This document shows positions 1 to 50,245 of a stretch of DNA of 50,245 nucleotides, piece by piece. Positions within the stretch are counted from its first letter, which is position 1. Every line of letters begins with the position of its first letter. The stretch comes from Tychonema sp. LEGE 07203 (GTDB lineage: Bacteria > Cyanobacteriota > Cyanobacteriia > Cyanobacteriales > Microcoleaceae). The stretch spans positions 1-50,245 of the forward strand of contig NZ_JADEXD010000024.1 of assembly GCF_015207285.1 (NCBI RefSeq), given 5' to 3'. Below the pieces are notes generated by a model. The model saw only the letters and a list, made by a program, of their open reading frames with translations. It had not been told where the DNA came from and searched no databases. Both the position numbers and the translations under genes were made by a program.

Positions 1-816
1 CTTATCGGCTTTACCCTGACTCAAAACCCCTTGAATTTTCTGCACTTGCGCGATAACTTCCCGCGCTTTTTCCGCAGTTACTGCGATCAATTCATCTTCC
101 GCAGGGCGAAACCGAGTTAAACCCACCGGCACCACCGCCACCGATGCCACAGCGGGAATATTTCCGGTATGAAACTTTGCCAAATCCAACAAAGTACGTT
201 CCAAATGTTCGCCATCATTAATTCCCGGACAAACCACAACTTGAGCGTGAATTTGCAAGCGGCGCTCTTGAAACCATTTAATTTGTTCTAAAATTTTCCC
301 CGCCCTGAAATTTTTCAGCAACCGAATTCGCACGTCCGGTTCAGTAGCGTGCACAGAAACATAGAGAGGAGAAAGCCGCATTTGTTCGATTCTGTCCCAT
401 TCTTTTTGAGTCAGATTGGAAAGAGTCAGATAGCTGCCGTAAAGAAAGCTGAGGCGGTAGTCATCATCCTTGAGATAAAGAGTTTCGCGCTTTCCCGGAG
501 GCTGCTGGTCGATAAAGCAAAAAGGGCAGCGATTGTTACACTGAATTAGTCCGTCGAATAAGGCTGTTTCAAATTCCACGCCCAAGTCTTCGTCATACTC
601 TTTTTCTATTTCTAACTTGTGAGTTTTGCCCTTAGCATCTAAAACTTCTAGTTCCAGAAATTCGTCGGCGCACAGAAATTGATAGTCGATCAAGTCGCGG
701 GGTTTTTGGCCGTTGACGGCGACGATGGAGTCTCCGGGTTCAAATCCCATTTCAGCGCAGATGCTGTCGGGGATAACTTTGGTAATTCGGGCTGGTTGGG
801 TTGAGGATTCGCTCAT
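1..816 (-). CDS. TIGR03279-like radical SAM protein with PDZ and DUF512 (3' part cut by window edge)
   Basis: The frame is open from ATG at 816 to the window edge, giving 272 codons of a longer gene. Residues about 8-60 form a PDZ-like domain (ITKVIPDSICAEMGFEPGD). A radical SAM-type cysteine cluster CNNRCPFC (CxxxCxxC) follows near residue 95, and the FIDQ, GSYLTLSNL and VSVHAT segments after it are typical of cyanobacterial TIGR03279 proteins, whose C-terminal domain is DUF512. Radical SAM enzymes use a 4Fe-4S cluster to cleave SAM; the substrate of this family is not known to me. The ATG start puts the PDZ domain at the usual position. The C-terminus is missing only because the window ends. 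Confidence 0.85.
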   Translation of the reverse strand, partial: MSESSTQPARITKVIPDSICAEMGFEPGDSIVAVNGQKPRDLIDYQFLCADEFLELEVLDAKGKTHKLEIEKEYDEDLGVEFETALFDGLIQCNNRCPFCFIDQQPPGKRETLYLKDDDYRLSFLYGSYLTLSNLTQKEWDRIEQMRLSPLYVSVHATEPDVRIRLLKNFRAGKILEQIKWFQERRLQIHAQVVVCPGINDGEHLERTLLDLAKFHTGNIPAVASVAVVPVGLTRFRPAEDELIAVTAEKAREVIAQVQKIQGVLSQGKADK

Positions 817-891
817 AAGTTCGCGATGATTTTTTAGATTTAATAAATTATTTTTGACATATTTTTGTTAGGACTTACCCACGGGTGCGTC

Positions 892-954
892 GAAACCGGG
901 TTTTTACCCAAATACTTGCTTGAGAGCCTCTATCTCGGTTAAAAACCCGGTTTC
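892..954. repeat. REP-like inverted repeat (single divergent unit)
   Basis: GAAACCGGGTTTTTA at 892-906 is the exact reverse complement of TAAAAACCCGGTTTC at 940-954, with a 33-base loop. The core AAACCGGGTTT is shared with the large REP arrays near 37-38.8 kb and 42.3 kb, so this looks like an isolated, diverged member of the same family. It lies in the gap upstream of the radical SAM gene. Confidence 0.75.
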
Positions 955-1067
955 TTTATTTTGAGTGCGTCCATAACTATATATTTGAATATCTCAATAT
1001 CATTATCACATTTGCCGTTGTTTGTCAATTTTTTATCGCAGCATCCGGGGCAGTGATTTGTCAGACT

Positions 1068-1247
1068 TTATATTTTTTTGATAGTCACTCTATTGATATG
1101 CGAATAATTGGTTGATAGTCGCTGTTGTAATTGTTCAAGCACAGGTTGAATATCTGTTGGAACTTGGCGGTATTTCTTTGCGAGGCTTTTCAGTTTTCGC
1201 TGAAATTAAGGTGTGAAACGAATTTCAACGAGAAGCCAATTAGTCAA
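1068..1247 (-). pseudogene. RelE-family toxin, broken by an in-frame stop
   Basis: Reading from TTG at 1247, which overlaps the end of the upstream antitoxin-like gene, gives LTNWLLVEIRFTP, then TAA at 1206-1208, then FQRKLKSLAKKYRQVPTD and IQPVLEQLQQ in the same frame. Cyanobacterial RelE/ParE toxins commonly read FTPEF here, so one GAA-to-TAA change explains the stop. After about codon 42 the similarity fades and the frame closes at 1068, so the C-terminal half of the toxin is also gone. It pairs with the gene at 1240-1482 as the toxin half of a dead TA module. This rests on remembered family sequence, not on a search. Confidence 0.7.
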
Positions 1248-1482
1248 CGTCGATTCCCTCCCACAGTTGAGAAAGGGGTAATGTTTGTCCAGTCATGGCT
1301 TGCTGCCAAGATTGGCGAAAGCTGAGGCGTAAAAAATCTGTATCTTCCTCTGTTGTCGTAGCTTGAATTTCCAGAGAATGGGTGCGTTGAATAATAGTGG
1401 ATAGTGTTTTAAGTAGTTCAATTTGTTCAGTCAATGACAGTGACTGAGCAAGATCGATCGCTTTTTGAAGTTGTGAAGTCAT
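1240..1482 (-). CDS. Small antitoxin-like protein upstream of a dead RelE toxin
   Basis: This is an 80-residue, mostly helical, acidic protein (MTSQLQKAIDLAQSLSLTEQ...) that ends in WEGIDVD. The spacing and overlap of 8 bases with the RelE remnant are those of a RelE-partner antitoxin, a type known in cyanobacteria where the N-terminal helix (LAQSLSLTEQIELLKTL) precedes the toxin-binding tail. A purine-rich AGGAGG lies about 6 bases upstream of the ATG. With the toxin destroyed it may now be an orphan. No DNA-binding fold is obvious from the sequence alone. Confidence 0.6.
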   Translation of the reverse strand: MTSQLQKAIDLAQSLSLTEQIELLKTLSTIIQRTHSLEIQATTTEEDTDFLRLSFRQSWQQAMTGQTLPLSQLWEGIDVD

Positions 1483-1509
1483 AGTAAATCCTCCTGGTTT
1501 TATTTTACA

Positions 1510-4068
1510 TTAGTTACCCACGATCGCATACCACAAACTCACCATCAGGCACAAACTCGCTAAATGCTGAGGAATCAAAGATTTAATCGATCGCTTAGCA
1601 ATTTTTTGAGTCACAAATATCGTCACCAACAATGAGACAATCAAAGTAAAACCTTGCAAAAAGCTAATCACCGCTGGATCTCCTACAAAACTAGGCAAAT
1701 CATCTCTAATTTGTCCGAAAGTGGCAAAAGTTACCGGAATCAATCGCCCGCCTTCCTGCAAACCCAATCGCCAATAGTGAGCCAAACTACCGCCCCAAAC
1801 CAGGGGTAGATATCCATAGGCAAGAAAGACAAATGAGAGAGGTTTATAGGTTGTAAATGGAATAGTTTTTGCTTGTCCCAATCTGTAAATTGCCTGCATG
1901 ACGGCATAAGCTACTAACGGAATCAGCGGCGGAATAATTAATACCGCGAGCGACATTCCTAAGTGAGGTAAAAATTGCTCTAAATTGATACCCAACCCCA
2001 ATAAACTATCGATTTCCGGTAAGCGATGGAGATAGATACCGCCTAATAATAGAAATAACAAGGCAACTTCATAACTGTGAGGAACATGGGTTGTCCATAA
2101 TTCGATTCCCGGAGGGCGCACATTTAATTCTACCGATCGGTGGGGACAAGCTTTTAAGCAAGTCATGCACAAAACGCAATCTTTATTATCAGTTAATTGG
2201 GCGGGATGGGAATAAATTGGACATCCATTAGTGGTTAATCCTTCCCCCAAGCCCGGGCCGCCTTTATAGCATTGGTAGGTGGTGCATTCCGCCGCGCAGG
2301 TTCCTTGTTGGGCGCGCAGTTCGATGATTGAAAGTTTAGCAAATAATCCATTCATGCCTCCAATCGGGCATAAATACCGACACCAAAACCGCCTTTCAAA
2401 AATTAGCGAGAAAATTACCGCGCCCGCCGTAATTAGCAATAACAAACAACTGGATAAATAGGCGGTATTTTCTAAATTCCACAACTCTTCCCAGAGAAAG
2501 ATTAGAGTAAATAGTCCGAATAGAAACCAACCACCCCATTTTTCAGCTAATTGGCGCGGCCATTTATTGAGAGTTCGCGGGAAAATTTTCAGCGATAGTT
2601 TTTGGACAATTTCTCCATAAATCATAAAAGGGCAAAAGGCACACCACAATCGCCCGACGATGGGGAATAATAATAACATCAACGGCCACCACCAGGCCCA
2701 GAAAATGTTGAGAGCAAAATTATGCTCTCTATCTTGGGGAGCAACAAATAGGATAATTACTACTAATGCAAATACCCAACTGGTAAACCAATAATTCACG
2801 CGATCGGGATACCAATCGCTCCGCAAAAGTTGCCGAAATTTAGGATAGATATTTAATAAATTCAGGCGAAATTTTTGTTTCTTGGCCGCCTGGGCCCAAA
2901 ACACTTCTTCGGTTAGTACCTGACTTCCCTGGGCTTGAACTAAAGCGCGATCGACCATTCCCTGCAATTCCTGCAAATTTCCGGGGAAATCGTAGGCTTG
3001 CAAGCGGCGAATTGCTTCTGGTGTGACTTGGGGCTTGACTAATTTCTTTTTGCGACCAATGATATTGAGATAATAGTTGACTTGTGCTTCTAAATCTGTT
3101 TTTCGCACCCGCAAGGATGGGACTTTAATCTTGTGTTGTGTCAGCTTGTCTAGCTTGGGCTGCACACTTTCTGAGATTAAAATTATGCGGACATTAGTAG
3201 AACGCGGTGGCGGTGGTATTTGTCCTTCTTTGACTACTAATGTATAGGTTCCTTCGGTTAATAGTTGCTGAATTTGGGGGCATAATTGATCTGGTAATTC
3301 TTGCACGTCATTGAAAATTAACGTTCCTTCGCCCAACCATTCCAACAATCCAGGTTTGCCGCCCAAACGCCCGAATAATTCTGCTCCATTAGCCTGCAGC
3401 AAGGCACTTTTTATCTGAATAACTGGCTCGTTGCGCCGGTGGGAACCGAAATGAATTAAAGCTGCTAAATTATCTTTTTCTAAACCGGGTTCGCCTGAGA
3501 TTAATACCGATCGATTGTCACTCGATGCTGTGCGAATTTGTTGGCGCAATTTCACTGCATAACGGCTATTTCCAATTACTCCGCGTTTCGCCCTTGGTAC
3601 TAGATAGCTGCGGAGGGCGTTTTGACGCTCTCTTTCGTAGGCGATTTCTGATTCTAGCTGCTCTAATTTCGCGGCCAAGCGTTGAGCGTAGGCTTCGGTG
3701 ATGCGTGGATATCTTTCTAGCAAACTGCGCCAGCGCGAGGCACTAATTACCCAAAATTGACATTCTGTACGGGCAATAATTCGACTATCTGCCGGTTGCG
3801 ATCGTTGGAGGGCTGATAAATTGACGATCGCCCCCGGTAACAAACTACTCCCCCACATTAAGCCCGGTTGTTTGCGGCGGTAGCGATCGGCTTGTCCACT
3901 TTCTAGGATGTAGAGATTGGTGACGGGCGTATCTTCGATTACCACTCGAAATCCCGTGGGAAAAGTTGCCATTTCCATTTCCAGCGCGATCGCCTGTAAA
4001 ATCTCGCGGGATAATATGCCTAATTCGGTGTTCGATTCGAGCCAGTTAACTAATTTTTCGGTAGACAT
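1510..4068 (-). CDS. cNMP-binding / degenerate sigma-54-type AAA+ / membrane polyferredoxin fusion protein
   Basis: This 852-residue protein has three parts. Residues about 10-140 resemble a cNMP-binding (Crp-type) domain. Residues about 160-395 resemble the AAA+ domain of sigma-54 activators, but Walker A reads GEPGLEKD instead of GESGTGKE, Walker B reads LIFND, and the GAFTGA loop after ELFG is absent. From about 425 there are several membrane segments with NapH/NosR/YccM-like motifs: CAFCP near 476, CRYLCP near 561, and a ferredoxin-type cluster CVLCMTCLKACP near 628-640, then more membrane helices. The role is probably membrane electron transfer with a sensory head. Cyanobacteria generally lack sigma-54, so classical activation is unlikely. 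uppP lies 76 bases upstream on the same strand and may be co-transcribed. Confidence 0.75.
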   Translation of the reverse strand: MSTEKLVNWLESNTELGILSREILQAIALEMEMATFPTGFRVVIEDTPVTNLYILESGQADRYRRKQPGLMWGSSLLPGAIVNLSALQRSQPADSRIIARTECQFWVISASRWRSLLERYPRITEAYAQRLAAKLEQLESEIAYERERQNALRSYLVPRAKRGVIGNSRYAVKLRQQIRTASSDNRSVLISGEPGLEKDNLAALIHFGSHRRNEPVIQIKSALLQANGAELFGRLGGKPGLLEWLGEGTLIFNDVQELPDQLCPQIQQLLTEGTYTLVVKEGQIPPPPRSTNVRIILISESVQPKLDKLTQHKIKVPSLRVRKTDLEAQVNYYLNIIGRKKKLVKPQVTPEAIRRLQAYDFPGNLQELQGMVDRALVQAQGSQVLTEEVFWAQAAKKQKFRLNLLNIYPKFRQLLRSDWYPDRVNYWFTSWVFALVVIILFVAPQDREHNFALNIFWAWWWPLMLLLFPIVGRLWCAFCPFMIYGEIVQKLSLKIFPRTLNKWPRQLAEKWGGWFLFGLFTLIFLWEELWNLENTAYLSSCLLLLITAGAVIFSLIFERRFWCRYLCPIGGMNGLFAKLSIIELRAQQGTCAAECTTYQCYKGGPGLGEGLTTNGCPIYSHPAQLTDNKDCVLCMTCLKACPHRSVELNVRPPGIELWTTHVPHSYEVALLFLLLGGIYLHRLPEIDSLLGLGINLEQFLPHLGMSLAVLIIPPLIPLVAYAVMQAIYRLGQAKTIPFTTYKPLSFVFLAYGYLPLVWGGSLAHYWRLGLQEGGRLIPVTFATFGQIRDDLPSFVGDPAVISFLQGFTLIVSLLVTIFVTQKIAKRSIKSLIPQHLASLCLMVSLWYAIVGN

Positions 4069-4144
4069 CGCTTAGCCTCGGCGAAAGCCGAATATTGGTG
4101 CTACATCAATATTAACGGCAACTATAGCACGTCCCGTTCATGTT

Positions 4145-5047
4145 TTAACTATTTCTCAATGCTCCACCTGCGAGGGCGGTCAAAATAGCTACGCCAAAGG
4201 CCAGTCTATACCACACAAACACCCACATATTTTGAGTTTGTAGGAATTTCATCAGCCAGGCGATCGACAAATAAGAAAATATAAACGCCGAAATCGTTCC
4301 CACTACCAAAGCGGGAACTCCAGCACCGCCGATTCCTTCTCCCAAAGCACTCTTCAATTCCACTAATCCCGCCAGAGTAATTGCCGGAATTCCTAATAAA
4401 AAAGAAAACCGCGCGGCGGCGGCTCTTTCCAATCCCAGAAACAATCCTGCTGTTAGGGTGGAACCCGATCGCGAACACCCCGGAATCAAGGACATTGCTT
4501 GACCTAATCCCATCACAATACCGTCTTGGACGGTTAGTTTTTCATAAGTGCGATCGCGCGTGCCAAATTTTTCGGCTGTTGCTAGCAGCAGCGACATCAC
4601 GATCGAAGCAATGGCGATGCTTGCCAAACTCCTCAGAGGCGACTTGTCAAAATCGGGAACCAATATCTTGATTAGCAACCCAAAAAAGACTATAGGTATT
4701 GTTCCCAAACCAATCCCCAAAGCCATTTTAAACTCTTGGGATTTGTAGTCGCGCTGCACCGCAGCGTTAACTGCACCAAAAGTTATATTTGTCAAGTCTT
4801 TCCAGAAATACCAAAGTACGGCGACAATGCTGCCTAACTGAATCACAGCAGTGTATGCTACACCCGGGTCGCCCCATCCCAGGGCGATCGGCACTACCTT
4901 CAAATGAGCGCTGCTACTAATTGGTAAAAACTCTGTTAATCCCTGTACAATTCCTAAAACAATCGTCTTTACAAAATTGAGTGGAGCGGGCCCGCCAACA
5001 TCAGCAGCCGGGGTTTGGGCGAGGAATGCGTCAAGCAAAGCTATCAT
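4145..5047 (-). CDS. uppP: Undecaprenyl-diphosphatase
   Basis: UppP (BacA) removes a phosphate from undecaprenyl diphosphate at the membrane, recycling the lipid carrier of peptidoglycan and polysaccharide synthesis. The 300-residue protein carries both family signatures: EFLPISSSAHL at 39-49 (acidic and serine motif) and PGCSRSGST at 189-197 (the conserved arginine motif). Several hydrophobic helices span the length, as expected for an integral membrane enzyme. The ATG at 5047 gives a short N-terminal extension before the first helix at about residue 25; no clear Shine-Dalgarno is visible. The next gene on the same strand begins 76 bases downstream. Confidence 0.93.
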   Translation of the reverse strand: MIALLDAFLAQTPAADVGGPAPLNFVKTIVLGIVQGLTEFLPISSSAHLKVVPIALGWGDPGVAYTAVIQLGSIVAVLWYFWKDLTNITFGAVNAAVQRDYKSQEFKMALGIGLGTIPIVFFGLLIKILVPDFDKSPLRSLASIAIASIVMSLLLATAEKFGTRDRTYEKLTVQDGIVMGLGQAMSLIPGCSRSGSTLTAGLFLGLERAAAARFSFLLGIPAITLAGLVELKSALGEGIGGAGVPALVVGTISAFIFSYLSIAWLMKFLQTQNMWVFVWYRLAFGVAILTALAGGALRNS

Positions 5048-5445
5048 TAGTTGTCAATTTCTAGTTATCAGTTGAATTTTACATTTTGCACTATTTTCAG
5101 AAGCTAGAATTCAAGCCCACAATAAATAATTTTTCTTGTGGTGCGGGAACTTCCAGGCCTCCGGTGAAAAGCCAAAATAGCTATATTCTGTCAGTTGAAT
5201 CGCCTTGTCGATCGCGGATCGGGGAGCATCTCAGTTTTGAATTTGTAGTTTTGTCCCCCCCGATGGAGAATATATAATGCTCGAAGGGGGGAGGGTACTA
5301 TAAAAACCTACTTTTACATTAATTGAGATCCTGGCTGTCGATCGCAACAACAAGCAAATTATCATAGTCTATTCCAAACTACTTTAACCTACTCAGGAAC
5401 ATTTGCATACATTTGCTGATAAACTTAAAATAGTTTTTGTTTTTG
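5048..5445. other. Intergenic region between divergent uppP and the thioredoxin-like gene
   Basis: No convincing gene is present. The region holds an inverted repeat near 5254-5292, where a run of C (TCCCCCC) pairs with GGGGGGA across an AT-rich loop containing TATAAT. It is GC-skewed and could be regulatory for either of the divergently oriented flanking genes, but nothing decides this. Confidence 0.4.
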
Positions 5446-6090
5446 ATGAAGCCAGCTTACAGCAACTGCCAACAACCTATGATATTTTCTGCATCCAAAA
5501 AATTAACTGTTACTGCTGCTTCTGGCATCCGCTGGCTGCGGCGAATCTTGTCCGGCAGTCTTTTAACAGTGGCGATCGCCCTTAGCTTGATACTGCTCGC
5601 CGGCACAGCGCCAGCGGGAGCAAGTCTCACGGACGATCGCTTCGACGGTACAATTTTCGCTCTCTACGCCGGCAACGGTTCCCTAGTTCCTCCTAAAGTC
5701 AAGCTTACAGATTCTTTCAAACGCAAGAAACCCGCACTGTTAGTGTTTTACACAGACGACAGCAGCGACAGCAAGCAATACGCGATCGTCGTTTCTCAAC
5801 TCCAGGAATTTTACGGCCGCGAAGCCGATTTTATCCCGATAATCATTGACTCTTTGCCTCCAGATCCGTCACCGGAACTCACCGAGCCCAGTCATTATTA
5901 CGAAGGTTTCGTACCTCAAACCGTCATTCTAGACCAATCTGGAAAAGTAGTTTTTAACGAAAAAGGACAAATACCGTTTGAACAGGTAGACGATGCTTTT
6001 AGGAAAGTATTTGACTTGTTGCCTAGAGAGAAATCTCTACCGCTGAAACGCCGTGTCGTGAACGAACTAAACGTCGAATTGTCGAAGTAA
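5446..6090 (+). CDS. Thylakoid thioredoxin-like protein (PSI accumulation factor-like)
   Basis: The protein has an N-terminal hydrophobic segment of about 25 residues (LTVAIALSLILLAGTAPAGAS) that reads as a signal or membrane anchor. After it comes a thioredoxin-like fold: KPALLVFYTDDSSDSKQY, then FVPQTVILDQSGKVVF with a cis-Pro-like VPQT. It matches what I remember of the cyanobacterial family annotated as thylakoid membrane photosystem I accumulation factor. The CxxC position reads DDSSDSK, with no cysteine, so it is not a classical disulfide reductase. ATG at 5446 is preferred over an upstream TTG at 5437; ATG at 5479 is also possible, and no clear ribosome site decides. HIP1 sites lie inside the gene. 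Confidence 0.65.
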   Translation: MKPAYSNCQQPMIFSASKKLTVTAASGIRWLRRILSGSLLTVAIALSLILLAGTAPAGASLTDDRFDGTIFALYAGNGSLVPPKVKLTDSFKRKKPALLVFYTDDSSDSKQYAIVVSQLQEFYGREADFIPIIIDSLPPDPSPELTEPSHYYEGFVPQTVILDQSGKVVFNEKGQIPFEQVDDAFRKVFDLLPREKSLPLKRRVVNELNVELSK

Positions 6091-6164
6091 CATCTAATTG
6101 CTGATAGCTAATTGCAGCAATTTTCAACGGTTTCCGAACGATTGTTTTGCGGTACTGTGCCGGT

Positions 6165-6185
6165 GTCCGGTGCGCTGCGGCGCAC
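6165..6185. repeat. Short perfect hairpin
   Basis: GGTGCGC and GCGCACC form a 7-bp stem with a 4-base loop about 80 bases after the stop of the thioredoxin-like gene. No T-run follows, so it is not a typical intrinsic terminator. Confidence 0.45.
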
Positions 6186-6275
6186 CCACAAAAAGTCTAG
6201 CGTGTCTGCATAGGTTGGTTGAAAGTCTCTGTTTCGGTTGGAAATCTCGTAGAAAACTTAATTGCCAGAGAATTC

Positions 6276-6394
6276 ATTGGTCATTAGTCATTGGTCATTA
6301 GTCATTGGTCATTAGTCATTGGTCATTAGTCATTGGTCATTAGTCATTGGTCATTAGTCATTGGTCATTAGTCATTGGTCATTGGTCATTTGTT
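6276..6394. repeat. Tandem 14-mer/heptamer repeat (CATTAGTCATTGGT)n
   Basis: About eight near-perfect head-to-tail copies of a 14-base unit made of two related heptamers (TCATTAG / TCATTGG). This is the STRR type of heptanucleotide repeat known from filamentous cyanobacteria. It lies in a 650-base gene-free gap between the thioredoxin-like gene and the histidine kinase, where I see no gene. Confidence 0.9.
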
Positions 6395-6446
6395 GTTTAG
6401 TTGGTAGTTGGTTCTAATAACTATAGCGGTTCTCAAGAAAGCGAGG

Positions 6447-6500
6447 TATGCCCGCGGAGGCCGGTTTGGCCACGGAGGCCGGTTTGGCCGGCGCGGGCCA
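6447..6500. repeat. GC-rich palindromic repeat (GGAGGCCGGTTTGGCC type)
   Basis: Two direct copies of GGAGGCCGGTTTGGCC sit inside a larger GC-rich palindrome that begins CCCGCG and ends CGCGGGCC. The GCCGGTTTGGC core is itself near-palindromic. Its composition differs sharply from the AT-rich flanks and recalls the GGCCCGCGC-rich repeats at 24.3-24.45 kb. Confidence 0.7.
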
Positions 6501-6747
6501 AATACTATATGACTTTCCATAGATAAAAAGATATAACCCTTGCCAAATCAGACTTTTACTCTCAAGGACGGATCGGATCGATCGTATTAGAAAATAAAGC
6601 CAAAAAGCTAATCCCAGTAAAAGTTTTAAAAGTTACCTTTTATTTTTGTTTTCGGAGAGTGACAGGAGAGAGATATTGTGTAATTTTAAATATATCCGCG
6701 CAATTCTGGCGGCTGTATCCTAAAGAGTAAGTTGTGGAGCCGGTGTT

Positions 6748-8064
6748 ATGGCAAAGATTTTGACGATCGCGGATGCTGCGACTTTTGAAGTCGTGCAAGA
6801 GTTGCTCTCAGGGGAAGGACATCAGGTGACAGTCGCTCCTGACGGTAAGGAAGGTTTAGACTTGGCGCGGGAATTGTCGCCGGATGCGATAATTTGCGAT
6901 GGGATGTCGGCTCAAATCAACTGGTTGGAGGTTTGCCGGCTGGTGAAAGCCGATACCCTACCCTACCCTAGGGGAACCCCTAGGGGGAAGGGGAACTCCT
7001 TCGGAGAACGGGATAGCTTCGCTTCACGAGAATTGAGGGCAGCTTATTTTGTGCTGCTGACAACACCAGAGCAATTTGAAGAAGTTTCAGAATTGGAGGA
7101 GCCCGTGGACGATTTTTTGTTGAAACCGATAGTCAAGCAGGAATTGTTGGGGCGGGTGCGCGCGGCCAAGCGATCGCAGCGTTTGAGGCTGGATCTGGAG
7201 CGAACTCAGAAAGAATTGCAACTGTCGCGCGATCGAATGTTGCAAACCGAAAAGATGTCTACTTTGGGCGAATTGGTATCTGGTATCGCCCACGATATTA
7301 ACAATCCGATTACTTTTATTTACAGCAATCTAACCCACGTCCAAACTTACGCGACTGACTTAATAGAACTGCTGCGATTGTATCAAAAACAGCTAGTAAA
7401 TCCCGACTCGGAGATTCTGCAAAAACAGCAAGATATGGATGTGGAATTCGTACTCGACGATTTATTAAAAATTGTGAGTTCCATGCGAACAGGGAGCGAT
7501 CGCATCCGGCAAATCATCTTGTCGGTACAGGACTTTTCCCGCAGCGATCGATCGGGCTGGCAGTTATTCGATATTTCCGACGGTTTAGAAAATACTTTGT
7601 TGTTGTTGCAGCACCGCTTGCCCGCCCGCGATGGCAGGCGGGATATCAAGGTGATGAAGGAATACGGAAACCTGCCGCAAATCGAGTGTTACGCAGGTCA
7701 GCTCAATCAAGCTTTTTTGAATATTATCAATCACGCGATCGATGCTTTAGAAGAGTCGAGTCAAGAACTGGGGGAGTTGGAATCAATCAAATTTAAGCCT
7801 GTGATTTTGATTCGGACTCAGGTAATCGATGCTCAGCGAATTGCTATTGAGATTGCTGATAACGGCAGGGCAATTAGCCAAGATATCACAGAGCCAATTT
7901 CCGATTCATTGTTCGTGGCAAAACCCTGGGAAAGCAGCAGTATTTTGGGACTTGCTGCCAGCTACCGGATAATTGTCGAGCAGCACAAAGGGGAGTTAAA
8001 GTGTTTTTCCGAACCCGGTAAAGGTACTAAGTTTCGGATAGAAATTCCGATCAGACACAGTTGA
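6748..8064 (+). CDS. Response-regulator / histidine kinase fusion with degenerate ATP-binding boxes
   Basis: The 438-residue protein starts with a receiver domain (residues about 3-140): putative phospho-acceptor D51 in IICDGMSAQ and K126 in FLLKPI. It continues through a coiled linker (ERTQKELQLSRDRMLQTEKM) into HisKA, with H182 in SGIAHDINNPI, then a HATPase domain with N-box FLNIINHAIDAL. The G1 box reads DNGRAI instead of DNGxGI and the G2 region reads SSSILGLAAS instead of GTGLGLS, so ATP binding may be weak. Residues about 70-94 are a repeat-derived insert in the receiver domain. Such cytoplasmic REC-HK fusions are common in cyanobacteria; the signal and partner are unknown. GTGGAGCC upstream is a weak ribosome site. 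Confidence 0.85.
   Translation: MAKILTIADAATFEVVQELLSGEGHQVTVAPDGKEGLDLARELSPDAIICDGMSAQINWLEVCRLVKADTLPYPRGTPRGKGNSFGERDSFASRELRAAYFVLLTTPEQFEEVSELEEPVDDFLLKPIVKQELLGRVRAAKRSQRLRLDLERTQKELQLSRDRMLQTEKMSTLGELVSGIAHDINNPITFIYSNLTHVQTYATDLIELLRLYQKQLVNPDSEILQKQQDMDVEFVLDDLLKIVSSMRTGSDRIRQIILSVQDFSRSDRSGWQLFDISDGLENTLLLLQHRLPARDGRRDIKVMKEYGNLPQIECYAGQLNQAFLNIINHAIDALEESSQELGELESIKFKPVILIRTQVIDAQRIAIEIADNGRAISQDITEPISDSLFVAKPWESSSILGLAASYRIIVEQHKGELKCFSEPGKGTKFRIEIPIRHS
6955..7029. repeat. Palindromic repeat inserted in frame in the receiver domain
   Basis: About 75 bases between the codons for KAD and ELRAAY are rich in palindromes: CTAGGGGAACCCCTAG at 6968-6983, CTCCTTCGGAG, and AGCTTCGCT. The encoded residues (TLPYPRGTPRGKGNSFGERD and a few more) are not expected in a receiver domain, where this loop is short. 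The flanking domain reads through in frame, so the insertion is tolerated. Confidence 0.7.
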
Positions 8065-8155
8065 TTAATAGTATTTGCTGCGGCGCGGGGGCTGGCTTTT
8101 GAGATTGTTGGTAAAACCAGGCTCTACAAATGCGGTTAAATGTATGTTAATCGAG

Positions 8156-8884
8156 TTAAGAAATTAGCCGATCGTGGATTTCGCTGCTCATGTTGTACTC
8201 GCACTGCTGTTGCAGCGGACACTCGCAGCAGCGGGGGTTTTTGGCAGTACAAACTGCCGCCCCAAAGTCCAGCAGTCCTAAATTCCAATACCCGACTTGC
8301 TGTTTGGGAGCAACTCGTTCTGCAGCTTGCCAAAGTTCGGGCGATCGCGATTTTACCTTACCGCCGTCAATCCCAAAAAAACGCTCCAAAATCCGAGCAA
8401 CATTCGTATCGAGCACAGCTTTTGGCTGTCCGAAAGCATTAGCACAAACCGATCGCGCAATGTACTTCCCAACTCCCGGAAGTTCCAGCAACTCAGCTTC
8501 GGTGCGGGGAACATTTCCCTGATAATTTTCCAGGATCGCCCGCGCCGATTCCTGAAGCTTTTGCGCCCGGAAAAACAGACCCAAAGGCTGCAACAAACTA
8601 GCAACTTCTGCAGCAGGCGCGGCCGCCAGATCGGAGATAGTAGGATACAGACCGACAAATGCCTGATAAATGGGAGCCACAGTAGCAGCAGTAGTTTTTT
8701 GCAGCAGGAACTCAGCCACTAAAATCGAGTAGGGATCGCAGGTGCGCCGCCAAGGAAAATCCCGGAAATTTTGCTGGCCCCAAACTTTTAGCCGGCGGCA
8801 GAACCACCTGACTTTCGGCGCGTTCAAAAGCTTCGATCCAAGTTCGACATCAGAATCCAAAACAGCGGCATTTAATGCAGGCAT
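8156..8884 (-). CDS. HhH-GPD DNA glycosylase, MutY/Mig-like
   Basis: The 242-residue protein belongs to the EndoIII/MutY superfamily: ILVAEFLLQKTTAATV near residue 55, the helix-hairpin-helix LPGVGKYIARSV, catalytic Asp in VLDTNVARIL, and a 4Fe-4S loop CTAKNPRCCECPLQQQC with C-x6-C-x2-C-x5-C spacing. It lacks the C-terminal NUDIX-like domain of full MutY. At the position that is Lys in EndoIII and Ser in MutY it has Tyr (GVGKY), as in the archaeal T:G mismatch glycosylase Mig. NLGLLDFGAAVC also parallels Mig (NLGLMDFSAIIC, from memory). It therefore likely removes T or related bases from mismatches, though A/G activity cannot be excluded. It is convergent with the kinase gene. Confidence 0.8.
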   Translation of the reverse strand: MPALNAAVLDSDVELGSKLLNAPKVRWFCRRLKVWGQQNFRDFPWRRTCDPYSILVAEFLLQKTTAATVAPIYQAFVGLYPTISDLAAAPAAEVASLLQPLGLFFRAQKLQESARAILENYQGNVPRTEAELLELPGVGKYIARSVCANAFGQPKAVLDTNVARILERFFGIDGGKVKSRSPELWQAAERVAPKQQVGYWNLGLLDFGAAVCTAKNPRCCECPLQQQCEYNMSSEIHDRLIS

Positions 8885-8957
8885 TTGATTGGTATTTTTG
8901 ATAGCTTGTTAGGTTTATACTTATATAAATATAGCAGATTTAAATAAATTATAAAAC

Positions 8958-9013
8958 TCTCTTTCTCTTCTCTTGCTCTGCGTTCTCTGCGTTCTCTGCG
9001 GTTAATAAAAAAA
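8958..9013. repeat. Dispersed CTCTGCGTTCTCTGCGGTT repeat
   Basis: A pyrimidine-rich run (CTTTCTCTTCTCTTG) leads into two CTCTGCGTT copies, then CTCTGCGGTTAATAAAAAAA. The same element recurs at 10762-10829, 11265-11308 (inverted) and 32046-32095, with a diverged copy at 41756-41802. It lies upstream of the aldehyde dehydrogenase gene. Confidence 0.85.
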
Positions 9014-9184
9014 GCCCGATCGAGCATCCGCCAGACCCAAAAACCGCAAAAATACTTTAATCTCAAATCAACCAACAATGTAAAATTTTGTATAGGAAAC
9101 GACCGAAGTTCCAAAAAATAGACGATAGTTGACATTTAAGAGATTTCAAAAATCCGCAAAAACAAATTTAAAGCAGGTAATAAA

Positions 9185-10705
9185 ATGGTAGTAGCAGCAC
9201 AAGTTCAATCCAACAATCAATCAATTTTTCAAGCTCGTTACGACAACTTTATCGGCGGTAAGTGGATAGCGCCGGTGAAAGGGAAATACTCAGAAAACCT
9301 GTCTCCAATTACAGGAAAATCAATTTGTCAAATCGCCCGATCGAGCGCCGAGGATGTAGAATTGGCACTCGATGCCGCCCACAGCGCGAAAGACAAGTGG
9401 GGCAAGACGAGTCCAGCAGACAGGGCGCGAGTGTTGCACAAAATAGCCGATCGCATGGAAGAAAACCTCGATCGCCTAGCCACCGCCGAAACCTGGGACA
9501 ACGGCAAACCAATTCGCGAAACCCGGCTCGCAGACATCCCGCTGGCGATCGACCATTTCCGCTACTTCGCCAGCTGCATCCGAGCCCAAGAAGGGTCGAT
9601 CGGCGAACTCGACGGAACAACAGTCGCCTACCACTTCCACGAACCCCTAGGCGTCATCGGACAAATCATCCCCTGGAACTTCCCGATACTAATGGCCGCC
9701 TGGAAACTCGCCCCAGCCCTCGCCGCCGGTAACTGCGTAGTCCTCAAACCAGCCGGGCCCACCCCCGCCTCAATCTTGGTACTGATGGAAATCATCGCCG
9801 ACTTAGTACCGGATGGCACAATCAACGTCGTCAACGGGCCCGGTGCCGAAATCGGCAAAATCCTCGCCACCAGCCCCCGGATTGCCAAAGTAGCCTTCAC
9901 CGGCGAAACAACTACGGGCCGGCTGATTATGCAGTACGCCTCCCAAAACGTCATCCCGGTAACACTAGAATTAGGCGGCAAATCCCCCAACATTTTCTTT
10001 GAAGATGTCTGCGCCCAAGACGACGAATTCCTCGACAAAGCAATCGAAGGATTTGTGATGTTTGCCTTCAACCAAGGCGAAGTTTGCACCTGTCCATCGC
10101 GGGCGTTAATTCAGGAGTCAATCTACGATCGATTTATGGAAAGGGCGATCGATCGCATCCGCCAAATCAAACAAAACAACCCCCTAGATCCGACAACCGC
10201 CCTCGGCGCGCAAGTCTCCATCAACCAGATGGAAAAAATCGCCGAATACGTCAAAATCGGACACGCCGAAGGCGCAGAATGTCTAATTGGAGGCGAAAGA
10301 AACATCCTATCCGGCGACTTGCAAGAAGGCTATTACTTCCAGCCAACAGTCTTCAAAGGAAACAACAAAATGCGAATTTTCCAAGAAGAAATCTTCGGCC
10401 CAGTATTAGCTGTCACCACATTCAAAGACGAAACCGAAGCCTTAGAAATTGCCAACGATACCCTCTACGGCTTAGGTGCAGGAGTTTGGACTCGCGACAT
10501 CAACACCGCCTACCGCATGGGCCGCGCCGTTCAAGCAGGCCGCGTGTGGACAAACTGCTATCATTTGTATCCCGCCCACGCAGCCTTCGGCGGCTACAAA
10601 TCATCCGGAATCGGGCGAGAAAATCACAAAATGATGCTCGATCACTACCAACAAACCAAGAACCTGCTAGTCAGCTACAGCCCCAAAGCTTTAGGCTTCT
10701 TCTAA
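9185..10705 (+). CDS. NAD(P)-dependent aldehyde dehydrogenase (ExaC/acetaldehyde type)
   Basis: This 506-residue, full-length class 3-like aldehyde dehydrogenase oxidises an aldehyde, probably acetaldehyde or another short-chain aldehyde, to the acid. The general base E262 lies in [10 protein letters not shown] and the nucleophile C301 in [16 protein letters not shown] near 161-167 and FTGETTTGR near 238-246 mark the coenzyme site. The QGEVCTC context and the DUF779 gene 167 bases downstream on the same strand are typical of ExaC/AldB-type acetaldehyde dehydrogenases. GCAGGT lies 9 bases before the ATG. The flanking CTCTGCG repeats bracket the gene. Confidence 0.93.
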
Positions 10706-10761
10706 GGTTTTAAGTCATTGGGAACGAAAAAGGAAGAAGGACAAACTTCAATGATTCGTCA

Positions 10762-10829
10762 ACTCCTTCTTTCTCTCTTTCCTCTCCTTCTCTGCGCCCT
10801 CTGCGCCCTCTGCGGTTAATAAAAAAAAT
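10762..10829. repeat. Dispersed CTCTGCGCC repeat
   Basis: A copy of the family seen at 8958, with CTCTGCGCC twice and CTCTGCGGTTAATAAAAAAAA at the end. It lies between the aldehyde dehydrogenase and DUF779 genes, facing the inverted copy at 11265-11308 beyond DUF779. Confidence 0.85.
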
Positions 10830-10872
10830 CTCATTCACAAACAAAATAAAACTGCCATAAAAACAGGATAAA

Positions 10873-11220
10873 ATGGAAAATATCCAAAAAGTCACCGCAA
10901 CAGAAGCCGCCTTAAAACTAATCAACCATCTCAAAACTCAACACGGACAATTGATGTTTCACCAATCCGGCGGTTGCTGCGACGGTAGTTCCCCCATGTG
11001 CTATCCCGATGGCGAATTGATAATCGGTGATGGTGATGTATTGCTAGGAAAAATCGGCGGTTGTCCTTTTTATATTGCAGCGCAGCAATACGAACATTGG
11101 AAGAAAACGCAGTTAATTATTGATGTAGTATCCGGGCCCGGAGGCAGCGATTTTTCCCTGGAAGGGCCGGATGGAGAGCGTTTTATTACTCGCTCCCGCT
11201 TGTTTGTTAATGCTGATTGA
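10873..11220 (+). CDS. DUF779 family protein
   Basis: The 115-residue protein matches DUF779: FHQSGGCCDGSSPMCYP near residues 35-51 with three conserved cysteines, then GGCPFYIAAQQYEHWKKTQL and a C-terminal SLEGPDGERFITRSRLF. DUF779 genes are commonly found beside acetaldehyde-type aldehyde dehydrogenases, as here, which suggests a role in the same pathway. The cysteine-rich patch could bind metal or a cluster; that is inference. An AAACAGGAT stretch lies just upstream of the ATG. It is flanked on both sides by inverted copies of the CTCTGCG repeat. Confidence 0.88.
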   Translation: MENIQKVTATEAALKLINHLKTQHGQLMFHQSGGCCDGSSPMCYPDGELIIGDGDVLLGKIGGCPFYIAAQQYEHWKKTQLIIDVVSGPGGSDFSLEGPDGERFITRSRLFVNAD

Positions 11221-11264
11221 CTTTGTTTAGTTTGATTTTTGCTGCAGCAATTTTATTTGCAATG

Positions 11265-11308
11265 AACCGCAGAGGGCGCAGAGAAAGAGGAAAGAGGAAA
11301 GAGAGAAA
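11265..11308. repeat. Dispersed CTCTGCGCC repeat, inverted copy
   Basis: AACCGCAGAGGGCGCAGAG followed by a GA-rich run (AAAGAGGAAAGAGGAAAGAG) is the reverse complement of the element at 10762-10829, so the DUF779 gene lies between inverted copies. Confidence 0.85.
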
Positions 11309-11355
11309 TAATATTTCTATTGAGAAGTTGGCGTTTTTTGCTGTGTTTACTTTGT

Positions 11356-11823
11356 TTAGGACAAACGTATTTCTTCAATAAATGAGATGCCATCGAAAAT
11401 GCTGTTTTTAAAGGCTTGAGTGCTGCGAACTCGCTGATTTTTGCTGAGTAATGTCATTGTTTCTACGAAGGTTATCAGTGCGCTATCTTGGGTTTTAGTT
11501 GCCCGAAAGCAAACGGTTTCTTGGCCTGCATCCCACGCAATTGCCTCAAAGTCAGAATAACTGCTGGAAGACAGTTTCAAAATCTGATTTTCAAACTGTC
11601 CTTGAAAATTTAGCTGGAGGCGAGAACCGTCTGAGTATTGGTAATTATTAACTTGTCGGTAGTGACTTCCTTCAATCGTTACGGTAAAATTACCGAAGAA
11701 GCTGTGAGAAAACTGTCCGCGAGTATCGGTTTTAATGTACTCGCCTTGCCAAGTGCCAATGTGACGTGTGAAAATTTCCGGTACTTTTTCTAAATCAGGA
11801 GGGTAAGATATATTTTCTGACAT
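11356..11823 (-). CDS. Lipocalin-like (DUF3598-type?) protein
   Basis: This 155-residue protein begins MSENISYPPDLEKVPEIFTR and continues HIGTWQGEYIKTD with strand-rich segments (HSFFGNFTVTIEG, HYRQVNNYQYSDGSRLQLNF). The opening GTWQGEY pattern and beta-rich makeup resemble lipocalin-like cyanobacterial families such as DUF3598, but I am not sure of the family. It begins 23 bases after the end of the FAD monooxygenase gene on the same strand, so the pair is probably one operon and it may act on the same small molecule. AGGAGT lies 7 bases before the ATG. Confidence 0.6.
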   Translation of the reverse strand: MSENISYPPDLEKVPEIFTRHIGTWQGEYIKTDTRGQFSHSFFGNFTVTIEGSHYRQVNNYQYSDGSRLQLNFQGQFENQILKLSSSSYSDFEAIAWDAGQETVCFRATKTQDSALITFVETMTLLSKNQRVRSTQAFKNSIFDGISFIEEIRLS

Positions 11824-11846
11824 CGGGATACTCCTATTTGCTGTTT

Positions 11847-12917
11847 CTAGCGGCGACCTATTTTTAGGCTCATTTCCCGGCTAGTGCGTTGATATTCGTG
11901 GACAATCGGTAATCTTTCGGCTTGGAATTTTTCGAGCGCTTCGGGAATATTCGCACTCTCTGCTAGATGTTTGGTTAAATACAAGCCATCTTCCCAACCT
12001 GATGTCATTCCTCTAGCGCGTGTGGAACTTTTGGCGTGGGCTGCATCTCCTATTAAGATAACACGACCGTCATAGATTTTTGGTAGGGGGTCAATGTCGT
12101 AGGAAAAACGACAGACAATGTTTTCTAAAGGGGTTGATTCTATAAGTTTTCGGGCATCGTCTGGGAGTTTTGCTAGTTCTTGGGGAGGAATGGTAGTATT
12201 GTTAGGTTGCAGTTTCCCGATTTCGGAGTCGGTGCGTTCTTTTTCGATGAAGAAACCCCAATGAGTTCGACCTCCACCTATGTGAAAGAAGTTGGCATAA
12301 ATTCCCCTACCGCGTACATACACAAAAAAGTTTCCTTCGGGACAGAATCTGTTATCTTCGACTATTCCTCGCCAGACGATATCGCCTAAATAGAATAGTT
12401 CTACATCTGGAACTATAGATTGACGAACTTTTGAGAGGATTCCATCGGCACCAATTAACAGATGGCCTTCCCATTTAGTGCCGTCTTTAAAGTGGGCGGT
12501 CGCGCTGCGATCGGTTTGGGCGATCGATGCTAATTCTGCATTAAAATGAAGGCATTCTGGGGGTAATTCGTCGAGGATTGCTTCTAATATAGCTTTGCGG
12601 TGTACCAGCATTCCGGGGAGTTCGTTTTCTTCGTAGGTTACGGGTTCGGAATTGATGACACCGCCCCGGAGGTTGCGAAACTCGAATACTTTGACAGCAT
12701 CGCCTGAGTCGATAATTTTTTGGGTGATTTTCGGGTTTCCTTGATGCAGTGCTTGCATACCTGCTTGCACGATCAGGATACCGCAGCCGTCGGTGCGCGG
12801 ATGGGGTGCTTTTTCAAACAAGTCAACCTGAAACCCTTGTTGAATCAGCAAAACTGCTAGATAAGCTCCTGATGTTCCTGCGCCGATAATACCTATCCGG
12901 GTGTGGGACGGAACCAT
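11847..12917 (-). CDS. FAD-dependent monooxygenase (PHBH/UbiH-like)
   Basis: This 356-residue flavoprotein has the Rossmann motif GIIGAGTSGAYLA near residues 9-21, the DG motif LIGADGILSKVR near 154-165, and the FAD-ribityl motif VILIGDAAHAKSS near 286-298. These are the three signatures of group A aromatic hydroxylases. It should use NAD(P)H and O2 to hydroxylate an aromatic or polyene-like substrate; nothing identifies the substrate. ATG at 12917 puts the Rossmann motif at the usual distance from the N-terminus. It is first in a probable two-gene operon with the lipocalin-like gene. Confidence 0.83.
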   Translation of the reverse strand: MVPSHTRIGIIGAGTSGAYLAVLLIQQGFQVDLFEKAPHPRTDGCGILIVQAGMQALHQGNPKITQKIIDSGDAVKVFEFRNLRGGVINSEPVTYEENELPGMLVHRKAILEAILDELPPECLHFNAELASIAQTDRSATAHFKDGTKWEGHLLIGADGILSKVRQSIVPDVELFYLGDIVWRGIVEDNRFCPEGNFFVYVRGRGIYANFFHIGGGRTHWGFFIEKERTDSEIGKLQPNNTTIPPQELAKLPDDARKLIESTPLENIVCRFSYDIDPLPKIYDGRVILIGDAAHAKSSTRARGMTSGWEDGLYLTKHLAESANIPEALEKFQAERLPIVHEYQRTSREMSLKIGRR

Positions 12918-13128
12918 TTGTGCTGCTCCTGATTTAAGATGGTCGATCGCTCCTCAATTATTATTGTAGTTAAGGAAAATCAAATTTGGCCGATCGCCCA
13001 ATTGCCGATCGAGCTTTTGCTAATAGCGACAGGTTTCAAGCTGCCGCTAAATTGAGTATCTGGGCCGATGCAGGATTAATTATTATTTGCTGACTTCAAA
13101 ATTTTCGCCTTCAAAACTTAAGCCTACT

Positions 13129-13680
13129 TTAAGCTTCAGTATTTTTAATTAAAGCCAATTCAATTTTTTCATCAGGCTTTTGAGTCACTTGTGCGTGCAA
13201 GCCAGGGCCAAAGAATTTAGCTATTTTTTCTTGCTTTTCTTCCCAAACTTCGATCGGTATCAGCGGCGAATAAAACTCTAGAATTAACCCGTAAGCACCA
13301 TCCACATCTACTTCCCGCAACCCTTGGAGGACAGGCCGTTCCTCGTCTGTCGGGGCCAGCCCCAAGCGCTCCAGAGCATCATCTAAGTGCGCGGGTTGGC
13401 CGTAGCGAAATCGGGTGACATCTTTGCGGACTTGGTTTTGAGTATCTGTGGCCTGACTTTCTCGCAGGAGGAGAACTTCGGGAGAAGTTGGTTGGGTAAA
13501 CTCCGCTGGTTCTAATTCGGCGGCTTTCAGGGCCAATCCTCCCAACAACAGCGGAATTCCATAAAAAAACCCGGCTAGATTTAAGGTAGGTTTGTCGGTG
13601 AAGTAGGCATAAAACCCGACTACTGCTAGGATACCGCCCACAACTAAGGCTAGGCTTGCTAAAGAAGTTTTACGTAACAT
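13129..13680 (-). CDS. DUF2854 family protein
   Basis: The protein has 183 residues from ATG at 13680 (MLRKTSLASLALVVGG). Two hydrophobic segments follow (LALVVGGILAVVGFYAYF and LAGFFYGIPLLLGGLALKAAEL), then a soluble domain with RKDVTRFRYGQPAHLDDALERLG. This matches DUF2854, conserved in cyanobacteria and plastids, function unknown. An 86-codon upstream extension to 13938 is open but has no protein-like character and spoils the N-terminal membrane segment, so I reject it. It is divergent from the small gene at 13999. Confidence 0.8.
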   Translation of the reverse strand: MLRKTSLASLALVVGGILAVVGFYAYFTDKPTLNLAGFFYGIPLLLGGLALKAAELEPAEFTQPTSPEVLLLRESQATDTQNQVRKDVTRFRYGQPAHLDDALERLGLAPTDEERPVLQGLREVDVDGAYGLILEFYSPLIPIEVWEEKQEKIAKFFGPGLHAQVTQKPDEKIELALIKNTEA

Positions 13681-13998
13681 ATTCGTGAGGTAAGTAGTCG
13701 GACAGAAACAAGATACTTTAATTATTATCGGGCAATAAGTCTGGAATAAATTTAGTTTTTTGTCAAAATACCTGCAAAAACTGCTAGCGTCAATAAGGGC
13801 GGGAGCGCTGCGCTCGCACAATTTTGCCTCTGGCTGCCAAAACTTATCCCGCTTTCCCCGGCGGCCTTGCGACTGGTAAATATCCGTGTAAATTGTGCGG
13901 CGCGGGTTCCAGAAGGCGATCGAGATCGGCAGTATCATTAAAGTATAGAGAGTTGAGCCCGCGATCGACCATCTTGCCCTTTCAACCTATTTTCGGAC

Positions 13999-14259
13999 AT
14001 GATCGAAGACGAAGACAGAAAAACTGCGGTCACAAACAAGTCGGTTCTAGAGCAGATTAACTCGCTCAAACGCGAAGATGAAAGGCTTTATAATATCTTA
14101 GCGATCGATGTCTGGGCCCTAGCCAAGACGATGGACGAATATCAACCGGGATTTTGGTCGGCTTTTATGAAAAATCGCGAGAAAGCTCTGAAGCGATTTT
14201 TAACTGAAGTTATGAAAAACAAACCCGCAGATTCTAAGCGTCCGCCTTTTCTGCGCTGA
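13999..14259 (+). CDS. Small protein of unknown function
   Basis: An 86-residue, charged, helical protein (MIEDEDRKTAVTNKSVLEQI ... WALAKTMDEYQPGFWSAFMK) ending in KRPPFLR. Its composition and HIP1-containing codons look like native cyanobacterial coding sequence. I do not recognise a domain and there is no signal or membrane segment. Another small gene on the same strand follows 192 bases later. The ATG lies after a weak AT-rich leader with no clear ribosome site. Confidence 0.6.
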   Translation: MIEDEDRKTAVTNKSVLEQINSLKREDERLYNILAIDVWALAKTMDEYQPGFWSAFMKNREKALKRFLTEVMKNKPADSKRPPFLR

Positions 14260-14451
14260 AGTTTAGCTGATTTTTTGAGGTACAATCAAAATATAACACA
14301 GATTCAAAAACCCCGATCGCGTTCGTCACTTACAATATAAAGAACAGTGGAGGACGAACTCCTCAAATCCATGTCGGCGAATTAAAAATTCTCGCCTGTT
14401 CGCAGGGGGAATGTCAAATATTTTTGTTAATAGTAGCAAAGGCGAAAAACA

Positions 14452-14622
14452 ATGGATGCACAGACAATTAAAGAGCGCGTAGCAGAAATCGAAATCAAGC
14501 GGGAATCTCTCGTGCGGCTTTTAGACCGATCGGACTTGGGAGCTCTGAGAATCGATGTCAGTCAGGCGATCGAGGAAATTGACGATTTGTTAGAAGAATT
14601 TAAGCGTACTTTTAACAGTTAA
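14452..14622 (+). CDS. Small coiled-coil-like protein
   Basis: A 56-residue frame: MDAQTIKERVAEIEIKRESL, then VRLLDRSDLGALRIDVSQAI and EEIDDLLEEFKRTFNS. Heptad-like charged/hydrophobic spacing suggests a single amphipathic helix or short coiled coil. Codon use matches the neighbours and a HIP1-like GGCGATCGAGG lies inside. I recognise no family; it looks like a small conserved cyanobacterial protein rather than a chance frame. It stops just before a long heptamer repeat. Confidence 0.6.
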   Translation: MDAQTIKERVAEIEIKRESLVRLLDRSDLGALRIDVSQAIEEIDDLLEEFKRTFNS

Positions 14623-14627
14623 TAGTC

Positions 14628-15056
14628 ATTAGTCATTAGTCATTAGTTGTTAGTTGTTAGTTGTTAGTTGTTGGTTGTTAGTTGTTGGTTGTTGGTTGTT
14701 AGTCAACAGTCAACAGTCAACAGTCAACAGTCAACAGTCAACAGTCAACAGTCAACAGTCAACAGTCAACAGTCAACAGTCAACAGTCATCAGTCATTAG
14801 TCATCAGTTGTTAGCTAAGCGGCAGCGAATTTAATTTTTATAGTTATGTTAGTAAAAAAAATGTGGGTTCCAGAACCCGCCATGACATAGAAAATTAAAT
14901 GCACAATAGCTTAATAGGTAACAAGAACCGACAACTGCAAACTTGACTAATGACTAATGACTGTTGACTGATGACTAAGGACTAACAACTGAGGGCGGAC
15001 ACGCACCGTTCACCGCCCCTAGTAACAACTAACCACTAACAACTAACCACTATTGA
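14628..15056. repeat. Heptanucleotide repeats: (GTTGTTA)n, (CAGTCAA)n and relatives
   Basis: From about 14628 to 14820 there are successive blocks of GTCATTA, GTTGTTA/GTTGGTT and an uninterrupted (CAGTCAA)n run of about a dozen copies (14706-14790). A second AT-rich stretch with ACTAATG, CTGTTGA and CTAACAA units runs up to the end of ppk1. This is STRR-type DNA. I see no gene in the 430-base gap between the small gene and ppk1. Confidence 0.9.
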
Positions 15057-17240
15057 CTAATTCATCGCCATATCCATCAAAATCTGTTGCGAACTAACCT
15101 CCGGGTTATTAGCAGGCGGCCGCCGCTGAGAATAGTGTCCCCCAGGCTGCAAATCCCAGGCTTGACGGTTGTCCGCCAACATCACACCCAAAATTTCTTG
15201 TAACTCCATCACTATAATCGGATCTTCCACTTGGACGATCGCCTCAACCCGTCTTGTGAGATTGCGCTGCATCCAGTCAGCAGAACCAATATACACCTCT
15301 TCGTCGCCACCGTTGAAAAAATAAAACATCCGCGAATGCTCTAAAAAGCGGCCGATAATGCTGATAACCTTGATATTTTCGCTAACACCCTCAACGCCCG
15401 GACGCAAACAGCAAATCCCCCGCACAATCAAATCAATTTTAACTCCCGCTTGCGAAGCTTCGTACAAAGCAACAATGATTTGAGGGTCAACTAAAGCATT
15501 CATTTTAGCGACAATCCGGCCGCAGCTACCCATGCCGCTATCAGCATTCGATTGGCAGAATTCTACCTCGCGGCGGATTAATGCTAAAAATCGATCGCGC
15601 ATATTGACCGGCGCAACCAACAATTTTCGATAAGATATCTGCCGCGAATAACCGGTTAAATAATTAAACAAGTCCGTCAAATCCGCACCCAAATCTTCGC
15701 GACAACTCAACAAACCCACATCAGTATACAGTCCAGCCGTTTTCGGGTTGTAATTCCCAGTGCCGATGTGGACGTAGCGGCGAATAAATCCGTCCTCGCG
15801 GCGCACTACCATCACAATTTTCGTGTGGGTTTTTAGTCCCACCAAACCGTAAACAACGTGCACTCCAGCTTGTTCTAACTTGCGAGCCCAATTAATGTTA
15901 TTTTCTTCGTCAAACCGGGCTTTGAGTTCGACCAAAACGGCTACTTGCTTGCCGTTTTCGGCTGCTTCAATTAAAGAACTGACGATCGGCGAATCACCAG
16001 AAGTGCGGTATAAAGTCATCTTAATAGCTAACACGGAGCGATCGTGCGCCGCCTCAGTAATAAACCGTTGCACCGTCGCCGCAAACGAGTGATAGGGATG
16101 GTGCAGCATCACATCTCCCTGGCGGATAGTCGTGAAAATATCCTCACCATCCCCAAAATCCAACATCGATTTGCCTAAAACTATTGGCGATTGCGAGTTT
16201 CGCAAGCGCGGCGGCACCACTGGAGTCCACGGGGGGTCTTTGAGTTCCGGCACCGGCAGCCCGACAAAAGACATCAAATCCTTGAGGCCTAGCAGCCCCT
16301 CTACGACGTAAACATCCTGCTCTCGGAGATCCAACTCATCCTTCAACATATCTCGCACAGCAGGCGGCATAACCGCTTGAATTTCCAGGCGCACCGCAGA
16401 ACCTGTAAACCGGCGCTTGCGGAGTTCCTGTTCAATGGCCAGCAGCAAATCCTCCGCCTCATCTTCCTCCACAGTCAAATCCGCATTGCGAGTAATGCGG
16501 AACGGGTGATATTCCTGAATGTCCATCCCCGGAAACAAAGCCTCTAAATTGTGGGCGATTACCTGTTCGAGAGGTACTCCCGTCCACACAGAAGACTTGC
16601 CTTTTTGCTGCCACTGCAAATCCCCCGGTAGCTGCAAAAATCGGGGCAGCACCTGCGGTACTTTGACGCGGGCAAACAATTCCTCCTGGGTGTTGGGGTC
16701 TCTGACAACTACTGCTAGATTGAGGCTGAGGTTGGAAAGAAACGGGAACGGATGGCTGGGGTCAACCGCTAGGGGTGTGAGTACGGGAAATACTTGTTCT
16801 TTGAAGTAGCGGTGCAAGTAATTCCGCTGTTCTTGATTGAGGTCGATGTAGTCGAAAATGTGGATGCCGTTTGCTGCTAATTTCGGCCGCAGGGTTTGGT
16901 CAAAATAGGCGTGTTGCTGAGTCACCATCGGCAACAGGCGCTTGTGGATGGCATCTAGCTGTTCTTGGGGTTTGCTGCCGTCGGGGGTCAATTTGCTGAC
17001 TTTTGCTTCTACTTGCTGTTTGAGCGCGGCTACTCGCACCATAAAGTATTCGTCTAGGTTTGAGCTAAAAATTGCCAGGAATTTGAGTCTTTCTAGGAGC
17101 GGCGTGCGGGGGTCGAGGGCTTCGTGAAGCACGCGGTTGTTGAACTCCAGCCAGCTTTGTTCTCGGTTGAAGTAGTATTGGGGATCGCTGAGGTTGATTG
17201 GGGCCGGGTTTTTGGCGGGGGTTTTTTTTGGCTTAGACAT
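15057..17240 (-). CDS. ppk1: Polyphosphate kinase 1
   Basis: Ppk1 polymerises the gamma phosphate of ATP into polyphosphate and works in reverse. The 727-residue protein starts MSKPKKTPAKNPAPINLSDP and enters the N-domain at YFNREQSWLEFNNRVLHEA. The autophosphorylated histidine is H491 in YVHIGTGNYNPKTAGLYTD and the second catalytic histidine H635 is in RFLEHSRMFYFF. ATG at 17240 gives the family's usual length; an open extension up to 17636 is not protein-like. It is divergent from the glpX-type gene. The last codons fall next to the heptamer repeats. Confidence 0.95.
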   Translation of the reverse strand: MSKPKKTPAKNPAPINLSDPQYYFNREQSWLEFNNRVLHEALDPRTPLLERLKFLAIFSSNLDEYFMVRVAALKQQVEAKVSKLTPDGSKPQEQLDAIHKRLLPMVTQQHAYFDQTLRPKLAANGIHIFDYIDLNQEQRNYLHRYFKEQVFPVLTPLAVDPSHPFPFLSNLSLNLAVVVRDPNTQEELFARVKVPQVLPRFLQLPGDLQWQQKGKSSVWTGVPLEQVIAHNLEALFPGMDIQEYHPFRITRNADLTVEEDEAEDLLLAIEQELRKRRFTGSAVRLEIQAVMPPAVRDMLKDELDLREQDVYVVEGLLGLKDLMSFVGLPVPELKDPPWTPVVPPRLRNSQSPIVLGKSMLDFGDGEDIFTTIRQGDVMLHHPYHSFAATVQRFITEAAHDRSVLAIKMTLYRTSGDSPIVSSLIEAAENGKQVAVLVELKARFDEENNINWARKLEQAGVHVVYGLVGLKTHTKIVMVVRREDGFIRRYVHIGTGNYNPKTAGLYTDVGLLSCREDLGADLTDLFNYLTGYSRQISYRKLLVAPVNMRDRFLALIRREVEFCQSNADSGMGSCGRIVAKMNALVDPQIIVALYEASQAGVKIDLIVRGICCLRPGVEGVSENIKVISIIGRFLEHSRMFYFFNGGDEEVYIGSADWMQRNLTRRVEAIVQVEDPIIVMELQEILGVMLADNRQAWDLQPGGHYSQRRPPANNPEVSSQQILMDMAMN

Positions 17241-17663
17241 GGTTCGGGAGTCTTGGGGAGGCTCGGTGGTATCTGTACAATTTAGTATCGCAGCAGTATT
17301 GCGGTAGCGGCGCAGCAGCGGGCGATCGAAATCGCGGTCAATACAGACAAAACCCGATCGAGCCAGGGGTTTGGCCTGTGGAAAACTTATAATTAAAATC
17401 AGCAGTTTCAAGTAAGGACGCGCTGATTTCTCGGCACTGCGTATATAAAAATACAGTAAAAATACAGTGGGCTGCGGGAACATCACATCTCTCCCGCACC
17501 CCGCATCCCACACCCCTCCGACCCAGACAGACAGAAAGAAGCAAAAGTTAACACAAACAAACCAACTGCTTGCGCTCGCAGAGATCCCCGCCTCTGATAA
17601 ACTTGATGGCTGGGAGTGCAAAAGAAGCACAGGCAAGCATCAGCAGTTGGGAGGAAATAGTTC
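17241..17663. other. Intergenic region between divergent ppk1 and glpX genes
   Basis: No gene is supported. The region contains AT-rich GTATATAAAAATACAGTAAAAATACAG near 17441-17468, where AAAATACAG occurs twice, then a CT-rich leader. It must hold promoters for both genes, but I cannot place the boxes with confidence. Confidence 0.4.
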
Positions 17664-18701
17664 GTGGACAATGTAATCGGTTTAGAGATTATCGAAGTAG
17701 TCGAGCAGGCAGCCATCGCCTCCGCTCGCTTGATGGGCAAAGGCGAAAAAGATGAAGCCGACAGAGTGGCAGTAGAAGCCATGCGCGAGCGCATGAACAA
17801 AATTCATATGCGCGGCCGCATCGTGATCGGCGAAGGCGAACGCGATGACGCACCCATGCTTTACATCGGGGAACAAGTAGGTATTTGTACTCGCGAAGAT
17901 GCCAAAGATATCTGCAATCTAGATGAATTGATCGAAATTGACATCGCTGTTGACCCCTGCGAAGGCACTAACTTAGTTGCTTACGGTCAAAACGGTTCGA
18001 TGGCAGTTTTGGCAATCTCTGAAAAAGGCGGTTTGTTTGCGGCACCAGATTTCTACATGAACAAATTGGCTGCTCCTGCGGCTGCTAAGAATCACGTAGA
18101 TATTCGCAAAACGCCCACCGAAAACCTAAAAATTATCTCTGATTGCTTAGGTCGCAGTATTGAAGATTTGGTGGTGGTGGTGATGGATCGCCCCCGGCAC
18201 AAAGATTTAATTAATGAAATTCGGGCAGCGGGTTCAAGAGTTCGACTGATCAGCGACGGCGACGTTTCGGCAGCGATTTCTTGCGCGTTTTCTGGTTCCA
18301 ACATCCACGCGCTGATGGGTATTGGCGCAGCACCCGAAGGTGTGATTTCCGCTGCAGCAATGCGCTGCTTGGGCGGTCACTTCCAAGGGCAGTTAATTTA
18401 CGATCCGGCTGTTGTCAAAACTGGTTTGATCGGTGAAAGCAAAGAGAGCAATCTCGCCCGCCTTAAAGAAATGGGCATCACAGATCCAGACAAGATTTAT
18501 AATGCTGAAGAGTTGGCATCTGGGGAAACAGTTCTGTTTGCAGCTTGCGGAATTACTCCCGGAACGCTGATGGATGGAGTTCGCTTCTTTGGCGGCGGCG
18601 CTCGTACTGAAAGTTTGGTAATTTCTTCTCAGTCGAAGACGGCTCGATTTGTGGATACAATCCATATGTTTGACCAGCCGAAATCTCTGCAATTGAATTA
18701 G
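17664..18701 (+). CDS. glpX: Class II fructose-1,6-/sedoheptulose-1,7-bisphosphatase
   Basis: This is the bifunctional cyanobacterial F/SBPase of the Calvin cycle and gluconeogenesis. The 345-residue protein begins (V/M)[19 protein letters not shown] and carries the metal/phosphate motifs [11 protein letters not shown] near 53-63 and [12 protein letters not shown] near 97-108, with GGAP-type segments later ([17 protein letters not shown]). The start is GTG at 17664, fixed by the Shine-Dalgarno GGGAGGA at 17649-17655, 8 bases upstream, and by homologous N-termini. hemA follows on the same strand after a repeat-filled gap of about 200 bases, so they are probably separate transcripts. Confidence 0.93.
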
Positions 18702-18716
18702 TCATTAGTTAGCGGT

Positions 18717-18822
18717 TAACTGTTAACTGTTGACAGTTGACAGTTGACAGTTGACAGTTGACAGTTGACTGTTGACTGTTGACTGTTAACTGTTGACTGT
18801 TGACAGTTGACTGTTGACAGTC
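18717..18822. repeat. Heptamer repeat (TTGACAG/TTGACTG)n
   Basis: About fifteen head-to-tail heptamers alternating TTGACAG, TTGACTG and TTAACTG fill the gap between glpX and hemA. Because CAGTCAA and TTGACTG are reverse complements, it is the same family as the run at 14706-14790, in the opposite orientation. Confidence 0.92.
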
Positions 18823-18909
18823 ACCCGTGATTAGCAATTAGCGATAGACTAAGAACTAATAACAGGTGACTGTTAACAAGTAAGAAATAAATGGTGACAA
18901 ATCACAGAT

Positions 18910-20202
18910 ATGAATATTGCAGTCGTAGGTCTCAGCCACAAAACAGCGCCGGTTGAAGTTCGCGAAAAACTGAGCATTCCAGAACCGAAGATTGAAGCGG
19001 CGATCGCCCAATTGCGGGGCTACCCCCACATTCAAGAAGTTGCCATCCTCAGCACTTGCAACCGCTTAGAAATTTATATTGTTACCAGCGAGTCTGAGCC
19101 TGGCGTGCGAGAGGTGATTCAGTTCCTTTCCGAATGCAGTAAAGTTTATGTGCAGTCTTTGCGGCCTCACCTGTTTATTTTGCTGCACGAAGATGCGGTG
19201 ATGCACTTGATGCGAGTTGCTTCGGGCCTCGATAGTTTGGTGCTGGGAGAAGGACAAATTTTGGCTCAGGTGAAACAAACTCACAAACTAGCCCAGCAGT
19301 ACAAAGGTGTGGGCAGAATTTTAGAGCGCTTGTTCAAGCAAGCCCTCACAGCAGGGAAGCGAGTTCGCACCGAAACTAGCATCGGTACTGGTGCGGTGTC
19401 GATCAGTTCGGCGGCGGCAGAATTGGCTCAATTGAAAGGTCAGCATTTAGCAAGCAGTCGCATTGCGATTATCGGTGCTGGTAAAATGTCGCGGCTTTTG
19501 GTGCAGCATTTGCTCTCGAAAGGTGCTAGCCATATTGCGATCGTCAACCGCTCCGTGCGTGGCGGCCAGGAGTTAGCCAATCACTTTAAAGATGCCCAAC
19601 TGCACCTGTATCTGCTGTCGGAAATGATGCAGGTAATTGCAGATTCTGATTTGGTTTTTACCTGTACGGCTGCTACCGATCCGCTGTTAAATAAAGCTAA
19701 ATTAGAAGCTGTTTTAATCGTGAGCCGCCCTTTGATGTTGGTGGACATTTCTGTGCCGCGCAACGTTGATTCGGATGCGAAGGAACTCGCTAATGTCAAG
19801 TCGTTTAATGTGGACGATTTGAAAGCGGTGGTAGCTCAAAATCACGAAAGCCGCCGCCAAATGGCGATGGAAGCTCAGGGCCTGCTGGAACAAGAAGTAG
19901 AGGCTTTTGATGTCTGGTGGCGAAGTCTGGAAACTGTTCCTACTATTAGCTGTTTGCGGGATAAGATAGAATTGATTCGGGAACAAGAGTTAGAAAAAGC
20001 TTTGTCGCGTCTGGGTTCGGAATTTTCGGAGAAACATCAAGATGTGATTGAATCTTTAACGAGGGGGATTGTGAATAAGATTTTGCACGATCCGATGGTA
20101 CAGTTGCGCGCTCAGCAGGATATTGAGGCGCGCAGGCAAGCGATGCACACTTTGCAAACGCTGTTTAATTTGGATGTGGATGTCAATCAGCAGTACAGCT
20201 AG
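18910..20202 (+). CDS. hemA: Glutamyl-tRNA reductase
   Basis: HemA reduces glutamyl-tRNA to glutamate-1-semialdehyde with NADPH, the first committed step of tetrapyrrole (chlorophyll, heme, bilin) synthesis. The 430-residue protein has the [13 protein letters not shown] start, the nucleophile C50 in [29 protein letters not shown] near 105-122, and the Rossmann motif [13 protein letters not shown] near 182-194. The C-terminal dimerisation helices end at [11 protein letters not shown] at 18910 gives the canonical start. A rho-independent terminator-like hairpin follows 66 bases after the stop. Confidence 0.96.
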
Positions 20203-20268
20203 TTGACCGTCGCCCGTTTTTTGTGTCAACTGTGACAATAGACTTATCAGAAAATTGGGTTGAAAACC

Positions 20269-20293
20269 CCGTCCTTTGAGGACGGCTTTTTTC
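20269..20293 (+). terminator. Rho-independent terminator-like hairpin after hemA
   Basis: CCGTCC (20269-20274), a 5-base loop and GGACGG (20280-20285), followed by C and seven T. It is well placed for ending hemA transcripts. Similar GTCCTTTGAGGAC hairpins are also seen at the ends of cyanobacterial IS200/IS605-type elements, so a mobile origin is possible. Confidence 0.75.
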
Positions 20294-21205
20294 CATTGTT
20301 AAATAAAATAACAAATCCATCTTCACAAATGAATGTGGTAGAGTAAATAAATCAGACAAGATGTAAAAACCTACCTCCGGACAGGGGGAAAGTCTACGCC
20401 CAAAACATTTTTGAGGAGATATGATTGTGTACGTAACGTGCAAATGCCGTTAGCGAAAGGAATCCTAGCAATAGGGATATTAATATCTAAATGTCTTAAT
20501 AATCCTCGTACCCGATTGCCGAGGAGTGTCAAGGCGTAGATTGTTGATGGATAGGTCAATCGCTGAGGCAAGGCAGATGTACGCAGCGAATCGTGGAGGC
20601 AGATAATTTTGTTCGTTACCGGGCTGATAGCCCGGTAACGCAGGTAGGTGAGGAAAAGCGGACTTTTTTTCAAGCGAGGCAGAGCAAGATCGATCGGGAT
20701 TTCGAGGGGGAGAACCAGTTATTGGTGTCAAATTAAATCTGAAATTATTTGTATTTCGGGTTTGTATCCAAGTCTAGACTCCCCCTAAAGCCAGGGCTGT
20801 TTCATTCTCTTGTAGGGGCCCCAAATACTGGCTGTCCCAATCCCTGAAATACTTACAAAATCGTGGATTATGAGGGTAGGAATTCTTGGAACTAGAAGAG
20901 TCAAAATCATTGTTTTCTTGAGAGTGAAACCGCCGGCCCCGTGAAGCGTGTTTTCAAACTTTCCAGTCAGATTTAGATACCCCTCGCATTCTGCTTGAAA
21001 AGGGGGATTTTGATGGTTGTTATCTTTGTTTGAAAAAAGAGGGGGCGGGGTAAATCCAGGTTGGAAAACAGGCCGTAGTTTTCTTTCTCAATGGAGTCCA
21101 AGAGCGAAATGTTCGATCGTTCGGAATGCAAGCCGTCACTATCTGAGGACTAACGTCCTAACTACAAACATATTTTATAGTGGTTGTTCTAGCCGAGATA
21201 ATATT
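20294..21205. other. Long gene-free region between hemA and the UPF0182 gene
   Basis: About 900 bases with no supportable gene. A minus-strand frame at 20371-20673 and short plus-strand frames read as low-quality protein. The notable structures are a 12-bp perfect hairpin at 20614-20640 and a GC-rich stretch (20360-20560) with frequent short inverted repeats. The last 200 bases (21017-21205) are in frame with the UPF0182 gene but not protein-like. It may be a decayed mobile element or an RNA-encoding stretch. Confidence 0.5.
20614..20640. repeat. Perfect 12-bp hairpin
   Basis: CGTTACCGGGCT at 20614-20625 pairs with AGCCCGGTAACG at 20629-20640 across a 3-base loop. No T-run follows directly. 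It could be the end of a mobile element or part of a structured RNA. Confidence 0.8.
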
Positions 21206-24200
21206 ATGAATTTTCAAAGACGAATTTTTAAATTAATTTTACTGCTGGTAGGGCTGTGGTTGTTTGTTGAGTTTGCTTCGCGCCTTGTGGCAGAAATTTT
21301 CTGGTTTGAGGAAGTTGGATATCTTCCGCTTTTGCTGTTAAAGCTGAAAACTCAAGGGTTGCTGGGGGCGATCGCAATTATTGTTTCTTCTGCCTTTTTG
21401 TTCGGAAATTTGGCTTTAGCCCGCCGCCTGCAACATCCGGCAAAGGAAACCAACTCGCAGGTGGCGATGGCGCTGTTCGCTTCACTGAGGGCGAAAAAAG
21501 CGGGGAAGAATTACGAATTACCTGTTGCTAAATCTCCAATTACTTTTTGGTGGCTGCTGTTGGCGGTATTCGGATTGAGTTCGATCGCAACTTTGACAGT
21601 AATTCAATGCGGGCTGTTAGCTGCAAACAGCCTCACCTATCTGGGTGTAGGGGGCAATTTGCCTCCAATACCCGTAAAGTTAGGAATTGACTCAATCCAG
21701 CCTGGGGCGGTGCAGCTATTTTCTGAGTGGTGGCAGTTGGTCTTGGTTTTGGGGACAATCTTAGCTGTGGCAATTAAGCCGGATTTTTGGCTGCGGGCGA
21801 TCGCTCTTTTTCTCAGTGTGGCGATCGGGATTGTTGCCGTCAGTAGCTGGACAAAAGTCTTGCAATATTTCCACCCTACTAATTTTAATACAACCGACCC
21901 TATTTTTAACCAAAATATTAGCTTTTATGTATTTATTTTTCCAATTTTAGAGTTGCTAAGCTTGGGGCTGACAGTTGTATTTTTGTACGGTTTAGCATCT
22001 GGCGCTTTAACATATTTGCTGTCGGGAAATAGCCTGAGTAAAGGCGTGTTTTTGGGGTTTTCGCGACCGCAGCAGCGGCACTTGTACGGCTTAGGTGCAG
22101 CTTTCATGCTAGCCACCGCACTCCGGTACTGGCTGGGGCGCTACGCATTGCTGTACTCGCGCGGAGACGTTACCTACGGGGCGAATTACGCTGACGTGAC
22201 AGTGCGGTTGCCCGTCTACGGATTTTTGAGTATTTTAGCGGTGGCGATCGCACTTTTGATGCTGTACCAGGTTTGGCAATTCAAAATTCAAAATAAACTG
22301 ATAAAAAAGATTGTTTTAACGTGGCTGAGTTTGAGTCTTTTGGTAGGTTGGCTGCTGCCAAAAGTTGTGCAGCAACTCATAGTTAGGCCTAACGAAATAG
22401 CGCGAGAACAGCCGTACATCAAGCGCAGCATTGCCTTTACTCAAGAAGCTTTTGACCTCAAAAAAATTGAAATCAAAACTTTCGATCCAGCCGGGAAACT
22501 TACATATGAAGACTTAGAAAGAAATCAACTGACTGTTAGCAACATCCGGCTGTGGGACAAGCGGCCGCTGCTGGAAACCAACCGACAGTTACAGCAAATC
22601 AGACCGTATTATACATTTCCTGATGCGGATATCGATCGCTACACGATCAAAAAGAAAACAGCAAAAAAGGGAGATACTGAAAGCCAGCAAGTAATTCTGG
22701 CGGCGCGGGAACTAGACTATACAGCAGTTGCGCCGGAAGCTCAAACTTGGGTGAACGAACATCTGGTGTACACTCACGGTTACGGCTTTACTCTTTCTCC
22801 GGTAAACACAGTCGGTGTCGGCGGTTTACCCGATTATTTTGTGAAAGATATTGGGGAACCAGCCGAGACAGGAGAGACTGCTTTAGATGTAACTAGCGAT
22901 CGAATTAGGGTGAGTATCCCGATCGGATATCCGCGCATTTACTACGGCGCTATCACCGATACAAACGTGATGACACCCACACAAGTCAAGGAATTCGACT
23001 ATCCCAGCGGCGAAGAAAATGTTTACAACAATTACAGCGGCAGAGGCGGAATTGCGATCGGTTCTCTGTGGCGGCGCTGGCTGTTTGCTAATTATCTCAA
23101 AAATTGGCAAATGGCGCTGACTCGCAATTTTACGCCAGAAACTAAATTATTGTACCGCCGAAACATTAACAAAAGAGTCCGGGCGATCGCACCTTTTTTG
23201 CGCTACGATTCAGATCCGTATTTGGTAGTAGCAGACGCAAATCTGAGTAAAGATGATATAGAACAAAATAACAATAAAAATGGTAATAAAAATCAGCCAT
23301 CTTCCTCAAAGACTAATAGTGACGATCCACCTAACTATCTTTACTGGATGATCGATGCCTATACAGCGAGCGATCGCTACCCGTATTCAGATCCCGGTCA
23401 AAATGAATTTAACTACATCCGCAACTCAGTAAAAGTAGTAATTGACGCTTACCACGGCTCGGTTGACTTCTATGTTGCCAATCCCTCAGACCCAATTATC
23501 GACAGTTGGATTCGGATCTTTCCCGGACTCTTCAAACCCCTTGACAAAATGCCTCTGGCTATCCGCAAACATATTAGGTATCCCATAGATTTGTTAAACG
23601 TTCAGTCGGAACGCTTGCTAACTTATCACATGGAAGATCCGCAGGTATTTTACAATCGGGAGGATTTGTGGCGAATTCCCAAGGAAATTTATGGCAGCGA
23701 ACAGCAGCCGGTAGCACCGTACTATTTGATTACGAAACTGCCGACGGAAACTTCCGAAGAGTTTATTTTGCTGCTGCCGTTTACGCCAGTAGGGCGCAAC
23801 AATTTAATTGCTTGGATTGCAGGGCGATCGGACGACAAAAATTACGGAAAATTGCTGTTATACCAGTTTCCCAAACAGCGATTAGTTTACGGCCCGGAAC
23901 AAATAGAAGCTTTAATTAATCAAGATCCGGTTATTTCGGAACAAATATCTCTCTGGAACCGCCAGGGATCGAAAGCAATTCAAGGAAATTTATTAGTGAT
24001 TCCAATTGAACAATCTTTGCTGTACGTAGAACCTCTTTATTTAGAAGCAGAGCGCAATAGTTTACCAACTTTAGTCAGAGTTATTGTTGCCTATGAAAAC
24101 CGCATCGTCATGGCCGAAAATCTGGATTTGGGACTCAAGGCACTTTTTCAAGAACAATCTACGAAGAAACCCGCAATTATTCGCCCTGTAGAATTAACAG

Positions 24201-24217
24201 CCCCGGCTCTGAATTGA
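21206..24217 (+). CDS. UPF0182 family membrane protein
   Basis: The protein has 1003 residues from ATG at 21206 (MNFQRRIFKLILLLVGLWLF). The N-terminal third carries about seven hydrophobic helices, and the rest is a large soluble domain with family segments such as NEHLVYTHGYGFTLSPVN, GYPRIYYGAI and RHIRYPIDLLNVQ. UPF0182 proteins are widespread in cyanobacteria and actinobacteria with no established function. A low-complexity N/K/S-rich insert (about residues 687-710) interrupts the soluble domain. The open 63-codon extension upstream of 21206 has no membrane or family character and is rejected. Confidence 0.9.
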   Translation: MNFQRRIFKLILLLVGLWLFVEFASRLVAEIFWFEEVGYLPLLLLKLKTQGLLGAIAIIVSSAFLFGNLALARRLQHPAKETNSQVAMALFASLRAKKAGKNYELPVAKSPITFWWLLLAVFGLSSIATLTVIQCGLLAANSLTYLGVGGNLPPIPVKLGIDSIQPGAVQLFSEWWQLVLVLGTILAVAIKPDFWLRAIALFLSVAIGIVAVSSWTKVLQYFHPTNFNTTDPIFNQNISFYVFIFPILELLSLGLTVVFLYGLASGALTYLLSGNSLSKGVFLGFSRPQQRHLYGLGAAFMLATALRYWLGRYALLYSRGDVTYGANYADVTVRLPVYGFLSILAVAIALLMLYQVWQFKIQNKLIKKIVLTWLSLSLLVGWLLPKVVQQLIVRPNEIAREQPYIKRSIAFTQEAFDLKKIEIKTFDPAGKLTYEDLERNQLTVSNIRLWDKRPLLETNRQLQQIRPYYTFPDADIDRYTIKKKTAKKGDTESQQVILAARELDYTAVAPEAQTWVNEHLVYTHGYGFTLSPVNTVGVGGLPDYFVKDIGEPAETGETALDVTSDRIRVSIPIGYPRIYYGAITDTNVMTPTQVKEFDYPSGEENVYNNYSGRGGIAIGSLWRRWLFANYLKNWQMALTRNFTPETKLLYRRNINKRVRAIAPFLRYDSDPYLVVADANLSKDDIEQNNNKNGNKNQPSSSKTNSDDPPNYLYWMIDAYTASDRYPYSDPGQNEFNYIRNSVKVVIDAYHGSVDFYVANPSDPIIDSWIRIFPGLFKPLDKMPLAIRKHIRYPIDLLNVQSERLLTYHMEDPQVFYNREDLWRIPKEIYGSEQQPVAPYYLITKLPTETSEEFILLLPFTPVGRNNLIAWIAGRSDDKNYGKLLLYQFPKQRLVYGPEQIEALINQDPVISEQISLWNRQGSKAIQGNLLVIPIEQSLLYVEPLYLEAERNSLPTLVRVIVAYENRIVMAENLDLGLKALFQEQSTKKPAIIRPVELTAPALN

Positions 24218-24261
24218 TAGGCGATATGTATAGCCTTTCGAGCTCTCATATGAGGTGCCGC

Positions 24262-24450
24262 TGGCCTCCGCGGGCATTGGCCCGCGCAGGGCCTAAAAGC
24301 ATCGGCCCGCGCAGGGCATCGGCCCGCGCAGGGCATCGGCCCGCGCAGGGCATTGGGCATCGGGCCGAAGGGCTCTAGCGTTGCGGAGGGATTGGCCCGC
24401 GCAGGCCAAACAGGGCAAACAGGGCATTGGGCATTGGGCCGCGCAGGGCC
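24262..24450. repeat. GC-rich palindromic tandem repeat (GGCCCGCGCAGGGCATC)n
   Basis: GGCCCGCGCAGGGC, itself near-palindromic, occurs about five times, spaced by ATC or ATT, and then degenerates into GGCCAAACAGGGCAAACAGGGC and GGGCATTGGGC. The block is far more GC-rich than its surroundings and falls between the UPF0182 gene and an IscA-like gene. Frames through it are repeat translations, not genes. Confidence 0.85.
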
Positions 24451-24469
24451 CAGCGAAGCGGAGGGATTG

Positions 24470-24535
24470 CAACCAACAGTCAACAACCAACAATCAACAG
24501 TCAACAGTCAACAACCAACAGTCAACAATCACCTG
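24470..24535. repeat. CAACAGT heptamer repeat
   Basis: About eight imperfect copies of CAACAGT/CAACAAC/CAACAAT directly follow the GC-rich block. It belongs to the STRR-type set elsewhere in the window. Confidence 0.85.
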
Positions 24536-24689
24536 ACGGTGCAACCGGAATTGATATCAGAAAACAGTTCGGAAATTGGCAATTACCAACCGGGAAACAG
24601 TTATGGCACTGTCAAAATATCTGGATTTTTCAATACAATAGGTTTACTTTGCTGACGATAAACTGTAACAGTTTCTAAGTCTTTGAATG

Positions 24690-25031
24690 TCATCCTACTG
24701 ATTGTTCCTTAGCCGAAAAGGAGTTGCCGCAGCTACAGCTTTGGGCGGCATTGGGATTGTGGAACCGGAAACCTCCGCCCATCAAGTCTTCTGAATAATC
24801 TAAGGTTAGTTGATTGAGATATTTTAAGTGCTGGGGGTCGATCGCAACTCGGACACCTTCAGACTCGCATACAGCATCTTCCGGGCTTGGTGCACCGTCA
24901 AATGCCATTGTATAAGACAAACCAGAACAGCCGATCGACTCCACGCCGAGACGAAAGAAAGCATTGGGGTTGGAATGCTTTGACTTGAGGCGCTTTACTT
25001 CTGTGGCTGCTGTTTGAGTCAGATGAATCAT
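24690..25031 (-). CDS. IscA/SufA-type Fe-S cluster assembly protein
   Basis: This 113-residue A-type carrier has the three conserved cysteines: C35 in SIGCSGLSY and C99/C101 in QSCSCGNSF, the CxC near the C-terminus. It should bind and pass on a 2Fe-2S or 4Fe-4S cluster in the cytoplasm, serving photosynthetic and other Fe-S proteins. The start MIHLTQTAATEVKRL is canonical. No isc or suf partner lies next to it, which is usual in cyanobacteria. IscA and SufA cannot be told apart from this sequence alone. Confidence 0.9.
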   Translation of the reverse strand: MIHLTQTAATEVKRLKSKHSNPNAFFRLGVESIGCSGLSYTMAFDGAPSPEDAVCESEGVRVAIDPQHLKYLNQLTLDYSEDLMGGGFRFHNPNAAQSCSCGNSFSAKEQSVG

Positions 25032-25032
25032 G

Positions 25033-25160
25033 ATTGGTTATTAGTTATTGGTTACTGGTTACTGGTTATTGGTTACTGGTTACTGGTTACTGGTTACTGA
25101 TTGGTGCGAATAACAAACAACAAATAACAAACAACAAATAACAAATAACCAGTTAATCAG
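25033..25160. repeat. TTACTGG / ACAAATA heptamer repeats
   Basis: GGTTATT and GGTTACT heptamers from 25033 to about 25098 are followed by AACAAAC/AACAAAT units to 25160. They fill the gap between the IscA-like and cupin genes and are the same kind of repeat as at 14.7 and 18.7 kb. Confidence 0.85.
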
Positions 25161-25580
25161 TTACTTGGCTTTTTCGGTGCGGGCGTAATCGTCTTGAAAG
25201 CGGATAATATCATCTTCTCCGAGATATTCGCCGTTTTGTACTTCAATTAAAATCAGGGGGATAACTCCGGGGTTTTCTAGGCGGTGAGAAATGCACTGGG
25301 GAACGTAGGTAGATTGATTTGTAAACAAAACTTGTTCTGTTTCACCGCAGGTAACTTTTGCAGTACCGCAAACCACGATCCAGTGTTCGCTGCGGTGGTG
25401 GTGCATTTGCAGACTGAGGCGGTGTCCGGGCTTAACTTCGATGCGCTTAATTTTATATCCAGGGCCTTCTTCTAGGGTGGTAAACGAGCCCCAAGGGCGC
25501 AATTCTGTAGCGGCTATTCCGTTGGATGCTGCTGATGCGTGCAGAGTAGATATTTGAGAAATTTCTTGAGTTTGAACCAT
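25161..25580 (-). CDS. Cupin, mannose-6-phosphate isomerase type II-like
   Basis: The protein has 139 residues from ATG at 25580 (MVQTQEISQISTLHASAASN). It is a single cupin domain resembling the C-terminal domain of type II phosphomannose isomerase: RPWGSFTTLEEGPGYKIKRI, VKPGHRLSLQMHHHRSEHWI, and FVPQCISHRLENP-like segment TYVPQCISHRLENPG. The histidine cluster HHHRSEH is the expected metal site. The Shine-Dalgarno AAGGAG 7 bases upstream settles the start against an open 31-codon extension to 25673. The gene probably works in nucleotide-sugar or mannose metabolism; a stand-alone cupin of another role is possible. Confidence 0.82.
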   Translation of the reverse strand: MVQTQEISQISTLHASAASNGIAATELRPWGSFTTLEEGPGYKIKRIEVKPGHRLSLQMHHHRSEHWIVVCGTAKVTCGETEQVLFTNQSTYVPQCISHRLENPGVIPLILIEVQNGEYLGEDDIIRFQDDYARTEKAK

Positions 25581-25945
25581 GATTTTCACTCCTTGAGGAT
25601 TGCTTGCTGAATCCTTTGGTAAACGACGTTGGGTTTTGAGGGCAGCTAATTTGTTGTTAAAATCGCAGCCCACCCGCGCGGACGAGTTAGCGAACTGTAC
25701 AGTTTTACCGAGAAATCTTATCAGCCCGATCGACCTGCCTTAACAACCATAGCAAAATTACCCTAGCTACTGTCACCCGGTATGCGATCGAATTTACCAA
25801 TCTACATCAACTCTTCACAGAACTTACGTATTTCAACATAATTGTGATTAGTCACGCAGTCAAGGCTACGTACATAATCTCACAATTGCTGTAGATTTAA
25901 CAAGGGCGATGGCATCCAAGCCCTCGCCCGTGCTACTGCTTTTTT

Positions 25946-26287
25946 TTACATCGAAGGACGGTTAACTCGAATCAATTTACCACTCAAAGTATCCAGGGTA
26001 GAAATAGCATCATTAATTCGCGTCGCCTGTCTTTCCCAGTTGTTATCTTGAGTACAAATAATAATACCAGCATGGTCGGGTTGCGATCGATGCAGTCGAA
26101 TAAAATCACCTCGATTGAGAGTCAAAACTGCTCGCTCATTACTCGCTGCAAAAGCCAATACATCCTCATCAGGAATTCCTAATCCTGCGTTTCCGGCTTC
26201 TTGAACTGTTAAAACATCGTCACCTAAAGGTCGCAGAAACTCAACTACTGGCAACGGATACTGTTCGTCTGCATAAATTCGTGCCAT
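25946..26287 (-). CDS. DUF5615 PIN-like toxin, pair 1
   Basis: This 113-residue protein matches DUF5615, the PIN-like/Mut7-C-type toxin family: DEQYPLPVVEFLRPLGDDVLT with acidic residues, PDEDVLAFA, and AVLTLNRGDFIRLHRSQ. It should be an RNase-like toxin of a type II TA module. It follows its DUF433 partner with a 3-base gap on the same strand. It is a paralogue of the toxin at 26713-27054: both are 113 residues and align without gaps. Whether it is active cannot be judged. Confidence 0.85.
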   Translation of the reverse strand: MARIYADEQYPLPVVEFLRPLGDDVLTVQEAGNAGLGIPDEDVLAFAASNERAVLTLNRGDFIRLHRSQPDHAGIIICTQDNNWERQATRINDAISTLDTLSGKLIRVNRPSM

Positions 26288-26290
26288 GTT

Positions 26291-26617
26291 TTAGGCTTCC
26301 TCATTTTCTTTAATTGCAGCTTCAATTTCTTCTGGGTAAGCATCAGCATAAGCCCAAGCATTGACTAAATCAGCAGCCGTCAAATGGGGATAGCACTTAA
26401 AAAGTTCAGCATCGCTGCATCCGAGACGGCGATAACCCACAAGTACCCAAACTTGTATGCGAGTATTGCCAACACAGGCATCGCCGCCACACACGCCGGG
26501 AGTCTTTTTAATCCCTAGAGAACCGTTGCTTAAAGTTTGAAGTAAAATTTCTATAGCCGCTGCTTTATCGGCTGAATTTAAGGAGGCTAGATCGATTTTT
26601 AATTCGGTGAGTGTCAT
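26291..26617 (-). CDS. DUF433 antitoxin, pair 1
   Basis: A 108-residue DUF433 protein, with the core TPGVCGGDACVGNTRIQVWV (residues about 39-58) and LTAADLVNAWAYADAYPEEI near the C-terminus. It should bind DNA and neutralise the DUF5615 toxin encoded just downstream; only 3 bases separate its stop from the toxin start. The N-terminal part (MTLTELKIDLASLNSADKAA) is a helical extension. It is paralogous to 27058-27384, the antitoxin of pair 2. Confidence 0.85.
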   Translation of the reverse strand: MTLTELKIDLASLNSADKAAAIEILLQTLSNGSLGIKKTPGVCGGDACVGNTRIQVWVLVGYRRLGCSDAELFKCYPHLTAADLVNAWAYADAYPEEIEAAIKENEEA

Positions 26618-26712
26618 TATTTATTCCTATTCGTTGGGGAATATATGTTTAATATTTTAGCTTAAATCTAGATTTGGCGATCGCGCCCAGGCCCCGCAAG
26701 CTACGGTTTTTT

Positions 26713-27054
26713 TCACCTCGGCGGACGAATTACTCGAATCAATTTACCTGTGAGATTTTCGACTGTAGAAATAGCTTCATTAATGAGTGTAGCTGATCTC
26801 TCTGTATTCAAATCTTCTTTGCAAATAATGATACCATTATGGTCAGGTTGCAAACGATGCAGGTGTCTAAAATCATCCCAATTGCGCGTCAAAACGGCTC
26901 GATTGTGGCCAATAGCAAAAGCTAATACATCTTCATCAGGAATCCCCAGTCCACCATTTCCAGCTTCCTGCACTGTCAAAACATCGTGACCAAAAGTTCG
27001 CAGTAATTCTACGATTACCAGTGGAAAATTTTCATCTGCATAAAGACGCACCAT
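26713..27054 (-). CDS. DUF5615 PIN-like toxin, pair 2
   Basis: This 113-residue protein is the paralogue of 25946-26287. Shared blocks include VLTVQEAGNGGLGIPDEDVL and LTGKLIRVIRP. The N-terminal acidic motif is YADENFP, as in the DUF5615 family. It lies 3 bases after its DUF433 partner, the same gap as in pair 1, consistent with a tandem duplication of the whole module. Confidence 0.85.
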   Translation of the reverse strand: MVRLYADENFPLVIVELLRTFGHDVLTVQEAGNGGLGIPDEDVLAFAIGHNRAVLTRNWDDFRHLHRLQPDHNGIIICKEDLNTERSATLINEAISTVENLTGKLIRVIRPPR

Positions 27055-27057
27055 TTG

Positions 27058-27384
27058 TTAATTTTCCTCATTTCTAGCGATCGCAGCTTCAATTTCCTCT
27101 GGGTGTGCCTCAGCATAAGCCCAAGCATTCGCCAAATCTGCTGCACTCAAATGAGGAAAGTCTTGCAAAATTCGCACATCATTTGCACCCAGAAGGCGAT
27201 AATTTACCATCGACCAAACAGGTATGCGAGTCTTAGCAATTCTAGCATCGCCGCCGCACACGCCCGGAGTTTTTTCGATTCCTTGCCAAGTATTGCTTAG
27301 ACTTTGGACTAATAGCTGTATTGCCTGAGTTTTTTCACCGGGAGTTAAGGCAAGTAGTTGCTTTTCTAATTCTTTCAGTAGCAT
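27058..27384 (-). CDS. DUF433 antitoxin, pair 2
   Basis: A 108-residue DUF433 protein with the core TPGVCGGDARIAKTRIPVWS and LSAADLANAWAYAEAHPEEI. It is the same length as the pair 1 antitoxin and aligns end to end. It is the upstream member of the second tandem module; the pair 1 and pair 2 modules are separated by only 95 bases. Confidence 0.85.
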   Translation of the reverse strand: MLLKELEKQLLALTPGEKTQAIQLLVQSLSNTWQGIEKTPGVCGGDARIAKTRIPVWSMVNYRLLGANDVRILQDFPHLSAADLANAWAYAEAHPEEIEAAIARNEEN

Positions 27385-27444
27385 TATTTACAATCTCATT
27401 TTTACAGAAGTAAGATTTGTTAGCTCTATTGTATTATAGCAAAT

Positions 27445-27954
27445 TCATCCCTCCGAGTCCACCTGTTGAACCTGTTCCAAGGTTAGCCGCAGCACCTCTG
27501 CGATTTGCTCGTCGCTCAAGCCAAACTGCCGTAACTTACCAATTGTTTCGATCTTGGCTTCATCGTTTGCCTGCTGAAAGTCAGGATGTTTAGGCGGATT
27601 TTCCTCTGGGGTAGCTGTGGGGCGATCGGAACAGACGTTGATGTAGCCAATAATGTTGCTATTACCAATAGTACAATCCGAGATATTCAGATTTCCTTGC
27701 CGATCGAGAACAGATTTAAGATTACCTTTATCAACAGGTTCATCAAAGGCTTGAGATAACATTTGTAAAAGTTCGTAACCCACATCTTTAACGTGACCTT
27801 GTGTAAGACGATAAGTGTCTGCAATCTCAGTATACTTTTGTTGTTTCAGAGTTCCCTCAATAATTCCGCGCTGCAAGTCATTTAGACGCTTGCCTGTCTT
27901 GGCATAGACAACTTTATCTACAAATTCCAATACCTGGTGAGTGTCCATCAGCAT
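27445..27954 (-). CDS. vMAP-type HTH protein (vWA-MoxR-associated N-terminal HTH), stand-alone
   Basis: Residues about 5-85 (FVDKVVYAKTGKRLNDLQRG ... YTEIADTYRLTQGHVKDVGY) match the N-terminal HTH domain that cyanobacteria usually carry at the head of large NTPase/effector proteins of vWA-MoxR-associated conflict systems. Here it stands alone in a 169-residue protein. After a linker with DRQGNLNISDCTIGNSN, the C-terminal tail (about 137-164: IGKLRQFGLSDEQIAEVLRL) resembles tails of cyanobacterial Rpn-like proteins. It is divergent from the nuclease-like operon at 28133 and faces phased direct repeats, so it may be a local regulator. ATG at 27954 and 27948 are both possible. Confidence 0.7.
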   Translation of the reverse strand: MLMDTHQVLEFVDKVVYAKTGKRLNDLQRGIIEGTLKQQKYTEIADTYRLTQGHVKDVGYELLQMLSQAFDEPVDKGNLKSVLDRQGNLNISDCTIGNSNIIGYINVCSDRPTATPEENPPKHPDFQQANDEAKIETIGKLRQFGLSDEQIAEVLRLTLEQVQQVDSEG

Positions 27955-27980
27955 AGATGTGAGAGAACTGGCGTTATTAT

Positions 27981-28060
27981 ACCCGACTTTATCCGTCTAT
28001 ATCCGTCCCGATCCGACTTGCACATCAAAGGTTAGAAAAGATCCGTCTTTTTCCGCTTTT
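27981..28060. promoter_or_regulatory. 10-bp-phased direct repeats in a divergent promoter region
   Basis: ACCCGACTTT, ATCCGTCTAT, ATCCGTCCCG and ATCCGACTTG start at 27981, 27991, 28001 and 28011. Two more, ATCCGTCTTT and TTCCGCTTTT, start at 28041 and 28051, still in the same 10-base phase. One helical turn per unit puts every copy on one DNA face. The repeats lie between the HTH gene and the nuclease-like operon, so they look like an operator of one or both. Confidence 0.7.
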
Positions 28061-28132
28061 CAGATTGTGAGAGAAAACTCTACTATATGAAAGGTAAAGT
28101 TATGAAACGTAGCTTGACAGGAGAAAGTAGCT

Positions 28133-29398
28133 ATGAGTGGAGGACTGTTCGACTGGGTTGGCGAAGTCGTTACTGGGCTCGGCTCTGAGATTGCTGAAGC
28201 TTTGGGCTTTGATGATGCTGCTGGTAGTAACTCAGGGGACGGACAGGAAAAAAGCAGTAACAGCGATCGAGAAAGAGGTAGAGCTAGTTATCAACAGGGA
28301 GAAGACTTGGAGGTATACACAGAGGAAAAGCTCGAAAAGTTTGGATTAAATGCTGTTCAGGTTCCTCGTAACTTCCTTTATAATGAGACATTTGAACAGT
28401 ACGGCAGACCTACTCAAGTCGATGTCACCATTGATGATAACAATGACAACGAAGTAGCAATAATAGAGTGCAAAGCTTACACAACAAAATGGAATGATGT
28501 GGATCAAGCTCAACGGCTAGTTCATGTAGCCAAGGAAAGAGGAATTCCCCTAATTTTTTCTACTTCTGATGGAACTACAGACTGCTTTGGCTCTCGTGTC
28601 AAAGAAGTTTTGAATGAAAATCAGTGCTTCGTAATCTCTCCCGATAATATCTTCTTTGCCGATCCATCTGATGTCAAAGAAAATGGCATTACGTTGGGAC
28701 TTCCTCCTGAAATTAAACCTCACTGGAATAGTAACAGTAGTGATAGTGGAGGAGAATCGTTATCGAGTGATGGTGGAGGAGAAGCATTACTTGGTGGCTT
28801 CATATCATCATTTGTTGGCTTTTTTGGGAGCAGTTCCGACTCTGAATCAAGCGATAGTTCTGATTCCAATAGCAGTGATTCTAGCGATAGTGGTGGCTCT
28901 TGGGATTTGTTCGGTAATTGGTTCAGTGATAGCTCTGACTCTGAATCAAGCGATAGTTCTGATTCCAATAGCAGTGATTCTAGCGATAGTGGTGGCTCTT
29001 GGGATTTGTTCGGTAATTGGTTCAGTGATAGCTCTGACTCTGAATCGAGTGATAGTTCTGATTCCAATAGCAGTGATTCTAGCGATAGTGGTGGCTCTTG
29101 GGATTTGTTCGGTAATTGGTTCAGTGATAGCTCTGACTCTGAATCAAGCGATAGTTCTGATTGCAGCAGTAGCGACTCTGACTCAAGTTACAGTTCCCAC
29201 TCTGGCTCAAGCTACAGTTCCGATTCTGGAAGTAGTGATTCTAGCGATAGTGGCGGCTCTTGGGATTTGTTCGGCGGTAGCTCTTACTCTGACTCAAGCT
29301 ACAGTTCCGATTCGGGAAGTAGTGATTGTGGAAGTGGGGATCGTGGCGATAGTGGCGGATCTGATAGTAGCTCTAGCAGTACCGAGAGTTGGTGGTAA
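28133..29398 (+). CDS. PD-(D/E)XK-like restriction-endonuclease-fold protein with Ser/Asp repeat tail
   Basis: In this 421-residue protein, residues about 55-170 look like a Mrr/PD-(D/E)XK nuclease core: D97 in QVDVTI, then E112 and K114 in AIIECKAYTTKW, with QAQRLVHVAKERGIPLIFST after it. From about residue 200 it becomes a Ser/Asp-rich tail, with a 33-residue unit (GGSWDLFGNWFSDSSDSES and more) repeated about three times. The start MSGGLFDWVGEVVTGLG is amphipathic. A Shine-Dalgarno AGGAGA precedes ATG at 28133. It is the first gene of a four-gene plus-strand run. The nuclease call is inferred from motifs; I cannot tell whether the substrate is DNA, RNA or neither. Confidence 0.7.
   Translation: MSGGLFDWVGEVVTGLGSEIAEALGFDDAAGSNSGDGQEKSSNSDRERGRASYQQGEDLEVYTEEKLEKFGLNAVQVPRNFLYNETFEQYGRPTQVDVTIDDNNDNEVAIIECKAYTTKWNDVDQAQRLVHVAKERGIPLIFSTSDGTTDCFGSRVKEVLNENQCFVISPDNIFFADPSDVKENGITLGLPPEIKPHWNSNSSDSGGESLSSDGGGEALLGGFISSFVGFFGSSSDSESSDSSDSNSSDSSDSGGSWDLFGNWFSDSSDSESSDSSDSNSSDSSDSGGSWDLFGNWFSDSSDSESSDSSDSNSSDSSDSGGSWDLFGNWFSDSSDSESSDSSDCSSSDSDSSYSSHSGSSYSSDSGSSDSSDSGGSWDLFGGSSYSDSSYSSDSGSSDCGSGDRGDSGGSDSSSSSTESWW
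28838..29148 (+). repeat. 99-bp in-frame tandem repeats in the Ser/Asp tail
   Basis: TCTGAATCAA starts at 28841, 28940, 29039 (TCGA variant) and 29138, exactly 99 bases apart. The units are almost identical at the base level and encode 33 residues each, with GGSWDLFGNWF followed by SD/SS runs. The fourth copy decays into a related but diverged stretch. The near-identity implies recent expansion or homogenisation. Confidence 0.92.
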
Positions 29399-29424
29399 CA
29401 CTTGCTTTTTATGGGAAGGAAGCA

Positions 29425-29538
29425 ATGGATAAAGCTATCTGGCAACAAAATAAATTTTCGGCAAAGGTAAGCGACTACATAATCCTAGTAGCACAGGGCA
29501 ACATCCTAAATAGTGAGACTTGCAGTGTGGTTTTATGA
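29425..29538 (+). CDS. 37-residue peptide coupled to the downstream membrane-protein gene
   Basis: The frame MDKAIWQQNKFSAKVSDYII LVAQ..., 37 codons, starts at 29425 after GGAAGGA, a good ribosome site. It ends with TGA at 29536-29538, overlapping the ATG of the next gene at 29535 as ATGA. Such coupling is typical of real co-translated genes. No domain is recognisable. It could also be only a leader that controls translation of the next gene. Confidence 0.5.
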   Translation: MDKAIWQQNKFSAKVSDYIILVAQGNILNSETCSVVL

Positions 29539-30149
29539 CTCAACAACCAGTTATTAGACAAGAGACTGATAGCGGACACAATTTTGAGAGTGTTCTCGCT
29601 CAACTATCGGAAAAAATCAGAAAAAGCAAATGGGCGAGGTCTTCCTTAGATACCATAGTTACAGATGGTTTGGAAGTTGCCAAGGAGACTGACGCTATTT
29701 ACTCTAAGGAAGGAATCTTTACACAATTTAGGTTATACCTACTGTACAAAGTAGCTTTTGAAGTATGGTCATATCAACATCAAGCTATTCTCCATATTCT
29801 AGAAGCAGGTAAATCGGAACAGTTGAAAAAACATTCCCAGCTAGTTTTGCAGCATCACAATGTAATGAGCAATATGTTTTATAAGCTCAACCAGCTTGCT
29901 ACTGTCCCTGGCCCAAATAGCTTGAGAGAGCCTTGGTTATCAGTATGGACACAGACTATCGATGAATTGGCGAAATTCGTAGACATCCCAAAGGTTGATC
30001 CGGTAAAGCAAAAAAATCTAAATTTATTCAGATTTAAGTTGAGGATGAGACTACCGGGTATGTCTCCACAGACTATGTATGTCATTTTTTCAACCTTTTT
30101 ATTGGTGCTTGGAATACTGATTGCTACCCTACTACTGATTCATAATTGA
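29535..30149 (+). CDS. Tail-anchored membrane protein of unknown function
   Basis: The protein has 204 residues from ATG at 29535 (MTQQPVIRQETDSGHNFESV). It is soluble and helical up to about residue 178 and ends in one hydrophobic segment (VIFSTFLLVLGILIATLLL). An upstream TTG at 29520 would add 5 residues but lacks support, while the ATGA overlap with the 37-codon frame favours 29535. I recognise no family. The cytosolic part with a C-terminal anchor suggests it sits at a membrane and works with the four-helix protein 8 bases downstream. Confidence 0.65.
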   Translation: MTQQPVIRQETDSGHNFESVLAQLSEKIRKSKWARSSLDTIVTDGLEVAKETDAIYSKEGIFTQFRLYLLYKVAFEVWSYQHQAILHILEAGKSEQLKKHSQLVLQHHNVMSNMFYKLNQLATVPGPNSLREPWLSVWTQTIDELAKFVDIPKVDPVKQKNLNLFRFKLRMRLPGMSPQTMYVIFSTFLLVLGILIATLLLIHN

Positions 30150-30156
30150 GGAATAT

Positions 30157-30591
30157 ATGAGAGATAAAGGAATATCACCAATCTTAATTACTGGGTTTTC
30201 TTTTGGAATCCTGTGGGACTTCGTGACAACATTTTTAGGAGTAGTATCCATAGTTGCAGGCTCAAATTTTTCTATTTCTCTTAAGAACCTTGATACTAAC
30301 ACTTTTGGAGTCTACGGAATAGCTTTTGTTAGTACAGTTATAGTTTTTTGCTTCAACCTAATTACTAAAAATGTCTGGCAAGAAGCTAGTGAGGGCCAAT
30401 GGACATTAGTAGCACCTTGGTTGCTCTGCGTTTTTTTTGACTTCTTTACATCACTTGCTGGAAACTACAAATTTATACTTCCGGGTAGACAAAATGAAAT
30501 AGCTGTTATAGGTGTCGTATGGTTCATAACTTTACTCACTACTATCAGTCCAATGACTGTTTACTATTTAATTAAAGACTACGAGGATTAG
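30157..30591 (+). CDS. Four-helix membrane protein of unknown function
   Basis: A 144-residue hydrophobic protein with four apparent transmembrane segments: ILITGFSFGILWDFVTTFLG, FGVYGIAFVSTVIVFCFNLI, LVAPWLLCVFFDFFTSLA and IAVIGVVWFITLLTTISPM. It ends in YLIKDYED. It begins 7 bases after the tail-anchored protein with TGAGGAAT upstream, so it is in the same operon as the nuclease-like gene. No homologous family is recognised. A REP-derived terminator follows. Confidence 0.65.
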   Translation: MRDKGISPILITGFSFGILWDFVTTFLGVVSIVAGSNFSISLKNLDTNTFGVYGIAFVSTVIVFCFNLITKNVWQEASEGQWTLVAPWLLCVFFDFFTSLAGNYKFILPGRQNEIAVIGVVWFITLLTTISPMTVYYLIKDYED

Positions 30592-30624
30592 AACCGCTAG
30601 ATAGATATAAATCCTCAAAACAAA

Positions 30625-30655
30625 AACCCGGTTTCTTGGAGAAAGCGGGTTTTTT
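30625..30655 (+). terminator. Terminator-like hairpin made from a REP sequence
   Basis: AACCCG at 30625-30630 pairs with CGGGTT at 30646-30651, and GTTTCT/AGAAAG extend the stem with one mismatch. A run of T follows. The AACCCGGTTTCT core is that of the REP family, so a REP unit appears to serve as the terminator of the 28133-30591 operon. Confidence 0.7.
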
Positions 30656-30761
30656 ACAATAGGCGAACATAATTAGCGATCGCAGTACCCGATCGCCCGT
30701 CTCCACCCAACAGCGAAAAATGTGATATAATGTCAAGTAAAAATATAAATAATCAACCATC

Positions 30762-31103
30762 ATGCAATTAGAAGATTACTTTGAATTTTTAACACAAGAA
30801 GATATCCGCATCAAAGGAACCCGCGTCGGTATCGAACACATTCTCTACGAATACATCCACCGCGGCCAAACTCCTGAAGCCATAGCTCAAAAATTTCGGA
30901 CAGTGACGATGGCTCAAGTTTATGCTACGATTTTGTACTATCTGGAAAATCCCAAAACAGTAGGTAAATATGTAGGAGATTGGTTAGAATATTGCCTCAA
31001 ATCTGAAGCTGAATACGATCGCAATCCATCACCTTTTGTCTTGAAAATGCGTCAGATTAAAGAGCAAAAGCAGAAATCTCAACAACTGGATCGAGTTTAT
31101 TAA
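30762..31103 (+). CDS. DUF433 antitoxin, pair 3
   Basis: A 113-residue DUF433 protein of a second subtype: MQLEDYFEFLTQEDIRIKGT then RVGIEHILYEYIHRGQTPEA and YATILYYLENPKTVGKYV. It lacks the VCGGD core of pairs 1 and 2. It resembles the antitoxin at 49518-49868 throughout. Its stop overlaps the toxin start as TAATG, indicating translational coupling. It starts 170 bases after the operon terminator, so it is a separate unit. Confidence 0.85.
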   Translation: MQLEDYFEFLTQEDIRIKGTRVGIEHILYEYIHRGQTPEAIAQKFRTVTMAQVYATILYYLENPKTVGKYVGDWLEYCLKSEAEYDRNPSPFVLKMRQIKEQKQKSQQLDRVY

Positions 31104-31465
31104 TGAGTGTCAAATATCTGTTAGACGAAAATATCGATCCTGAATATCGGGTGCAGCTTTTGTATCATCAATCCGATCTGGTTGTTTTGATGGTTGGTGA
31201 TGAAGGTGTTCCGCCGAAAGGAACTAAAGATCCAGAGATTTTATGTTGGTGCGAGGAGAATAACTTTATCCTTGTTACTAATAACCGACGTTCAATGCCA
31301 GTTCATTTGTCAGATCATACAGCCGAAGGTCGTCACGTTCTAGGAATTCTGACAATCCGCTTGAATGCAGATATGGGTAAAGTAATTGAGGAGTTAATTG
31401 AAATTGCCGGAGCATCTTTTGAAAATGAATATCAAGATCGGATTGAATTTATCCCGCTTATCTAA
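31103..31465 (+). CDS. DUF5615 PIN-like toxin, pair 3
   Basis: This 120-residue DUF5615-like toxin has the acidic start KYLLDENIDPEY, then ILCWCEENNFILVTNNRRSM and PVHLSDH. The NNRRSMPVHL block is shared with the toxin at 49178-49540. ATG at 31103 overlaps the antitoxin stop. It converges on the orphan antitoxin-like gene at 31486, with 20 bases between. Confidence 0.83.
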   Translation: MSVKYLLDENIDPEYRVQLLYHQSDLVVLMVGDEGVPPKGTKDPEILCWCEENNFILVTNNRRSMPVHLSDHTAEGRHVLGILTIRLNADMGKVIEELIEIAGASFENEYQDRIEFIPLI

Positions 31466-31485
31466 TTTCCAGGGCGGACAATATA

Positions 31486-31974
31486 TCAATTATAAGAGCT
31501 GTATACTCTGGTCTCATGCAATTCCTCTTCCTGGCTAAACTCAGCTAATTCCTTGAGAATTTCACGGCGCTTAACACTACGCTGCTGTTTGTATGCGATC
31601 GCACTTGCCAAACTAATCCGCCGCTGGTTTCCTACTTTTCCATAGGCAATTTCCCCATCATCGAGCAATTTCACCACAAATTCTGGCGACACATTCAGCA
31701 AACTAGCAGTTGCTTCAACAGTCATATCTTGCTCAATCGGCACTAAAGATACTGCTTTACCAGCCGCCATCAAATGCGTGGCTTGACACAACAATTGATA
31801 GAGAGATTGAGGAAGTGCGATTTCTTCCCCGCCCACTTCCACAAGTTTTACTTTTAATGTCTCAGAATCACCATTTTCTATCTTGAGAGATAGCATTTTA
31901 TCCAACAACTTGATAGCTATTGTTTCTTCTTCTGTCGGTAAAACCGGATCTAAGAGTATTTTTTGCCTGCTCAT
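31486..31974 (-). CDS. Excisionase-like (AlpA/HTH) antitoxin without toxin
   Basis: In this 162-residue protein, a segment near residues 84-120 (DMTVEATASLLNVSPEFVVK then LLDDGEIAYGKVGNQRRI) is an excisionase-type HTH that reads DNA grooves. The N-terminal half resembles a dimerisation/antitoxin segment. Such proteins are usually followed by a PIN-domain toxin; here the downstream side is occupied by the convergent pair 3 toxin and no partner is visible. It is likely an orphan or remnant antitoxin, or a simple regulator. Confidence 0.7.
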   Translation of the reverse strand: MSRQKILLDPVLPTEEETIAIKLLDKMLSLKIENGDSETLKVKLVEVGGEEIALPQSLYQLLCQATHLMAAGKAVSLVPIEQDMTVEATASLLNVSPEFVVKLLDDGEIAYGKVGNQRRISLASAIAYKQQRSVKRREILKELAEFSQEEELHETRVYSSYN

Positions 31975-32339
31975 GAAAATGTTTCCTGAATAAGTTTAAT
32001 GGTATTATAATAATGATGCAAAATGTCAGTTGACATCCTAATTATTTCTCTCCCTTCTCTTCCTCTGCGTTCTCTGCGTTCTCTGCGGTTAAAAAATCAT
32101 TCCAATCTAGACGCGCCAATAATTAGATATTTTTTCAGCATAAATATTTAGCCCAGAGTTCCTGACAGTTAACTCATCGGTTATAACTATTTTTGCACGA
32201 TCGATCGCACCAGCAATAATTTTTTCCTGCATCTACCCAATACAGTAAATCTATATATAATACATCATACTAGATCGATCGCCATCCCACGCTCTGCTCT
32301 AGATCGCAATTTTTTGATCACTTTGAGAGACTTATCCAA
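31975..32339. other. Intergenic region upstream of glutamate synthase
   Basis: No gene is supported. The region holds a CTCTGCG repeat (32046-32095) and an AT-rich stretch with TATATATAATACATC near 32252-32266, a plausible -10 region for the glutamate synthase. I looked for an NtcA box (GTA-N8-TAC) and did not find a clear one. Confidence 0.4.
32046..32095. repeat. Dispersed CTCTGCGTT repeat
   Basis: A copy of the element at 8958: CTTCCTCTGCGTTCTCTGCG, then TTCTCTGCGGTTAAAAAA. It lies between the excisionase-like gene and the glutamate synthase. Confidence 0.85.
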
Positions 32340-35300
32340 ATGAATAGCAACGGACTGCCAGCAAAACAAGGCCTTTACGATCCGCAGTTCGAGCACGACG
32401 CTTGCGGAGTCGGGTTCATCGTACACATGAAAGGAAACAAATCCCACGAAATCGTCGAACAGGGACTAACAATCCTGCTGAACCTCGACCACCGGGGGGC
32501 CTGCGGCTGCGAACCCAACACCGGAGACGGAGCGGGAATTTTGATGCAAGTGCCGCACAAATTCATGAAAAAAGTAACAGCGGCCCTCAACATTGAACTT
32601 CCAGAAGCCGGCGAGTACGGAGTTGGCGCGATTTACTCATCGCCAAATCAGACGGAACGCGAAAACGGCAAACGCATATTTGAGGAAATCGCGGCAGAAG
32701 AAGGCCAAGAAGTGCTCGGCTGGCGCGAAGTTCCCACGGACAACTCATCCCTCGGCGACACCGCCAAATTTAGCGAACCCTTCATGCAGCAAGTGTTCCT
32801 CCGGCGCGCCGCCGGTATCGACGAGGCTGCCTTCGAGCGGAAACTGTACGTCATCCGCAAACGCGCTCACAACGCCATCCGCACAACGCAAGTAGACCCC
32901 TACTGGTATAATTCCACACTCTCCTGCCGGACGATCGTCTACAAAGGAATGTTAATGCCGGTGCAAGTGGGAGATTACTATCGGGACCTCCACGACCCCG
33001 ACATGGAAAGCGCTCTAGCCCTAGTTCACTCGCGCTTCAGCACCAATACATTTCCGAGTTGGGAACGATCGCACCCTTACCGCTACATCGCCCACAACGG
33101 CGAAATCAACACCATGCGCGGCAACATCAACTGGATGCACGCGCGGCAATCCTTGTTCGAGTCGGAGTTGTTCGGAGACGATTTAAAGAAAATCCCGAAC
33201 TTAATCAACATCGAAGGTAGCGACTCGACAATCTTTGACAACGCTTTGGAATTGCTATATTTGGCCGGGCGTTCTTTACCCCACGCCGTAATGATGATGA
33301 TTCCCGAACCTTGGACGGCCCACGAGTCCATGAGTGACGAGAAAAAAGCTTTCTACGAATACCATTCCTGCTTGATGGAACCTTGGGACGGCCCGGCTTC
33401 GATCGCATTTACCGATGGTACTTCGATCGGCGCAGTGCTCGATCGCAACGGTTTGCGGCCTTCCCGCTACTGCGTCACCAAAGACGACTTAGTAATTATG
33501 GCATCCGAAGCCGGAGTTTTGCCGATCGCCCCAGAAAGAATCCTATCAAAAGGCCGCCTGCAACCGGGGCGGCTGTTCCTAGTAAATACCGAGGAAGGCC
33601 GCATCGTTTCTGACGAAGAAATTAAGACCAAAATCGCCACAGAACACCCGTACCGCCAGTGGATTGACCAGCACATGGTCGAGATTGCCAAACTACCAGA
33701 TGCGCCAGCAGTCGCAGAATCCGACCCCGAAACATTGATCCAGCGCCAAATGGCTTTTGGCTACACCTTTGAAGAACTGCGGTTGCTGTTAGCGCCAATG
33801 GCAACAAACGGCGTGGAAGCTGTCGGGGCGATGGGTGCAGATACGCCGCTAGCCGTTTTGTCGAACAGACCAAAACTGCTTTACGAATACTTCCAGCAAC
33901 TGTTTGCTCAAGTTACCAATCCGCCGATCGATTCGATCCGCGAAGAAATTGTCACTTCTGCCGAAACTACGATCGGCGCTGAACGCAATTTGCTGAAACC
34001 GGAACCGGAAAGCTGTCATTTAATCGAACTGAAAACACCAATTCTCAGCAATGAAGAATTGGCTAAACTCAAACAGGTAAAAACAGGTAATTTCCGCTCT
34101 ACTACACTGCCGATTTTGTTCGACCCAAAAACAGGAGTAAAAGGTGTAGAACAGGCGTTAGAAGAAGTATTTGCAGCAGCAGATAGCGCAATCGCCTCTG
34201 GGGTGAATATCATCATTTTGAGCGATCGGGGCATCAATTCCGACAAAGCCCCAATTCCCGCGCTGCTGGCGGTTGCGGGCCTCCACCACCACTTGATCCG
34301 CCAAGGTACGCGCACGCGGGCGGGACTCGTGCTCGAATCCGGCGAACCGAGGGAAGTGCATCACTTTGCGACACTTATTGGATATGGTTGCGGCGCAATT
34401 AATCCGTATTTGGCCTTCGAGACGATCGCCGATTCGATCCAACAAGGTTTGCTGCTAAATGTCGATTACAAAACAGCTTGCAAAAACTACATCAAAGCCG
34501 CAACCAAAGGCGTGACGAAAGTTGCCTCAAAAATCGGGATTTCGACAATTCAAAGTTATCGCGGCGCGCAGATTTTTGAAGCAATTGGCTTGAACAAATC
34601 CGTAGTCGATAAATACTTTGCTTGGACAGCTTCCCGGATTGAAGGTGTAGACTTGGAAGTCATCGCCCGAGAAGCAATTTTGCGCCACACCCACGCCTTC
34701 CCCGAACGCCCCAGCAGCGGACATACTCTCGATGTCGGCGGCGAATATCAGTGGCGGAAAGAAGGCGAAGCCCACTTGTTTAGCCCGCAGACAATTCACG
34801 CGCTACAACAAGCAGTTCGCGAAGGAAGTTACCCGCTTTTCCAAAAGTATTCCGCCCTGGTAAACGAACAAAACCAGCAGCATTTTACCTTGCGCGGTTT
34901 GTTGCAATTCAAGCAGCGGGAATCAATCCCAATTGAGGAAGTCGAACCCGTGGAATCTATTCTCAAACGCTTTAAAACTGGGGCGATGAGTTACGGTTCA
35001 ATTTCCCAAGAAGCCCACGAATCTTTGGCTGTAGCGATGAACCGCATTGGTGGTAAATCGAACACCGGTGAAGGTGGCGAAGATCCGGAAAGATATACTT
35101 GGACAAACGATCGCGGCGACTCGAAAAACAGCGCGATCAAACAAGTTGCTTCCGGGCGTTTCGGCGTTACCAGCTTGTACCTTTCCCAAGCCAAGGAACT
35201 GCAAATCAAGATGGCGCAGGGGGCAAAACCCGGAGAAGGCGGACAGTTGCCGGGTAAAAAAGTATACCCGTGGATTGCGAAAGTACGGAACTCGACTCCT

Positions 35301-36926
35301 GGTGTGGGTTTGATTTCGCCTCCTCCTCACCACGACATTTATTCGATCGAAGATTTGGCCGAATTGATTCACGACTTGAAAAATGCCAACCGGGAAGCGC
35401 GGGTTAGCGTCAAATTGGTGTCGGAAGTGGGAGTCGGGACGATCGCCGCTGGGGTTGCGAAGGCCCACGCCGATGTCGTGTTGATTTCCGGCTACGACGG
35501 CGGTACCGGCGCATCGCCGCAGACTTCGATCAAACACGCGGGATTACCTTGGGAGTTGGGATTGGCCGAAACTCACCAGACTTTGGTACTCAACAATCTC
35601 CGCAGCCGGATTGTTGTCGAAACCGACGGACAAATGAAAACCGGTCGCGATGTAGCAATTGCTGCCTTGCTTGGTGCGGAGGAATTCGGATTTGCTACCG
35701 CGCCGCTGGTGACATTGGGCTGCATCATGATGCGCGTATGTCACCTGAACACTTGCCCGGTGGGTGTTGCAACCCAAGATCCGCTGCTGCGGAAAAACTT
35801 TACCGGCGATCCGGATCACACGGTAAACTTTATGACCTTTGTCGCCCAGGAAGTCCGGGAAATTATGGCGCAGTTGGGTTTCCGCACGCTGAATGAAATG
35901 GTGGGGCGTACCGACGTTTTGGAACCTCAGCAAGCTGTGGCGCATTGGAAAGCTAAGGGTTTGGATTTCTCGAAAATCCTTTACCAGCCGGATGTTGGGG
36001 CGGATGTCGGGCGCTACTGTCAGATGGCGCAGGATCACGGGTTGTCCAAGTCGATCGATATGACTGTGTTGTTGGATTTGTGCAAAGGTGCGATCGAAAA
36101 CGGCGAAAAAGTGCACGCCAAACTGCCGATTACCAACATCAACCGCGTTGTGGGCACAATTCTCGGCAACGAAATCACCAAACGCCACTGGGAAGGTTTA
36201 CCCGATGACACCGTGCACCTGCACTTCCAAGGTAGCGCGGGACAAAGCTTTGGCGCATTCGTACCCAAGGGAGTCACCCTAGAGCTCGAAGGCGAAGCCA
36301 ACGACTATCTGGGCAAGGGCCTCAGCGGCGGCAAAATCATCCTGTATCCGTCGCCGGCTTCTACCTTTGTCGCAGAAGAAAATGTGATTGTCGGCAACGT
36401 GGTGCTTTACGGAGCCACCGCTGGCGAGGTTTTCATCCGGGGGATGGCGGGCGAACGTTTTGGAGTCCGCAACTCCGGCGTGAATGCCGTAGTTGAAGGT
36501 GTGGGCGATCACGGTTGCGAGTACATGACTGGCGGCAAAGTTGTAGTTTTGGGTGAAACCGGGCGCAATTTTGCAGCGGGTATGAGTGGCGGTGTTGCTT
36601 ACATTTTGGATGAGGCGGGGGATTTTGCTACTCGCTGCAATATGTCGATGGTGGATTTAGAAAAATTGGAGGATGTTGAGGAAATTAGCGATTTGCGACA
36701 GTTAATTCAAACTCATGTTGATTTGACTGGAAGTGCGAAAGCATCGAAGGTTTTGGCAAATTGGGATGCGATGCTGCCGGTGTTTGTGAAGGTGATGCCG
36801 CGGGATTACAAGCGGGTGTTGCAGGCCATTGAAAGGGCGATCGCATCGGGTTTAAGCGGTGATGATGCGCTGACGGCTGCGTTTGAAGAAAATGCTCGTG
36901 ATGTCGCCCGAATTGGCGGTAGCTAA
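32340..36926 (+). CDS. gltB: Glutamate synthase large subunit (ferredoxin-dependent type likely)
   Basis: GOGAT converts 2-oxoglutarate plus glutamine to two glutamates, the second step of ammonium assimilation. In this 1528-residue protein the N-terminal amidotransferase begins after propeptide cleavage at C22 ([10 protein letters not shown]). The FMN/synthase domain carries the 3Fe-4S motif [12 protein letters not shown] with C-x5-C-x4-C spacing, and the C-terminal beta-helix domain has the repeated GxGxxGG pattern. No gltD (NADPH subunit) lies nearby, which fits a ferredoxin-dependent enzyme, but the two types cannot be separated with certainty by eye. The region just after the stop is the first REP array. 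Confidence 0.93.
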
Positions 36927-37625
36927 TCCAAGAAACCGGGTTTCTGCGATAATTTAAGCATCGTAGCTAAGATTTAGGAAGAAACCCGGTTTCTGAGCCC
37001 CCGCGCCAATCCAAGAAACCGGGTTTCTGCGATAATCTTGGTGAGGATACCGAAATTTAGGAAGAAACCCGGTTTCTGAGCCCCCGCGCACAATCCAAGA
37101 AACCGGGTTTCTCCGATAATCTTGGTGAGGATACCGAAATTTAGGAAGAAACCCGGTTTCTGAGCCCCCGCGCCAATCCAAGAAACCGGGTTTCTCCGAT
37201 AATCTCAGCATCATCGCTAAGATTTAGGAATAAACCCGGTTTCTGAGCCCCCGCGCCAATCCAAGAAACCGGGTTTCTCCGATAATCTCAGCATCGTAGC
37301 TAAGATTTAGGAATAAACCCGGTTTCTGAGCCCCCGCGCCAATCCAAGAAACCGGGTTTCTGCGATAATCTTGGTGAGGATACCGAAATTTAGGAATAAA
37401 CCCGGTTTCTGAGCCCCCGCGCCAATCCAAGAAACCGGGTTTCTCCGATAATCTTGGTGAGGATGCCGAAATTTAGGAAGAAACCCGGTTTCTGAGCTCC
37501 CGCGCCAATCCAAGAAACCGGGTTTCTCCGATAATCTCAGCATCATCGCTAAGATTTAGGAAGAAACCCGGTTTCTGAGCCCCCGCGCACAGAGCCCCGC
37601 AGTCCAAGAAACCCGGTTTCTGGCC
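36925..37625. repeat. REP array 1: eight ~83-bp units of paired palindromes
   Basis: Each unit has AGAAACCGGGTTTCT, a loop of about 35 bases, then AGAAACCCGGTTTCT, its reverse complement, and a linker TGAGCCCCCGCGCCAATCC. Units start at 36925, 37008, 37092, 37175, 37258, 37341, 37424 and 37507, so the spacing is 83-84 bases; a half unit ends near 37625. Two loop types alternate (CTTGGTGAGGATACCGAAAT and CTCAGCATCATCGCTAAGAT). Minus-strand frames here (36954-37546) are repeat artefacts. The array directly follows the glutamate synthase and precedes the RAYT gene. Confidence 0.95.
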
Positions 37626-37644
37626 CCCACGCAGAGAGAACAAT

Positions 37645-38211
37645 ATGCCACGTCGCCAAGTTATCTTACAAACGGGTAATTATTACCATGTTTATAACCG
37701 AGGTAATGACCGTCAGCTTATTTTTTTTGAACGAGAAAACTATATTTATTTTTTACGCCTATTAAGACACCATCTGATTACTAATGGTGTCGATATAATT
37801 GCCTATTGTTTGATGCCGAATCACTATCATTTATTAGTTTACCTAAAAACAGATCGTTTTTCCAAGTTGATGCAGTCATTTACTCTATCTTATGTTAAGG
37901 CTATCAATAAACGCTATCACAAGGTGGGTTCACTATTTCAGGGAAGGTTTCAGGCGATTCATGTAGATAGAGAAGAATATTTATTACACCTAACTCGTTA
38001 TATTCACTTAAACCCTGTTGCGGCTAATATAGTTAAAAAAGCAGAAAACTGGGAGTTTTCCAGCTATCAAGAATATATTGATTTGCGGCGGGGGAGTTTA
38101 CCTAAGATAGATCGAGTGCGATCGCAATTTCAGTCAGCAGATGCTTATCGCTACTTTTTAGAAGACTTAACTAGCGATAAATTAATCCAGCATTTAACCT
38201 TTGAAGAATAG
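37645..38211 (+). CDS. REP-associated tyrosine transposase (RAYT, Y1_Tnp)
   Basis: A 188-residue IS200-type Y1 transposase of the RAYT group. The HUH metal motif is H60-x-H62 in MPNHYHLLVY, and the tyrosine helix is SYVKAINKRYHKVGSLF, with the nucleophile probably Y83 or Y91. HLNPVAANIV and WEFSSYQEYI are typical RAYT segments. RAYTs bind and cleave REP hairpins in single-stranded DNA and are thought to spread them. REP arrays adjoin both ends: the stop at 38211 is 4 bases from the first unit of array 2. Start MPRRQVILQTGNYYHVYN is canonical. Confidence 0.93.
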   Translation: MPRRQVILQTGNYYHVYNRGNDRQLIFFERENYIYFLRLLRHHLITNGVDIIAYCLMPNHYHLLVYLKTDRFSKLMQSFTLSYVKAINKRYHKVGSLFQGRFQAIHVDREEYLLHLTRYIHLNPVAANIVKKAENWEFSSYQEYIDLRRGSLPKIDRVRSQFQSADAYRYFLEDLTSDKLIQHLTFEE

Positions 38212-38215
38212 TCAA

Positions 38216-38770
38216 AATCCAAGAAACCGGGTTTCTGCGACAATCTTCGCATCATCACGCCCGATCTAGGAAGAAACCCGGTTTCTGAGCCCCCGCGCCA
38301 ATCCAAGAAACCGGGTTTCTGCGATAATTGTGGCATCATCACGCCCGATCTAGGAAGAAACCCGGTTTCTGAGCCCCCGCGCACAATCCAAGAAACCGGG
38401 TTTCTGCGACAATCTTCGCATCATCACGCCCGATCTAGGAAGAAACCCGGTTTCTGAGCCCCCGCCCACAGAGCCCCCGCGCACAATCCAAGAAACCGGG
38501 TTTCTGCGATAATTGTGGCATCATCACGCCCGATCTAGGAAGAAACCCGGTTTCTGAACCCCCGCCGAGCCCCGCGCCAATCCAAGAAACCGGGTTTCTG
38601 CGATAATTGTGGCATCATCACGCCCGATCTAGGAAGAAACCCGGTTTCTGAGCCCCCGCCCACAGAGCCCCGCGCCAATCCAAGAAACCGGGTTTCTGCG
38701 ACAATCTTCGCATCATCACGCCTGATCTAGGAAGAAACCCGGTTTCTGAGCCCCCGCCCACAGAGCCCCG
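38216..38770. repeat. REP array 2: six ~84-100-bp paired-palindrome units
   Basis: Units with the same AGAAACCGGGTTTCT / AGAAACCCGGTTTCT arms begin at 38216, 38300, 38385, 38485, 38579 and 38677. The loops differ from array 1 (CATCATCACGCCCGATCTAGG, in two variants TCTTCG and TTGTGG) and the linkers are longer (CACAGAGCCCCGCGC), giving 84-100 base spacing. Array 2 follows the RAYT stop directly and ends against the XisI remnant at 38777. Confidence 0.95.
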
Positions 38771-38776
38771 GTGCGC

Positions 38777-38860
38777 GCAGGAATTCCCAAGGAAGATATT
38801 GTGTTAGCCTTTCACGAGCTTGGAATGCGGCAGTACACAGATTTTGCAGCAGTTTCCTAG
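38777..38860 (+). pseudogene. C-terminal remnant of a XisI family protein
   Basis: The reading AGIPKEDIVLAFHELGMRQY then TDFAAVS, stop at 38858-38860, matches the C-terminus of XisI-type proteins (fdxN-element excision controlling factor family), which end around GVPKEDIVLGFxxPxxRxxTxFA. The 5' part is missing; the frame is cut off by the end of REP array 2. It is a 28-codon fragment of a gene of about 110 codons. Confidence 0.75.
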
Positions 38861-38975
38861 CACTTCATTGATGGGAAAATCAAAAGCTCGATCGCACTTG
38901 ATTCAGATGTCATCTTAACTAGCAATCCAAATGCTATAATACAAGATTAATCTAAAAATTAAAATTAGTTAATTA

Positions 38976-41654
38976 ATGAAAGCCGAAACTTGCAAACTCT
39001 GGCTGGCTACGATATTTTGCAGCCTGACTCCGATCGCCCCTGGCACCGCTGAAATAGTCCCCGATGCCACGCTACCAGTCAATACCACGGTAATTGTCAA
39101 CGACACTAATAGCATTATACAGGGCGGGACGCAAGCCGGTAACAATCTATTTCACAGTTTTCGAGAATTTTCACTTCTGGCTGGGGAAACGGCGTTTTTT
39201 AACAATTCCACAGATATCCAAAATATTTTGACCCGCGTTACGGGCGGCTCGATTTCTAATATTGACGGCGCAATCAAAGCTAACGGTACTGCAAATTTAT
39301 TTTTGCTGAATCCGAATGGGATTATTTTTGGCCCGAAGGCTTCATTAGATATCGGCGGTTCGTTTGTGGCAACTGCGGCGAATGCCGTGCTGTTTGGAAA
39401 TGGAAGCCAATTCGGCATCAATGTTTCGGGACAAAATACGCCGCTGCTAATAGTTAATGTTCCTCTGGGATTGCAGTACGGATTGAATCCTGGAAGTATC
39501 GTAAATCGATCGACCGATGGATTGCAAGTGCGATCGGGCAACAGTTTGATACTTGCGGGCGGCGATGTGAGATTGGACGGCGGAAAAATACTCGCTCCGG
39601 GCGGCAGAGTCGAACTCGCAGCCGTTGCGGGCGGGGAAACAGTCGGGCTCAACGCCTTCGGTAACAATGTGAGTTTAAATTTTCCCGCCCAGGTAGCGAG
39701 AACCGATGTATCTCTCACAAACGGCGCTGACGTGAATGTACGCGCCGGAGGCGGCGGGAGTATTGCTGTCAACGCTCACAACTTGAATATGACAGAAGGA
39801 AGTACCTTGCAGGCGGGGGTAGATGCGAAGTTGGGTGCCGATGGCGCCTTGGCGGGAGATATTAATGTTAATGCAACGGGGGCTATCTCTTTTGATGGAG
39901 TCGGTGACGAAGATGTATTCAGCGGTGCGTACAATCTGGTGAAACCCGAAACTATTGGTGAAGGGGGTAATATTAATATCACAGGCGAAGCACTTTCTTT
40001 TACTAATGGAGCTCAAGTAAAAGCCAGCACGTTAGGACAGGGAAATGCCGGTAGTGTTAACCTTCGCATTCGCAATGCCAGCTCCTTTGATGGTGCGGGT
40101 ACCAGTGGCACTCCCAGCGGCGTTTACAGCAGAGCGGAAGCTAACGAAGCAGTTGGTAATGGAGGAAATATTAACATCGCTACTGGTTCCCTTTCAGTCA
40201 CAAACGGTGCTGTGATTACAGCTAGCACTCAAGGACGTGGCAATGGAGGAAATCTCGATATTTACGTCCGCAACGATACTGTTTTGGATGGATTGGGGCC
40301 TCTACAGGAAATTACTCTACCATCTGGTCCGCTTCAATTCCAACAATCCTCCGGGCTGTTCAGCAGTGTAAAATTAACAGGTGTTGGTGAAGGCGGAAAT
40401 ATTCGCGTCACAACTCGATCGCTATCAATTGCAAATGGTGCTGTTATTGTTACTAGAACAGAAGGGCAGGGGCAAGCTGGAAATATTACAGTCAATGCTG
40501 CAGAGTTCGTGACTGTTGATGGGATAGGTTTAGATCAAACTTCTAGCTCTTTACTAGCCCCCACCGAACCAGGTGCGGGAGGTAGAGGTGGGGATATTAC
40601 AGTTAATACTAATATTTTTCGAGTTTCAAATGGAGCAGTTGTCAACTCTCAAACCCTTAACGAATATGATGGAGGAAATATTACCATTAATGCTAATATT
40701 TTTGAGGCTACTGGTGGCGGACAGGCGATCGCCACAACTAGCAGCAGCGGTCAAGCTGGTAATTTGACAGTCAATGCTGCTGACAAAATTGTTCTCTCTG
40801 GCAACGATCCATCTTTCAGCGATCGAGCCTCACTATTCAATACAAACATCGTCGGTAACAATGAAGGTCCCCCTAGCGGACTATTTGCCAGTACGGGGAA
40901 AGATTCCACAGGTGCAGGTGGCAATTTAAATGTTAGAACCGGTCAGTTAATTGTCCGAGATAGCGCCCAAGTTACTGTCAGTGCCGACGGCCAAGGATCT
41001 GCGGGAAACTTGAGCATTGCCGCCGACTCAATTCGTTTAGATAGCGGCGCAATTAAAGCCACAACTCAAGCCGGAAATTTCGGCAATATTACCTTGCAAA
41101 CTGGAAATTTGCAAATGCGCCGTCGCAGTCAAATTACAACTAATGCCTCTGGCACTGCAACAGGCGGCAATATTAATATCGAAGCTGGGAGTGTAGCTGC
41201 TTTAGAAAATAGCGACATCCGCGCCAATGCAATCCGAGGCCAAGGCGGAAATATTGTAATTAATTCCGAAGGTATTTTTCGCTCTTTTGACAGCGATATC
41301 GACGCGAGTTCAGAATTAGGAATTGACGGCAATGTCGAACTCAGAACCCCCGATATTGACCCCGTACAAGGATTGAATCTGCCACAAATCCCCGGAGTTC
41401 CGCCCCAGCCAACACAAGCCTGTCAAAATACCGGGTCGAGGGCAAGTCGGTTTGTGATTACCGGGCGGGGCGGTTTGTCGCCGACTCCCAGGGAGAGAGT
41501 CAGTGGGGGCGGTGAGAATGATTATGTGGCGGCTGAGTCTCTTGTGGAAGCTCAAGGCTGGATAATTAATGCTAAAGGTGAGGTAGAATTGGTTGCCAAT
41601 TCGCCGACTGTTGTGCCTTACAGCCCTGGGGCGGTGCCGCCTATTTGTCATTGA
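38976..41654 (+). CDS. Filamentous-hemagglutinin-type (TpsA) secreted protein
   Basis: This 892-residue protein has a signal peptide (about 1-25, cut near TPIAPGTA) and a two-partner-secretion TPS domain: NLFHSFREFSL at 57-67 and NPNGIIFG at 112-119. The middle is a long beta-helix with G/N-rich imperfect repeats (GGNINIxxGSLSVTNGAVI). The C-terminus (QACQNTGSRASRFVITGRGG, EAQGWIINAKGEVELVANSP) is the cyanobacterial-type tail of these adhesin-like proteins. It should be exported through a TpsB porin, but no tpsB gene is nearby. It probably acts in adhesion or filament aggregation. Confidence 0.9.
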   Translation: MKAETCKLWLATIFCSLTPIAPGTAEIVPDATLPVNTTVIVNDTNSIIQGGTQAGNNLFHSFREFSLLAGETAFFNNSTDIQNILTRVTGGSISNIDGAIKANGTANLFLLNPNGIIFGPKASLDIGGSFVATAANAVLFGNGSQFGINVSGQNTPLLIVNVPLGLQYGLNPGSIVNRSTDGLQVRSGNSLILAGGDVRLDGGKILAPGGRVELAAVAGGETVGLNAFGNNVSLNFPAQVARTDVSLTNGADVNVRAGGGGSIAVNAHNLNMTEGSTLQAGVDAKLGADGALAGDINVNATGAISFDGVGDEDVFSGAYNLVKPETIGEGGNINITGEALSFTNGAQVKASTLGQGNAGSVNLRIRNASSFDGAGTSGTPSGVYSRAEANEAVGNGGNINIATGSLSVTNGAVITASTQGRGNGGNLDIYVRNDTVLDGLGPLQEITLPSGPLQFQQSSGLFSSVKLTGVGEGGNIRVTTRSLSIANGAVIVTRTEGQGQAGNITVNAAEFVTVDGIGLDQTSSSLLAPTEPGAGGRGGDITVNTNIFRVSNGAVVNSQTLNEYDGGNITINANIFEATGGGQAIATTSSSGQAGNLTVNAADKIVLSGNDPSFSDRASLFNTNIVGNNEGPPSGLFASTGKDSTGAGGNLNVRTGQLIVRDSAQVTVSADGQGSAGNLSIAADSIRLDSGAIKATTQAGNFGNITLQTGNLQMRRRSQITTNASGTATGGNINIEAGSVAALENSDIRANAIRGQGGNIVINSEGIFRSFDSDIDASSELGIDGNVELRTPDIDPVQGLNLPQIPGVPPQPTQACQNTGSRASRFVITGRGGLSPTPRERVSGGGENDYVAAESLVEAQGWIINAKGEVELVANSPTVVPYSPGAVPPICH

Positions 41655-41755
41655 GTGCGATCGAAAAGCTTTCAATCAATATCGCCCACAACTGCAGACA
41701 TACCTACAGTTAGACTTGTTATATCAATTCCTCTCTTCATCATCGTCCTGTATTC

Positions 41756-41802
41756 ATTTCTCTGGGATCTCTCTGTGTTCTCTGTGTTCTAGTCAGGTTA
41801 AA
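41756..41802. repeat. Diverged CTCTGCG-type repeat
   Basis: ATTTCTCTGGGATCTCTCTG, then TGTTCTCTGTGTTCTAGTCAGG and AAATCATTCC, resembles the dispersed repeat but with TGTG in place of TGCG. It lies between the adhesin gene and the XisI remnant. Confidence 0.6.
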
Positions 41803-41865
41803 TCATTCCGATACAACCGGAAACGATATTAATAGTTTTGCTGCGCAAGTAAAGAAAATTGTGAA

Positions 41866-41991
41866 ATGGATAAACTAACCGAGTATCCCAAGCTAATCAA
41901 ACGGATTTTAACCGAGTATGTAAAATTGCGTAATCGCCGTCCTCAACCAGACATCGAAACATTCTTAATTACCTTCGAGAATACATTTTAA
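41866..41991 (+). pseudogene. N-terminal remnant of a XisI family protein
   Basis: ATG at 41866 reads MDKLTEYPKLIKRILTEYVK and LRNRRPQPDIETFLI, the typical start of XisI proteins. After about residue 36 similarity stops and TAA closes the frame at 41991. The remaining two thirds of XisI are missing, replaced by the Uma2 fragment in another frame. It matches a different part of the family from the remnant at 38777, so together they cover only the two ends. Confidence 0.75.
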
Positions 41992-42194
41992 TAGACCAAT
42001 ATAGCTATCACATCGAACAATTTGCCAAAAACTCTGATGGCAAATGGGTATTGACAGAATATGATTCAGATGAATCTGTATTAACCCTAGAATCTGTAGA
42101 ATTTCAAATCCCGCTGAGCGAGATTTACGAACGCATTAAGTTTGAAGTTGAAGACGAAGAAGTCAACGAACCAACCAGTGAAATTGAAGCATAA
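41967..42194 (+). pseudogene. C-terminal remnant of a Uma2 family endonuclease
   Basis: From about 41967 the frame NYLREYILIDQYSYHIEQFA then KNSDGKWVLTEYDSDESVLT and LESVEFQIPLSEIYERIKFE is the C-terminal third of a Uma2-type PD-(D/E)XK protein, a large cyanobacterial family. The catalytic N-terminal part is absent. It overlaps the XisI remnant by 25 bases in another frame, as expected if a deletion joined two dead genes. Its stop lies 17 bases before REP array 3. Confidence 0.72.
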
Positions 42195-42210
42195 CATCGA
42201 GCTAGTCGAT

Positions 42211-42531
42211 AATCAAAGAAACCGGGTTTCTGCGATAATTGTGGCATCCTAACCGAGATTTTACGAAGAAACCCGGTTTCTGAACCCCCACGCCACCATC
42301 CACCATCCAAGAAACCGGGTTTCTGCGATAATTGTGGCATCCTAACCGAGATTTTAGGAAGAAACCCGGTTTCTGACTCCCCGCGCCACCATCCAAGAAA
42401 CCGGGTTTCTGCGATAATTGTGGCATCTCAACGAGATTTTAGGAAGAAACCCGGTTTCTGACTCCCCACGCGCGATCGATAATTCTGACATCCTCACAAG
42501 ATTTTACGAAGAAACTGGGTTTTTGATACCC
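42211..42531. repeat. REP array 3: three units plus a diverged half unit
   Basis: Units at about 42211, 42304 and 42390 have the same AGAAACCGGGTTTCT / AGAAACCCGGTTTCT arms, a loop with ATAATTGTGGCATC and CGAGATTTTA, and linkers CCCCACGCCACCATCC. The last copy reads GAAGAAACTGGGTTTTTGAT (about 42508-42527), and it overlaps the 3' end of the GST-like gene. Confidence 0.93.
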
Positions 42532-43511
42532 GCGCGATCGTGCGATTTGAGCAAACTCCCCGCATCGGGCCCAGTCGGGATAATGCAGCCGGGATTTAAC
42601 GGAAACAAATTGCCGTAATAATCGCGTTTTACAGCCTCCAAATCGCAAGTACCCGCAACTCCCGGTAACTGATACAAATCGCGCAAATAAGCTCCCAAAT
42701 TCTCGTAATCCTGAATGCGGCGCACATTGCATTTGAACAAGCTGTAGTAAACTGCATCAAAACGGAATAAAGTAGTAAACAGCCGCACGTCTGCTAATGT
42801 CACCCGATCGCCACAAAGGTAACGACTGATCGAGAGCGATCGATCGATCTCGTCCAAAACAGCAAACAATTCGCTGCAAGCAGAGTCATAAGCAGCCTGA
42901 GTTTGCGCGAAACCGCAGCGATAAACGCCGTTATTCACCGATTGGTAAATCTTGTCATTCCACTCGTCAATTTGCGATCGCAAATCCACAGGATAAAGAT
43001 CCATTTCAGGATTGCTAGCAAACTCGTTAAACTCCGAGTTTAGCATCACAATAATTTCCGAACTCTCGTTATTGACGATCGCCTTTTTCGAGTCATCCCA
43101 CAACACCGGCACCGTACACCGCCCCTGATAGCCCGGTGATGCCAACTGGTAAATTTGCGGCATCGTATTGCAGCCAAAAGTCTCCGACTCCAGCACCCAC
43201 ATCCCCCCTTCCGAAGGATAGACAACCGACACCGATATCGCATCTTCCAGCCCTTTAAGCGCTCTCGTCACCAAAGTGCGGTGCGCCCAAGGGCATCCCG
43301 TACCCACAAACAGGCGGTATCGTCCCGTGGCGGGCCCGTAAGGGTTCTCTGGCGCTGTCGAGACAAAATTGCGGAAACTGCTGCTGGGGCGAATGTATGC
43401 TCCGGTGCGATCGGGCGGCGCTAGTTTTGACATCATCAACTGCCACATTGATGTCCAGACAAATTTGCCGAGTTTGACTGTTACGGATGAAGGAAGCGAT
43501 TTGTTTTTCAT
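42504..43511 (-). CDS. Glutathionyl-hydroquinone reductase (xi-class GST)
   Basis: This 335-residue protein matches the YqjG/ECM4 family: C73 in FVGTGCPWAHRTL, VVYPSEGGMWVLES, QIYQLASPGYQGRCTVPVLW, and a GST C-terminal helical domain with YLCGDRVTLADVRLFTTLFR. It should reduce glutathionyl-hydroquinones, such as products of quinone stress. The last residues after KSHDR (AGIKNPVSS, stop at 42504) are encoded by a diverged REP half unit, so the C-terminus has been replaced or extended by repeat DNA. The usual C-terminal HDR-containing core is intact. Confidence 0.88.
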   Translation of the reverse strand: MKNKSLPSSVTVKLGKFVWTSMWQLMMSKLAPPDRTGAYIRPSSSFRNFVSTAPENPYGPATGRYRLFVGTGCPWAHRTLVTRALKGLEDAISVSVVYPSEGGMWVLESETFGCNTMPQIYQLASPGYQGRCTVPVLWDDSKKAIVNNESSEIIVMLNSEFNEFASNPEMDLYPVDLRSQIDEWNDKIYQSVNNGVYRCGFAQTQAAYDSACSELFAVLDEIDRSLSISRYLCGDRVTLADVRLFTTLFRFDAVYYSLFKCNVRRIQDYENLGAYLRDLYQLPGVAGTCDLEAVKRDYYGNLFPLNPGCIIPTGPDAGSLLKSHDRAGIKNPVSS

Positions 43512-43680
43512 AATATGATTTTAACAGTTGGTAGTTGACAGTTGGCAGTTGGTAGTTGGTAGGGGCGGTGGATGGTGCGTGCGGGCCATCTTAGTTGACA
43601 ATTATCAATTATTAAGTGTCCGCTGTTAAAGTGGTTTGCCAAACATAATCTGCTTATTTTAACTCACATGGCGATCGAAG
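43512..43680. repeat. GTTGACAGTTGG-type heptamer repeats
   Basis: Imperfect copies of GTTGGTA, GTTGACA and GTTGGCA run from about 43525 to 43562 just upstream of the GST-like gene. The remaining stretch to 43680 shows nothing I can name. Confidence 0.7.
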
Positions 43681-43697
43681 TTTGTTCGAGTATTGAG

Positions 43698-43726
43698 GCG
43701 AGGCAGAGCCAAAGCATCTGCCTCGC
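43698..43726. repeat. Perfect 10-bp inverted repeat
   Basis: GCGAGGCAGA at 43698-43707 pairs with TCTGCCTCGC at 43717-43726 over a 9-base loop. Part of the same sequence, AGCGAGGCAGAGC, occurs at about 20674-20686. No T-run follows. It lies in the gene-free gap between the amidotransferase and the GST-like gene. Confidence 0.8.
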
Positions 43727-43874
43727 TCTTGGTTTTGAGCTATAATAATCTACTAATCTTGAGAGTGCGTGGATAAATACGATTTTACGATCGGCGATTC
43801 CAATTAAATCTCTTCTTGCTTATCTCCTTGATATCCGTGCAGCGAATCCGCTGCCTAACTTCCTTCTTCCTTCC

Positions 43875-44642
43875 TTAAAAGATTGGCAAACCATCCTGAA
43901 ATACCAGCAATTCTCCAGGTTGAATCTGCGTCCAAACTTCATCATCAGTCAGCGGTAAAGTAGCAATAACCGCCACCCTATCGCCCTCCTGTGTCAGTTC
44001 CCGGAAATCGACTGTCACATCTTCATCGATCGAATGAGCGCTAGCAAAAGGTGCTTGTCGCACAATATAATGCAGATTAGTAGAACAATGTGCAAATAAG
44101 TGCTCTCCATCGGAAAGTAAATAATTAAAAATTCCGTGCGCTGCCAAAGTTTTAGTAATTTCGTTCAATACCGCGTAAATTTCCGTCAAAGCAGGCTTGT
44201 TTTGAGGAAAGCTCGATCGCAATTTTTCTAAAATCAAACAAAATGCTTTTTCACTATCAGTTTGGCCAACCGATTGATACAATCCGGTGCTTTCAGGATG
44301 AAAATTTTCCAGATTTCCGTTGTGAGCAAACACCCAATAGCGTCCCCAAAGTTCGCGAATGAAAGGATGGCAGTTTTCCAGAGCAATTGCGCCTTGAGTA
44401 GCTTTGCGAATATGAGCAATCACATTAGTTGAATGAATGGGATAGCGGCGCACTACTTCAGCAACCGGAGAAGCAATAGCAGGTTTAGAGTCTATAAAAA
44501 GACGACATCCCAAACCTTCAAAAAAAGCAATTCCCCAACCGTCTTGGTGAACGTCTGTTCTGCCACCTCTTGCAGAAAAACCCTCAAAAGAGAAGCAAAT
44601 ATCGGTTGGAACATTGCAGTTCATTCCCAGTAATTGGCACAT
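43875..44642 (-). CDS. Class II glutamine amidotransferase (YafJ/Gn_AT_II type)
   Basis: This 255-residue stand-alone N-terminal-nucleophile amidotransferase has catalytic C2 in MCQLLGMNCN, GWGIAFFEG near 36-44, IAHIRKATQG near 75-84, CHPFIRELWGRYWVFAHNGN (90-109), and the GQTDSEKAF motif near 126-134. It releases ammonia from glutamine in the cytoplasm or uses gamma-glutamyl groups; the acceptor is unknown. The start at C2 is fixed, since Met is removed to expose the cysteine. It stands alone. Confidence 0.9.
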   Translation of the reverse strand: MCQLLGMNCNVPTDICFSFEGFSARGGRTDVHQDGWGIAFFEGLGCRLFIDSKPAIASPVAEVVRRYPIHSTNVIAHIRKATQGAIALENCHPFIRELWGRYWVFAHNGNLENFHPESTGLYQSVGQTDSEKAFCLILEKLRSSFPQNKPALTEIYAVLNEITKTLAAHGIFNYLLSDGEHLFAHCSTNLHYIVRQAPFASAHSIDEDVTVDFRELTQEGDRVAVIATLPLTDDEVWTQIQPGELLVFQDGLPIF

Positions 44643-45177
44643 AGTTTTTACATCTCTGAAGTTTGGCTTGATATCAATTCCGGTTGCACAGTCAGGTGAC
44701 TGTTGAGTGTTAACTGTTGACTGTTGACTGTTAGCTGTTAGCTGTTATTTTTTATTTGTTATTTGTTGTTATTGGGAATTGAGAATTGGAAATTGGGAAT
44801 TTGTAGCAATTAACCAATAACCAACAACTAATAACCAATTTTCAACAACAACTGACTAATGACTAATGACTAATGACTGTTGACTCGATTTTATGATTCC
44901 GATGCAACCATAAACGAGATGATGCCGCAGCTATTGGCAGCTACAGATTGGCGATGAGAGTATTATAGTATAAATTAATTTAGCCTCCGAAAAAACGAGA
45001 ATAACTTGGAATTTTTAACCGCAATGCTGCTGAAATAGAAAAAAATGCGTGAATCGAACCCTTCCGGTGCGGTGAAGGGCTAAGGAATCGCCCAAAATTC
45101 GATCGCCTTTCCCGGAAAAAAGTCTTCACCGTTCCATTGATCCGGCAATTTTTATTAAATTAATGTGAAATTAAATT
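44643..45177. other. Gene-free region with heptamer repeats
   Basis: From 44693 to 44760 there are (GTTAACT/GTTGACT/GTTAGCT) heptamers, then AT-rich TATTTGTTATT runs and more ACTAATG units to about 44880. Between 45040 and 45140 a short minus-strand frame (NGEDFFPGKAIEFWAIP, then a stop) looks vaguely protein-like but is too short to call. No gene is supported. Confidence 0.6.
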
Positions 45178-46068
45178 TTATGGTGGGAAATCCGAAAACT
45201 GCTTGAGGTTGTTTAAAACTATTTGAGGCTTTCCTTTGTATTCTTCTACCTTACCGCTGACATACACATATCCCCGTCCCCTACCCGCATAACGCTTCTC
45301 GATTAGTCGCTTCAAGGGAGCCATTTTATCAGTTTCAGCATTCGGTATCCACAGGTCTAATTTATGATACGATGAACCCGCATAAATCACAGCATGGCTG
45401 CCTATCCATTTATTAATTCCCGCCTGCAAATCGCAGAAAATAGTAATAGGTTTAGCAGTTTCAGCAGCAGCTAATATTTTCGGGTAATCCAACCTCACAG
45501 AAAGCGCTCCTGCTGTTGCTTCCGCCAAGCGAAAATCTTCAACAATAGAGCCGCGCATCGACCACCAAGGCAGTAAATTAGCATAGTTGCGACAGGGAAT
45601 TTTGGCATTGGTAATCGGATTCCAAATCATCAGGTTGTAAGCTTTTGCCACCGATTCTGCCTCAGTCATTTGTCGGTGATACAATCGGGAACGCCCGTAT
45701 TTCATAAAGTAGGGACTCCAGCCTTCTTTAATCAGTTTAAGATTGTAATTTTCCTCTTCTTTATGCACGTAACAGAGGAGGCGGCCGTAATTATCGCGGT
45801 GTTTTTCTACCGCAATTTCAACAGGGTCATCTGTATCAAATTCAATATCAATTTTAGCAAGTTTACCATCTGCTGTCGCGAAGTATTTTTTAGCCATTTC
45901 CGAAGCTGCTTTGCCTGCGACAGTTACAGGTTTAGTTCCTCCCGAATGACTTTCTTCTGTATCGACGCAAATCAGGCGCAGAGACTCGGTTTTGCCGTTG
46001 AGAGAAATTTTGATGCTGTCACCATCAACTACTTTAGTTACTTGCAGGTTCTGAATTCTGGTCGCCAT
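45178..46068 (-). CDS. SNase-like thermonuclease with C-terminal OB-like domain
   Basis: Residues about 8-150 of this 296-residue protein match staphylococcal nuclease-like domains: VVDGDSI (D15, D17), RLICVDTEE (R31 and E39) and DNYGRLLCYV (R96), the conserved metal and catalytic residues. The C-terminal 110 residues (KPITIFCDLQAGINKWIGSH and RGRGYVYVSGKVEEYKGKPQ) look like an OB-fold nucleic acid-binding domain. No signal peptide is visible, so it is likely cytoplasmic. Start MATRIQNLQVTKVVDGDS is canonical. It probably cuts RNA or single-stranded DNA. Confidence 0.85.
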   Translation of the reverse strand: MATRIQNLQVTKVVDGDSIKISLNGKTESLRLICVDTEESHSGGTKPVTVAGKAASEMAKKYFATADGKLAKIDIEFDTDDPVEIAVEKHRDNYGRLLCYVHKEEENYNLKLIKEGWSPYFMKYGRSRLYHRQMTEAESVAKAYNLMIWNPITNAKIPCRNYANLLPWWSMRGSIVEDFRLAEATAGALSVRLDYPKILAAAETAKPITIFCDLQAGINKWIGSHAVIYAGSSYHKLDLWIPNAETDKMAPLKRLIEKRYAGRGRGYVYVSGKVEEYKGKPQIVLNNLKQFSDFPP

Positions 46069-46162
46069 ATTTTGAACCCTGTTAAACTTGAGATTTAATG
46101 CACGTATTGGCTATATTGTACATGAGTTAGCTGTGGCTATAGTGTTACTTTTTATATTCTGT

Positions 46163-46230
46163 AACCGCAGATGAACGCAGATAAAATTACATCAGCGTTC
46201 ATCTGTGTTTATCTTCCTAAATCTGCGGTT
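46163..46230. repeat. AACCGCAGAT inverted repeat, copy 1
   Basis: AACCGCAGATGAACGCAGAT and its inverted counterpart ATCTGCGGTT flank a 48-base interior. A copy at 47019-47077 shares the same ends. Both lie just after the 3' end of minus-strand genes that finish with LRGGS. Confidence 0.85.
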
Positions 46231-46241
46231 CAAAAATCGCC

Positions 46242-46400
46242 CTACGAACCACCCCGCAACTTATCTTCAACTTTTAAACTCCTAATCTGTTCGCGAATCA
46301 CATCGGTTTTTGTTCTACCGCTGTTGGCGCAATAAGCTTCTAGCCGAAGCATTTCTACTTCAGGGAGTCGGATGGTGAGAACTTTAACATTTTGACTCAT
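46242..46400 (-). CDS. Ribbon-helix-helix (CopG-like) antitoxin-type protein
   Basis: The protein has 52 residues from ATG at 46400 (MSQNVKVLTIRLPEVEMLRL). The pattern KVLTIRLPEVEMLRLEAYC then RTKTDVIREQI matches RHH DNA-binding antitoxins. An open 10-codon extension to 46430 is not needed. The C-terminus reads EDKLRGGS, matching the end of acsA over about 20 bases, which is unexpected for an RHH protein. No toxin follows; the SNase-like gene downstream on the same strand is 173 bases away. Confidence 0.7.
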   Translation of the reverse strand: MSQNVKVLTIRLPEVEMLRLEAYCANSGRTKTDVIREQIRSLKVEDKLRGGS

Positions 46401-46524
46401 ACTGCAATTATACTGAAAAATGCAGTACAATTATAGCAGAGAAATGCGCCTTGGCAGAATGTTGCTGCACCATGCCAAGACGACTTCTCCGAAGTTGAGA
46501 TCCCAACAAAGGAGTAATTTAATT

Positions 46525-46716
46525 ATGATTCAAGATCCAGAAAAAGAGGGTGAAAGGTGGGACGAGCCGATCCTTGCGGATAACCCTAGAGAAGCCAAAC
46601 AGGAGTGCCAAAAGCGAGCCGATCGCTACCAGGTTGAATTAGAATCTGTAACTCAACCCCGAAAAGTCGAAAATCGCCCTCAAGTCTACCGTTGCAACTA
46701 CAAGGAGAAAGAATAA
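46525..46716 (+). CDS. Small unknown protein, first of a two-gene unit
   Basis: The protein has 63 residues from ATG at 46525 (MIQDPEKEGERWDEPILADN), rich in charged residues, with a pattern like REAKQECQKRADRYQVELES. AAGGAG lies 11 bases upstream of the ATG; an extension to 46420 lacks a ribosome site. The stop overlaps the next start as TAATG, so they are translated together. No family recognised. The unit is divergent from the RHH gene. Confidence 0.6.
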   Translation: MIQDPEKEGERWDEPILADNPREAKQECQKRADRYQVELESVTQPRKVENRPQVYRCNYKEKE

Positions 46717-47003
46717 TGGCTGTTCTAGAGTGTGTAAAACCTGGTGCTAAACTCGGTCAAATTATTCTGGCCGTCGATTTAACTGTTGCCGGCGCAGTCG
46801 ATCGCGTTTTAGCAAAAATTCAACACTTAGGATATGACCCAGAAATCCGTCATGTCAACTATCCGTCTGGAGTTCACGTCTTAGCAATTCTCAAAGACGA
46901 ACAGCATTCAGAAGCAGTCGATGATGACTACTTGCTAGAAGATTGGCTGCAAGTAAGGTCGGAAATTAACAGCGATGCCGTTCATTTGTGGCGAGGTAAA
47001 TAA
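46716..47003 (+). CDS. Small unknown protein, second of a two-gene unit
   Basis: The protein has 95 residues from ATG at 46716 (MAVLECVKPGAKLGQIILAV), with alternating strand and helix character (AVDRVLAKIQHLGYDPEIRH, SGVHVLAILKDEQHSEA). AAGGAG lies 8 bases before the ATG, and an upstream TTG at 46692 is less likely. It is coupled to the 63-residue gene by TAATG. No family recognised. Its fold could be a small alpha/beta domain. Confidence 0.62.
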   Translation: MAVLECVKPGAKLGQIILAVDLTVAGAVDRVLAKIQHLGYDPEIRHVNYPSGVHVLAILKDEQHSEAVDDDYLLEDWLQVRSEINSDAVHLWRGK

Positions 47004-47018
47004 GCGAATTAACAATTA

Positions 47019-47077
47019 AACCGCAGATGAACACAGATGTAAATCTTATCTGCGTTCATCCGCGTTTATCTGCGGTT
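47019..47077. repeat. AACCGCAGAT inverted repeat, copy 2
   Basis: AACCGCAGATGAACACAGAT on the left and ATCTGCGGTT on the right frame GTAAATCTTATCTGCGTTC and more. It shares its outer arms with the copy at 46163-46230 and sits at the 3' end of acsA. Confidence 0.85.
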
Positions 47078-47085
47078 GCACACCC

Positions 47086-49056
47086 CTAGGAACCACCCCG
47101 CAACTTATCCAAAACAGTCCGATCTTCCAAAGTCGAAGTATCCCCCGTCACCTCTTCTCCCGCAGCCAAAGAACGCAGCAAACGCCGCATAATCTTCCCG
47201 CTGCGAGTCTTGGGCAAAGCATCGGTAAATCGAATTTCGCCGGGACGGGCGATCGCCCCAATTTCCTTAACAACGTGCTGCTTCAACTCCTTCTCCAATT
47301 CTGGACTCGGTTGGTGTGAGTTATCCAGCGTCACAAACGCCACAATTTCCTCACCTTTAATCTCATCCGGTTTACCAACAACCGCAGCTTCCGCCACCGC
47401 TGGATGCGATACCAAAGCCGATTCAACTTCCATCGTACCGAGTCGGTGTCCGGCAACATTAATTACATCATCAACGCGGCCCATTACCCAGAAATAACCG
47501 TCTTTGTCCTTGTGCGCGCCGTCCCCCGCAAAGTACACGAATTGGCCATCTTTCGGGTGCAAATATTCCCAATAAGTGCGGCGGAAGCGATCGGCATCGT
47601 TGTAAAGAGTCCGCATCATTCCCGGCCAAGGATGTTTGACAACCAAATAACCGCCGCTTTCATTAGTTACCGGTTCGCCATCTCGGTCAACAATATCGAC
47701 AACAATTCCGGGGAAAGGAAGGGTTGCAGAACCGGGTTTTGTGGGAATTGCACCGGGCAAAGCAGTAATCATAATTCCGCCAGTTTCTGTTTGCCACCAA
47801 GTATCGACGATCGGACAATTAGAGTTGCCAATTACGCGCTGGTACCACATCCAAGCTTCGGGATTTATCGGTTCGCCGACAGTTCCCAACAACCGCAAAG
47901 AGGACAAATCTCTGGCTTTTGGCAACTCTTCACCCATTTTCATAAACGTGCGAATTGCGGTGGGTGCAGTGTAGAAAACAGTGACACCGTATTTTTCAAT
48001 CACATCCCAAAAACAGCCGGGATTGGAAGCGCGGGGAGCACCTTCATACATTAAAGTTGTCGCACCGTTGGACAGCGGCCCGTAGAGGATGTAACTGTGG
48101 CCTGTAATCCAGCCGACATCAGCAGTACACCAGTAAACATCGGTATCTTGGAGGTCGAATATCCACTTGGTTGTCATGTGGGTATAAAGGTTATAACCGC
48201 CCGTGGTATGGACGACTCCTTTAGGTTTTCCGGTACTGCCAGAAGTGTAAAGAATGAATAGCATATCTTCGCTATCCATTGGTTCGGCAGGGCAATTTGC
48301 CGATGCCGTTTTTTGCAAGTCGTGCCACCAAATATCGCGCCCCGGTTCCATCTCAATTTGTTGTTTGGTGCGCTGAACTACGAGAACGTTGGTAACGCTG
48401 GGTACGGCGTTATTTGCTAATGCTTTATCGACTTGTGCTTTGAGGCCTACTGCTGCGTCTTTGCGGAAGCCGCCGTCGGCGGTGATGACGAGTTTTGCTT
48501 CGCCGTCCTTGAGGCGATCGCGCAATGCTTCTGCACTAAATCCGCCGAATACTACGCTGTGTACTGCACCGATTCTGGCGCAGGCTAACATGGCGATCGC
48601 AGCTTCGGGAATCATCGGCATATAAATACCGACGCGATCGCCCTTTTGCACTCCCAAATCTTTAATAACATTCGCCATTTGGCAAACTTCGCGGTGGAGT
48701 TGCGCGTAAGTCAGCGTGCGGGAGTCACCGGGCTCGCCTTCCCAAATTAGGGCGGCTTTGTTTTTGCGCCAAGTGGTTAAATGTCTGTCCAGACAATTGT
48801 AAGAAATGTTAATTTTGCCATTGACAAACCATTTAGCAACAGGTGGCTGCCAGTCGAGCACGGCATCCCACTTTTGGAACCAGTCCAATTCTTGGGTAGC
48901 GAGTTCTGCCCAAAATGCTTGGGGGTCAGCTTTGGCTTTGTCGTAGAGGGCTTGGTACTCTTCTAGGCTTTTGACGTGAGCTTTTTGGGAGAATTCAGCG
49001 GTGGGCTGAAACAGGCGTTTTTCTTGGAGTATTGATTCGATCGTATCTTGTGACAT
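47086..49056 (-). CDS. acsA: Acetyl-CoA synthetase (AMP-forming)
   Basis: Acs activates acetate with ATP to acetyl-AMP and then acetyl-CoA. The 656-residue protein begins [20 protein letters not shown] and has the P-loop-like motif [19 protein letters not shown] near 265-283, the A8 hinge and the acetylation-controlled lysine in [14 protein letters not shown] near the C-terminus. The C-terminus is LRGGS, shared with the RHH gene at 46242. It lies next to a fourth DUF433/DUF5615 pair on the same strand, probably not in one operon. It probably scavenges acetate or fits with the aldehyde dehydrogenase. Confidence 0.96.
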
Positions 49057-49177
49057 CGCTGTTAGTTTTTTCTTCAGTTACTCTTTTTAACTATTGTTTG
49101 CACAAGTTGGGGCAAAAGTATGTTTATTTTCCTTAAGATTTGGGGGGATTTTGTCAATTTTGGAGCGGCGCGAGAAA

Positions 49178-49540
49178 TTATGGTAGCGGTAAATGCTCAA
49201 TTTTATCTTGGTACTCATCATCAAAAGATCCTTGATAAATCAAAATCATTTCGTCAATATTTTGACCTATACTCATCTTGGTATTCAGGATAAATATTCC
49301 TGGAGTATGGCTATTTTGCTGTAGACGATCTGTTAAATGAACAGGCATAGAGCGGCGATTGTTGGTAACAAGAATGAAATTGTGGATTTCGCACCAAATA
49401 AGAATTTCTGGATCGAGAGTGCCTTTGGAAGGGGCTGTAAGTTCTCCCACTGCTAGAACAACCAGATCGGGATTGCGCCTGCGAATTTGGTTAACACAGG
49501 CAGGAGCGACATTTTCATCAAACAGATACTGGATAGCCAT
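49178..49540 (-). CDS. DUF5615 PIN-like toxin, pair 4
   Basis: This 120-residue toxin resembles that of pair 3 throughout: QYLFDENVAPACVNQIRRRN, ILIWCEIHNFILVTNNRRSM, PVHLTDR. The acidic start and the NNRRSMPVHL block are conserved. It overlaps the antitoxin gene by 23 bases. It should be a PIN-like RNase toxin. Confidence 0.84.
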   Translation of the reverse strand: MAIQYLFDENVAPACVNQIRRRNPDLVVLAVGELTAPSKGTLDPEILIWCEIHNFILVTNNRRSMPVHLTDRLQQNSHTPGIFILNTKMSIGQNIDEMILIYQGSFDDEYQDKIEHLPLP

Positions 49541-49868
49541 CAGTTTTTCTCATTGCATCTCTGGCTGCTCTCAGTTTGCGAATTTTTTCATACACTGGAC
49601 GAGGATTGCGACGTTCTTCTTCTCGCATTTTTTCGCCCCATTCCAGCCATTCAGTTATGTACTTACCGACTGCTTCTTTGTTGTGCAGGTAGTACAAAAT
49701 TGTTGCATAAACTTGTTCGAGGGTGAGGGATGTATAAATGTTAGCGATTTCTTCGGGAGTTCGGGCGCGAAACAGGTATTCGTACAGAATGGTTTCGATG
49801 CCGATTCGGGAACCTTTGAGCCGAATGTCGTCAGGTCTTAGGAAGTTAAAATAGTCTTCAAGTTGCAT
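49518..49868 (-). CDS. DUF433 antitoxin, pair 4
   Basis: A 116-residue DUF433 protein of the pair 3 subtype: MQLEDYFNFLRPDDIRLKGS and RIGIETILYEYLFRARTPEE, then YATILYYLHNKEAVGKYITE. ATG at 49868 gives the same start as pair 3. It is longer at the C-terminus than the pair 3 protein, and its end overlaps the toxin start by 23 bases. Confidence 0.85.
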   Translation of the reverse strand: MQLEDYFNFLRPDDIRLKGSRIGIETILYEYLFRARTPEEIANIYTSLTLEQVYATILYYLHNKEAVGKYITEWLEWGEKMREEERRNPRPVYEKIRKLRAARDAMRKTDGYPVSV

Positions 49869-49949
49869 AGCTGGTTCGGGGTGATATCTGGTATGATTGT
49901 ATCATATCAATTATATACAGTTGAATAGATCGGCGATCGCACAAAAGCC

Positions 49950-50123
49950 ATGACTCAAAATTTAGAAGCAAGCCAACTTTCGCTAAATGACGTTCGCCGC
50001 CTTCTCAAACTGGAAAGACAAACAGAAGGTTCTTTTGCTGAGTCTTTATCCCTGGAACCTCTGACGGATTTTGAACAGCAGGAATTATTGCAAATCAGCA
50101 ATGACTTTTGGCGCTATCTATAG
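49950..50123 (+). CDS. Small protein, possibly a truncated cyanobacterial family member
   Basis: ATG at 49950 gives 57 residues: MTQNLEASQLSLNDVRRLLK, LERQTEGSFAESLSLEPLTD and FEQQELLQISNDFWRYL, then TAG. The opening resembles a longer cyanobacterial protein family that I only partly recall, in which the chain continues past this point. The stop may be a nonsense change, but the DNA after it is not clearly homologous, so this is not settled. A HIP1 site lies just upstream of the start. It is divergent from the pair 4 antitoxin. Confidence 0.55.
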   Translation: MTQNLEASQLSLNDVRRLLKLERQTEGSFAESLSLEPLTDFEQQELLQISNDFWRYL

Positions 50124-50245
50124 CGAACCTAAATCAGTTTGGCAAAAGCATCGTACTTTTTCAAATTAGGAGAATTAAAAAGTTGATATTTGAAGAAAAT
50201 CTCCACCAATCGTTTAACTGAAGCAAAACTCTTACAGCGGTAGTG

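Follow-up and report, generated by a model that had tools for sequence, protein, structure and literature searches.

A stand-alone HTH regulator gene with a phased operator array facing an apparently exchangeable operon of nuclease-like and membrane proteins in a cyanobacterial genome

The window (the whole stretch of DNA analysed, 50,245 nt) contains a divergent locus at positions 27445–30591. A stand-alone HTH regulator gene lies on the minus strand (27445–27954, 169 aa). It faces an operon on the plus strand that encodes a nuclease-like effector protein (28133–29398, 421 aa), a 37-codon ORF beginning with MDKAIW (29425–29538), a tail-anchored helical protein of type 1 (29535–30149, 204 aa) and a four-transmembrane (4-TM) protein (30157–30591, 144 aa). 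All ORFs named in a preliminary description of this DNA were present, and the locus is larger than described there. The DUF433/DUF5615 pairs placed on both sides of the locus were also found, two on the left and one on the right; taking them as a specific sign of a defence or stress system was unsupported. The predicted defence or stress role of the locus itself is plausible.

The HTH protein comprises a sigma-region-4-like HTH, a linker and a C-terminal HTH-like helix pair. In the Pfam profile scan, the matches to Sigma70_r4 (E=0.0013) and, at the C-terminus, to HTH_23 (E=0.022) were below the cut-off, and no sensor or ligand domain was recognisable. Homologues were found in 135 of the 148 genomes searched, the own genome counted. 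In tblastn, the HTH was homologous to the head of five plasmid proteins annotated as NB-ARC, NACHT or WD-40 (matches within residues 2–115, E-values from 5e-6 to 2e-10), and also to the head of NB-ARC proteins at two loci, L059 and L060. The claimed kinship to the head of large conflict-type proteins was thus borne out; this type of HTH is called VMAP-type. To say that it usually occurs just as the head of large proteins is too strong, because stand-alone copies are common. The 40 extra HTH loci were hand-picked, mostly from the best-scoring homologue matches, and are a non-random sample; ten further loci were chosen for fusions and distant members. Among the 54 stand-alone loci, the HTH gene of L055 is frameshifted and the HTH match of L145 contains a stop.

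Between the two halves of the locus lies a phased operator array (27983–28057, no strand assigned). Its units are spaced by 10 bp and form two clusters, starting at 27983, 27993, 28003 and 28013 in the first and at 28043 and 28053 in the second. By eye, a 10-bp-phased array was seen upstream of the HTH gene at all 54 stand-alone loci read. In 32 non-redundant upstream regions, which also underlie the −10 and cargo-promoter counts (other counts are uncorrected for relatedness), identical 5-mers holding C or G were found 248 times at a lag of 10, compared with 5.7 in shuffles. These shuffles preserved dinucleotides; those for the cargo promoter and for the plasmid and phage arrays were mononucleotide. 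The upstream region of the window showed five identical 5-mers at lags 10 and 11 (0.28 expected), which was reached by none of 200 shuffles. Phasing was significant individually (p≤0.01) in 25 of the 32 loci. The other seven regions failed the test alone, L146 and L149 among them, and the TGAC-type arrays of these two are therefore weak. The phased repeats reported earlier are real, being far above the shuffle expectation both family-wide and in the window.

The array motif covaries with one recognition-helix residue of the HTH. If this residue was acidic (D/E), at least three CCG repeats were present in 56 of 58 arrays. If it was K or N, CCG arrays were found in none of nine, and the repeats resemble CCCAC/CCAAC, TATAC or TGAC. 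This covariation assigns the operator to the HTH gene, which it accompanies; the preliminary description had overlooked this. In the own genome, the array pattern gave seven matches and a reversed-pattern control gave two. Six of the seven were at four HTH genes; the seventh, at C138, had no HTH beside it in the sequence covered. The array was absent at all five plasmid genes and at one phage gene of the HTH family, and as a trait of the whole family it was rejected.

Promoter-like elements adjoin the array on both sides. The −10-like element of the HTH gene, TATAAT (27976–27981, minus strand), lies 1 nt from the first repeat. At 26 of the 32 non-redundant loci, the distance from the reference start to such an element (zero or one mismatch) was 26–32 nt, and a repeat followed after a further 1 or 11 nt. 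On the plus strand, a cargo promoter-like element, TTTCAG-N17-TACTAT (28058–28086), begins beside the last repeat, which abuts its weak −35-like hexamer. A divergent promoter-like pattern was present in 18 of 31 non-redundant loci compared with 2.9 expected from mononucleotide shuffling, a count that is partly fitted, since the pattern was written after inspecting the sequences. The 13 loci that lack it include almost all of the fusions and distant members. A generic promoter scan did not list TTTCAG-N17-TACTAT, and when the cargo −10 was first placed by its distance from the last CCG, the offsets showed no sharp peak.

The effector protein has three parts. The constant N-terminus (aa 1–47, MSGG.F.W.G..., 28133–28273, plus strand) is helical in a low-confidence model and occurs in both PD-(D/E)XK and GIY-YIG versions of the protein. 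It is followed by an exchangeable PD-(D/E)XK-like domain (28268–28711, plus strand) and by a Ser/Asp/Gly tail with W/F-rich motifs that ends in SWW (28712–29398, plus strand). Within the tail, a 99-bp tandem repeat is present in 3.3 copies at 28838–29162.

Residues E60, D97, E112, K114 and Q125 were invariant in all nine nuclease sequences, whose identity to the window goes down to 35%, and the D...E-x-K active-site pattern of the PD-(D/E)XK superfamily was present in divergent homologues. Mrr_cat matched seven of the nine members (best 0.0016) and HSDR_N_2 six (best 0.0011); both were below the cut-off in the window member. The AF2 model of the nuclease was too poor (pLDDT 44) for its fold matches to be considered. 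When the nuclease profile was searched against PDB sequences, the best chains were not significant (E=0.17 and 0.7), although the latter, a DUF1887 protein, aligned at the D...ECK region. The predicted PD-(D/E)XK fold of the E112/K114 region is backed by the invariant residues and several weak profile matches. The region looks PD-(D/E)XK-like, and the protein may be an active nuclease.

At two loci, L056 and L057, a GIY-YIG-like domain replaces the PD-(D/E)XK-like centre, whereas the N-terminus and the tail, rich in Ser, Asp and Trp, are retained. The L056 domain matched PF01541 with E=1.8e-4 and 22.2 bits (cut-off 22.6), and the GIY...YVG core motif was visible in both. Over the HTH plus operator, the window shares 93% identity with L057, yet their nuclease centres differ. 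L055 and L056 share 94% identity across a 1703-bp alignment that extends from the tail to beyond the 4-TM gene, and 88% across 686 bp of HTH/operator; their nuclease domains do not match each other. The constant N-terminus and/or the nuclease was found at nine loci with this HTH and was divergent from it in all nine; three distant nuclease homologues (39–41% identity) occur in another context without the HTH. The proposed link between the HTH gene and the nuclease operon is therefore supported, as the two do co-occur elsewhere. Judged by these alignments, the operon is exchangeable cargo, a point also overlooked before.

The 37-codon ORF, previously described as a coupled peptide, aligns to the start of a 177-aa gene of L053 and L055–L057. 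Its length is not conserved across four loci (37, 37, 28 and 30 codons, the last two in L052 and L054, respectively), and its description as a gene was unsupported. It is likely a relic of the 5' end of an alternative tail-anchored gene. By hhalign, the tail-anchored protein of type 1 and the product of the type-2 gene are homologues (probability 95.5%, E=1.3e-8). Tail-anchored and 4-TM genes were adjacent in all eight genomes with a tail-anchored match. This pair is conserved; at other loci it lies opposite HTH fusions, among them HTH–NB-ARC. The 4-TM protein carries a duplicated D-x2-T-[TS]-x2-G motif (D21, D95). Its model was all-helical (mean pLDDT 74) and had no PDB fold match at E≤0.001. 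Neither membrane protein of the window matched a Pfam family above the cut-off. For the 4-TM protein, SPW repeat was rejected (E=0.86); for the tail-anchored protein, a match to RT_UG13a (DRT; E=5e-4) recurred in only one of six homologues and was therefore taken as chance.

The divergent ORFs are very diverse, with 43 BLASTP families among the ORFs at the 54 loci. One site, recognised by the same left marker and pntB-like gene, bears three different cargos (L054, L057, L058), and at a citZ-like site the cargo is conserved. Effector-like cargos elsewhere include a patatin (PADLOC phospholipase effector, 8.3e-72), a trypsin-like protein and a Roc-type GTPase. Several other cargos look unlike defence: secreted proteins, an adenylate kinase and a transposase, all judged by eye, and an MvdD-like ATP-grasp cluster, whose profile match was below the cut-off. 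The neighbour names pntB, livM, citZ, adenylate kinase, transposase and 'secreted' are putative labels, given partly by eye. Pattern-limited scans of viral contigs gave no confirmed relatives of the 4-TM protein, the effector or the HTH. In phage records, the HTH had a single partial match at 29% identity, to Planktothrix phage PaV-LD (entered twice), and no 4-TM relative was found on plasmids.

We consider it fairly probable that the locus is an autoregulated switch joined to an exchangeable conflict-effector cassette. This reading combines the array, the array–HTH covariation, the promoter-like geometry, the co-occurrence and the cassette exchange, all visible in the sequence, with a predicted DNA binding, sign of regulation, nuclease activity, membrane role and conflict function. 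The HTH protein would bind the 10-bp-phased array on one DNA face. When bound, it would cover its own −35/−10 spacer, leading to negative autoregulation, and it would reach the −35 of the divergent operon, so that one array would set both promoters. Some signal would then allow the divergent operon to be expressed. The first product would be a nuclease flanked by an N-terminus and a disordered tail that are both constant, and the tail-anchored and 4-TM proteins would either place it at the membrane or be a membrane-active effector themselves. Recombination in the constant flanks would exchange the nuclease domain and the membrane pair separately from each other, which would fit a conflict system (anti-phage or anti-competitor) under diversifying selection. 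In filamentous cyanobacteria, the HTH and its array look like a fixed switch with changeable weapons.

MalT provides a comparison for an activator that assembles along a phased array. It is quite possible that the HTH, bare or NB-ARC-fused, assembles on the array in this manner, turns the cargo on and blocks its own promoter. The last repeat abuts the weak cargo −35-like hexamer, the HTH weakly resembles sigma region 4, and the tail-anchored/4-TM pair lies opposite HTH–NB-ARC fusions in L059 and L060. Moreover, the accessible part of PMC11119718 reports cyanobacterial sigma-70-type proteins that carry NB-ARC or TPR_MalT domains. However, the window HTH lacks a recognisable sensor domain, L059 shows a weak array only and the array of L060 is of another motif. 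If the array controlled the HTH gene only, the cargos would be ordinary accessory genes beside an autoregulator and the neighbourhood a recombination hotspot. HTH paralogues of the own genome do adjoin unrelated genes, and in L107 the same HTH faces an apparent housekeeping gene. This reading is nevertheless unlikely: the divergent promoter-like pattern adjoins the array (18/31 loci compared with 2.9 by shuffling), and the constant N-termini and/or nucleases are divergent from the HTH in 9/9 cases, the three distant homologues apart.

The small DNA-binding partner with its autoregulatory-looking operator, the DUF433/DUF5615 pairs nearby and the breakage of both halves in L055 would also suit a toxin–antitoxin-like module, kept by addiction, with the HTH as antitoxin and the divergent operon as toxin. 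The diversity of the divergent ORFs and L113, where the HTH gene has been retained although no more than a relic of the tail is left next to it, make this quite improbable. We regard it as similarly doubtful that the nuclease with its Ser/Asp tail is exported against neighbours as a secreted or surface antagonist, with the membrane pair as exporter or immunity. The low-complexity tail would agree with export, and a swapped catalytic domain enclosed by constant ends is reminiscent of polymorphic toxins (PMC3482391, as far as accessible). On the other hand, the swapped domain is central and not C-terminal, a signal peptide was not seen by eye, and the membrane pair is independent of the nuclease type, the PD-(D/E)XK nuclease occurring with both pairs (window, L053).

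The switch reading makes the locus testable: it specifies, to the base, the operator, a candidate cognate residue and two promoter-like elements. It could reveal how conflict operons of cyanobacteria are kept silent and then released. Further effector operons can be sought through their arrays, and the conserved tail-anchored/4-TM pair is exposed. More tentatively, plug-in HTH heads with a readable specificity code might give any adjoining operon in cyanobacteria the same conditional expression, and the tail-anchored/4-TM pair might be a so far undescribed membrane effector unit to which different nuclease domains are joined in exchange. The code in question sets one helix residue against the core of the 10-bp-phased array.

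In ParR/TubR-type arrays, too, small DNA-binding proteins bind to short direct repeats that are in helical phase. Unlike these, the window array adjoins promoters and lies on a chromosomal contig, and partition or filament genes were not found among the 28 window proteins scanned. The same 28 proteins (the remainder are mostly short ORFs, with 32340–36926 outside the scan) gave no Pfam match to vWA or MoxR and hence no sign of a vWA-MoxR-VMAP ternary locus. PADLOC gave no convincing defence-model match among the six window proteins scanned. Polymorphic toxin systems, as far as covered by the accessible part of PMC3482391, likewise join constant protein parts to exchanged catalytic domains; here, the exchange affects a central domain with a constant end on either side, and no gene tracks this domain as an immunity gene would. 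BrxR, a WYL regulator of phage-defence islands, binds 11-bp imperfect inverted repeats (PMC9122601, accessible part). The window HTH is similarly a small regulator with diverse operons and repeats upstream of its own gene, but the repeats are direct at 10 bp, the cargo is divergent and no ligand domain is recognised. According to the accessible part of Kaur et al. 2020 (PMC7159879), vWA-MoxR/VMAP systems are common in multicellular prokaryotes including cyanobacteria and have exchanged effectors, Mrr-like REase effectors and membrane-proximal components. The window HTH differs in standing alone and in having a phased operator, neither of which that part of the source mentions; the locus shares with these systems the exchange of effectors and a kindred HTH head on NB-ARC/NACHT/WD-40 proteins.

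All genes named in the preliminary description were found at their coordinates: a stand-alone HTH gene (27445–27954, minus strand) and, facing it, a plus-strand operon (28133–30591) of a nuclease protein (28133–29398), a 37-codon ORF (29425–29538), a tail-anchored gene (29535–30149) and a gene for a membrane protein with four transmembrane helices (4-TM, 30157–30591). Direct repeats phased at 10 bp (27983–28057, the array) lie between the two. The genome comprises 351 contigs (6.6 Mb). Three DUF433/DUF5615 gene pairs occupy both flanks of the locus (25946–27384 and 30762–31465), and by eye similar pairs also adjoin other HTH loci. The stretch 37645–41654 encodes an IS200-like transposase and, after it, a large TPS-secretion-domain protein.

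HTH homologues were found in 135 of the 148 genomes searched (own genome counted). We read 54 stand-alone loci (the window, two paralogues of its genome and 51 from relatives) and 13 fused or distant members; loci are labelled L, genomes G (G000 being the window's own) and contigs of G000 C. Phased repeats were seen by eye upstream of all 54 stand-alone genes. The two paralogous proteins are 72% and 63% identical to the window HTH and their neighbour genes are unrelated, yet the ~100 bp upstream repeats were retained.

The phasing was quantified in 32 non-redundant upstream regions, drawn from 66 with enough sequence, with dinucleotide shuffles as the control. Identical 5-mers numbered 248 at lag 10 (shuffles: 5.7), 82 at lag 20 (5.6) and 67 at lag 38, the inter-cluster distance (4.4). 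Individually, 25 of the 32 regions were significant (p ≤ 0.01); the phasing test alone was not passed by L002, L053, L070, L059, L146, L149 and L152. In 26 of the 32 regions, the TATAAT-like element (0–1 mismatch) of the HTH gene has a nearly constant position and is followed by a repeat unit after 1 or 11 nt; this layout was not found in L003, L117, L060, L152, L153 and L155.

Scanning the window's genome with TCCGNCN4TCCGNCN4TCCG (≤1 mismatch) gave seven matches, compared with two for the reversed pattern. Six were located at four HTH genes (window, C351, C234, C266) and the seventh on C138, whose examined part yielded no HTH. Judged by sequence, the operator is a companion of the HTH gene. 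All four HTH-family genes of G000 have CCG-type arrays, so their products may be able to bind each other's operators. The array was absent at five plasmid HTH genes (NB-ARC/NACHT/WD-40 proteins) and one phage HTH gene; hence, it is a trait of the stand-alone clade and of a subset of fusions. One HTH-WD40 gene without array (L165, Nostoc commune HK-02 plasmid, 513–2153) has a divergent neighbour with a subtilase-family annotation. It is highly probable that HTH and array form a regulator–array pair.

The array units varied with the recognition helix. With Asp or Glu after H-x-K/R, at least three CCG units were present in 56 of 58 upstream regions (exceptions: L151, where the contig ends, and L059, with a weak array), and with Lys or Asn in none of nine, these counts being sequences rather than independent events and the non-acidic state occurring in three unlike groups. 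The Lys/Asn regions had CCCAC/CCAAC units (six regions), TATAC units (L060) or TGAC-like units (L146 and L149, where the phasing test alone was not passed). Such covariation would be expected if the recognition helix contacts the array directly.

On the HTH side, the array occupies the −10/−35 spacer. Towards the cargo, its final repeat unit runs into TTTCAG-N17-TACTAT (28058–28086). A promoter-like pattern of this type, written after the sequences had been seen, occurred in 18 of 31 regions (mononucleotide shuffles: 2.9); it was missing in L113, L117, L134, L142 and, L060 excepted, in all fusion or distant members tested. A general promoter scan called no promoter at 28058–28086. The array may serve both directions: the HTH protein would repress its own gene (negative autoregulation), and the same array would also control the cargo operon, where repression or activation are both possible. 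We consider control of the adjoining operon by HTH and array likely.

The preliminary description had linked the HTH gene and the nuclease operon by their divergence and shared repeats, and their co-occurrence held beyond the window. An HMM built on residues 1–51 of the nuclease protein (148 genomes, E<0.001) found eight loci in seven genomes, the next best match (E 0.017) being taken as noise; a ninth locus (G026) has lost the N-terminal end and retained the nuclease. All nine are divergent from an HTH of the same family.

The centre of the protein is PD-(D/E)XK-like in the window, L051, L052, L053, L054 and L055 and GIY-YIG-like in L056 and L057 (L056 to PF01541: E=1.8e-4, 22.2 bits, cut-off 22.6). 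In L070, a short piece of the N-terminus remains, and a DUF6232 protein and a further small protein come after it. Both nuclease types have the Ser/Asp tail, with SW or SWW as its last residues (frameshifted in L055). The window and L057 are 93% identical in HTH and operator (679 aligned columns) but differ in the domain at the centre of the nuclease protein. Between L055 and L056, identity is 94% along 1703 bp, from the tail to beyond the 4-TM gene, and 88% along 686 bp that cover HTH and operator; their nuclease domains do not match. At the level of DNA comparison, this shows exchange of the nuclease domain between constant flanks. In L113 (G056), ~25 bp beyond the HTH −10, a shortened array runs directly into a Ser/Asp-tail remnant, as would result from a deletion that removed the front part of the effector gene.

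The PD-(D/E)XK assignment of the E112/K114 region stood in part. E60, D97, E112, K114 and Q125 are invariant in nine sequences with identity down to 35%, and Mrr_cat and HSDR_N_2 match seven (best E 0.0016) and six (best E 0.0011) of the nine members; against it, the window member was below both cut-offs and the AlphaFold model had a mean pLDDT of 44, too low to establish the fold. Three distant homologues of the domain (39–41% identity; L065–L067) occur in another context without this HTH.

The 4-TM gene adjoins the tail-anchored gene in all eight genomes with a tail-anchored match. The window's tail-anchored version (type 1) and the alternative 177-aa version are homologous (hhalign probability 95.5%), and either pairs with the PD-(D/E)XK domain (window, L053). 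The pair also faces HTH–NB-ARC fusions (L059, L060; NB-ARC E=4.5e-13 and 1.5e-11) and a 167-aa protein without Pfam match outside this HTH profile (L062), and occurs without this HTH in L104. HTH fusions (HTH profile E 8e-20 to 9e-16) are divergent from the pair in L102 and L103, where it comes after a Ser/Asp/Gly/Trp-rich protein in which no nuclease domain was recognised, and, at some distance, from the 4-TM gene and the short gene before it in L061, L063 and L064. The Ser/Asp/Gly/Trp-rich protein (203–219 aa; L102 3528–4136, L103 3642–4301; no Pfam match in L102) is by eye similar to the tail of the nuclease protein in the window. The 4-TM protein contains an internally duplicated D-x2-T-[TS]-x2-G motif. 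Searches with the window protein recovered it in 14 of 148 relatives, and a profile search in 7 of 386 genomes sampled across the phylum; no relative was confirmed in pattern-limited scans of viral contigs, and none was found in plasmids.

The 37-codon ORF had been proposed as a coupled peptide, a reading that was not supported: it aligns with the opening codons of the alternative 177-aa gene (MDKxIW), and similar DNA precedes the type-1 gene with 37 (window), 37 (L051), 28 (L052) and 30 (L054) open codons. It is best read as a putative scar of module exchange.

Whole cargos also differed at fixed sites. Three operons occupy the interval from a common left marker to a pntB-like gene: the PD-(D/E)XK operon in L054, the GIY-YIG operon in L057 and, in L058, one whose first protein has no Pfam match. 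Across 12 loci at a livM-like site, divergent ORFs share a family in one pair only (L115, L122), except for a short ORF common to L109 and L115. Counting against exchange, the same cargo occurs at a citZ-like site in L002, L068 and L069; L106, for which no such marker was found, has this cargo as well. A divergent ORF (at least 75 aa, start 70–350 bp from the HTH start) was present at 43 of the 54 loci. When at most three of these ORFs were taken per locus, within 1.1 kb, the 54 loci gave 43 BLASTP families (1e-6), some surely not real cargo.

Among individual loci, a CCAAC-type array faces a patatin phospholipase (L141, G131, 3870–4919; PADLOC phospholipase effector match 8.3e-72). In four genomes of one genus (L133, L136, L138, L139), the HTH faces one family of putative membrane-tethered GTPases (Roc match in L133). 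In L153 (G096, 1527–2866), a distant stand-alone HTH with phased array stands opposite genes for a precursor-like protein of 72 aa and an MvdD-like ATP-grasp protein (PF21068 E=3.1e-5, 24.5 bits, below the cut-off of 27), an arrangement like that of microviridin-type peptide clusters.

Overall, we lean towards an autoregulated switch with exchangeable conflict effectors; for the conflict function itself, the chances appear even. Non-exhaustive literature searches, on subjects that included operator phasing, stand-alone HTH proteins linked to STAND and defence in Microcoleus or Tychonema, returned no description recognised as concerning this system. The theme of effector exchange is described in Kaur et al. 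(PMC7159879) and the TRADD-N paper (PMC8195603), the accessible parts of which describe neither the stand-alone HTH, nor the array, nor the tail-anchored/4-TM pair. By role, the regulator nearest to the window HTH is BrxR (PMC9122601).
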